Below are positions 1-37,910 of a DNA stretch of 37,910 bases, piece after piece. Source of the DNA: Komagataeibacter melomenusus (GTDB lineage Bacteria; Pseudomonadota; Alphaproteobacteria; Acetobacterales; Acetobacteraceae); the NCBI RefSeq assembly GCF_013155395.1, contig NZ_JABJWC010000035.1:1-37910 (forward strand). Direction: 5' to 3'. Both the position numbers and the translations under genes were made by a program. How positions within the stretch are numbered: position 1 is the stretch's first letter; each line of letters starts with the position of its first letter. A model generated the notes under the pieces. The model did not search any database, was not told the origin of the DNA, and saw only the letters and a program-made list of their open reading frames with translations.

Positions 1-61
1 CTTCCAGGGCAACCCGTGATTTGAACTCCGCCGCATACCTCTTGCGCGTAACCTTGCCCAT
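1..61 (-). CDS. IS3-family transposase OrfA, N-terminal fragment
   Basis: Reading leftwards from the ATG whose complement is at 59-61, the sequence encodes MGKVTRKRYAAEFKSRVALE before the window ends. The basic start followed by the Y-(A/S)-AEFK pattern is typical of the N-terminal helix-turn-helix of IS3-family OrfA proteins. The frame is open to the edge, so it is partial only because of the window. It would bind the element's inverted repeats and, through a frameshift, form the N-terminus of the OrfAB transposase. Confidence 0.75.
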   Translation of the reverse strand, partial: MGKVTRKRYAAEFKSRVALE

Positions 62-126
62 AAAACCCGTTCTCTCTCAGGTCGGATTATAGCTTATTGC
101 CCTGTCCGAAAAATGGGGACCACCTC
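1..126 (-). mobile_element. IS3-family element, 5' end only (runs off left edge)
   Basis: On the minus strand the element begins near position 126 with a terminal sequence starting GAGGTGGTCCCC, which resembles the ends of several IS3-family elements, and reaches a transposase start codon about 65 bases in. The rest of the element lies outside the window. Its right end is fused directly to the interior of an aspartyl/asparaginyl beta-hydroxylase gene, so insertion interrupted that gene. The exact terminal base is inferred from where hydroxylase similarity resumes (position 127). Confidence 0.7.
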
Positions 127-420
127 TGCTGGATACGGATAGACGATCAAACGTTATGCTGGCAGGATGGAAAATGTATCCTGTTTGACGACACATACCC
201 TCATGAAGTCCAGAACAATACATCGGATCATCGGGTAGTGTTGCTTATCCAGTTTGAACGGCCCACATACGGAGTTGGCCGTCTGGTTCAGGGTATGTTT
301 CTCAAGGTCGTTCGTCGTTCGGCATTCGTGCAGGAAGCCAAAAACAATCTTGCACACTGGCATGCCCTCCATCATGAGATGGCCCGGACAGAACGCCAAA
401 CCAGCGGACTGACTGTTTGA
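127..420 (+). pseudogene. Aspartyl/asparaginyl beta-hydroxylase, C-terminal remnant cut by IS
   Basis: About 97 codons remain of a protein resembling the Fe(II)/2-oxoglutarate hydroxylases of the AspH/LpxO type, which act on proteins or lipid A. Visible family features are the W-x-D-G-K segment, the FDDTYPHEV motif carrying the iron-ligand histidine, and VVLLIQFERP followed by the FVQEA tail. The reading frame opens at a TTG inside the IS end (position 97), so any translated product would begin with IS-derived residues. The first half of the fold, with the HxD part of the iron site, is missing. It is almost certainly inactive. The next gene starts about 30 bases downstream. Confidence 0.8.
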
Positions 421-451
421 TCCAGTCATGGTAACAACGGGAAGGCGCAGA

Positions 452-643
452 ATGATAAAGTGTAAAAAGTGCGGTGCTGATTTTTCATGTCAGCCTGAAG
501 GTGCGTGCTGGTGCATGGAAAAGCCCCGTGGCCTGCCGGTTCCGACGGATGATCAGGCAGGGTGCCTCTGTCCTGTTTGTCTGGATGCCCTGACGAACCA
601 AGGCCCTGAGACCGAAAGAAGATCATCTGGCAATAGCCAGTAA
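452..643 (+). CDS. Small cysteine-rich CWC-type protein
   Basis: A 63-residue protein with a CxxC near the start (CKKC), a further cysteine and then the diagnostic CWC triplet, followed by a second CxxC-like pair (CLCPVC). This matches the Cys-rich CWC family of putative metal-binding proteins of unknown function. The start at 452 is chosen because GGGAAGG lies about seven bases upstream; an in-frame ATG at 428 is possible but has no such site. The 3' end overlaps the end of cobQ on the other strand by about 20 bases, so the two genes converge tail to tail. Confidence 0.7.
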   Translation: MIKCKKCGADFSCQPEGACWCMEKPRGLPVPTDDQAGCLCPVCLDALTNQGPETERRSSGNSQ

Positions 644-2077
644 CCCTTCAATATCCAGACTGCTTTCCATGGTGGAAGCAACGGTTTCAAGGGCGCGTTC
701 CACCCGCGCTGTGTAATCCAGTCCATCGGAGCGTGCGCCCCATCTGTCCAGCCATGCCGCGCGTTGGCCAGTCATGTCAAACAGACGGTGCACATAGCAG
801 CCTGCAATACGACCGTCCGGGCTTATTGCTCCGTCCAACCGTCCGTCGTCGCATCTGATTAGGGGCATGACCCGGTGATGTGATCGAACTGTTTCCCCAC
901 AATGAATTTCGTAGCCACTGAATCGCGCGCTATCGGAAAGCGTCATGCCTGAAGTCTGGTTGATCTGCTTGTCACGGGTCAGAACGGTATCAACCTCCAG
1001 AAGTCCAAGTCCTGGTATCGTGGTCGGGTTCCCTTCTATTCCGTCGGGATCATTTATGGTCTGTCCCAGCATCTGATAGCCACCGCAGAGACCGAATACA
1101 TATCCACCCCGCCTGACGTGTCCCGCCAGATCAATATCCCATCCCTGCCGCCTGAAAAATTGCAGGTCTGCTATTGTCGCCTTGCTACCAGGAAGGAACA
1201 CGACATGCGCGGACGCGGGAAGGGGCTGCCCGGGCCGGATCCGTGTGATCTTTACATGCGTTTCACCTTCCAGCGCATCAAGATCATCGAAATTGGCAAT
1301 GCGGGGCATAAGGGGGACGGCTATCTCGATCCGTGAGGCCGCGGAACAGTCAACATCTTCAGGAATACTGTCTTCAGAAGGCAGTTCACGTATACTGTCT
1401 ATCCAAGGAAGAACGCCAAGCCCCTTCCAGCCGGTAAACTTTTCTATGAAGTCATACCCAGATTGGAAAATGCTGGCGTCTCCCCGGAGGCGATTAACGA
1501 TGAATCCCTTGATCAACTCACGGTCATCTGGATCAAGAACAGCATGGGTACCGGCGAGTGACGCGATAACGCCGCCCCGGTCTATATCGCCGATCATGAC
1601 GACCGGAACATTCGCGGCTCTGGCAAAGCCCATATTGGCGATGTCGCCCTGACGTAGATTGATTTCCGCCGGGCTGCCCGCGCCCTCGACAATCACGAGA
1701 TCGGATTGGCTACATAATGTCCTGAAGGCGGTCAGAACCTCGGGCAGGAATGCGGCCCGGCCACCGATAAAACTCGAAGCGTGCAGGTGTCCTTTTGCGC
1801 GTCCACGGACGATAACCTGCGCTGTATGATCACTTTCCGGTTTCAGAAGGACCGGATTCATAAGGGTGGAAGGGGCAATACGGCAGGCCTGCGCCTGAAG
1901 TGCCTGCGCCCGACCGATTTCACCTCCATCTACCGTCACGGCGGCATTGTTCGACATATTCTGGGGCTTGAAAGGCCGGACCGTCAGGCCACGGTTAGCG
2001 AAAACCCGGCATAAACCTGCCGTCAAAACGGACTTTCCGACATCGGATCCCGTGCCCTGCAACATGATCGCTGTCAT
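623..2077 (-). CDS. cobQ: Cobyric acid synthase
   Basis: The 484-residue product amidates the b, d, e and g carboxylates of adenosylcobyrinic acid a,c-diamide, using glutamine and ATP, late in cobalamin synthesis in the cytosol. The N-terminal dethiobiotin-synthetase-like domain shows GTGSDVGKS at about residues 8-16. The C-terminal class I glutamine amidotransferase domain has the nucleophile cysteine in FGLCGGYQMLG (about residue 331) and a GCYVHRLFD segment with the catalytic histidine. Length is normal for the family. The frame is open further upstream, but the ATG at 2077 places the P-loop at its usual distance from the N-terminus. It starts 4 bases after the stop of the preceding minus-strand gene, implying translational coupling. 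Confidence 0.95.
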   Translation of the reverse strand: MTAIMLQGTGSDVGKSVLTAGLCRVFANRGLTVRPFKPQNMSNNAAVTVDGGEIGRAQALQAQACRIAPSTLMNPVLLKPESDHTAQVIVRGRAKGHLHASSFIGGRAAFLPEVLTAFRTLCSQSDLVIVEGAGSPAEINLRQGDIANMGFARAANVPVVMIGDIDRGGVIASLAGTHAVLDPDDRELIKGFIVNRLRGDASIFQSGYDFIEKFTGWKGLGVLPWIDSIRELPSEDSIPEDVDCSAASRIEIAVPLMPRIANFDDLDALEGETHVKITRIRPGQPLPASAHVVFLPGSKATIADLQFFRRQGWDIDLAGHVRRGGYVFGLCGGYQMLGQTINDPDGIEGNPTTIPGLGLLEVDTVLTRDKQINQTSGMTLSDSARFSGYEIHCGETVRSHHRVMPLIRCDDGRLDGAISPDGRIAGCYVHRLFDMTGQRAAWLDRWGARSDGLDYTARVERALETVASTMESSLDIEGLLAIAR

Positions 2078-2081
2078 GGAA

Positions 2082-3053
2082 TCAGCCGCAGTCCGTAGCG
2101 CTCTTGATCGTGTCGGCAGGCACAAATCGCTCCATGCCTTCGTGACCCCAGGCTGCCATGCGAAGCAGTTCGATATGCATGCGCGCGCGACCACGTCTTG
2201 TAGCGGGTATTTTCAGATTTTCCGGTGTTCCATGTTGACGAACATGGGCCTGGAATGTGCCTGAAACCTGCAGGTCTTCCTCCATGCCGAATTCCTCAAG
2301 CAACGGCAGAAAGGATAGATCGGCAAGCCGGTCATAATCATGGGAATCATCATCGGACGGTCGGAACGGTGCCGCCGGATGAAGTGTCAGGAAAGGCTGC
2401 CAGCCTTCCGGAATGGGATCGAGGGCGGAGCAGGGTCGTTTCAACCTCACCAGTTTTGGCAGCAGGTGGGTATGGGCGCCGAGCGGAGAGTCTCCATCAG
2501 GTGCGGGAACGGGTTGGTAGACCTCCAGTCTGCCAGCAGGTGAAAGCATGACCCTGTGGGGCTGGACTTCCATCAGAAGCGCAAATGCTGCTGTGACGAC
2601 GGCCAATGGGTCATCCGTGTCAACAGCAAGGGCTTCGACCAGGCGGGCATTTTCTGTCCTTACGCACATCCGGACCCGGCCCACGCCAATTCCAAGATCA
2701 ATCAGCCACGCATCACGATCCTCTGGTCGGACAGCGTCCGCATCCTTTCCCAGAACCTTCAGGGTATGCTTCGCAGTCAGTTGTAACGGGCCGCATAACG
2801 CCATGCTATGCCGCCAGCGTCTGCCTTTTCCGACGAGAGAGTCCCACGCAAGGGCATGCAAGGGTTCGCTGGGACTAATGCGTATGGCACCGCGTTGGGT
2901 GACGATCTCCAGCCCGTCAGGACATGGGGTGAGGCAGACCCTATCATCCGGAACATGATGGAATTCGCCGATCGCACCAAATGTTCCAATGCTCCAGCCG
3001 TTACGGAGATCCAGCGCCAGTGAAGTCAGCATGGAAGGCGTGATACGTTTCAT
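2082..3053 (-). CDS. Conserved protein of unknown function coupled to cobQ
   Basis: A 323-residue soluble-looking protein with no membrane segments or signal peptide and no catalytic motif I recognise. It is rich in tryptophan and histidine, with segments such as GWSIGTFGAIGEFHHVPDD near the start. The start at 3053 has AGGA eight bases upstream; in-frame starts at 3074 and 3077 are alternatives. It is the first gene of a two-gene unit with cobQ (4-base gap), and it faces away from the btuB riboswitch. That context suggests a role in cobalamin synthesis or corrinoid handling, but this is inference from position only. Confidence 0.75.
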   Translation of the reverse strand: MKRITPSMLTSLALDLRNGWSIGTFGAIGEFHHVPDDRVCLTPCPDGLEIVTQRGAIRISPSEPLHALAWDSLVGKGRRWRHSMALCGPLQLTAKHTLKVLGKDADAVRPEDRDAWLIDLGIGVGRVRMCVRTENARLVEALAVDTDDPLAVVTAAFALLMEVQPHRVMLSPAGRLEVYQPVPAPDGDSPLGAHTHLLPKLVRLKRPCSALDPIPEGWQPFLTLHPAAPFRPSDDDSHDYDRLADLSFLPLLEEFGMEEDLQVSGTFQAHVRQHGTPENLKIPATRRGRARMHIELLRMAAWGHEGMERFVPADTIKSATDCG

Positions 3054-3130
3054 CGGAAATATCCTGTGATTCATCAATCAGGCTGAAAATAACAGCAATC
3101 CTGACAGGATACTGAAAGATTGAATGCGGG

Positions 3131-3136
3131 TTGACA
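3131..3136 (+). promoter_or_regulatory. Candidate -35 box of the btuB riboswitch transcript
   Basis: TTGACA at 3131-3136 matches the sigma-70 -35 consensus and lies 30 bases before the first paired bases of the btuB riboswitch. That is the right distance for transcription to begin at the aptamer. The matching -10 hexamer (around 3154-3159) is poor, so the call is tentative. Confidence 0.35.
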
Positions 3137-3165
3137 AGAACACCCCATCCGATCAGAACCGTTCC

Positions 3166-3355
3166 GACGGTGTCCCCTTTCGGGGGGATGAAAAGGGAAC
3201 AGAGTGCGGATTGCGATCCAATGCTCCGGCTGCCCCCGCAACTGTAAACGGTCTGTCCTTGCATTACCGGATGTCATGGTCCGGGCCACTGGAAACCGCG
3301 GTTTTCCGGGAAGGTTGTGCAGGACGCTACGCCGTGAGCCAGGAGACCTGCCGTC
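3166..3355 (+). promoter_or_regulatory. Cobalamin riboswitch upstream of btuB
   Basis: The region carries the conserved cobalamin aptamer elements in order: GGGAACAGAGTG, GCTGCCCCCGCAACTGTAA, GCCACTGG, CCGGGAAGG and GCCAGGAGACCTGCC. The outer P1 helix can be closed by GACGG (3166-3170) with CCGTC (3351-3355). When adenosylcobalamin binds, such RNAs reduce expression of the downstream gene. It controls the btuBFCD uptake operon that starts 130 bases later. Confidence 0.95.
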
Positions 3356-3408
3356 ATGATGGTTGCGACCGGGAACTGTCGGGCGGGGTGTCCTGACGGT
3401 GTGGTGTT

Positions 3409-3438
3409 ACAGGATTCCGTGCAGATCGGAAATCCTGT
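3409..3438 (+). promoter_or_regulatory. Hairpin between riboswitch and btuB (expression platform)
   Basis: ACAGGATTCCG (3409-3419) pairs with CGGAAATCCTGT (3427-3438) apart from one bulged base, leaving a 7-base loop. It sits between the aptamer and the btuB start at 3489 and has no U-run, so it is more likely part of a switching or translation-control structure than an intrinsic terminator. Confidence 0.5.
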
Positions 3439-3488
3439 GGCAGCGCGCTCTCGTGGCAACGATGATGTGACCGCGAGACCTGAACCAG

Positions 3489-5588
3489 ATGATCCTATTC
3501 CGTAATCTGCTGATTGCTTCCACCACGTTGATGACCATGGGGGTTGTAGTGGCGCGTGCCGATGATTCAGTCAGACAGCACGCGCCGCAAAAACAGTCCG
3601 CCAACCAGTACGTCATCGAGAATAAAAAATCGAAAGCCGTTGTTTCGTTGGGGGATACGGGTCTTCCCGAACTGATCAGCGTCAGTGCAGCCCGTCGGCC
3701 GACCTCCACCGATGATATCGGCACCAGCATGACCATCATCACGGAAAAGCAGATCCAGACCCAGCAGCGGCGCAGCCTGACGGATATTCTGGCACGCCAG
3801 CCGGGCCTGAACGTGGTCCAGACAGGAGGCCCAGGGGGCACGTCATCCATTTTCATGCGTGGTAATAATTCCAACGAGGTCAAGGTCCGCCTGGATGGCA
3901 TGGACATCAATGACGGAAGTTCCACCAATGGCATGTTCGATGCCGGTCAGTTTGTAACCGACGGCATGGGCCGGATCGAGATACTGCGTGGGCCTCAGAG
4001 CGGCCTGTACGGCGCCGACGCCATGGCGGGGGTTATCGACATTACCACGGCACAGGGGCAGGGCCGTTTCAAGCCGTTTGTCCGTATCGAAGGCGGTGGG
4101 TATGGTACCTTCAATCAGACCTTTGGCGCACGCGGCAGCAAGGGACGTTTTCATTATAATGTAGAATTCTCCCATTACCGGATGGATGGGTTCAACAATA
4201 TCCCTTCCTATATCGAGCGTTATTATGGGGCCAACCGGCAGCAGCGGCATGAAGGCAACCGGAATGACAACCGTGGCGTCAATATCAGGCTGGGTTATGA
4301 CGTCACCCATAATTTCGATCTTGGCCTGACCGCACGGCTGATACAGAGCAATTATCATTCCTACTCTCTGTATGACCTGCAAAGTGAAAATCTGTATGGT
4401 GATAAGGGTGTGCGGGAACAGAACAACCAGAACGAGGCCATCGTGCGCGGGACGGCCCATCTGGTTTCCTTTCACGGGCTTTTTGATCAGGTGCTTGGCC
4501 TTGGCTACATGACCAACCGCAACCGCTGGACGGAGACGGGCACGAGTTACGGCAGCCCGGTCAATCCAGACCCGGATTATTACCGTTCCAGCCGACTTAA
4601 GGTGGACTGGCACGGCACGTTCAATTTCAAGCAGTATGGCCAGCTTCTGATCGGTGCCGAACATTTCCATGATACGTTCAATACCAGCCATACGGCCTCA
4701 AGCATGTGGGACAGCGGATACGATACATCCGCCAGCATGGATACGACCGCAGGTTACGGGCAGTATCAGGGGAACTGGAACCATATTCTGTATGGTGCGG
4801 CCAATATTCGCTATGATGCCAATTCGCGCTACGGCAACCACGTGACATGGCGCGTGGCCCCGGCAATCCATGTGCCGGGCACCGGAACCATCATCAAGGC
4901 CAGCGCCGGTTCCGGTTTTCATGGTCCTTCGCTGTATCAGTTATTCGCAAATCAGGTGGGTGTGGGTTATTCGGAAAAGGGCAATCCCAACCTGAAGGCG
5001 GAACAGTTGATCGGCTATGACGCGGGTGTTGAGCAGAAACTGCTGCATGACCGTCTGAATTTCGGCGCAACCTGGTATGACAACCGGGTCAGGAACCTGA
5101 TCCAGTCCTCGCTTTCGATTGATTCATCATATGACTACAACTACTCCTACGCCAATGTGGCGAAGGCGCGGATGTATGGTGTGGAAGCCTTCCTGAACTG
5201 GAAGGCGCTGAGCAATCTGGAATTTAACCTGAGCTATACCTGGACCCACGCCCGGGATGAGACGAACGACGTCCAGTTGCAACGCCGTCCCCAGCACAAG
5301 TTTAATTTCAATACGACATGGACCCCCATTCGCGACCTGACCTTTTCGGGCAATATCCTGTATACCGGTGGCTGGCGTGATCTGCCGGTTATTGGCAGCG
5401 AGTCCTGCAGCACATGCGCCAAGGGGCATGGTTATTTCACCATCGACGTGGCTGCCAATTACAAAATCAACCGCTACGTTTCCGTCTATGCCCGCGCCGA
5501 CAACCTGCTGAACCGCCAGTTCGAGGACCCCATCGGCTATCTGCAGCCTGGTCGCGCCGGTTATGGCGGCTTCATGCTGAATTATTGA
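3489..5588 (+). CDS. btuB: TonB-dependent outer-membrane cobalamin receptor
   Basis: A 699-residue outer-membrane receptor that would import corrinoids using TonB energy. A signal peptide (about residues 1-24, ending VARA) is followed by a TonB box (ELISVSA, about 61-67). Then comes the plug domain with the SLTDILARQPGLNV and IEILRGPQSGLYGADAMAGVIDI motifs, and a long beta-barrel ending in an aromatic residue (MLNY). It is the first gene after a cobalamin riboswitch and is followed one base after its stop by the binding-protein and ABC genes of a B12 importer, which supports cobalamin as substrate. The start has only a weak ribosome-binding site, consistent with riboswitch control of translation. 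Confidence 0.9.
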   Translation: MILFRNLLIASTTLMTMGVVVARADDSVRQHAPQKQSANQYVIENKKSKAVVSLGDTGLPELISVSAARRPTSTDDIGTSMTIITEKQIQTQQRRSLTDILARQPGLNVVQTGGPGGTSSIFMRGNNSNEVKVRLDGMDINDGSSTNGMFDAGQFVTDGMGRIEILRGPQSGLYGADAMAGVIDITTAQGQGRFKPFVRIEGGGYGTFNQTFGARGSKGRFHYNVEFSHYRMDGFNNIPSYIERYYGANRQQRHEGNRNDNRGVNIRLGYDVTHNFDLGLTARLIQSNYHSYSLYDLQSENLYGDKGVREQNNQNEAIVRGTAHLVSFHGLFDQVLGLGYMTNRNRWTETGTSYGSPVNPDPDYYRSSRLKVDWHGTFNFKQYGQLLIGAEHFHDTFNTSHTASSMWDSGYDTSASMDTTAGYGQYQGNWNHILYGAANIRYDANSRYGNHVTWRVAPAIHVPGTGTIIKASAGSGFHGPSLYQLFANQVGVGYSEKGNPNLKAEQLIGYDAGVEQKLLHDRLNFGATWYDNRVRNLIQSSLSIDSSYDYNYSYANVAKARMYGVEAFLNWKALSNLEFNLSYTWTHARDETNDVQLQRRPQHKFNFNTTWTPIRDLTFSGNILYTGGWRDLPVIGSESCSTCAKGHGYFTIDVAANYKINRYVSVYARADNLLNRQFEDPIGYLQPGRAGYGGFMLNY

Positions 5589-5589
5589 C

Positions 5590-6429
5590 ATGAAAAGCGT
5601 GGTCGCAGGGATGATGGCCGGTTTCCTTGCCTGTGTCCCGTTGGCACCGGCATGGGCTCTCCCGCGCGTGGCTTCGCTTAATCTCTGCACCGACCAGTTG
5701 TTGCTGCTGCTGGCCGAACCGGGCCAGATCGTCGGTATTACGCCGCTCGCCCGGGATTGCTGGAGCGCGGTGCTGTGCGAACAGGCACGACAGGCTCCCG
5801 TATTGCGACCCACGGCGGAAAGCATCGTGGCATCCCATCCCGATGTCGTGCTGGGTGGCATCTATACCGCGGCCGTCGCGATGCAGGCGGGGCGGGAAGG
5901 GGGCGCACAGGTTGTAGCCCTGCCACCCGCCAAATCCCTGACGGATATTCCGGTCCAGATCATGACGGTCGCCAACGCCATCGGCGTTCCTGAGCGTGGG
6001 CAGCAACTGGCTATGGCCTTTGCCACGCGCCTGGCCTCCCTTTCGGTCGAGCCTGGTTCCACCGATCCCACAGCAGCCGTCTATGCGGCCAACGGCTTTG
6101 TCACCCATAAGGGCTCGCTTCCGGATGATGTCCTTGCCCATGCCGGCTTTCGTAATTACGCAACGATCATGGGGCACCAGTCATCTTCCCGTTTTTCCAT
6201 GGAACTGCTGATTGCACGGCCACCCGATCTCCTGATCCTTGACCGTTCGGGGAAGGGAACGTCCCTTGCACAGTCCATGCTGGATCACCCGGCGTTGAAG
6301 CAGGCCTTTGCCGGGCCGCATCATCTGGATCTGCCCGCACGGCTTTGGTTGTGTGGCCTGCCACAGACACTGGATAGTGTCGTCATGCTGCGTAACGCAC
6401 GGCACAACCTTGAAATGTCCGCCCCATGA
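5590..6429 (+). CDS. btuF: Periplasmic cobalamin-binding protein of ABC importer
   Basis: A 279-residue class III substrate-binding protein with a signal peptide ending near APAWA (about residue 24). Typical family segments are RVASLNLCTDQLLLLL, the DVVLGG strand after the first lobe, and a second lobe with PPDLLILD. It would capture the corrinoid delivered by BtuB and present it to BtuC. It begins one base after the btuB stop and its last codons overlap the btuC start as ATGA at 6426-6429. The substrate is assigned from the riboswitch and from adjacent btuB, not from ligand residues. Confidence 0.88.
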   Translation: MKSVVAGMMAGFLACVPLAPAWALPRVASLNLCTDQLLLLLAEPGQIVGITPLARDCWSAVLCEQARQAPVLRPTAESIVASHPDVVLGGIYTAAVAMQAGREGGAQVVALPPAKSLTDIPVQIMTVANAIGVPERGQQLAMAFATRLASLSVEPGSTDPTAAVYAANGFVTHKGSLPDDVLAHAGFRNYATIMGHQSSSRFSMELLIARPPDLLILDRSGKGTSLAQSMLDHPALKQAFAGPHHLDLPARLWLCGLPQTLDSVVMLRNARHNLEMSAP

Positions 6430-7433
6430 AACCTGCCCATCAAACCATGCTGCTGAACGTCATGCTTCTGGCTGGTGTCATGGGGCTGTTTGTTACCTCG
6501 CTCATGTGGGGAGAAACCCGCATCATGTTTTCACATGCACTGGCGGACCTGCTGGCCGGGCGGCATACCGCAGGCGCGATCATTGTGGAGCGCCTGCGCC
6601 TGCCGCGTACCCTGCTGGCCATCCTGGTGGGCGGGACGCTTGGCCTGTCGGGGGCGGTTCTGCAGGGCTATCTACGCAATCCGCTGGCCGATCCCGGCAT
6701 CCTGGGGGTATCAGGTGGAGCGGCACTTGGGGCGGTCAGCGTGTTCTATACCGGCCTCATGCAGGTGTCCATCGCGGCCCTGCCGCTGGGTGGGCTGACG
6801 GGGGCACTGTGTGCGGCGGCCGTGCTGATGGGACTGGTGGGACGTGGTGGCACGCTGGTGCTGCTGCTGGCGGGGGCTGCACTCAGCAGTTTTGCCGCAG
6901 CCCTGACAGCACTGGTGCTGAACCTTGTGCCCAGCCCCTATGCGTCATTCGAGATCATGCACTGGCTCATGGGGTCATTGACGGACCGGACCTTTACCCA
7001 TGTCTGGATCTGCCTGCCGGGTGTGGTGTGTGGCACGCTGCTCATGCTGTCCGCGGGGCGTGCGCTGGATGCGCTGACATTGGGGGAGGATGTGGCCGCA
7101 AGCCTTGGCTTCCAGCTGCATGGCCCGCGCGGCGTCCAGACGCGTATCGTGCTGGGCGCGGCGCTAGCCGTCGGCTCATGCGTGGCGGTTTCAGGAGCGA
7201 TCGGCTTTGTGGGGCTGGTGGTGCCGCATCTGTTGCGGCCGCTTGTGGGATATCAGCCATCGCGTCTGCTCCTGCCGTCATTTCTGGGGGGAGGCCTGCT
7301 GCTGCTGCTGGCGGATATGGTGGTGCGTGTGGTGGCGGTCGGGCCTGAACTGCAACTGGGTGTGCTAACGGCACTGGTGGGCGCACCGGTTTTCTTCGCC
7401 CGCGTCATCATGCTGAAAAGAACCGTGTCATGA
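6426..7433 (+). CDS. btuC: ABC transporter permease, FecCD/BtuC type
   Basis: A 335-residue inner-membrane permease with about ten hydrophobic segments. It carries the FecCD-family motifs RLPRTLLAILVGGTLGLSGAVLQ near residue 60, the NPLADPGILGVSGGA stretch after it, and GFVGLVVPHLLR in the coupling-loop region at about 260. It forms the dimeric translocation channel for cobalamin with BtuD. The start overlaps the btuF stop by four bases and the stop overlaps btuD in the same way, so the three proteins are translationally coupled. Confidence 0.9.
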   Translation: MKPAHQTMLLNVMLLAGVMGLFVTSLMWGETRIMFSHALADLLAGRHTAGAIIVERLRLPRTLLAILVGGTLGLSGAVLQGYLRNPLADPGILGVSGGAALGAVSVFYTGLMQVSIAALPLGGLTGALCAAAVLMGLVGRGGTLVLLLAGAALSSFAAALTALVLNLVPSPYASFEIMHWLMGSLTDRTFTHVWICLPGVVCGTLLMLSAGRALDALTLGEDVAASLGFQLHGPRGVQTRIVLGAALAVGSCVAVSGAIGFVGLVVPHLLRPLVGYQPSRLLLPSFLGGGLLLLLADMVVRVVAVGPELQLGVLTALVGAPVFFARVIMLKRTVS

Positions 7434-8188
7434 TCCTGCTGCAGGCACGCGACGTGTCGCTCCGGCGCGGGGATCGGGCTGTCGTCTCGGCCGCGTCCCT
7501 GACCCTTGCGCAGGGACGGGTCATTGGCCTGATCGGGCCGAATGGCGCGGGGAAAAGTACCTTCATGCGCCTGCTGGCGGGGCTGGAGGCACCCGATCAT
7601 GGGGATGTCCGGATTCTTGATCGCAGCATGGGCCAGATCTCTTCCGCGCTGCGCGCCCGGCAACTTGCCTTCATCCCCCAGGACGGGGGGACGCCGCCAC
7701 CCATGCCGGTGCGTGCGCTGGTCGCACTCGGACGCCTGCCGCATGGGCAGGCGGGCGACCATGCCGTCCGTCACCCGGCGGTGGGCCACGCCCTTGATGT
7801 CACTGGCCTGCAGGACCTGTGCGCCCGTCCGGCCAGCCACCTGTCAGGCGGGGAGCGGGCTCGCATGAATCTGGCGCGTGCGCTGGCGACCGATACGCCG
7901 GTCATACTGGCGGACGAGCCGATTGCGGCGCTCGATCCCGCTCATGCCCTGTCCATGATGCATCTGTTCCGCCAGCAGGCAGGGCAGGGAAAGGGGATCG
8001 TCGTCGTGCTGCATGATCTGGTTCTGGCGACCCGTTTCTGCGATGAACTGGTGCTGATGGATGATGGCGCCGTCATCCGCCATGGCCCGGCCCTGCAGGT
8101 GCTGGATGATGATATCATGCGCGTCGTGTACGGCGTAACGGTCCGGCGGGTCGAGGACGCGGTCCTTCCGTGGTCCCTGTGCCGCTAA
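7430..8188 (+). CDS. btuD: ABC transporter ATP-binding protein, BtuD type
   Basis: A 252-residue ABC ATPase that powers cobalamin import on the cytosolic face of BtuC. Walker A is GPNGAGKS (about 36-43), the signature is LSGGERAR (138-145), Walker B is VILADEP (158-164), and the switch histidine lies in VVLHD (around 197). It is the last gene of the btuBFCD operon and overlaps btuC by four bases. The next feature is another cobalamin riboswitch about 80 bases downstream; no clear terminator is visible between them. Confidence 0.9.
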   Translation: MILLQARDVSLRRGDRAVVSAASLTLAQGRVIGLIGPNGAGKSTFMRLLAGLEAPDHGDVRILDRSMGQISSALRARQLAFIPQDGGTPPPMPVRALVALGRLPHGQAGDHAVRHPAVGHALDVTGLQDLCARPASHLSGGERARMNLARALATDTPVILADEPIAALDPAHALSMMHLFRQQAGQGKGIVVVLHDLVLATRFCDELVLMDDGAVIRHGPALQVLDDDIMRVVYGVTVRRVEDAVLPWSLCR

Positions 8189-8270
8189 CGTGTGCGGCCC
8201 GCTGGGACATCCTGCCCATGACACCTTGCGTCCGGCCGCTCGGTTCGGGCACAATGTTGTCTTATCAAGT

Positions 8271-8481
8271 CGATGGTCCCACGCGAGTGGGTTAATAGGG
8301 AACGCCGTCACGCTCCGGCCGGGTCATGAACCCGGGAGCCAAGTCGGAGGCTGCTCCCGCAACTGTAGGCGGTATGCCGCCGGTTCATTTCACCCGGACG
8401 GGGTGAGTCACTGTTTCCGAAAAGGAAATGGGAAGGCAGAACCGGCTGGCCATGATCCGTAAGCCAGGAGACCTGCCATCG
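8271..8481 (+). promoter_or_regulatory. Cobalamin riboswitch upstream of the MetE-like/Rieske operon
   Basis: Conserved aptamer blocks are visible: GGGTTAATAGGGAACGCCG, GAGGCTGCTCCCGCAACTGTA, GAGTCACTGTTTCC, GGGAAGGCAGAACCGG and GTAAGCCAGGAGACCTGCC. P1 can form between CGATGGT (8271-8277) and GCCATCG (8475-8481). The downstream segment (8500-8526) is rich in CGG/GGGA and ends in the ribosome-binding site GGCGGGAGAA, so control is probably at translation start. It implies that the next two genes are made when B12 is scarce. Confidence 0.95.
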
Positions 8482-8530
8482 TCATATATCAAGCCGTCGG
8501 ACGGGATGTGCCGAAGGCGGGAGAAGCTTA

Positions 8531-9613
8531 ATGCCGGTATGGCAGAAAGCCGCGTGCCATGATGGCACGGCCGAAGGCGTGCCTGCGCGCCAGTATTCCA
8601 TAGATCACTTCCCGAATATCGCCAGACTGCTTACGGCGACACTTGGTTTTCCCGATGCTGATGAGATGCGTGGGGTGCGATGCCAGCACGCGGCAGGCAT
8701 TTCCCATATCGCTACGGCCAATAGCCCATGGCGGGACAGAGTTGTGCAGACTGCCCGCATGTTTGGCGTGGGCACCGACAATACAGTCACAGCCTGTGAT
8801 CCGATGCACGGCAATTACAGAAAGCCCATCCTCAGACCGGGGCAGGCGTTCCATCTTGCGCGCAACTGGCCCCGCGACGCATTTCTTGCAGCGGAACAAC
8901 TGGGTATCAGCACCCGGCCTGTTCTGCTGGGGCCGGTCAGTTTCCTTGCGTTATGCGGCATGACAAAGGGAGACAGTGTCGGCCAGGGACTGATGCGCCT
9001 GCTACCCGCCTATATTGAATGCTTCGAACAACTGAACAACGCGGGATGCTTCTGGATCCAGATTGATGAGCCAATCCTTGCCCATCCTGGCCTGCCCGCA
9101 GCCACGCTGACCCATATGGATGTTGCCTGGCATGTCCTCAGTGAAGCATCAAGGGGCACTTCACTTGTTCTGGTCGGAGGGAGCGGGGGCTTCGGGCGAC
9201 ATCTTCCTTTCGTGCTGCAGCTACCTTTTGGCGGCCTACATGTGGACGTTGTGCATGGCTATCGCGATTTCCCGTATGTCCTGCAGCATTTCCCGGCGCA
9301 TCACTGGCTCTCGCTGGGGCTGGTCGATAGCTGCAGCGCGGCGCCTACCCACATCGGCATGGCGCACGGCATCGTGGAACAGACGCTGCGTTCGCATCGG
9401 CCGGATCGTCTCATGATCGCGCCATCGGGTGCGCTAAGTGACAGCAATGCCCTGACCGATCCGGACATTACGAACGTCCTGCCGCAGAAAATGTCCGAAA
9501 TCGTGGCCGTAGCCAGCCGACGCACGATAGCACGTCGCAGCGCATCCATCCGCGACTTTTGCGAAAATGATATCCGTTTTGTCCCATGCGCTGATAACAG
9601 CGTGAGACATTGA
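8531..9613 (+). CDS. Stand-alone MetE N-terminal-domain-like protein
   Basis: The 360-residue protein resembles the N-terminal (folate-side) barrel of cobalamin-independent methionine synthase MetE. Visible landmarks are RPVLLGPVSFLALC, LLPAYIECFEQLNNAG, FWIQIDEPIL, GGLHVDVVHG, WLSLGLVDS and RLMIAPSGAL. The catalytic C-terminal barrel of MetE, with its zinc-binding HxC...C residues, is absent and its ligands cannot be found here. The first ~100 residues are divergent. A strong site (GGGAGAAG) precedes the ATG. A B12 riboswitch directly upstream fits the usual control of B12-independent substitutes. It is followed 7 bases later by a Rieske oxygenase gene. A direct methionine synthase role is doubtful without the zinc domain. 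Confidence 0.75.
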   Translation: MPVWQKAACHDGTAEGVPARQYSIDHFPNIARLLTATLGFPDADEMRGVRCQHAAGISHIATANSPWRDRVVQTARMFGVGTDNTVTACDPMHGNYRKPILRPGQAFHLARNWPRDAFLAAEQLGISTRPVLLGPVSFLALCGMTKGDSVGQGLMRLLPAYIECFEQLNNAGCFWIQIDEPILAHPGLPAATLTHMDVAWHVLSEASRGTSLVLVGGSGGFGRHLPFVLQLPFGGLHVDVVHGYRDFPYVLQHFPAHHWLSLGLVDSCSAAPTHIGMAHGIVEQTLRSHRPDRLMIAPSGALSDSNALTDPDITNVLPQKMSEIVAVASRRTIARRSASIRDFCENDIRFVPCADNSVRH

Positions 9614-9620
9614 AAATATC

Positions 9621-10709
9621 ATGACAGGAAATACATCGGAAACAGCCGCCCTGGATGGGGCTGCTTTGCCACAACAGGACATCCGTCGTGTCCGCAGCAA
9701 TCCGGATTTCTGGTATCCGGTTGCATGGTCTCGCGAGCTTCGTCGGGGCAGGGCGATTGGCGTACGGTACGCGGGGCAACCCATCGTGGTGGTCAGGCCC
9801 GAGGCCGGGGCCATTTTTGCGCTGGATGATGTTTGCCCCCACCGGCAGTTACCACTCAGCAAGGGAGAAGTGTGTGGAGATTTCATTCGCTGTGCATACC
9901 ATGGACTGAAATACAGTCGGCGTGGCCAGTGTTTTTCCCCCGGCATGAAGCTGGAAAACGAACCGCCACGACTGCGGACATGGGCATGCCGCGAGAAGGA
10001 TGGTCTCATCTTTGTGTTCATGGGGGATCTGGAAAAATCCGATAGCATTGCGCTGCCGGACTTTCCACGTGTCCGTGACCCCCATTACCGTACCCGCCGG
10101 TTTGGAAAAGTCGTGCAATGTCACTACAGCTTCATGCATGAAAACCTGATGGACATGAACCACCAGATTCTGCACAGCCGACTGGTCGGAAGCATGAAGC
10201 CACGGTTTCTAGGCATGGATCGGGGTGAGGATTTTGTGGAGGCCCGCTATACCTTTGCCCGCACGTCTGGCAGGCAGCCGCTGAGCGAGGCTCTGATTTA
10301 CGGGCAGCGTCGCAAGGATGGCCGGGATTTTGCCTATCGGGATGTCATGACCATCCGCACGCAGTATCCCTATCAGACATTGCGGATCGAGACGGAGGGG
10401 ATTGATGAACCGGTCATGGAACTGTGGATTGCATATGTGCCACAGGACCGGGAAGAATTGATCAACCGGGTATTTGGCCTGCTCTCCATACGCAGGTTGA
10501 AAATACCATTTTTACTGGATCTGGCGTGGCCGCTGCTGATCGCCTTTACGGAGCGTGTTTTCACAGAAGATCGCGAAATTGTTGAACTGGAGCAGCTGGC
10601 CTGGCGGGAGCAGGACGGCGACCGGAATCAGGAGGTCTTTCCAGTTATCATGGCGCTGCGCCAACTGCTTATCCAGAATGGTATGCCGTCCCAGAAAGAT
10701 ATCGGATAA
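9621..10709 (+). CDS. Rieske non-heme iron oxygenase, alpha-subunit type
   Basis: A 362-residue cytosolic oxygenase. The Rieske [2Fe-2S] ligands are C72-x-H74 and C91-x2-H94. The mononuclear iron site appears as ENLMDMNHQILH, giving D178, H181 and H185. Layout and spacing resemble VanA-type demethylases and related single-component oxygenases, which need a separate reductase; none is encoded nearby. It is coupled (7-base gap) to the MetE-like gene behind a B12 riboswitch, so it should be induced when B12 is low. The substrate is unknown. Demethylation, yielding a one-carbon unit, or an oxygen-dependent bypass of a B12 enzyme are both possible inferences. Confidence 0.85.
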   Translation: MTGNTSETAALDGAALPQQDIRRVRSNPDFWYPVAWSRELRRGRAIGVRYAGQPIVVVRPEAGAIFALDDVCPHRQLPLSKGEVCGDFIRCAYHGLKYSRRGQCFSPGMKLENEPPRLRTWACREKDGLIFVFMGDLEKSDSIALPDFPRVRDPHYRTRRFGKVVQCHYSFMHENLMDMNHQILHSRLVGSMKPRFLGMDRGEDFVEARYTFARTSGRQPLSEALIYGQRRKDGRDFAYRDVMTIRTQYPYQTLRIETEGIDEPVMELWIAYVPQDREELINRVFGLLSIRRLKIPFLLDLAWPLLIAFTERVFTEDREIVELEQLAWREQDGDRNQEVFPVIMALRQLLIQNGMPSQKDIG

Positions 10710-10718
10710 TAAACTGAT

Positions 10719-10755
10719 AGATGCCCATGCCCCGTCTCAAGGCGCATGGGCATCT
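10719..10755. terminator. Perfect 12-bp hairpin between convergent genes
   Basis: AGATGCCCATGC (10719-10730) and GCATGGGCATCT (10744-10755) are exact complements with a 13-base loop. The hairpin lies just after the Rieske gene stop and 25 bases before the end of the convergent DUF2147 gene. It can serve transcripts from both sides. No long U-run follows, so Rho-independent efficiency is uncertain. Confidence 0.65.
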
Positions 10756-10779
10756 TCTCCTGACCAGGCACCACGCAGA

Positions 10780-11253
10780 TCAGGTGCTCATTTTGCAGTT
10801 CGGGCCGATATGACCGCTATAAGGAAGCCATGTCTGTGTCTGTCCGAACATCGGAATCCCGAGATAGCCCCGTAACTTGAGTTGTCCGGACTGGTTAACC
10901 CACATGCGCGCTTGATACACATGATTGGTATTGGGGTCGAGAATGGACCCGTTCCACCGGTCTGGTTGATCCGGATCCGGCACGAAGTCCCGCAGCATGG
11001 GCAACCCACATTCCGAACGGCCCGTCTGGTCGCGTGGGATGTCATTACTATAGTTCAGGCCAACCAGCTTTCCACACAGATGGTCGCCACACCGTGTGAT
11101 CTCGAAAACACCCTTGTGATTTCTGGTGACCCATTGCCCCAGAACGGCGGGCGGAACTGTTGTCGCTGGAGGAACTTGTGCGTGAACAGCAGCCCCTCCA
11201 ATCATGATACTGAGTATTAGCGAGACACAGGTTGCTTTTTGCGCAATATTCAT
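10780..11253 (-). CDS. DUF2147-type secreted protein
   Basis: A 157-residue protein with a signal peptide (about residues 1-25, ending AAVHA). The mature domain shows the DUF2147 pattern: GQWVTRNHKGVFEITRCGDHLCGKLVGL at the start, a WNGSILDPNTNHVYQARM centre and a LRGYLGIPMFGQTQTWL end. Members are periplasmic or exported beta-rich proteins of unknown function, common in Acetobacteraceae. The ATG at 11253 is chosen because the hydrophobic leader follows it directly; upstream codons in the same frame would add a non-signal extension. It stands alone, converging on the Rieske gene. Confidence 0.85.
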   Translation of the reverse strand: MNIAQKATCVSLILSIMIGGAAVHAQVPPATTVPPAVLGQWVTRNHKGVFEITRCGDHLCGKLVGLNYSNDIPRDQTGRSECGLPMLRDFVPDPDQPDRWNGSILDPNTNHVYQARMWVNQSGQLKLRGYLGIPMFGQTQTWLPYSGHIGPNCKMST

Positions 11254-11530
11254 GATGTGTCTTTCGTCGCTTCGTACATGACTAAAATTATGGAACATCG
11301 GCGGATCTATCGGAGAATTCGGATCGAAAAGCGCATGATTGATGCCCCGAGATGCGCGCCATGGGAATGAGCGGCGAGGGTGCTATCTACGCCATGGACG
11401 TTTTCCATGATAGCCTTGTCGCGCCTGCTGCCCATTGCTGCACCGGCTTGAAGGGCCCAGTAAGGGTCTTCAGCAACATGCGGGCGTTTCAGGCCGGTTG
11501 TCAGAAACGCGCCGGTCCCGCGATGCTGCA

Positions 11531-11602
11531 TCACGATGTTTCCGCCAGAAACAGGAAACATGGGGGGCATTGATCGGCCGCATTGGTCTTCCCATGACGC
11601 AT
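11531..11602 (-). CDS. 23-codon ORF behind cobalamin riboswitch 3
   Basis: This short minus-strand ORF starts with ATG at 11602, seven bases after AGGAG, in the position the main start would have after the riboswitch expression platform. It encodes MRHGKTNAADQCPPCFLFLA and three more residues before TGA, and contains a CPPC motif. The following 200 bases continue open in another frame (ATG overlapping the stop as TGATG, ending near 11307) but match nothing I recognise. It could be a leader peptide, or the 5' remnant of a B12-regulated gene broken by frameshift. Confidence 0.35.
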   Translation of the reverse strand: MRHGKTNAADQCPPCFLFLAETS

Positions 11603-11650
11603 GGGAAATCTCCTGCCTTCGGTGCATCCCGCCCGACGACGTGGTTTGCA

Positions 11651-11862
11651 GACGATGGCAGGTCTCCTGGCTCACGGATCATGGCCAGCCAGTTCATGCC
11701 TTCCCATTCCCCAAGGGAAACAGTGGCTCACCCGCAGGTGAACGAACTGGTGGCATACCGCATACAGTTGCGGGAGCAGCCGCTGACTGGCTCCCGGAAC
11801 AGAATTGTCCAGCCAGAGCGTTACAGCGTTCCCTTTTAACCCGCTCGCGCGGGGCCATCATC
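11651..11862 (-). promoter_or_regulatory. Cobalamin riboswitch 3 (minus strand)
   Basis: Read on the minus strand, the blocks GGTTAAAAGGGAACGC, CGGCTGCTCCCGCAACTGTATGCGG, GAGCCACTGTTTCC, GGGAAGGCATGAAC and GAGCCAGGAGACCTGCC are all present. P1 can pair GATGGC (11654-11659) with GCCATC (11854-11859). The aptamer looks intact. Its downstream segment is nearly the same as that of the riboswitch at 8271 (CGGGATG..CCGAAGGCxGGAGA), but no recognisable B12-related gene follows. Confidence 0.93.
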
Positions 11863-12067
11863 AATCAAGGGTCTCATTCCATTATGCGCGAAGTGAGAGG
11901 AACGCCCAATTCCTCGAAACGCGATGCCGGCCTGCATGGAACGAAGAGCTTGTTGATGCCAATCAAACTTGTCGCTCCGATCCAATAAGTGTAGGTCACT
12001 CAGTGTCTTCATCTTCGAAACACGCGGGCGGGGATACACGCCCGCGCGTTAGCCACTATGTTGTCAA

Positions 12068-12553
12068 TCACGCGTTCGGGCTTGATGCGCTATACAAGTG
12101 CATGGCGGCGTCACGCGCGCCAATTGTCCATTGCGCGGAAATATAGGCCTGAAGCAAGGCCATGAGCGCCTCGACCCCGTGCGTGTCCGATAAATCGCGG
12201 GCTGTATCCACATAGGCGAGAGCTTCTAATAGCAGGGGCGAAAACAGTTCCTCAAGATAGTCGCCCCGCGCCTTCGGCGCAGCGGGTAATCGGCCAGCGG
12301 AAGGTACCAGACGTAGGAATGTTTCAAATCCATCCGCACGAATGCGGTCTTCCGGATTGGGGGCAGGGAGTTCAGTCTTGGCTATTGCCTGAATTACATC
12401 TTCCCGCAGAGGTGCGGATTCCATAAGGCGGGATACCGAGACAGAACGCTGACGTCGCCGCTGTTGTATGAGAATAAAATCAGGCGAATGGACGGGAGAG
12501 GCCATTTTTCGTTTCACCGGGAATCGGAGCGGATTAACTGGAAAGATCTGCAT
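12068..12553 (-). CDS. Unknown protein, second of an overlapping pair
   Basis: Up to 161 residues, with no signal peptide, no membrane segment and no motif I recognise. The first ~35 residues are basic (IQQRRRQR) and the rest is helical and acidic. The start at 12553 has AAGG about nine bases upstream and overlaps the end of the preceding gene by 20 bases; an ATG at 12505 is an alternative. The overlap points to co-expression with the 171-residue protein upstream. Both may belong to the transcript that begins at the minus-strand riboswitch near 13.5 kb. Confidence 0.6.
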   Translation of the reverse strand: MQIFPVNPLRFPVKRKMASPVHSPDFILIQQRRRQRSVSVSRLMESAPLREDVIQAIAKTELPAPNPEDRIRADGFETFLRLVPSAGRLPAAPKARGDYLEELFSPLLLEALAYVDTARDLSDTHGVEALMALLQAYISAQWTIGARDAAMHLYSASSPNA

Positions 12554-13049
12554 CGGACAGGCCTTCTTGAGTCAGGATGCGAGCATCCTCGTCACGCCAT
12601 GCCGCGATCATGTCTGGGTGCTGACTGAGCCATCCAATTCTCTCGGCACAGTATACAGGAACTCTGAATTTCTGGCCGCGCTGATTGTTCAGGATTGTTC
12701 CTGTCTGGTGCAGGCGCCCGTCTCGTGTCCAGAAAAGACGCTCCTGGTTGGTGATCCCCAGAATCCGTCGAACCTGTCGCGGCGTAAACGGACGAAAAGA
12801 CAGCGCGGTGATCTGTTTTTCCACCGAGCTGGCAATAGCCTCCAGAGCATCTGTCCTTTCACGCATGATGGCGGCTATAAAGCGGGCGAAAAGCTGCTTT
12901 ACCTCTGGCAGACGCAGGCGAAGGGACGAGGATTGATCCAGACAGGCCGCAATAAGCATCCGAATTGCAACAACCGGCTCTGGCTCCGTAATGGTCGCCA
13001 TTAGGCGCGACGCAATGGAAGGGGGTACCATGCTCATATCTGTGTTCAT
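12534..13049 (-). CDS. Unknown protein with possible C-terminal DNA-binding segment
   Basis: A 171-residue protein. The second half contains FTPRQVRRILGITNQERLFW followed by a basic turn and RVPVYCAERIGWL, which has the spacing of a helix-turn-helix and wing; this is a suggestion from pattern only. The N-terminal half is helical with no hydrophobic segment. Several in-frame starts (13049, 13034, 12998) have weak ribosome-binding sites, so the N-terminus is uncertain. It lies 67 bases downstream of the short ORF behind a cobalamin riboswitch and overlaps the next gene, forming a possible three-gene unit. Confidence 0.6.
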   Translation of the reverse strand: MNTDMSMVPPSIASRLMATITEPEPVVAIRMLIAACLDQSSSLRLRLPEVKQLFARFIAAIMRERTDALEAIASSVEKQITALSFRPFTPRQVRRILGITNQERLFWTRDGRLHQTGTILNNQRGQKFRVPVYCAERIGWLSQHPDMIAAWRDEDARILTQEGLSDADLSS

Positions 13050-13116
13050 GGATATTTCTTTTTATCAGAATAAAACGTAGGTACCTGTGTCCTGGGGTCA
13101 GGAAAGTACATGCGAA

Positions 13117-13248
13117 TTATAAGCCGCAGGTCGCGAGGTCTGTTGCTAAGGTTGCCTTACGAAGCCGGGATTCATTCAAGCACAGGCTAACGATCCGCAT
13201 ACATATGGAGGCTTGATAGATATATCGATACGCAAAAGAACGCGTCAT
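13117..13248 (-). CDS. 43-residue ORF directly behind cobalamin riboswitch 4
   Basis: Starts at ATG 13248 with AGGAG seven bases upstream, the best ribosome-binding site in this area, at the standard position after the riboswitch. The product MTRSFAYRYIYQASICMRIV... is basic with three cysteines and no clear membrane helix. I do not recognise it. It may be a genuine small protein, a regulatory leader peptide, or the start of a gene lost by rearrangement. The next gene on this strand begins 67 bases later. Confidence 0.4.
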   Translation of the reverse strand: MTRSFAYRYIYQASICMRIVSLCLNESRLRKATLATDLATCGL

Positions 13249-13294
13249 AGCTGATCTCCTGCCACCGGTCGGTCCCGCCCGGTAGCACGGTTTG

Positions 13295-13516
13295 CGACGG
13301 TAGCAGGTTTCCTGGCTCACGGATCATGGCAGCTCGGTCCTGTCTTCCCACTCCCTTACCGGAAGCAGTGACCCATCTGATCGGACATCAGATGATCGGA
13401 TCCGGCTACATACCGCCTACAGTTGCGGGCGCAGCTACCGACTGGCTCCCGGATCATCGCAGATCCCGCCAGAGCTTACGGTATTCCCTATTAATCCGCT
13501 TGCGCGGCACCACCGA
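13295..13516 (-). promoter_or_regulatory. Cobalamin riboswitch 4 (minus strand)
   Basis: Minus-strand blocks: GGATTAATAGGGAATACCG, GTAGCTGCGCCCGCAACTGTAGGCGG, GGTCACTGCTTCC, GGGAAGACAGGACCG and GAGCCAGGAAACCTGC. The last block has GAAACC instead of the usual GAGACC, a minor change. A short stem-loop (ATCTGATCGGACATCAGAT, 13375-13393) occupies a variable arm. It lies back to back with riboswitch 5 on the other strand, about 150 bases away. Confidence 0.92.
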
Positions 13517-13670
13517 CATAAAAGCTGGTCGCAATATGCGTCAGATTTCGTGATCTACGCAATATGGATTTTCCAAAAAACCTGCGATGAAAGAGCATGG
13601 TATCCTTCACACAGACGGGAAGCTGGCAGACTTGCACTGCTCGCGGGCGTGCGTCACACTACCTCTACAT
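13517..13670. promoter_or_regulatory. Divergent promoter region between two cobalamin riboswitches
   Basis: These 154 bases must hold promoters for two transcripts leaving in opposite directions, each starting with a cobalamin aptamer. The direct repeat CGCAATATG occurs at 13530-13538 and again at 13558-13566, 28 bases apart, which could be a protein-binding site. TTGCAC at 13632-13637 could be a -35 element for the plus-strand transcript. No gene is visible here. Confidence 0.5.
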
Positions 13671-13885
13671 CAAAGGCCCCGTGCGAACGGGTTAATAGGG
13701 AACGCCGTGCGTTCTGGCAGGACTTATCAGGGTCCGGGAACAAGTCGGTGGCTGCCCCCGCAACTGTAAGCGGAGAGATACCGGATCGTATGTCCTCTTA
13801 ATCAGGACCCGTCACTGGCTATGCTCAACAGGCCGGGAAGACAGAACCGATATCAAGGACCCGTAAGCCAGGAGACCTGCCTTTG
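13671..13885 (+). promoter_or_regulatory. Cobalamin riboswitch 5 (plus strand)
   Basis: Blocks visible: GGGTTAATAGGGAACGCCG, GGTGGCTGCCCCCGCAACTGTAAGCGG, CGTCACTGG, GGGAAGACAGAACCG and GTAAGCCAGGAGACCTGCC. P1 pairs CAAAGG (13671-13676) with CCTTTG (13880-13885) exactly. It is the closest of the five to the textbook core. The downstream segment has the same GGGCGGGGCGCCCG-type hairpin and a GGAG eight bases before an ATG at 13937, but the ORF that follows has only 16 codons. Confidence 0.95.
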
Positions 13886-13936
13886 TGACGTAACCAGTTC
13901 TATCGGGCGGGGCGCCCGACAGACGGAGTGGCAATC

Positions 13937-13987
13937 ATGTCTTCTGTTTTATCTGCTGCGTTCCCCATCCAGCGTGTTCTTTCCTGA
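13937..13987 (+). CDS. 16-codon ORF behind cobalamin riboswitch 5 (possible gene stump)
   Basis: ATG at 13937, with GGAG eight bases upstream, opens MSSVLSAAFPIQRVLS followed by TGA. The start is exactly where riboswitch 5 would control translation. The peptide looks like the N-terminus of a larger protein rather than a finished product. The following 80 bases contain no continuation I can identify in any frame. Either this is the 5' stump of a lost B12-repressed gene, or a leader peptide. Confidence 0.3.
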   Translation: MSSVLSAAFPIQRVLS

Positions 13988-14007
13988 CCAGTTCTGAAGA
14001 ATTACAT

Positions 14008-14021
14008 CCATTGGCCAATGG
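14008..14021. repeat. 14-bp perfect palindrome CCATTGGCCAATGG
   Basis: The sequence equals its own reverse complement. It lies between the stump behind riboswitch 5 and the next small gene, and is followed by a weak GCGT...CGGG/CCCG...ACGC hairpin (14021-14050). It could be an operator for a dimeric regulator or a recombination site; nothing in the surroundings decides. Confidence 0.4.
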
Positions 14022-14069
14022 CGTGTCGCGGGTCTAATCCCGTCAAACGCTACAAGGGGAACATGAGAA

Positions 14070-14342
14070 ATGCGTACATATTTTGGCGGCAACCAGCGAA
14101 CCGGCGCGGGTCGATCTTATTTTGGATCGGAAAGCCTGACTCCCGCGCAGAAGCGGGCCATTCTCTCCCTGCCAGAAGACGGTAGGTATGGAACCTTACT
14201 GGATGGAGGAAGCATCAGGTCATCTCTTGTACTAATGGGCTTTATTGCAGGTGGATGTTCTGCGCGGTGGGGTATGGAGCGCTCCCGCCTCACCGTACGC
14301 GGTCGGGAACTGCGGCACAAACTCAAAGGCTGCGAATTTTAG
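14070..14342 (+). CDS. Small protein of unknown function
   Basis: A 90-residue basic protein. The segment after residue 24 (TPAQKRAILSLPEDG ... MERSRLTVRGRELRHKLKG) has the look of a small winged-helix end, with a final LTxRGRELR similar to the LTxxGxxL ending of several regulators; this is only a pattern. AAGGGG lies ten bases before the start, while another ATG seven bases upstream in a different frame gives a poorer product. It stands alone between a riboswitch stump and a gene-poor stretch. Confidence 0.45.
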   Translation: MRTYFGGNQRTGAGRSYFGSESLTPAQKRAILSLPEDGRYGTLLDGGSIRSSLVLMGFIAGGCSARWGMERSRLTVRGRELRHKLKGCEF

Positions 14343-14940
14343 AATTCTGTCGGTAGTATGCATTGTCAGATAGGAACATAGAATTTCTACAATGCAACAA
14401 TCATCAACCGCATGGTTGCAGGACGAATGTCCAGCGTTCTTTCGTGTTTTTCCGTGTCGTCATCGTGAGGCTGCGGGACAGGAGAAAGATGTAAGTCTTT
14501 TTGAGAGAGGGCCGTGCAAGCAATGATCAATCGGGCAAACTCATCATCCGCAAGGAGCAGCGTGCCCGCTATTGAGTCGGCCGTGTCCCGAAGCGTGGTG
14601 TAGGAGCGAGGCTGGCTGCTGAGGCGGCCACCGCCGGTCTTTGATAGGGTTCGAGTGCAAGAACGAACCTGAAGGACCTGACGATGACCGATGAGAGTTC
14701 CCGTTTTCTATGGCTTGAAGTTGTTTGGATGACAAGGGTCTCGGGAGCATGCCCCCGAGACCCTTGTCTGGCGACCTGATCCGGTATTCTGCCACCCAGT
14801 TGGGAATGTGGGCGCACACCCACCACCGTATTGTAGTCTTCCCACCAGCTAGCCAGAATCGGATATCCGACGCATATTCTGTTAGGTAAGGCGACATTTT
14901 TCCGCTATAAAGTGACTAGTTTAGTGGTTCGGAGCCAAGG
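14343..14940. other. Gene-poor stretch with one strong hairpin
   Basis: About 600 bases without a convincing gene. Open frames on the minus strand (about 14544-14897) have no ribosome-binding site and no recognisable product. The stretch contains the hairpin at 14731-14768. The last 60 bases should hold the promoter of the following toxin-antitoxin pair (GCTATAAAG near 14902). Confidence 0.5.
14731..14768. repeat. 15-bp perfect inverted repeat
   Basis: GACAAGGGTCTCGGG (14731-14745) and CCCGAGACCCTTGTC (14754-14768) are exact complements around an 8-base loop. It lies far from any gene end and has no U-run, so it is either an isolated terminator of a lost gene or the end of a small mobile or repeated element. 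Confidence 0.6.
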
Positions 14941-15183
14941 ATGCAGACAGTCAATCTGGTAGAAGCCAAAGCCCATCTCAGTCGTCTGGTTGATCTGGCG
15001 AAGGATGGAGAGTCCGTCTGTATTCTTCGCCGCGGCAAGGTTGTTGCGCAACTTGTCAAGGCGGAGCCGGTACGTAAACCCATTGCCGCGAGTGCTCTTC
15101 GCTTGCTGACCAATGCTATGACACCGCAAAAGGAATCTGCTGCAGAAACTGTCCGTGCCATGCGTGATGAGGCAAGGTATTGA
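14941..15183 (+). CDS. Antitoxin of a VapBC-type pair (Phd/YefM-like)
   Basis: The 80-residue product begins MQTVNLVEAKAHLSRLVDLA, the N-terminal DNA-binding fold of Phd/YefM antitoxins, with the usual GESVCILRRGKVVAQLV strand pair at about residues 23-39. The C-terminal third is charged and probably disordered until it wraps the toxin. GGAG lies six bases before the ATG. Its stop overlaps the start of the PIN toxin gene, the normal layout for such pairs. The complex would repress its own promoter just upstream. Confidence 0.88.
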   Translation: MQTVNLVEAKAHLSRLVDLAKDGESVCILRRGKVVAQLVKAEPVRKPIAASALRLLTNAMTPQKESAAETVRAMRDEARY

Positions 15184-15605
15184 GCCTTTATATCGATACA
15201 TCGGTTCTTGTGGCGGCTCTAACCAATGAAGGAGAAACGACCCGAATGCAGGACTGGCTCGGTGCCCAAGCGCCTGAAGATCTTTTTGTCAGTGATTGGG
15301 TGGTCACCGAATTGTCTTCTGCCCTGTCGATCAAGCTGCGCACAGGCCAGATAACTGTCACGGACCGAGCGAACAGCTTGGCCATGTTCACCCGTCTTTG
15401 CGCAGAAAGTTTTGGTGTCGTGCCAGTGACCAGTCAGAACTTCCGGACGGCGGCACGGTTCTCGGATCAGTACACTCTGGGTCTTCGTGCCGGAGATGCC
15501 CTCCATCTGGCGGTTTGTGCGGATCATGGCTTAACACTGTGCACCCTGGATCGTCGTCTTGCCGAAGCGGGGCCTCAGGTCGGTCTGGCGACAACGCTGA
15601 TATGA
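15180..15605 (+). CDS. vapC: VapC-type PIN-domain ribonuclease toxin
   Basis: A 141-residue PIN protein, a Mg-dependent RNase that usually cuts tRNA or rRNA when its antitoxin is lost. The acidic residues of the active site are visible: D6 (YIDTSVL), E44 (VVTELSS), D106 (RAGDALHLA) and D124 (TLDRRLA). It starts at TTG, overlapping the antitoxin stop (TATTGA), so it is translationally coupled and made in lower amount. Length and motifs are complete, and the pair appears functional. Confidence 0.9.
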   Translation: MSLYIDTSVLVAALTNEGETTRMQDWLGAQAPEDLFVSDWVVTELSSALSIKLRTGQITVTDRANSLAMFTRLCAESFGVVPVTSQNFRTAARFSDQYTLGLRAGDALHLAVCADHGLTLCTLDRRLAEAGPQVGLATTLI

Positions 15606-15961
15606 TCGATCCTTGACTGAGGACCGTTGGAAAATATCGTGAATTGAGGGTTGCGATCACGAGATGGATTATGAACGTGAAGATCCATCTATCTTGTTAT
15701 CAGCCACTGCGTCTTGTCATGAGCGTTGCAGATATGCCTGATCGTTTGTTGGCATAACAAATATTATGGGATTTACAAGTTTGATTGTTCGGGAAGGCAA
15801 CCAATGATACTTGCGATTAGCGGACAGCAAGATACCCCGTCTCGCCGCGTGACAAGGTAATCATGCCAAAACGCATGGGCATATCCAATTGGAATCCTTG
15901 TCATGGACAGACCGCCTCATATATAATCCCATTCTATGGTCAATATATGAGGCAACCTGTC
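15606..15961. other. Intergenic stretch between two toxin-antitoxin modules
   Basis: About 350 bases without a coding frame I can support. Two dyads are visible: TTTGTTGGCATAACAAA near 15748-15764, and the larger palindrome at 15914-15953, listed separately, next to the Xre gene. The sequence is more AT-rich than its neighbours. Confidence 0.5.
15914..15953. promoter_or_regulatory. Operator-like inverted repeat before the Xre/RES module
   Basis: GCCTCATATAT (15914-15924) and ATATATGAGGC (15943-15953) are exact complements, 18 bases apart. The right arm ends 8 bases before the ATG of the Xre-type antitoxin remnant at 15962. Xre/RES antitoxins repress their own promoters through such palindromes. 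The site is perfect although both genes downstream are broken. Confidence 0.7.
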
Positions 15962-16361
15962 ATGTCCGAGACCACGTTTCTCTACTGACGCCTACGATCC
16001 GTCCGGACTGATCGCGGCCGAACGGCTGAGTAGCATGCTGCATATCACTCGTGGCGAACTGGCTGCCACCCTGGGCCTGTCCCGCGACGCCGTCTCCAAA
16101 AGTGCCCGCCTCGGCCGCCCCACCACCCAGGCGAGGCTGCGCGACATGGTCGAGATCCTCAATCGTGTCCGGCCATGGGCGGGCTCAGCCCAACAGGCTT
16201 TCGCATGGTATCGGTCACAGCCCCTGCCCTCCTTCGGTGATCAGACTGCCGAGGCGCTCGTTCGGGAAAGATACGCCGACGCCGTCCGGCGCGCTATCTC
16301 GATCGGATTGCAACCGGCGGTTACGCGCGAGGTTTACCGGACGGGTGTTCCGGGCTCATAA
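15962..16361 (+). pseudogene. Xre/MbcA/ParS-type antitoxin of a RES module, frameshifted
   Basis: The residue string resembles RES-partner antitoxins. An N-terminal MSETTF (from 15962) stops early, then TDAYDPSGLIAAERLSSMLH (second frame) continues into a helix-turn-helix (GELAATLGLSRDAVSKSARL) and the MbcA/ParS-like C-terminal domain (WAGSAQQAFAWYRSQPLPSFG). Near 16290 the frame is lost again: RYLDRIATGGYA, a typical antitoxin end, lies in another frame. At least two frameshifts are therefore needed to restore it. An intact ORF from 16035 would give a shortened protein missing the N-terminus. Confidence 0.7.
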
Positions 16362-16835
16362 TCCCCGCTGGTCTTTCACCCCACTGTCAGGCGACGGTGC
16401 GGCGCTTCATGGAGGCCGGTTCAACCTGGACGGCACACCTGCCCTTTACACATCTCTGCGGATGGAGACTGCCTGGCTCGAGGCCCAGCAAGGCTTCCCG
16501 TTCAAGCCTCAGCCCTTGACCATCTGTGGCTATGACGTCGATAGCGAACCCGTCCTCGATCTGACCGACCCGTCCAATCTTGATAATCGCGGTTTCTCCT
16601 CCCCTGCCCCTGGGAAGATCTTGCCGATCAGGGCAAGATGCCGCCCTCGTGGGAACTCGCAAAAATGCTCACAGCCAATGGTGTGGCTGGCATCATCGTC
16701 CCGAGTTTTGCCCCCGGAGCAATGGAAAATGACAGGAAGCTGGTCTTCTGGCAGTGGTCAGACAGTCTACCCTCCCGCGTAACCGTCATCGACGATGAAA
16801 AGCGTTTGCCAGCAACCGCAACGTCATGGTCGTAA
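16328..16835 (+). pseudogene. RES-domain toxin (NAD-degrading type), frameshifted
   Basis: The first part reads RFTGRVFRAHNPRWSFTPLS, GGRFNLDGTPALYTS and TAWLEAQQGFPFKPQ, the RES-family core with the R, Y and E residues of the NAD-binding pocket. The frame changes within a C/G run near 16605-16620. The rest (PWEDLADQGK, PPSWELAKMLTANGVAGIIVPSF, NDRKLVFWQW, RVTVIDDEKRLP) continues in another frame to 16835. The full sequence is collinear with the family, so one small indel destroyed it. Loss of the toxin with its broken antitoxin is consistent with decay of the module. Confidence 0.75.
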
Positions 16836-16979
16836 ACCGAGAATAAATGAAGGACTTGCGACGATATTAGTCGGTTAAAAGTCCCAACGGAAGCCATTGG
16901 GACCATTACGTCACGTCGATCACCAACCATAACAACGGGCGCCCCTCTTTTTGAGGAGCGACAAACAACCAAGCGGCAA

Positions 16980-18398
16980 TTATGCATTCCGTCCTGTAAA
17001 TGCGTTCATATGAGCCTGAATTTCGAGAGATGCCTCTCCAACGGTCGACGGGTACGTTTGAGCAGTAGTCATCGCCGCGACGCGCTTGTTGTGAAGCGCG
17101 AGATCAGCGCCAGCGGTTGGCAATTGTCTAGCTGCCTGCGCCAGACTGATCTGAAGGCTGTTTAAAGGCTCTTTGACGGCATCAATCGAATCACGCATCG
17201 AATAAGACGTTGAAGCCTGAACGCTGCTTGGACCTTGATTGTCAGGTGTTTTAAGAAGCTCATCAAGAAAGTCCGGCGCTGCCTGGTCACGTTTGGTTAG
17301 AGAACGAATACCAAATAGTTTTCTAAGTGTCGCTATTATTGTCGTATGATCGTAAGGGGTATTGCCTTGTGGCCTGAATACGTGACCCGGCTTTACATAT
17401 GGTGAGATGATTATTGCAGGGACACGGACACCGAAGTAATCAAAATTAAAACCATCTTGATGTTTATCGTCGGGTGATACTGCTGCTGGTGGAGTCACAT
17501 GATCATAACATCCTCCGTGTTCATCGTAGGTAATGATTAAAAGTGTCTTATCCCATAAGGGACCATTGCGAACCGCATTATAGACCGATGCAATGAGTTC
17601 CTCCCCGTATACGACATCGTGCGCCGGATGCTGGTCATTGGGCATCTTTCTCAAAATGGGGTGAGCAAAATATCGCGGCTCGATGAAACTATACGCGGGT
17701 AAAGTCCCTTTTCTCGCATCATTCTCAAACTCCTCAAAATATTTGAAATTCGAGAGCGAGAATTCCCAAAGAGAGGACAAAGTCGTCGATTGCGCAAAGT
17801 CATGAAAATATATTTTCCAATCCTTATGAACCTCCCTTAATCTGTTGAATACGGTGGGCATTTCAAACGGGAGCTTGTCCGGATAGTTATTGACCCATCC
17901 ACCAGACGTGCCCGTATGCGCAAAGATACGGTTTGGCCATGTCTGACATGGCGCAGATGCATGCCAACGGTCTGAAATGCCGAATTCCCGACCCAGCGTC
18001 GTCAATACAGGTAGCTGATCGGGGGTGAAGAAATGCATGACTGACTCAGGACTACGCGAACCCGGGCGATCAGGCTGGGCCATATAATTATCTACGAATC
18101 CTGACATGTCTGGTAATTTCGAAGCCAAGCTGCCCTTTTCCTGGCGTCCATGAATCTGTTCGTAAATGTCTTTAAATGATTCACCGGGATCAGGATCTGG
18201 AATGCGCACCACCTGACGGTCGGTTCCGTCCGTAGTCCACACGGCTATCGATTCGACGGAGCCGTCCGGATGATGCCAGGGATTAGTCTCCGTTCCCGTT
18301 AGTCGGTCGATCGGATCGGTGGACGATGGCGACTGTCCAAACATACTATCGAATGACCGATTTTCTAGCATTAATACAACTACGTGCTCAATACCCAT
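16980..18398 (-). CDS. Phosphoesterase family protein (phospholipase C / acid phosphatase-like)
   Basis: A 472-residue member of the alkaline-phosphatase-like superfamily that includes non-haemolytic phospholipase C and AcpA. The metal-binding motif ENRSFDSMFG is at about 12-21; SAPCQTWPNR and TYDEHGGCYDHVTPP are the other family landmarks, along with the VPAIIISPYVKPG and PYDHTTIIATL segments near the C-terminus. Relatives are usually exported by Tat, but this one begins directly with MGIEHVVVLML and has no signal peptide. The ribosome-binding site AGGAG sits 8 bases upstream, so the start is firm. It would hydrolyse phosphate esters, substrate unknown. It lies alone in a mobile region. Confidence 0.88.
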   Translation of the reverse strand: MGIEHVVVLMLENRSFDSMFGQSPSSTDPIDRLTGTETNPWHHPDGSVESIAVWTTDGTDRQVVRIPDPDPGESFKDIYEQIHGRQEKGSLASKLPDMSGFVDNYMAQPDRPGSRSPESVMHFFTPDQLPVLTTLGREFGISDRWHASAPCQTWPNRIFAHTGTSGGWVNNYPDKLPFEMPTVFNRLREVHKDWKIYFHDFAQSTTLSSLWEFSLSNFKYFEEFENDARKGTLPAYSFIEPRYFAHPILRKMPNDQHPAHDVVYGEELIASVYNAVRNGPLWDKTLLIITYDEHGGCYDHVTPPAAVSPDDKHQDGFNFDYFGVRVPAIIISPYVKPGHVFRPQGNTPYDHTTIIATLRKLFGIRSLTKRDQAAPDFLDELLKTPDNQGPSSVQASTSYSMRDSIDAVKEPLNSLQISLAQAARQLPTAGADLALHNKRVAAMTTAQTYPSTVGEASLEIQAHMNAFTGRNA

Positions 18399-19002
18399 TG
18401 ATTTCCACTCCTTTTATTTTTTACACCATTTAATAAGTCATATATCAGAAAGTTATTTTCTTTTATCTTGTAAATCATACAAATCTCCCGGACCCGAAAC
18501 CCACGTCTCAGTCATTGATCAAGTCCCAGTTCCCAATGATCACGGGCTGACTGCCCCGCCCAACAGAATGCCAAAAGCCCCCGAATATTGTTACAGTACC
18601 AGCTATACTCATACACTAGTTTGTGGGAACTCCGCTAATCCCCTTTTTTAAACGGGTGACACAAGAGAATGTAGAGAACAAGCCTGCAGTTTCTGTACAG
18701 ACACTAGCTCGGCATATCCGCGTTGCCCTTCTCCCAACAGTATATCCCGCGTGGCGACGCCACGTAACCCCTGATGGTTAGAGACAGAGATCCAGTCGCA
18801 GAAACTGGCCATGACCAAATCGGGTCCCACACCGATGACGCCTCCTTGAGGCACGTTTTCATATCCAATCAATAGGGTAACGGCTTCAGACCCTTTACTC
18901 TTCCTTCGGCTCGACTGCGGATGTACCATGACATTCTAAATGTCTGACCGAGACGCCTCTTCTTCCTCGTCTTTACCCGTTGCGTCCATCGGGAGAGACC
19001 GC
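18399..19002. other. Intergenic stretch, promoter side of the phosphoesterase and copper ATPase stump
   Basis: About 600 bases with no gene I can support. The AT-rich part (18410-18470) should contain the phosphoesterase promoter. A minus-strand open frame at 18648-18929 has no ribosome-binding site and no recognisable motif. An in-frame ATG at 18940 would lengthen the copper ATPase stump but has no ribosome-binding site. Confidence 0.5.
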
Positions 19003-19527
19003 ATGTCAGGAAAACAGCAGATGGACGGTCAGCATACGTCCACATCTGGTGCCGTTTGGAGCTGTCCGATGCATCCGGACATCAGGGAAGCGCATCCCGG
19101 CAAATGCCCGATATGCGGTATGACACTTCAGCCGATGAGCAGCCCCGATACTATGGAACCAAAGAAGGGAATGGGCCACGACCAGGCGATTCATGATATG
19201 GCCTGCCATGATCAGAACCGCCATGCGCCCCAGACCGCTGCCTGGCCGCCTACTGGTGGCCACACGATCTGGACATGCCCCATGCGTCCGCAGATCCGGC
19301 AGGACCATCCTGGAAACTGCGCGCTTTGCGGCATTGCGCTGGAGGCGGAGGAACCGACCGAACAGCCTGACGACAATTCGGAGCTGAAGGACTTCACGCA
19401 CCGCCTGATCGTGGCCCCCGCTCTTGCCATCCCACTCACGGTCGTCACCAATGCGCTTAGGCTCGGCGCCCTACGGACCCGCACCATGCTGGTTCCATAT
19501 AGTTGGTCCGCTATCTCCCTCATCTAA
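19003..19527 (+). pseudogene. Copper/silver P-type ATPase, N-terminal stump with two metal-binding motifs
   Basis: Encodes about 174 residues. Two heavy-metal-binding domains are visible: WSCPMHPDIREAHPGKCPIC at about 19-38, and the degenerate WTCPMRPQIRQDHPGNCALC at about 90-109. They are followed by a His/Met-rich linker and by ELKDFTHRLIVAPALAIPLT, the first transmembrane region of CopA-like ATPases. Normal proteins continue for over 600 residues with the CPC, DKTGT and ATP-binding domains; here the frame ends after LRLGALRTRTMLV and unrelated sequence. GGGAGA seven bases upstream supports the start at 19003. The stump could still be made as a small metal-binding protein but cannot pump. 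Confidence 0.8.
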
Positions 19528-19914
19528 GACGCGCCGCCGCCCGTCTAACCTGCTCGGGAGCGGACGTTCGTGGTCTTAGTCCATCGCATCTCTTCCGACG
19601 AAACCTTCGATCCAGCGTCGCGTCAGGTAGACCATGAAGCTTTGCACGAGTTCCGCACGCGTGGGCGCGTGGCATATGTCAGGCGCACGACGTGGAGCGA
19701 CATCTCCTCGGTACGCCAGTCGCGCACGGTCTCAACGACACGGCCGTCCGCCCATCTCTCGTGTCCCATGAAGCCGTGATCGCCGTGCCCCGCGCTGTAG
19801 GATGTCAGCCACGGTGCTCGGGCAAGCCATACACGCGGCTACTCGATGTCTTCCGACCTCGTCCATACAGTCGGCAAGCGCTTCGCCAAGGCGCACCTTA
19901 AAAGTGCCCAGCTA
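19528..19914 (-). pseudogene. Probable decayed coding sequence next to IS
   Basis: No intact gene. Read on the minus strand, the pieces GDHGFMGHERWADGRVVETV, EMSLHVVRLTYAT and, after a frameshift, ELVQSFMVYLTRRWIEGFVG have protein-like composition and lie in consistent order, ending near 19575. They look like the start of a gene whose upstream part was removed when the IS5-type element inserted at 19915. I do not recognise the family. Confidence 0.3.
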
Positions 19915-19924
19915 CGGTGTGTCG

Positions 19925-20311
19925 TCAGTTAAGCAGGATCATGATTGAGGCGAACTGCACGGCTGCAAGGAATGTTGACTTCAGTTTATCGTAGCGGGTT
20001 GCGATAGCGCGAAACTGCTTGAGTTTATTGAAAAACCTCTCAACAAGGTTTCGTTCGCTGTAAAGGGAAAAATCGGTTTTCCGTCGTGTTGTTCTGTTGC
20101 GTTTTGGCGGGATGACCAGGGTAATCCCGCGCTGTATCAGCCGATCGATCAACCTGTCCGCGTCATACGCCTTGTCAGCAAGGAAAGCATCCGGGTCGAT
20201 GTTTTCCAGAAGCGGTTCCGCTTGGGTGATATCTGCGTCCTGTCCCGGTGTGATGCCGAGTTCCACCGGATTGCCCAGAGCGTCGCAGATGGCATGGATC
20301 TTTGTAGTCAA
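19925..20311 (-). CDS. IS5/IS427-type transposase, OrfB part
   Basis: A 128-residue C-terminal part. It starts LTTKIHAICDALGNPVELGI and has ADKAYDADRLIDRL, holding the second catalytic aspartate, PPKRNR, and the ERNLVERFFNKLKQFRAIAT motif with the catalytic glutamate. It is made as an OrfAB fusion by frameshifting at the A6G4 run upstream, so the listed start is only the frame boundary. Together with OrfA it forms a complete DDE transposase. Confidence 0.88.
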   Translation of the reverse strand: MTTKIHAICDALGNPVELGITPGQDADITQAEPLLENIDPDAFLADKAYDADRLIDRLIQRGITLVIPPKRNRTTRRKTDFSLYSERNLVERFFNKLKQFRAIATRYDKLKSTFLAAVQFASIMILLN

Positions 20312-20679
20312 CCCGCCTCGTGATCGTCCGATGGCCTGATCCGTGCCCCTTTTTTGAGAGCTCCGGCACTATGCTGATGCGCCCGGACAATTGTGCTGTC
20401 GATCATCATGTATTCGTTGTCGTGATCAGCGGCCAGATAACGAAATATCCGTTCGATGACACCGCTTTCACACCAGCGGCGCAGACGCCGGTGCACGTTT
20501 TTCCAGTCCCCGAAACGGGCAGGAAGGTCGCGCCATGGAATGCCCGCGCGATAGCGATACAGTACCGCCTCCACGAACAGACGGTTGTTCGCCGCAGTGC
20601 CGCCGACATAACCCTCACGACCGGGGAGAAGATCCTTTATCCGCTCCCACTGGTCATCGCGTAAACCATAGCGCCGCAT
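20308..20679 (-). CDS. IS5/IS427-type transposase, OrfA part
   Basis: A 123-residue N-terminal part beginning MRRYGLRDDQWERIKDLLPG, typical of IS427-group transposases, with GIPWRDLPARFGDWKNVHRR in the middle. The first catalytic aspartate of the DDE site is in MMIDSTIVRAHQHSAGA. The run A6G4 (complement at 20346-20355) near the end is the usual slippage point that joins this frame to the C-terminal frame. The frame is open further upstream, but the family start is at 20679. Confidence 0.88.
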   Translation of the reverse strand: MRRYGLRDDQWERIKDLLPGREGYVGGTAANNRLFVEAVLYRYRAGIPWRDLPARFGDWKNVHRRLRRWCESGVIERIFRYLAADHDNEYMMIDSTIVRAHQHSAGALKKGARIRPSDDHEAG

Positions 20680-21018
20680 CCCTCTGTCTCCCCCAAAACT
20701 GGGAAAACAGTCAGCACACGCAGCCATAAAGTACAACCCACACGTGCCACATTCAGGGCTTAACTGACGACACGCCGTAAGATAGATGCTTCGAAGGTCA
20801 GGGTTATGCCGCATGGCAACCAGAGTAGGCATGTACAGAGCGTTTCTGACATGAATCCGACCAACCCGAATAAAGCTTTTACCCTGCCACTTTCCTCACT
20901 GCCTGGTCTGCGAGCCCAACAACCTGTCCATTTCCCAGTGTTCCCAGTTCGGGAATATCGACCCTGCCCCCTGAAATACCCTCGATTTGAAGTAAGGTCT
21001 GTCCATAAGAGACAGACG

Positions 21019-21411
21019 ATGAAGAAAGCACGTTTCACACAGGAGCGGATCATCGGGATCCTGAAGGAGCATCAGGTGGGCGCGACGGCTGCGGATCTGT
21101 GCCGCAGGCACGGGATCAGCGACGCGACCTTCTACACCTGGCGGTCGAAATACGGCGGCATGGAAGTGTCGGAAGCGCGTCGGCTGACGGCTCTTGAAGA
21201 AGAGAACACGAAGCTGAAGCGGCTCCTGGCGGAGAGCGTAATGGACGTCTCGACGCTGAAGGCCTGCTGGCAAAAAACTCGTGACGCCCGGTTTGCGGCG
21301 GGACGCCGTGGCCTGCGCGATCCGGGAGAAAGACTATTCGCAGCGACGGGCCTGCCGGCTTATTGGCATGGATCCGAAGACCTGGCGCTATGCGTCACGC
21401 CGCTCGGATGA
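21019..21411 (+). CDS. IS3-family transposase OrfA, apparently carrying a 1-base deletion
   Basis: Starts [20 protein letters not shown] and has the helix-turn-helix [20 protein letters not shown] and a leucine-zipper-like region ([13 protein letters not shown]). Up to DVSTLK (about residue 80) it is normal. After that the frame reads into orfB sequence out of register. Adding one base after CTGAAGG would give LKDLLAKNS and a stop just past the slippery heptamer A-AAA-AAC, with [12 protein letters not shown] in the -1 frame, the usual IS3 arrangement. As it stands, OrfAB cannot be made by -1 frameshifting. Confidence 0.82.
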
Positions 21412-22129
21412 TGCCACAGTGCGGGGGCGGCTGCGTGAACAGGCTGCAGAGCGACGACGATTTGGCTATCGGCGCCTGCAGATCCTGCTCGACAGGGAGG
21501 GGCTGGTGATGAACCACAAGAAGCTGTTCCGGCTGTATCGCGAGGAAGGGCTGTCAGTCCGTAAGCATGGCGGCCGTAAACGGGCGATGGGCACGCGCTC
21601 GCCGATGATGCTGCCCGACGGGCCAAACCAGCGATGGAGCCTGGACTTCGTCTCGGACGCGCTGAACAACGGACGACGCTTCCGTGTGCTGACAGTGGTG
21701 GACGACTACACGCGAGAGTGCCTGGCGCTGGTAGCGGATACGTCGCTGCCAGGCGAACGGCTCGGCCGCGAACTCGACCGGATCGGGGAACAGCGCGGCT
21801 TTCCCATGATGATCGTCCGTGACAACCGCACCGAGATGACCTCGAACGCGATCGAGGCCTGGCAGGAAAAACGGTCGGTGCTGTGGCACTACATCGCACC
21901 AGGCAATCCGCAGCAGAACGGGTTCATCGAGAGCTTCAACCGCCGGTTCCGTGACGAATGCCTCAACGAGCACCTGTTCCGCAACCTCGCCCACGCCCGT
22001 TCGGTCATCAAGGACTTGCGGCCTGACCACAATGCCGTCAGGCCCCACACCAGCCTCGGGGGCATGACCCCAGAGGTTTTCGCTCAACACACCGACAAGG
22101 CATACAGCAACCCACAGACCCTAACTTAA
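21281..22129 (+). CDS. IS3-family transposase OrfB (integrase core)
   Basis: A 282-residue catalytic part. An HTH_21-like region ([20 protein letters not shown]) precedes the rve integrase core. Catalytic residues of the DDE triad are in [21 protein letters not shown] and [20 protein letters not shown]. The C-terminus ([15 protein letters not shown]) is intact. The start shown is a GTG in the -1 region; normally the frame is entered by frameshifting from orfA, which in this copy is disrupted. Confidence 0.88.
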
Positions 22130-22154
22130 AACTGAGGGCACGCTCGGGGTAGGG

Positions 22155-23048
22155 TCACTTCAGGCCCAGATGATCCCGATAGCGGCGAAAGCAGGCCGCG
22201 CCACATTCCAGCCGCATCAGGGCGCCTTCGGCGATGGCCGGGGCACGACGCGAATCTTCCGCGATGAGCGGGCTGATAACCTCTGCATTCCATGTTGCGG
22301 AATGGCGCACATCCAGCACGGCATGCAGGTCGAAATAATGCCGGTCATCGGGCTGCACGCCCAATCGTTTCAGCCCTGCCGCGACCATGGCCGCCCTACC
22401 CGGCGCGGTCAGTTCGATCACGCCCAACGCGCCGACCGCGTGAAACGCCAGATGCCGGCGGCAGGCCAGACCGGACATGGTGTTGGCTAGGGCCAGCGAC
22501 TGCCACACCGTCGTCTCCGATTGGGACCGCAGCCCGAGGGCATGGACCAAATGCGCCAGCATCGGACCGTGCATGCCGGCTTCCCGGCCATGACCCATTT
22601 CGTCCCAGTAATTGCGCGCCAATTCCAACTTGGGGCGCGTTGGCATACGGACCTGGACCAGTGCCGTCAGGTCCTCGAAACCCGCTTCCCCTGCGGCTTC
22701 CTGTTCAAGGAACCAGCCCATGGCCTCACGGGATGCATCATGCGCCAGCCAGGGGAAAAGGCTGTCGTGCTGGCCGGGACCGGTCTGTTCCAGTTCCTCG
22801 AACCATGCGAGGAAAGCCGCGGGCTCCCGGGGAGCCTGGGCGGCGATCGGTGCGACCTGTTCGCGCAGGGAGCGCAGAAAACCCGCTTCCTCCGCCAGCA
22901 GACGGGGCAGATCCAGTCCCGCCGCACCGTCCTCCTCGGGCAGGCACGGCGTCAGCCTTAGACGATTGAGCCCGGCCAGTGCCAGATGGAGTTCCCGCTG
23001 CGCCCGGTCGCTACTCTTGCCCGTCAGGATATTGTTCATTGACACCAT
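22155..23048 (-). CDS. Heme-oxygenase-like diiron protein (iron-containing redox enzyme family)
   Basis: A 297-residue helical protein resembling the Haem_oxygenas_2 / heme-oxygenase-like diiron oxidase group. Candidate iron ligands are E115, E150 and H153 (NYWDEMGHG), E212, and H242-D246-H249 (HYFDLHAVLDVRHSATW). Related enzymes carry out N-oxygenation, C-C cleavage or desaturation of small amino-acid-like substrates. AGGAGAGGA stands before the ATG. It follows the methyltransferase gene by 10 bases on the same strand. Its stop codon TGA is formed by the first three bases of the adjacent IS3 end, so a few native C-terminal residues may be lost. Confidence 0.8.
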   Translation of the reverse strand: MVSMNNILTGKSSDRAQRELHLALAGLNRLRLTPCLPEEDGAAGLDLPRLLAEEAGFLRSLREQVAPIAAQAPREPAAFLAWFEELEQTGPGQHDSLFPWLAHDASREAMGWFLEQEAAGEAGFEDLTALVQVRMPTRPKLELARNYWDEMGHGREAGMHGPMLAHLVHALGLRSQSETTVWQSLALANTMSGLACRRHLAFHAVGALGVIELTAPGRAAMVAAGLKRLGVQPDDRHYFDLHAVLDVRHSATWNAEVISPLIAEDSRRAPAIAEGALMRLECGAACFRRYRDHLGLK

Positions 23049-23058
23049 TCCTCTCCTG

Positions 23059-24009
23059 CTATCGCCGTGTCACGGTCAGGCAGATCACCGCGATCCGCTC
23101 CGCCGTGGATAGCGGACCATTCTCCAGCTCCTCACCAAAGACATCCGGATCGAGCTCAGTGGCCGCCCACGTAAACTCCCGGCCATCCAGCAGGGCCACC
23201 ACATCGCGCAGGAAGGGATTGTCCCCATTGATGATTGCGGTCCCGGTATAGAGCAGCAACGTCCCGCCGGGCGTCAGCCGCTCCATGGCCGTTCTGACAA
23301 TCGCCAGTGACAGGCCCGCCCCCAGCCTGCCGCCGCCATCTCGGTACAGTCTGCAACCGGGATCGGGCAGATAGGGTGGGTTGGAGATGATCAGGTCGAA
23401 TGCACCCGAAAGCCCCGACAGGAGATCGCCCTGCCACGCCATGATGCCGCCGACGCCGGCAAGACCAACGTTGATCCGCGCCAGCCGCAATGCGTCGGGG
23501 TTGATATCGACCATCACCACTTCGGTTGACGGGCAGACCTGTGCAATCATGATCGCGCCAAGTCCCGTGCCGCAGCCAATGTCCACTGCCCGCACGGGCG
23601 GCGGGGCGGAGCGCAGGTGGGCCGCCAGCACCGCGCCGAACCGGTAGCTGTCGGGGCCGAAGAACACCGCATCCGCCGCCACGGTGGGAAAGGCGGAATG
23701 GAAGAACCCGTTGCCCCCCAGCGTGGAGAACCGGAACCGGCTGCGCCAGGCCCCGTTATCAGCGACAAGCATCCCTGCTTCCGTCGCCTGCGCAAAGAGG
23801 GACACGGGCAGCGCATCACGCCGGAAGGGCCGGCTCCAGCCAAAGATATCGACGGGGTTCGCCGCCCACCCATTACCCGGTCGCGCGTTGACGCGGCGCT
23901 GGGTCTCTGGCGTGGGGCAGACAAACCTGTAGCCTGATCGCAACAGCGTGATCCCCACCTGTTGCATTGCGTGATCCCGAACTGCCGCGGGGAAGATAGG
24001 ATTGTCCAT
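23059..24009 (-). CDS. Class I SAM-dependent methyltransferase (HemK/small-domain type)
   Basis: A 316-residue cytosolic protein with an unusual ~110-residue N-terminal region (GYRFVCPTPETQRRVNARPG, FGWSRPF). A Rossmann methyltransferase domain follows: motif I AVDIGCGTGLG at about 141-151, the acidic VVMVDINPDALRLA, and the catalytic NPPY at 210-213, which marks N-methyltransferases acting on amide or planar nitrogen. A GGGG seven bases before the ATG at 24009 supports this start; GTG at 24030 is an alternative. It is followed by the diiron gene 10 bases later. The substrate is unknown. The gene order suggests both act on one small molecule. Confidence 0.8.
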   Translation of the reverse strand: MDNPIFPAAVRDHAMQQVGITLLRSGYRFVCPTPETQRRVNARPGNGWAANPVDIFGWSRPFRRDALPVSLFAQATEAGMLVADNGAWRSRFRFSTLGGNGFFHSAFPTVAADAVFFGPDSYRFGAVLAAHLRSAPPPVRAVDIGCGTGLGAIMIAQVCPSTEVVMVDINPDALRLARINVGLAGVGGIMAWQGDLLSGLSGAFDLIISNPPYLPDPGCRLYRDGGGRLGAGLSLAIVRTAMERLTPGGTLLLYTGTAIINGDNPFLRDVVALLDGREFTWAATELDPDVFGEELENGPLSTAERIAVICLTVTRR

Positions 24010-25093
24010 GATGAAGCCCCAACGCAGCACGAATTACGCCTGTTCCCACCATGCTGGCAACGCCTGCAGCTTTGGTGCGATGGAACAGCTTCCGAAGCCG
24101 GTATTGTGTATACCCCTTGTCCTGCAGTGGCTATGGCTGGGGCTACGCTATCGCAGCCTGACGCTGCCATCGGTGGTCAATCCGGCGATCGAGACCGGGG
24201 GACTGGCAGGCGAATCAAAAGCAGCCTGCCTGGCCCGGATCGGTCAGGCGCATGCGCCATGGGTCGCCCGTACCGTCCTCGTCTCCCCCGCTGACATCCC
24301 GGCGGCAGCGTCCATGGCGCGGACACTGGGCTACCCGCTGGTTGCCAAGCCCGATATCGGCTGGTGCGGCCATGGCGTGCGACGGATCGATGTCGTAGAT
24401 GGGCTGACGGCCTACATCGCGGCCTTCCCCCCCGACGCCAGCTTCCTCTTGCAGGAATTCGTGCCCGGCCCCTTTGAGGCCGGACTGTTCTACAGCCGTG
24501 GCCCGACCGAAGCCCATGGCCGCCTTATCGGTCTCGCCATCCGGCATTCCCCACAGGTCACGGGCGACGGCGTGCGTTCCATCGCGGCCCTGATGGCCGC
24601 CGACCCACGGCTGTGCTCGCGGATCGGGCATTACCGGCGCGCCCTTTCCACCAGAGGGATTGACCATGTTCCGATGCGTGGCGAACGCGTCATCCTTGGC
24701 ACGGTCGCGTCCCTGCGGGTGGGCGGCCGCTATGAGGATGCCATGCGGCTCAATACCCCTGCCCTTGAAGACCGTGTCGATGCCATAGCCCGCTCCATGC
24801 ACGGCTTCCATTTCGGTCGCCTGGACGTACGTTTTGGCAGCGAGGCGGCCCTGCAACGCGGAGAGTTCCGGATTATCGAAATCAACGGCGCCGGATCCGA
24901 AGCCATCCAGTTCTGGGACCCGACGATGCGCCTGCGGGATGCCTATCGTGGCGTGTTCGCCAAGCAGGCGGCCCTGTTCGCGCTGGCGGCCCGGATGCGG
25001 GCCGATGGCGCGGTCCCGATCAGCGCAATGGCGCTGGCCACGGCATGGTGGCGGCAACTCAGGCTGATGCGGCGCTATCCTTCGTCCAATTAG
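24008..25093 (+). CDS. ATP-grasp protein (D-Ala-D-Ala ligase-like)
   Basis: A protein of up to 361 residues with an ATP-grasp fold. PLVAKPDIGWCGHGV holds the ATP-binding lysine and glycine-rich loop, LLQEFVPGPFEAG the adenine-contacting segment, and GRLDVRFGS and FRIIEINGAGSEA the Mg-binding D/E/N residues. An N-terminal hydrophobic stretch (PLVLQWLWLGLRYRSLTLP) suggests membrane contact. Such enzymes join a carboxylate to an amine or thiol through an acyl-phosphate. The ATG at 24008 has GGAAGATAGG upstream but overlaps the start of the divergent methyltransferase; ATG at 24080 is an alternative that would leave room for promoters. Confidence 0.75.
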   Translation: MMKPQRSTNYACSHHAGNACSFGAMEQLPKPVLCIPLVLQWLWLGLRYRSLTLPSVVNPAIETGGLAGESKAACLARIGQAHAPWVARTVLVSPADIPAAASMARTLGYPLVAKPDIGWCGHGVRRIDVVDGLTAYIAAFPPDASFLLQEFVPGPFEAGLFYSRGPTEAHGRLIGLAIRHSPQVTGDGVRSIAALMAADPRLCSRIGHYRRALSTRGIDHVPMRGERVILGTVASLRVGGRYEDAMRLNTPALEDRVDAIARSMHGFHFGRLDVRFGSEAALQRGEFRIIEINGAGSEAIQFWDPTMRLRDAYRGVFAKQAALFALAARMRADGAVPISAMALATAWWRQLRLMRRYPSSN

Positions 25094-25204
25094 TTCATAT
25101 GTGCAGCCCGGATCATGATCTGGAAACAGGCTCCGCATCTGTATGACCCTGATCGGCGCTGTCATGCCATGATACGTGGTTCCACCGCCTCACCCCTTCT
25201 GCAA

Positions 25205-25999
25205 TCAGGGAAGCAGGCGTTCCAGCCGCAGCCTCCCCCGGCTGTCCGTCAGCCGCCAGGCTGCCAGGTAGGCCGCGGCTGTCGCGCCGATCAGGTTGCC
25301 ACTGACGATAAGTGACATCAGCAGGACCTGGTACCTTGAGGCTGCCAAGGGGTTCATCCCCGCCAGGATCTGCCCTGTCATGATTCCGGGCATGGTAATG
25401 ATCCCGGCGGCCGCCATCTGGTTCAGCGTCGGCAGCAGGGCCGTCCGGATGGCCTGGCGAATCAGGCCGTTCATTGCCTGCGCGCGGGTCGCGCCGAGAA
25501 TGATCCGCGCCTCGATGGCCTGCCGTTCGCGCGTGATGGCGGACAGGAGTGTATTCATCGACAGGCTTGTTGCATTCATGACATTGCCCAGCAGCAGGCC
25601 CGTCAGGGGAATGGCCGTGCGGGCCACATACCACGGGTGGGGCTGGAGGCCGGTCAACAGCCCGATCAGCACCACGATGACCGTCCCTGTTACCGTGGAG
25701 GCACCCGCGATCCCGAAATGCCACCACAGACCAAGGCGGACCTGCTGGCGTGACCCGGCTTCCCGGGCGGCGGCGGTGAACATGAAGGCCAGCAGCCCGA
25801 TGGTCAGCCACACGGAGGCATGACCAAACACGAACAAAAGCACACTGCCGACAAGCGCAAGCTGTACCGCCATGCGCACGGCGGAAACCAGCAGCACCCG
25901 CTGCAACCCCAGCGACAGCAGGAACGACAGCGCGCTGCCGATGGCGATCAGGGCAGCGGCCACCAGCATGTCCCCGGTCGTCAGCACTATGGGTGTCAT
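25205..25999 (-). CDS. fetB: FetB-type (UPF0014) metal-export permease
   Basis: A 264-residue inner-membrane protein with about seven transmembrane helices, matching the UPF0014/FetB family. Conserved stretches include RMAVQLALVGSVLLFVFG, GLLLGNVMNATSLSMNTLLS, the cytosolic EARIILGATRAQA coupling loop and AAGIITMPGIMTGQILAGMN. With FetA it forms an ABC exporter that lowers cellular iron in E. coli and gives resistance to peroxide. The start overlaps the fetA stop by four bases (25996-25999), so the pair is translationally coupled. Confidence 0.88.
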   Translation of the reverse strand: MTPIVLTTGDMLVAAALIAIGSALSFLLSLGLQRVLLVSAVRMAVQLALVGSVLLFVFGHASVWLTIGLLAFMFTAAAREAGSRQQVRLGLWWHFGIAGASTVTGTVIVVLIGLLTGLQPHPWYVARTAIPLTGLLLGNVMNATSLSMNTLLSAITRERQAIEARIILGATRAQAMNGLIRQAIRTALLPTLNQMAAAGIITMPGIMTGQILAGMNPLAASRYQVLLMSLIVSGNLIGATAAAYLAAWRLTDSRGRLRLERLLP

Positions 26000-26625
26000 G
26001 GCGCGATTTCTTCCATGTGTCCCCGTGCCATCCGGAACCGCGTCCCGGCCATGCGCCCCGCCTGCCCCATGTCGTGCGAGACCAGGACAATGGCCGTCCC
26101 CTGCGCCCTTGCCTCCTGAAGAACGGCTTCAACCCTGTCCGTCGTGGCGGCATCCAGCGCCGAACAGGGTTCATCAAGCAGCAGGACACGGGGATGCAGC
26201 AGCAGGGCGCGGATCAGGGACAGCCGCTGGCGTTCCCCCGTGGACAGGCGTGACAGCGGCGAGCGCAGGCAGTCTTCCCGCAGGCCAAGGCGCGCGACCA
26301 GCGCGCGCACCGCGTCCGTATCCACCATGTGGTCCAGCACGATATCGGACCACCACGCGGGTTCCGCCGGGACATATTGCACCAGGCGGCGCCACTGCGC
26401 CGCAGGCATGCCCGAGCAGGCCTGTCCATCGATGCGTGCATCGCCTTCATGCGGGTCAAGATCCGCGATCATGCGCAGCAGTACCGACTTCCCGCTGCCT
26501 GATGACCCGGTGATCGCCACGCACGCCCCCGCCGGGACAGTGAATGCAAACGGGCCACCATGGACGCTGCGCAAGGCCAGTACCTCCAGCGCCACAGGCC
26601 TGGCCTGATCTGTCGCTACAGTCAT
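25996..26625 (-). CDS. fetA: FetA-type ABC exporter ATP-binding protein
   Basis: A 209-residue ABC ATPase. Walker A is GSSGSGKS at about 40-47, the signature is LSTGERQR, Walker B is RVLLLDEP, and the switch histidine is in VLVSHD. Length and pairing with an UPF0014 permease indicate FetA. The frame is open for 90 codons upstream, but the ATG at 26625 with GGAGG six bases before it gives the family-length protein. The pair probably exports iron or another transition metal, next to several metal-related remnants. Confidence 0.88.
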   Translation of the reverse strand: MTVATDQARPVALEVLALRSVHGGPFAFTVPAGACVAITGSSGSGKSVLLRMIADLDPHEGDARIDGQACSGMPAAQWRRLVQYVPAEPAWWSDIVLDHMVDTDAVRALVARLGLREDCLRSPLSRLSTGERQRLSLIRALLLHPRVLLLDEPCSALDAATTDRVEAVLQEARAQGTAIVLVSHDMGQAGRMAGTRFRMARGHMEEIAP

Positions 26626-26909
26626 CCATCCTCCTGAACAGCCATCCCTGCCCGTTCGCGCGAAGACATCAGCCACGTTGCGTCCAGTCCCGGGCCTTTT
26701 CTCATATCTGAATTTCTCGATATGAGGAAATATTATATCCTCGCCGGACATGGCGACCGGCATCGCGCCGGTGTGCATGGCCCGGGCTACGGTCCATTTA
26801 TGGACAGGTCCCGGCGACAGGACGGCCTGCCCCCGCGCCAGCCCGATGAAACCGGCCAACGCTGTAGGCGTTGGGAACCCTGCCTGTTTGCCCATAATCG
26901 GATATTACC

Positions 26910-27465
26910 ATGATGCTGGATCGCCGTTCCTTTCTGGCATTGTCCGGACGAACGACGCCGGCGGCCATGATCCCGCGCCGGGGCCGTGGCGCTGGCCCCG
27001 TCATGGGTGGAAAAGCGGACCATACGCTGCGGATCGCCACGGGACAGGTCGAACTTGCCCCCGGGCGCATCATTTCAACCACGCTTTATAATGGCCAGTT
27101 TCCCGGCCCCCTGCTGCGGCTTGAGGAAGGCAGGCTCAGCGTGATCGACATCTTCAATGATACCGATACGCCGGAACTGGTGCATTGGCATGGCCGGGGG
27201 CGATCTCAACCGTGGTACCTATACCGGGCAGGTCGGGCTGGTCTATATCGAGCCGAAGGATAATCCTGGCGCCCATGACCGCGAGATATTCCTTGTGCTG
27301 AAGGAATTCGCGCCATTCTTCAGCCGTGGCGGCGACATGGCGGTGGGTGCGCTTGCGGGCGACCCGGTAGCCGAACTCCAGCGGCTGGGAAAGGGCGCCG
27401 ACGCGGTCGCCACGCAAGGGACGAAGGGGTTCGAGGTCGGCTACAGGTCATTCACGATCAACGGC
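26910..27465 (+). pseudogene. Multicopper oxidase, internally deleted and truncated
   Basis: Starts MMLDRRSFLALSG, a Tat signal, and continues through TLYNGQFPGPLLRLEEG and ELVHWHG, the first copper-ligand motif. The sequence then jumps to MAGGDLNRGTYTGQ in another frame, missing roughly 60 residues that normally include the HTH motif. It proceeds (GLVYIEPKDNPGAHDREIFL, FEVGYRSFTING) to about 27465, where similarity stops at the end of the convergent RcnB-like gene. The junction falls in CATGGCC, shared by both original sites, so deletion by short homology is likely. The cupredoxin domains with the T1 copper are gone. Confidence 0.82.
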
Positions 27466-27469
27466 CCAT

Positions 27470-27871
27470 TCAATAAGGTGGCGTATAAGCTGGTGCTGCC
27501 GGATAGGGCGCCGTCGGGTAAGCAGGCACGACCGGTACAGGCATCGCCACGCCTGTAGTGGCAGCAACCACGCCCGCGATCAGTCCGGTTACCGCCGCCA
27601 CAAGCAGGTACTGCGCTCCGGACTGCATCCAGTAATAGCCTGATGGCGGTGCCCACAGGCCATGGTAGCGCCGCCAGTCACGGCCCCGCCACTGCCGCGA
27701 CCGCCAGTTGACATAATACTCCCCCCTTCGCCAGTCCCTCATATGGCCATGGCCACGCTCCCCGCCACGACGGTCATGACCGCCATGCCCCCATGGCGGA
27801 TCCGCACGGGCCGTCGCACTGGTCAGGATCAGGCAGGCTGACAGGATGGCGGCCGGAAATCGATCTATCAT
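27470..27871 (-). CDS. RcnB-like periplasmic protein
   Basis: A 133-residue protein with a signal peptide (residues 1-22, ending ATARA). A His/Arg/Gly-rich segment (PPWGHGGHDRRGGERGHGH) precedes the core DWRRGEYYVNWRSRQW and HGLWAPPSGYYWMQSGAQYL, followed by one hydrophobic helix (LLVAAVTGLIAGVV) and a Pro/Tyr-rich tail. RcnB in E. coli modulates nickel/cobalt homeostasis in the periplasm; here the His-rich part also suggests metal contact. GGAGG four bases before ATG 27871 fixes the start. It faces the multicopper oxidase remnant tail to tail. Confidence 0.75.
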   Translation of the reverse strand: MIDRFPAAILSACLILTSATARADPPWGHGGHDRRGGERGHGHMRDWRRGEYYVNWRSRQWRGRDWRRYHGLWAPPSGYYWMQSGAQYLLVAAVTGLIAGVVAATTGVAMPVPVVPAYPTAPYPAAPAYTPPY

Positions 27872-27973
27872 GGTGCCTCCATCGGCAAGCAGGGTAAGGA
27901 ACACAGGCTCTCATGGCTTATGCATGAACGTACGCCCCCCCCCCCGCGCCAGGACAGGGATTGACATTATTTT

Positions 27974-27997
27974 ATATATCCACAATCAAAGATATAT
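27974..27997. promoter_or_regulatory. Dyad operator overlapping arsR start
   Basis: ATATATC (27974-27980) and GATATAT (27991-27997) form an exact inverted repeat around 10 bases, directly over the arsR ATG at 27996. TTGACA at 27961-27966 is a good -35 element. ArsR/SmtB repressors bind AT-rich dyads of this kind in their own promoters, so it is the likely autoregulatory site of the ars operon. Confidence 0.6.
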
Positions 27998-28349
27998 GGA
28001 TATGGAATCGGCCCTTGCCGCGCTCAGCGCCCTGTCCCAGTCCACGCGGCTGGCTATCTTCCGCCTGCTTGTGCGCCATGAACCGGACGGCCTGCCCGCC
28101 GGACATGTCGCTCGCCATCTTGATATGCCGCAGAACACGATCTCGACCCACCTCGCGATCCTGACACGTGCCGGCCTGCTGAGCGCGCAACGCCACAGTC
28201 GGCAGATCGTCTATCGCGCCTGTCTTTCTCGCCTGCAGGACCTGATGCTCTTCCTCGTCAGGGACTGCTGTGCGGGCAGTCCCGAACTCTGTGCGCCCCT
28301 GATCGCGACCCTGTCCTCCTGCTGTCCGTCCCCCCAATCCTGCTCATGA
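27996..28349 (+). CDS. arsR: ArsR-family arsenite-responsive repressor
   Basis: A 117-residue winged-helix repressor. The sequence LAALSALSQSTRLAIFRLLV, the recognition helix NTISTHLAILTRAGLLS and the wing RQIVYRA are typical. Cysteines sit not in the DNA-binding helix but near the C-terminus (DCCAGSPELC and CC further on), suggesting an As(III) site there as in some ArsR variants. It is the first gene of arsRCBH. Its last codon overlaps the arsC ATG (ATGA, 28346-28349). Alternative start at 28002. Confidence 0.9.
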   Translation: MDMESALAALSALSQSTRLAIFRLLVRHEPDGLPAGHVARHLDMPQNTISTHLAILTRAGLLSAQRHSRQIVYRACLSRLQDLMLFLVRDCCAGSPELCAPLIATLSSCCPSPQSCS

Positions 28350-28768
28350 CCATCACGATCTATCACAACCCGGCCTGCGGCACGTCGCGCAATGTGCTGG
28401 CACTGATCCGCAACAGCGGCGAGGAGCCTCGCATTATCGAGTATCTGAAAACGCCTCCCAATCGTGCGGAACTGGTCGATCTGATTGCCCTTATGGGCGT
28501 TCCGGTGCGCTCGGTCCTGCGGGAAAAGGACACGCCCTTTCACGAACTTGGCCTCGATAATCCGGCCCTGAGCGATGACGCGCTGATCGATGCCATAATC
28601 GCACACCCAATCTTGATGAACCGACCGATCGTCGTCACCCCGCTCGGCGTTGCGCTCTGCCGTCCGTCCGAGACGGTTCTGGACATCCTGCCCAACCCAC
28701 AGCAGGGCGCATTCGTCAAAGTGGACAACGAGAAAACCGTCGATGAATCCGGAAAGCGGATCGTCTGA
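28346..28768 (+). CDS. arsC: Arsenate reductase (glutaredoxin-coupled)
   Basis: A 140-residue ArsC of the thioredoxin-fold type that reduces As(V) to As(III) with glutathione and glutaredoxin. Catalytic C11 is in [10 protein letters not shown], and the substrate-binding arginines lie in the usual places, including [10 protein letters not shown] at about 92-101. Length is normal. It overlaps arsR at the start; its TGA overlaps the arsB ATG (TGATG at 28766-28770), giving tight coupling to the efflux pump that removes its product. Confidence 0.93.
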
Positions 28769-30063
28769 TGCTGGCGCTTCTGATTTTCGTTGTCACGCTG
28801 GTTTTTGTCATCTGGCAGCCTCGGGGGCTGGGCATCGGCTGGAGCGCAATGGCAGGTGCCGCCGTGGCTCTGGCGGCTGGTGTGATCCACTGGCACGACA
28901 TTCCGGTCGTCTGGCACATCGTCTGGGACGCGACCTTCACCTTTATCGCGCTGATTGTTATCTCGCTGTTGCTGGACGAGGCCGGGTTCTTCCATTGGGC
29001 CGCCTTGCACGCGGTGCGTTGGGGCAAAGGGCGAGGCCGGACGCTATTCCCGCTGATCGTGGTGCTGGGAGCGGCCATTGCAGCGGTTTTCGCCAATGAC
29101 GGCGCGGCCCTGCTGCTCACGCCCATTGTCATCGCCATCCTCACTCAACTCCGCCTGAGCCATACTGCAGCCCTGGCCTTCATCATAGCGACCGGCTTCG
29201 TCGCGGACACCACCAGCCTGCCGCTGGTCATCTCCAATCTGGTGAACATCGTCAGCGCCAATTTCTTTGGCATTGCGTTCGATCGCTATGCCACGATCAT
29301 GGTCCCTGTCGATCTGGTAGCACTTGGTGCAACGCTGGCCGTCTTGTGGCTGTGGTACCGGCGGCAGGTGCCTGCGACCTATCCCGTCGCCGAACTGCCC
29401 GCACCTGCCACGGCCATTCGTGACCCTCATGTATTCCGAGCGGCATTTCCGCTGCTAGCCCTGGTTCTGGCGGCCTATTTCCTGACCGCGCCGTTTCATA
29501 TCCCGGTCTGTGTCGTAGCCTGCCTGGCCGCTGCAATCCTGCTGCTCGTCGCCGGATATGGCCGGGTGATCTCTGTTCGCAAGGTGCTGCGGGGTGCCCC
29601 GTGGCAGATCGTGATCTTCTCCCTAGGCATGTATCTGGTGGTCTATGGGCTGCGCAATGCCGGGCTGACCGACTATCTTGCGACCGCACTGGTCTGGCTC
29701 GGTCATCAAGGGACGTTCACGGCCACCATCGGCACCGGCTTTCTAGCGGCTGTTCTGTCGTCCATCATGAACAATATGCCGAGTGTGCTGGTCGGGGCGC
29801 TGGCGATCCAGCAGGCTCACGACATCACGCCGCTGACACGCGACCTGATGATCTATGCCAACGTCATCGGCTGCGACCTCGGGCCGAAATTCACGCCCAT
29901 TGGTAGTCTCGCAACACTGCTGTGGCTGCATGTGCTGGCATCCAAGAATCATCGGGTCACGTGGGGGCAATACATGAAGGTCGGGCTGGCCATCACCCCG
30001 CCGGTCCTGCTGGCCACGCTCATCGCGCTGGCCCTGTGGCTGCCCCGGGTCAGCCACCCGTAA
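28768..30063 (+). CDS. arsB: Arsenite efflux transporter
   Basis: A 431-residue inner-membrane protein with about 12 hydrophobic segments of the ArsB/NhaD ion-transporter superfamily. Recognisable parts are [38 protein letters not shown] and [16 protein letters not shown], and the C-terminal [19 protein letters not shown]. It extrudes As(OH)3 or Sb(OH)3 produced by ArsC, driven by the proton gradient. It starts on the last base of the arsC stop and is followed 20 bases later by arsH. Confidence 0.93.
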
Positions 30064-30083
30064 CGCATGAAGGGAACCGCTCC

Positions 30084-30782
30084 ATGACCGCACCTGACTT
30101 GCCCGCCCTGCATCCGGAATATCTCGAACGGGTTGACCTCGCGCGGCTTGAGCCACACCCACGGGTTGACCATCCGCCCCGCATCCTGCTGCTCTATGGC
30201 TCGCTGCGACCACGCTCGTTCAGCCGCCTGCTGGTGCTGGAGGCGGAGCGCATCCTGAAAGCCCTCGGCGCGGAAACGCGGATATTCGACCCGACCGGCC
30301 TGCCGGTGGCGGATTCCGTACCTGCCACCCATCCAAAGGTGCAGGAACTGCGCGCACTCTCGCTCTGGTCGGAAGGCCAGGTCTGGTGCAGCCCCGAACG
30401 GCACGGTAACATAACCGCTGTGTTCAAAAACCAGATCGACTGGTTGCCACTGTCCGAAGGCTCGATCCGTCCGACGCAGGGCCGCACGCTGGCGGTGATG
30501 CAGGTCTCAGGCGGATCGCAAAGCTTCAATTCCGTCAATGCCCTGCGGGTTCTGGGCCGATGGATGCGGATGTTCACCATCCCCAACCAGTCCAGCGTGC
30601 CGATGGCCTATACGCAATTCGGTGATGATGACCGGATGAAGCCCTCCCCGCTCTATGACCGCATGGTGGATGTCATGGAGGAACTGATGAAGTTCACATG
30701 GCTGCTGCGGGACCGGGCCGATTACCTCGTTGATCGCTATAGCGAGCGCAGGCAGGACCATCGCCCGCCTGAAGCGCGGTGA
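30084..30782 (+). CDS. arsH: ArsH, NADPH-dependent FMN oxidoreductase
   Basis: A 232-residue flavodoxin-like protein that oxidises trivalent organoarsenicals and protects against oxidative stress. The FMN phosphate loop is [10 protein letters not shown] at about 41-50; [20 protein letters not shown] and [15 protein letters not shown] are further family landmarks. The frame is open upstream, but ATG 30084 with AAGGGA nine bases before it gives the family N-terminus ([14 protein letters not shown]). It is the last gene of the ars operon. Confidence 0.92.
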
Positions 30783-31300
30783 GGCCGGGACGGGACGGAA
30801 CCGTTCAACGTGGTGATTGCGGATGGCGGCCATGCTGCGGGGCCGTAAGCCTGCTACGCTCCAGCCAACGCCAAAGCGGCAACACTTCAGGCTTACCATA
30901 TCCGTGATCCTGTGATCTGGATTAATAAACCCCAATCTTCGTGCGACCATCTTGTCGCTTTATCAAAGCTCTTGTAAAAACAAAAAGAAATACTTTGTCA
31001 TGAACATAGCGTTATGGAATCTTTCCAATTGAAAACCTCCATAAACAGTAAAATCCGTCACAATCCACAAGAAACTACCAAGGTTCTTGTGGTCAACACC
31101 CTCCTGACGTGAAGACAAACACCGTGTCCTGATTTCGCATATAGCGATCGTCCTATACCGCCTTGATGTGCCTGGGCATCATAGCCTGCTCATGCCGTTG
31201 GCCACGGTCGTTCGAGATTACCAGGATAAAAGCAATAGTGGCGGTCACCGATATTGTACCGGCCCACCTGACCGACACCACTACGAAAGGGGTTCACCCC
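30783..31300. other. Intergenic stretch with two inverted repeats
   Basis: About 520 bases without a gene I can support. GTAAGCCTG (30845-30853) and CAGGCTTAC (30888-30896) form a loose inverted repeat. CCACAAGAA (31065-31073) and TTCTTGTGG (31084-31092) form a tighter 9-bp hairpin that could be a terminator for arsH readthrough or an operator. The region from 30960 is AT-rich and should carry the promoter for the next transcription unit. Confidence 0.5.
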
Positions 31301-31414
31301 ATGTCACCCTTACAGTCGAGTTGCGCCCTGCCTGAGGCTGCCACGTCTCGAAATGGACGGGAAGGCATCTGTCTTGATCATGACCAGTCCTTGCAGCAAT
31401 GGATCCTTGCATGA
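31301..31414 (+). CDS. Short ORF coupled to the radical SAM gene
   Basis: A 37-residue ORF starting MSPLQSSCALPEAATSRNGR and ending QQWILA. GAAAGGGG precedes the ATG, and the site GGGGTTCACCCC folds into a 4-bp hairpin over the ribosome-binding site. The stop overlaps the ATG of the radical SAM gene as ATGA (31411-31414), so translation of the enzyme may depend on it. It has two cysteines and could be a leader peptide, or less likely a peptide substrate. There is no match I recognise. Confidence 0.4.
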   Translation: MSPLQSSCALPEAATSRNGREGICLDHDQSLQQWILA

Positions 31415-33012
31415 TGACCGAAACCTGCAAGGTCCTGATGATCTTCCCGCTTTTCAACGCCAATTCATTCTGGAACTACAAGGAAGCCTGCGATCTTGCG
31501 GGCGCACGCTATCCGGCGGCCCCCCTTGGCCTGGTCACGGTCGCAGCCCTCCTGCCCCGGGACTGGGAAGTCCGGCTGGTCAACCGCAATACCGAAGACC
31601 TTGTGGATGCCGATTACGACTGGGCCGACATGGTCATGACCGGCGGCATGCTGCCGCAGCGCAATGATGCGCTGCACATCATCGAGACCTGCCGCGCGCG
31701 CGGCAAGCCGGTGGTGGTGGGTGGCCCCGACGTGACCTCCAGCCCATCGCTTTACAGCGCCGCCAATTTTCAGGTTCTGGGCGAGGCCGAAGAGATCATG
31801 GATGATTTCATCGCCGTCTGGCACAGCGGCGTGCGGCAGGGCATGTTTGAGGCTCCCATGGGCAAGACGGATGTGACCAAAAGCCCATTGCCGCGCTTTG
31901 ACCTGCTCAAGCTGGATCAGTACCTGCACGTGGGCATCCAGTTCTCGCGCGGTTGTCCGTTCAGTTGCGAGTTCTGCGACATCATTGAACTCTATGGCCG
32001 AGTGCCGCGCACCAAGACCAATGCGCAGGTCATGGCCGAACTCGATGCCCTGTACGCGCTTGGCTATCGCGGACATGTGGATTTTGTCGATGACAACCTG
32101 ATTGGCAACAAGAAGGCGCTCAAGAAATTCCTGCCCGACCTGAAACGCTGGCAGAACGAGAAGAACTTTCCATTCGAGTTCTCGACCGAGGCATCGATCA
32201 ACCTTGCCGATGATGCCGACCTGCTGCGCAGCCTGGCCGATACCAATTTCTTCGCCATATTCGTCGGCATCGAAAGCCCGGATACAGACTCCCTCGTGCT
32301 GATGCAGAAAAAGCAGAACACGCGGCGCAGCCTGCAGCAGAGCATCGAGACGATCCACAAGGCCGGGATTTTCGTCAATGCGGGCTTCATCGTGGGTTTC
32401 GACAGCGAAAAGGGCAGTGTCGCCCAGGGCATGATCGACTGTATCGAGGATACGTCCATCCCAGTCTGCATGGTCGGCCTGCTTTACGCCCTGCCCACGA
32501 CGCAGCTGACGCGGCGCCTGCTGGCGGAAGGCCGCCTTTTTTCCGGCAGTGAACAGACGCAGTCGGGCGACCAATGCACGGCGGGGCTGAATTTCGAGAC
32601 AAAACGCCCGCGTCGCGACGTGCTGAACGATTACAGGACGGTGCTTGCGGCCATCTATGACCCAGTCGCCTATTTCGGCCGCGTGCGCAGGCTGGGCCGG
32701 ATGCTCGGGCGCAAGCGCGCGCACCGGATGATAAAGGGTGATTTGCGCAGCTTTGTCCGGCTCATGTTCCGCATCCACCGTGCGGGGCCGGGAACGGCCG
32801 GGCAGTTCTGGCGCATGATGCTGGACTGCGCCCTGCATAACCCGCGCGCGCTGCCCTATGTGGTGATGACAAGCGCGCTTTACCTGCATCTTGGCCCGTT
32901 TTCACGCCAGGTCATTGCCGAGATCGACCGCGAGATCGCGGATGTGGACCAGGGCCGCTGGCACGTGCCGCCCGTTGTACGTCATGTCAAGGCAGAACTC
33001 GTGCCAGTCTAA
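31411..33012 (+). CDS. B12-binding radical SAM protein (DUF4070 type)
   Basis: A protein of about 533 residues. The N-terminal cobalamin-binding domain (KVLMIFPLFNANSFW, APLGLVTVAALLPRDWEVRL, VVGGPDVTSSP) lacks the DxHxxG motif, as is usual for this group. It is followed by the radical SAM barrel with the [4Fe-4S] cysteines at about 182, 186 and 189 (RGCPFSCEFC) and a C-terminal DUF4070-like region. HpnP, the hopanoid C-2 methylase, belongs to this broader class, but this protein is more general in sequence and I would not call it HpnP. It probably methylates or rearranges an unactivated carbon. An ATG at 31399 in the same frame is an alternative start. Confidence 0.82.
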   Translation: MMTETCKVLMIFPLFNANSFWNYKEACDLAGARYPAAPLGLVTVAALLPRDWEVRLVNRNTEDLVDADYDWADMVMTGGMLPQRNDALHIIETCRARGKPVVVGGPDVTSSPSLYSAANFQVLGEAEEIMDDFIAVWHSGVRQGMFEAPMGKTDVTKSPLPRFDLLKLDQYLHVGIQFSRGCPFSCEFCDIIELYGRVPRTKTNAQVMAELDALYALGYRGHVDFVDDNLIGNKKALKKFLPDLKRWQNEKNFPFEFSTEASINLADDADLLRSLADTNFFAIFVGIESPDTDSLVLMQKKQNTRRSLQQSIETIHKAGIFVNAGFIVGFDSEKGSVAQGMIDCIEDTSIPVCMVGLLYALPTTQLTRRLLAEGRLFSGSEQTQSGDQCTAGLNFETKRPRRDVLNDYRTVLAAIYDPVAYFGRVRRLGRMLGRKRAHRMIKGDLRSFVRLMFRIHRAGPGTAGQFWRMMLDCALHNPRALPYVVMTSALYLHLGPFSRQVIAEIDREIADVDQGRWHVPPVVRHVKAELVPV

Positions 33013-33210
33013 ACCGTGTTAAGGGAAGATGAAGGAGTATGCATGATGTACAATAAAAGCGCTAATATGCACTGCCTGTTAAAGCGCATTTCGTATAAAT
33101 TCCGACATAACGAAGCTATTCCACTTATCAAAATATATATTGAATTAATGAAAAGAATTGTTCAATAAATAATTTGTTTTAAATTTTATTATACGATATT
33201 TTCTCGAAAA

Positions 33211-34557
33211 ATGAGGCGCATCTGGCATAATCATCATATATGGTTATTTACAATCATATTATTGAAAACCTTCTCTTTTGCATATGCCCAGCCTGTTCCC
33301 GTAAGCGTGCTGAGCGCGGGCGTTACGCCACAGCAGAATATTCCCGACCATATTGACCCGCGCACCCATCTGTCCGGCAACTGGGGCGGAATACGGAACC
33401 GGCTGCTGGCACAGGGAATTGATATCCGTATATCGGATACCAATGAATTCTGGTCCAACCCGGTGGGGGGCGCGCAGGCATCCAGCAACTACATCGGGTC
33501 CGCCGCGGTTGAAATGGTGACGGATCTGCACACCCTGACGGGCCTGCCACTGGGTACATTTGACATCAGCGCCATGGAAATCCGTGGGCGACCATTCAGT
33601 AATACGCCCCTGTATGTTTTCAACCAGACATCGAATATCGAAGCGGATGATAACGGGCGGCTATATGAACTGTGGTACAGCCAGAAATTCATGGGAGAAC
33701 GCCTGGCCTTCCGGATTGGCAAGCTGGATCTCGGGCATGACTTCATGGTCAGCAGCGTCGGGCTGAACTTCCTCAACGCGTCCTTTTCCTGGCCCATCAT
33801 GCCCGATAATGACCTGTATGACCAAGGCCCCGTCTCCCCCGTGGCCACGCCTGCGATACGGTTGCGCTATACCCTGTCCCCACACTGGAATTTCCTGTTC
33901 GCGGCAGCCGATGACAATCCTGTGGGCGGCCCCTTCATCAACGCGAAGGACCCGTGGAACCAAAACCGCGACCCCGGTGGCACGCGCTTCAGTTTCCGCA
34001 CGGGCGCTCTTTTCTTCGGGGAGGTCCAGTACCGGCGGACCCTGTACGGAAGGCAGGGCACATATAAACTTGGCGGTTACTTTGATACCGGACGCTTTCC
34101 CGACCAGTCCGATCTCAGAAAAAACCATAAAACCAACTGGGCCGTCTACGCCATTGCGGATCAGACGCTGCAGCATTTCGGGCGAATAACGGAGCTTGAC
34201 GCTTTCATTCGGGGGAACTGAACAGCGGACACCGACCGCAACCAGATCGTCTATGCCGCAGATGCTGGGTTTACCCTGAAGGGGCCGTTTGGACGTGCAG
34301 GCGACATGGCGGGGTTTGGTGCGGGCCTGGGGGCGGCTAGTCCCTATCTTGCCCAGGCGGACCGGCGTTCTGGCCTGCCCATGCAGGGCACCGAATATCA
34401 TCTGGAGTTGACCTATCAGATCCCAATCACGCCATGGTTCATGCTTCAGCCTGATATTCAGGGCATCATATCGCCCAGTGGTGGTGTTCTCGATAATAAA
34501 GGGCAGCATGTGCATGACGAAGCCATCTTCGGTCTGCATAGCAGCGTAACATTCTGA
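33211..34557 (+). pseudogene. OprB-type carbohydrate porin with one in-frame stop
   Basis: A signal peptide (ends SFAYA) is followed by the OprB pattern: HLSGNWGGIRNRLLAQGIDI near the start, ELWYSQKFMGERLAFRIGKL, ATPAIRLRYTLSPHWNFLF and GTYKLGGYFDTG. Translation stops at TGA (34219-34221) after FIRGN. The same frame then resumes without shift (TADTDRNQIVYAADAGFTLK ... EAIFGLHSSVTF) to 34557, giving the expected ~448 residues. A change of TGG or another sense codon to TGA explains it. The truncated 336-residue product lacks the last strands and should not fold as a barrel. Confidence 0.85.
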
Positions 34558-34630
34558 ACCATTCTGTACAAGGTTTTTTTGAAAAGATCCGACCAGACTG
34601 TGTTGCCCCGCCTTTTCATTCCAGGTTCAT

Positions 34631-36226
34631 CTAGAAATTCACATTGGTATGCAACCCGAATACGGCTTCATTACCAATCAGGCGCGTCGGACAGGATGGA
34701 TCTCCCGTGCCGCCCGAGGGGTTCAGGACATATTGGAAATCGGGCTGCACGACCATCCATGGTGTGATCTGGGCCTGATAGGTCAGTTCAAAATGATTTT
34801 CGTTTCCCTGCACCAGCGCACCGCGCGCGCGATCATAGGCACGCACGCCTGATGTGACGCGACCGATACCCCAGCCCAGACCAAGTGTATCATTCGTCCT
34901 GCCTGAAAAGGGCGCCTTCAGGTTAAGGCCGGCATCAATGGCGAAGTTTATGATATTGCGATCACCACTATTACCCGTCGCCCGGACAAACAGGCCAAGT
35001 GCGCGTGATGCATCAGGCGACGGACGCCAGATCAACTGGTCGATTATCCCGTAAATCAGCCAGTTTCCCCGATCCCAGCGGGGTGTACCACCATCCGCGC
35101 CAAGAGACAGTCCCTGTGTGTTATATCGATAATCCGGAAATCGTGCCGTATCATAATAGCCTCCAAGTTTATAAACGCCTGACAGGCCCGGATGACTGGC
35201 CGCGCGTCCACTGTCGCCAGATTGAGGATTGAAGGCATACTGAATTTCGGTAATCAGTAGCGCGCCGGTTCCCATATTGAACTGCGTGCCACTTCCATCC
35301 CTTATGGTCTGGCTGGTGGGGTCCGCCGGGTTTCCGGTCACGCCAAAGACACTGCTATCCTGATTACCCGACGGATTGTCATCCGCCGCCGCGAACATGA
35401 ATGTGTATTTTTCACCGGGTCGGTAGCGCAACCGGATTGCGGGAGCTGCAAGCGGCCATGAAGGACCGCCAGCATAAAGATTGACCGAAGGACCCATTGG
35501 CCATCCGAAATTGGCGTTGAGGTACAGGGACGCGTAATCGCTGATCAGGAATTCCGTATCGAGATCCTGCTGGCCGATCTTGACGTCCAGCGCGCCCCTG
35601 AGAAAGGACTGCTGGTACCAAAGTTCAAACAGGCGGGTGGAGCGATCCGCCTCAAATCCGCTGATGGGGTTGAAATTGCCCAGATGGTCCTGAGTGACGG
35701 CACGTCCCCGGATCTGCAGGGCACTGATGTTGATTGTCGCGCCTTTAAGCCCGATCATCCTTTCCAGATCCGCCATCAGGGTCGGCATGGTAATGCCGAT
35801 ATAGGAAGGGCCCGTGCCCGATCCCCTGCCATCGCCATTGGTACTGCCGATCCCGCCCGTGGCGTTACCCCATAACTCGTTGACGTCCTGAATGCTCAGC
35901 GTCAGGCCGTAGCGGGCCAGCCATGGACGCAATCCCCCCATATTCCCCAGCAGGCTCCCACCGGCAGACGGCGTATCTTGGCTGTGGCTGGTCGTGATTG
36001 CGCCTGCTTGCCAGGAATCACGCACGGTCGCCGGGTCAATCTGGGCCAAGAAAGGTGTACTGGCGCCCAGATGGGCCTGCCCACCCGCAATGGCGGTCTG
36101 GGCCTGCCCCGCAACGGAGATGAAACCGCCGATGCCCCAGAAGAAAATTCCCTCACATACACGCCGGGACAATCGGGTAACGCAAACCGCCGGAATCCTG
36201 CGTGATGTCAGTTCGCACGGTCGCAA
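34631..36226 (-). CDS. OprB-type carbohydrate porin
   Basis: A protein of up to 531 residues ending in phenylalanine (TNVNF), as outer-membrane barrels do. OprB landmarks are GGLRPWLARYGLTLSIQDVN, SALQIRGRAV, FELWYQQSFLRGALDVKIGQ, APAIRLRYRPGEKYTFMFAA and VYKLGGYYDTARFP. It would allow passive uptake of sugars. No ATG fits: the frame opens at TTG 36226, and TTG 36172 would give a more normal signal peptide (SRRVCEGIFFWGIGGF...AGQAQ); neither has a good ribosome-binding site. It is convergent with the broken OprB porin and shares its domain plan, so this copy may carry the function. Confidence 0.82.
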   Translation of the reverse strand: MRPCELTSRRIPAVCVTRLSRRVCEGIFFWGIGGFISVAGQAQTAIAGGQAHLGASTPFLAQIDPATVRDSWQAGAITTSHSQDTPSAGGSLLGNMGGLRPWLARYGLTLSIQDVNELWGNATGGIGSTNGDGRGSGTGPSYIGITMPTLMADLERMIGLKGATINISALQIRGRAVTQDHLGNFNPISGFEADRSTRLFELWYQQSFLRGALDVKIGQQDLDTEFLISDYASLYLNANFGWPMGPSVNLYAGGPSWPLAAPAIRLRYRPGEKYTFMFAAADDNPSGNQDSSVFGVTGNPADPTSQTIRDGSGTQFNMGTGALLITEIQYAFNPQSGDSGRAASHPGLSGVYKLGGYYDTARFPDYRYNTQGLSLGADGGTPRWDRGNWLIYGIIDQLIWRPSPDASRALGLFVRATGNSGDRNIINFAIDAGLNLKAPFSGRTNDTLGLGWGIGRVTSGVRAYDRARGALVQGNENHFELTYQAQITPWMVVQPDFQYVLNPSGGTGDPSCPTRLIGNEAVFGLHTNVNF

Positions 36227-36741
36227 ATGTTTCTCATATTATCGTAAAAAAGGTCGTAATCCAGACAGATATCATATACCCGGTCTTCTTTCCACAACAT
36301 GATGTTTTTGTTAAAGACACAATGTGAATAAAAGAGAATTGTGATATTATATCGTTCTCGTAATTTAATTTATTATTTTTAAAAAATATGCCTGAAGGTC
36401 ATAAAAAGGTGTCTATTCTGCTTTGGCGATGGACGAAAACACATAGCGGAAAATAAATTATCGCGGCTGCCGCTTCTATGGAAAACAATTCAGACTTTTC
36501 ACTTTGGCTGCCTGCACAAAATGATCGCCGGCATGCGTGGTAATACTGAGTACCATGCTGCCTGCTACAAGGATTGGCCGCCCTACCATTGCTCATAACG
36601 GCTGATCTCTTGCTAGCAGCGTCTCCCCCGTGACCTTATTTTCCGTGTTCAGGTTCACGTCATGTCTGCGTGTTACAAGAACAGCGAGCATCGGCATGAT
36701 GGCATGGCCAGGGTCAGGTGCCAGGAGGCCGGACAAATATT
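36227..36741. other. AT-rich intergenic stretch
   Basis: About 515 bases without a supported gene. The part 36300-36400 is very AT-rich and probably holds the promoter of the porin on the minus strand. Position 36647-36672 is one copy of a 26-base imperfect direct repeat whose partner is at 37449-37474. Confidence 0.5.
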
Positions 36742-37230
36742 ATGAGATCGATAGTGCATTACGGATTGGCAATCCTGATGATAGTCAGCATATCCGGCTG
36801 TGTGGCGCGCGCCGAAACAGAAACAGAAACAGAAACAAACGGTATTTGCAAGACAGTGGAACAGGGTATCCGGCTGCATGTCGACGGCACGTATGGCGGA
36901 TATCCCCATTCCGTCCTGCGTGATGCGGTGCTGGAGAGCGTAGCCTGTCCTTCGGGGGATGCAGAACTACGCGCTTTCCATACCATTGCGATACCGCCGC
37001 CCCATATGCGTATTGCCGTCATGCGCCCCATCGGGCAGGGCCAGCAGGGATCGCTGTCCATCATGCTGTTTTCACAAGGGCATTTCGTTATCGGCGAACG
37101 GATGTCCCTCTCTCCTTTCTCACGCACCCAGTCTCCTTTTTCGGTAAAGGCAGACATCAACCTTGCAACAGCACGCCTATGGGGCGATCTGGCGAACCGG
37201 ATCGCACAGGGGAAGCGTGCCATTCCATAA
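36742..37230 (+). CDS. Small exported lipoprotein of unknown function
   Basis: A 162-residue protein with a short basic start and hydrophobic leader. The lipobox ISGC places lipidation at C20; a signal peptidase I site (ARA) a few residues later is an alternative. Next comes a TETETETN stretch encoded by four exact copies of GAAACA (36814-36837). The rest has no motif I know. The ATG at 36742 begins directly at the leader; a GTG/ATG extension to 36718 is possible but adds no signal feature. Confidence 0.65.
   Translation: MRSIVHYGLAILMIVSISGCVARAETETETETNGICKTVEQGIRLHVDGTYGGYPHSVLRDAVLESVACPSGDAELRAFHTIAIPPPHMRIAVMRPIGQGQQGSLSIMLFSQGHFVIGERMSLSPFSRTQSPFSVKADINLATARLWGDLANRIAQGKRAIP
36814..36837 (+). 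repeat. GAAACA x4 microsatellite inside the lipoprotein gene
   Basis: Four perfect head-to-tail copies of GAAACA encode alternating Glu-Thr just after the lipidation site. Because the unit is six bases, copy-number changes keep the frame and only vary the length of the linker. Confidence 0.85.
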
Positions 37231-37488
37231 CGGGGAAACAAGCTCAGTCCATCACATTTGCGATCCGGTTTACCGAAAATGGCCGTAGCTTGCACATATT
37301 CTGCGATGTCATTAGGTCACGGGCGCCACACAGTTATCTGGATACAGGTTCCTTGCTCGCTGCCGGTGTCGTCGTGGGTTTACCATCTCCATTCTTTTTT
37401 TACAGTCTGAACACTAACGGACCGCAGGTATCGGCAAGGCGGCCAATCGTTCAGGTTCGCGTCATGTTTGAGTGATATGATCGTTCGG

Positions 37489-37910
37489 ATGAAATACAAA
37501 TCTGGCCTTTCCCCAGCACGTTATGACGCACCAACAATCATTTTCCACTGGGGATGCACGGCCATTATCATACTGCAGTTCGCAACCGCGAATTTATGGG
37601 GCCTGTTCCGGAACCCGCTACACCATCAACTGGTGGTGACCCACCTGACGGCAGGCATGGTACTGAGCGTTCTGTTTCCCGCACGCCTGCTATGGCGACT
37701 AGGCTGGGGACGGCAGATCCGCGCCGCCGATCGCTGGCTTGATGCCATGCTGGCGCGCTGCGTGGAATACAGCCTGTATGGTTTAGTCCTGCTGGAAATC
37801 CTCCTGGGATATCTGTGGCGATGGGGCAATGGGCAGGCCATGAGTTTCCTGTCCATCCAGATCATGCCGCCCTTTGGCAGGTTTCCGACATCGACAGTCG
37901 GCATTCTGCA
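37489..37910 (+). CDS. Cytochrome b561, partial (runs off right edge)
   Basis: An open frame to the window end encodes about 140 residues. It starts MKYKSGLSPARYDAPTIIFH, where the histidine before W is the expected first heme ligand. Hydrophobic helices follow (CTAIIILQFATANLWGL, HLTAGMVLSVLFPARLLW), then GLVLLEILLGYLWRW and a periplasmic loop with IQIMPPFG. This is the pattern of bacterial b561 di-heme quinol-superoxide oxidoreductases, which pass electrons in the inner membrane. An ATG at 37477 in frame is an alternative start. The final helix is outside the window. Confidence 0.8.
   Translation, partial: MKYKSGLSPARYDAPTIIFHWGCTAIIILQFATANLWGLFRNPLHHQLVVTHLTAGMVLSVLFPARLLWRLGWGRQIRAADRWLDAMLARCVEYSLYGLVLLEILLGYLWRWGNGQAMSFLSIQIMPPFGRFPTSTVGIL

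Follow-up and report, generated by a model that had tools for sequence, protein, structure and literature searches.

Several described systems resemble parts of the locus studied here. The methionine synthase MetE (TIGR01371) combines an N-terminal domain (PF08267) with a catalytic zinc domain (PF01717). In PMC7857596, the split MetE of archaea is described as having a separate MetE-N-type protein, encoded in an operon, and a separate catalytic subunit. The same paper describes MesD/MesX, an O2-dependent methionine synthase of B12-independent context, for whose activity in E. coli these two proteins are enough. On the side of the oxygenases, SdmA and the VanA/dicamba-type enzymes carry Rieske and VanA_C domains; these models include neither control by a B12 riboswitch nor a partner of MetE-N type. 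We found no paper on a MetE-N/Rieske pair in the open-access literature searched, from which PMC7857596, PMC12478193 and PMC6460317 are cited with this analysis.

Such a pair is present in the window, i.e. the whole stretch of 37,910 nucleotides of Komagataeibacter melomenusus DNA that was analysed. A cobalamin riboswitch (8257–8494, + strand) matches RF00174 over the full length of the model (95.0 bits, E 1.3e-22, the gathering score being 31.5), and its leader was aligned with eight other riboswitch leaders. A sequence-only reading of this DNA had already seen the riboswitch, which is real; the start given there, 8271, lies 14 bases inside it. Downstream on the same strand are A_N (8531–9613), encoding a 360-amino-acid relative of the N-terminal half of MetE, and A_R (9621–10709), encoding a 362-amino-acid Rieske non-heme iron oxygenase of the VanA_C type. 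As the stop codon of A_N ends at 9613 and the ATG of A_R is at 9621, seven bases separate the two genes, in agreement with the earlier coordinates. The region 8257–10709 is almost certainly one operon under riboswitch control, in which A_N and A_R would be made when B12 is scarce and repressed by B12 otherwise.

The window includes five cobalamin riboswitches (RF00174). Upstream of the pair are a truncated Asp/Asn beta-hydroxylase gene (97–420, +; PF05118), a remnant of a second operon described below that shares 97% identity over 97 residues with the C-terminal region of an intact copy at locus L033, and a CobQ-like cobyric acid synthase gene (626–2194, −) with GATase_3 and CbiA domains, named cobyric acid synthase in Komagataeibacter nataicola plasmid pKNA07. 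A riboswitch at 3151–3369 (+, 109.5 bits) precedes genes for a TonB-dependent receptor and an ABC transporter (3489–8188, +; names from pKNA07), which, judging by riboswitch and order, probably serve corrinoid uptake. Downstream, a DUF2147 protein gene (10780–11298, −; PF09917) lies behind its own riboswitch (11640–11874, −, 95.2 bits), and two small genes, hypL and hypK (12068–13049, −), lie behind another (13285–13529, −, 80.3 bits). The last riboswitch (13657–13898, +, 100 bits) precedes a 90-amino-acid open reading frame at 14070–14342. A relative of hypL comes after the Rieske gene in Acetobacter. The window genes that were compared match pKNA07; 84 plasmid records matched, and what is said here of plasmids comes from reading the four with a match of at least 92%.

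The product of A_N matches the MetE N-terminal domain with 106 bits (cut-off 27, E 3.5e-30), the match spanning only positions 118–289 of the 313 in the profile. The catalytic zinc domain PF01717 scored 16.5 bits, under its cut-off of 21, and the full-length model TIGR01371 reached 105 of 930 bits. This bears out the description of the first gene as a MetE N-domain only, and A_N would have arisen from MetE's N-terminal half, with the catalytic half missing. It retains 54 of 110 conserved MetE-N columns, and it keeps barrel motifs such as VLLGPVSFL, QIDEP, GLHxDxV and LGLVD. It differs from MetE in lacking the zinc domain, in its reshaped first part and in being paired with an oxygenase. Two MetE motifs, R-E-L-K and the K of E-M-T-K-W, which we take to be folate contacts from annotation of E. 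coli MetE, are at least 90% conserved in 34 MetE sequences, except for the E of R-E-L-K. In an alignment that is gappy around both motifs, R-E-L-K has become R-G-V-R in the window's A_N and R-G-V-A in that of K. diospyri, and B_N, the diverged copy described below, lacks it; the K of E-M-T-K-W is substituted or absent. These presumed folate-binding motifs are mostly lost from A_N.

When MetE-N-only proteins were sought in 289 genomes of the class (E 1e-10), all matches outside the genome of the window were in frames of at least 637 amino acids. A sample of 200 genomes of the family included MetE-N-only genes in six genomes, and two further matches in shorter frames, G107 (566 amino acids) and G094 (465 amino acids), the former being a MetE read in two frames. 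A genome scan with two peptide patterns for MetE-N-only genes yielded 10 loci, all in acetic acid bacteria.

A_R matches PF00355 (Rieske, 70.9 bits) and PF19112 (VanA_C, 56.8 bits). The ligands of the Rieske cluster (C72xH74 and C91xxH94) and the mononuclear iron motif (N175, D178, H181 and H185, DxxHxxxH) are both unchanged in all 46 A_R-type proteins that were compared, confirming the second gene as a Rieske oxygenase with complete catalytic motifs. The best match of solved structure is DdmC (3gb4, E 7e-24), and no electron-transfer reductase gene adjoins the pair at this locus. Purifying selection, together with conserved gene order, rules out chance open reading frames: against K. diospyri (L049), dN/dS is ~0.07 for A_R and ~0.15, at near-saturated dS, for A_N, with the same values against L050, where A_N was compared in part; L047, a much closer relative, gives 0.13 and 0.34, respectively. 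The faster evolution of A_N may mean that it is less tightly tied to A_R than a subunit would be.

The sequence-only reading had proposed a search for conserved co-occurrence of the two genes behind B12 riboswitches, and this was found in two paralogous operons. A_N is followed by A_R in all 12 further named loci (L043–L050 and L053–L056; in L050 A_N is incomplete at a contig end). A riboswitch directly before A_N was detected by cmscan in the window and in L044, L047, L048, L049, L054 and L055, and a 15-base core motif shows one in the other loci that include this stretch, except L037. Relatives also hold a diverged operon B, composed of a riboswitch (detected in L033, L036, L052, L054 and L055), a MetE-N gene (B_N), a Rieske gene (B_R) and a hydroxylase gene. 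B_N is followed by a whole B_R in L033, L055 and L056 and by a cut B_R in L051–L054. The mononuclear iron motif is absent from B_R, and some copies of the pair may therefore not act as an oxygenase. In L036 (genome G135) B_N precedes A_R; both frames are open, and 25 codons left over from A_N mark the junction.

In the Rieske tree, in which B_R is unplaced, the riboswitch-associated proteins form one clade (six rows, support 100/100). An RF00174-type riboswitch lies upstream of a whole or broken Rieske gene in L093, L106, L108, L128, L151 and L152, while none was found at 33 scanned loci of Rieske paralogues, a scan that left out seven (L096 and L135–L140). In Acetobacter the A_R orthologue lies behind its own riboswitch, without MetE-N, and the Rieske gene thus looks like the older B12-controlled part. 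A_R would be the catalytic member of the pair, from a riboswitch-controlled and often plasmid-borne branch of a family that also has copies without such a riboswitch elsewhere in the same genome. The neighbourhoods of the chromosomal paralogues pointed to no function; many of their clustered frames are spurious in GC-rich DNA, and the neighbour names considered are readings of the sequences.

Where a B12 riboswitch controls genes outside B12 uptake and synthesis, these usually point to a way of coping without the vitamin. As a whole, the operon is best explained, tentatively and from sequence, as a module for B12 shortage in which an O2-dependent Rieske enzyme may be served by a repurposed MetE barrel. 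The pair would carry out an oxidation that is useful when B12-dependent enzymes stall. We put the chance that A_N is a dedicated non-catalytic partner of A_R, acting in substrate binding or presentation or in assembly, at about even. Hopanoids or other polycyclic membrane lipids could be the substrate class, a guess that we regard as doubtful. HpnR is the B12-dependent enzyme of hopanoid C-3 methylation, which would stop at low B12. All 7 sampled genomes that have a Rieske gene of the riboswitch clade encode it, against 20 of 200 overall. The named family nearest to A_R is the 4beta-methylsterol monooxygenase SdmA (NF052579), although the score of 132.7 bits is far under the cut-off of 600. 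One relative of the Rieske gene adjoins HpnI, with HpnN further on, the only case when HpnI and HpnN were sought at 38 paralogue loci; two Burkholderia relatives adjoin msrA, msrB and dipZ instead. In near-complete Acetobacteraceae genomes squalene-hopene cyclase was present in 48 of 48 with such a Rieske gene and in 103 of 121 without (Fisher p 0.002, ignoring kinship), and the association is weaker in the full sample (50/52 versus 126/148, p 0.045); it is confounded by kinship. A narrower version, in which a loose MetE barrel without most of its folate site bears the substrate for the Rieske enzyme and the O2 reaction of the pair, run in acetic acid bacteria only at B12 shortage, replaces a B12-dependent one, e.g. 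in hopanoid modification, we consider rather unlikely.

The alternative that survives best, though we think it unlikely, places the pair in B12-independent methionine or one-carbon metabolism: the Rieske enzyme would release or supply a methyl or formyl group, or oxidatively demethylate trapped 5-methyl-folate, and A_N would hold the carrier. Control by a cobalamin riboswitch agrees with this. So does the gene content of the genome, for which the earlier note had suggested a search for metE or metH: it encodes MetH and has no PF01717 protein at E 0.001, and a methyl-folate trap could thus arise when MetH stalls. Neighbouring genes point the same way. At each of the five Acetobacter-type MesX loci that were read (L093, L106, L128, L151 and L152; MesX occurs in 15 Acetobacter plasmid records, four of which were read), the A_R orthologue stands divergent to MesX-MesD. 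In several Komagataeibacter and Novacetimonas loci the island carries metE or MesX-MesD; two of the plasmids carry metE together with a LysR gene, and in G135 a riboswitch-controlled metE lies near the B_N/A_R pair. Against this reading stand the missing zinc domain of A_N, the degraded or absent motifs described above, with folate contacts that are presumed and an alignment that is gappy, the occurrence of the Rieske gene without MetE-N, and the sufficiency of MesD and MesX in E. coli as given in PMC7857596. Moreover, the Rieske gene is whole at two of the five loci and broken at three, where MesX-MesD is retained, and the pair is kept where no PF01717 protein was found. Breaks at several Acetobacter-type loci (L107, L128, L151 and L152) indicate that the Rieske gene is dispensable there, which counts against the preferred reading too.

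The pair itself is therefore very probably not a methionine synthase. Of the earlier interpretation, riboswitch control, the MetE-N-only protein, the Rieske partner and their pairing stand, while a methionine or methyl-transfer bypass by the pair is not supported; the link to B12-independent methionine synthesis holds for the neighbourhood. A full or split MetE was rejected, as the genome has no PF01717 match to supply the catalytic subunit. The pair was also rightly set apart from MesD/MesX: MesX is a PF08908 protein, not a Rieske protein, and MesD is a PF01717 protein. Both kinds of gene are present beside relatives, and neither A_N nor A_R had a PF08908 match at E 1.

That the pair acts on corrinoids or in cobalt or corrinoid acquisition, through O2-dependent uptake, remodelling or capture or through the making of a small metal-binding compound, seems quite unlikely. 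The pair's position would fit, with the TonB/ABC transport genes immediately before it and CobQ nearby, and so would CbtAB and OprB, which the island includes in three of the four plasmids that were read. At L037 (K. saccharivorans LMG 1582) no riboswitch separates A_N from the ABC gene that it directly follows, as though the pair and the uptake genes were one operon; A_N could share only the riboswitch of the TonB receptor there, which also weighs against the preferred reading. However, CobG and BluB are present in the genome, each over its cut-off, so these two O2-dependent steps need no filling and replacement of either enzyme was rejected, and at L093 and L106 the annotation shows no transport genes of this kind next to the Acetobacter Rieske gene. 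A link to B12-dependent ribonucleotide reductase was likewise discarded, the NrdJ match being under its cut-off and the protein being named ribonucleoside-diphosphate reductase subunit alpha, which is not the B12-dependent kind.

It is very unlikely that A_N is mainly a regulatory or coupling frame of little own function filling a translated slot behind the riboswitch, as its fast divergence and the short frames opened before the Rieske gene by the same riboswitch-proximal start codon in Acetobacter (45 codons in L093 and L106, 42 in L128, 26 in L108) might suggest, given that A_N stays open for 360 codons under the constraint and with the retained MetE-N columns reported above and that whole diverged B_N copies are kept in L033, L051, L052, L054 and L055. 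A remnant of MetE-N was sought between riboswitch and Rieske gene in Acetobacter and rejected, with no significant match and short frames only.

Under the preferred reading, an O2-dependent Rieske module for B12 shortage, the B12-riboswitch mark lies on one Rieske clade in two groups of food bacteria, one of which would have added a repurposed half of MetE. Relatives in which parts have been lost naturally, or in which the operon is mixed, offer a direct way to test what each of the two genes does. If the reaction is found, it would be a B12-independent, O2-dependent step not described in the literature searched, and A_N may represent a spare enzyme domain that gained a new job.

The sequence-only reading had described a cobalamin riboswitch followed by a gene for only the N-terminal domain of MetE and a Rieske oxygenase gene, and profile searches bore out all three parts. 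The riboswitch (8257-8494, + strand; 95.0 bits, E 1.3e-22), one of five in the window, precedes A_N (8531-9613), whose 360-aa product scores 106 bits with PF08267, the N-terminal domain of MetE. PF01717, the catalytic zinc domain of MetE and MesD, scored 16.5 bits against A_N, under the cut-off of 21. Seven bases downstream lies A_R (9621-10709, 362 aa), a VanA_C-containing Rieske oxygenase. Compared with Komagataeibacter diospyri (locus L049), dN/dS was about 0.15 for A_N, at a dS of 1.33 that is near saturation, and about 0.07 for A_R; the comparison with L047, which is closer, gave 0.34 and 0.13, respectively. No stop codons were found inside either frame in these comparisons.

The expected co-occurrence of the two genes was also found. 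A_N stands directly before A_R in all 12 further named loci (L043-L050, L053-L056), several of which come from the same genomes as L032, L038, L040 and L041. In L050/L038 a contig end cuts A_N, whose 5' part lies on L037 (K. saccharivorans LMG 1582). Relatives also hold a diverged second operon, operon B, comprising its own riboswitch, a MetE-N gene (B_N), a Rieske gene (B_R) and an Asp/Asn beta-hydroxylase gene. B_N is about 41-42% identical to A_N and B_R about 32-35% identical to A_R, and the mononuclear iron motif is absent from B_R. A whole B_R follows B_N in L033, L055 and L056 and a cut B_R in L051-L054; L053 has B_N split into two, and L056 has it without a start. Operon B is interrupted in the K. 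nataicola plasmid pKNA07, K. medellinensis and K. saccharivorans; in the window's genome it was detected only as pieces, at contig ends. In genome G135 (L036), which retains the operon B riboswitch, B_N precedes A_R with both frames open, and the 25 A_N codons remaining at the junction suggest a deletion. Near this pair, a strong cobalamin riboswitch (132.8 bits) and, downstream of it, a full-length metE occupy 4531-7151 of L036.

Using cmscan, a riboswitch was detected before A_N in the window, L044, L047, L048, L049, L054 and L055; the other loci covering that stretch have the 15-base riboswitch core motif there, L037 excepted. In L037 A_N starts immediately behind the ABC gene of the uptake genes, and neither cmscan nor the core motif revealed a riboswitch between the two (480-760), so that the pair could share only the one upstream of the TonB receptor. 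The distance from the aptamer to the A_N start codon is 36 bases, and GGGAG stands ahead of that codon. For A_R no strong ribosome-binding sequence was apparent on inspection, suggesting translational coupling to A_N.

In the tree, A_N and B_N grouped together (100/99) to the exclusion of 34 full-length MetE proteins. The MetE N-domain has 110 columns with at least 90% conservation; the window's A_N retains 54 of these and the two B_N proteins 53 and 47. Across the five proteins compared, 38 columns persist in every one and 41 in none. In place of the motif R-E-L-K, A_N has R-G-V-R (window) or R-G-V-A (K. diospyri), and B_N lacks the motif; the K of E-M-T-K-W has been substituted or lost. The alignment is gappy at both places. 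We take these motifs to hold the folate contacts of MetE. New features that the proteins have in common include W200, a glycine-rich V-G-G-x-G-G-F and P272. The MetE-N-only form is local: outside the window's genome, none was found among 289 genomes of the class at E 1e-10.

The Rieske protein looks like the older B12-controlled part of the pair. Acetobacter ascendens and A. pasteurianus have an A_R orthologue (73-75%) that follows a cobalamin riboswitch, with no MetE-N, and is oriented divergently from MesX-MesD (MesXD, an O2-dependent, B12-independent methionine synthase); short frames of 26 to 45 codons occupy the place of A_N in Acetobacter. Genome G169 has a whole Rieske copy (L108) and a broken one adjoining MesX-MesD (L128), with a riboswitch at both; in L151 and L152 the Rieske gene is broken and the riboswitch and MesXD are retained. 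Another A. pasteurianus plasmid (L107) has its Rieske gene interrupted, close to CbtAB and OprB, and no riboswitch directly before it. The six riboswitch-associated Rieske sequences formed a single clade (100/100); B_R, on a very long branch, could not be assigned a position in the tree. None of 33 scanned loci of paralogues outside this clade (a further seven lay outside the scan) had a cobalamin riboswitch, and the window's genome holds two such paralogues (64% and 54%).

The genome has nine cobalamin riboswitches over the cut-off, and those of the window fall within 10.7 kb (3151-13898), with two encoded on the minus strand. This stretch is an unusually dense B12-controlled island, plasmid-borne in close relatives. 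On pKNA07 A_N and A_R occur in unchanged order and at 100% identity to those of the window, and ten further window genes compared are 99.9-100% identical. Plasmids from K. medellinensis, Novacetimonas hansenii and K. saccharivorans CV1 carry related islands. The stretches examined of pKNA07, K. medellinensis and N. hansenii include CbtAB, an OprB porin, CobQ, a TonB receptor with ABC genes, the pair, DUF2147 and small unknown genes; the CV1 stretch, truncated by the record start, shows neither CbtAB nor OprB. The loci of relatives are not always plasmid-borne, those of G135 and G169 being on 2.9 Mb contigs. Small proteins are encoded at 12068-13049 (hypL, hypK) and 14070-14342 (a 90-aa ORF), each region with its own cobalamin riboswitch; none had a significant Pfam match, and relatives of hypL and of the 90-aa ORF sit after the Rieske gene in Acetobacter. 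At 22158-25093 adjoining genes for an iron-containing redox enzyme family protein, a class I methyltransferase and an unknown protein, close to FetAB-like transport genes in pKNA07, look like a small biosynthetic cluster.

The pair had also been read as a possible oxygen-dependent one-carbon or methyl-transfer bypass, an idea tied to methionine synthesis. Its neighbours, metE or MesXD, make methionine independently of B12 and favour this: LysR and metE are additionally present on the K. medellinensis and N. hansenii plasmids, and in K. diospyri MesX-MesD (16584-18626 of L049, +) adjoins the island. An orphan cobalamin riboswitch on the opposite strand there (15991-16222 of L049, -) is probably a remnant of the Acetobacter-type divergent arrangement. 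Against the bypass, A_N has no zinc domain and reduced motifs, the Rieske gene is broken beside a kept MesXD, the pair is kept without metE, and the window's genome encodes MetH and has no PF01717 match. On the present data, the pair belongs to the same regulon as MetE and MesXD without being a component of these enzymes or an enzyme of that kind.

No description of the pair was found in the open-access literature searched. The named family nearest to A_R is SdmA, a 4beta-methylsterol monooxygenase, but A_R falls far under its cut-off. One Rieske relative adjoins HpnI and has HpnN at a greater distance, but it was the only such case among 38 paralogue loci searched with HpnI and HpnN. Two relatives from Burkholderia adjoin msrB-dipZ-msrA. 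In a 200-genome family sample, uncorrected for kinship, squalene-hopene cyclase was encoded by 50 of the 52 genomes that have the Rieske family and by 126 of the 148 that do not (48/48 and 103/121 in near-complete genomes); G039 and G163, which have the Rieske family without the cyclase, are 87% and 73% complete. HpnR, which acts in B12-dependent hopanoid C-3 methylation, occurred in 20 of the 200 genomes and in 7/7 with a riboswitch-clade Rieske, likewise uncorrected. The window's genome encodes HpnR and HpnJ. Also in the window, a B12-binding radical SAM protein with DUF4070 (31411-33009) scores under the HpnR cut-off, and contig C69 of the same genome encodes a similar protein. The hopanoid association is a lead to the Rieske substrate, not a result. 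Judging from the riboswitch class, the B12-bound leader would shut the operon off; at low B12, A_R would perform an O2-dependent oxidation in which A_N may serve as its non-catalytic partner.
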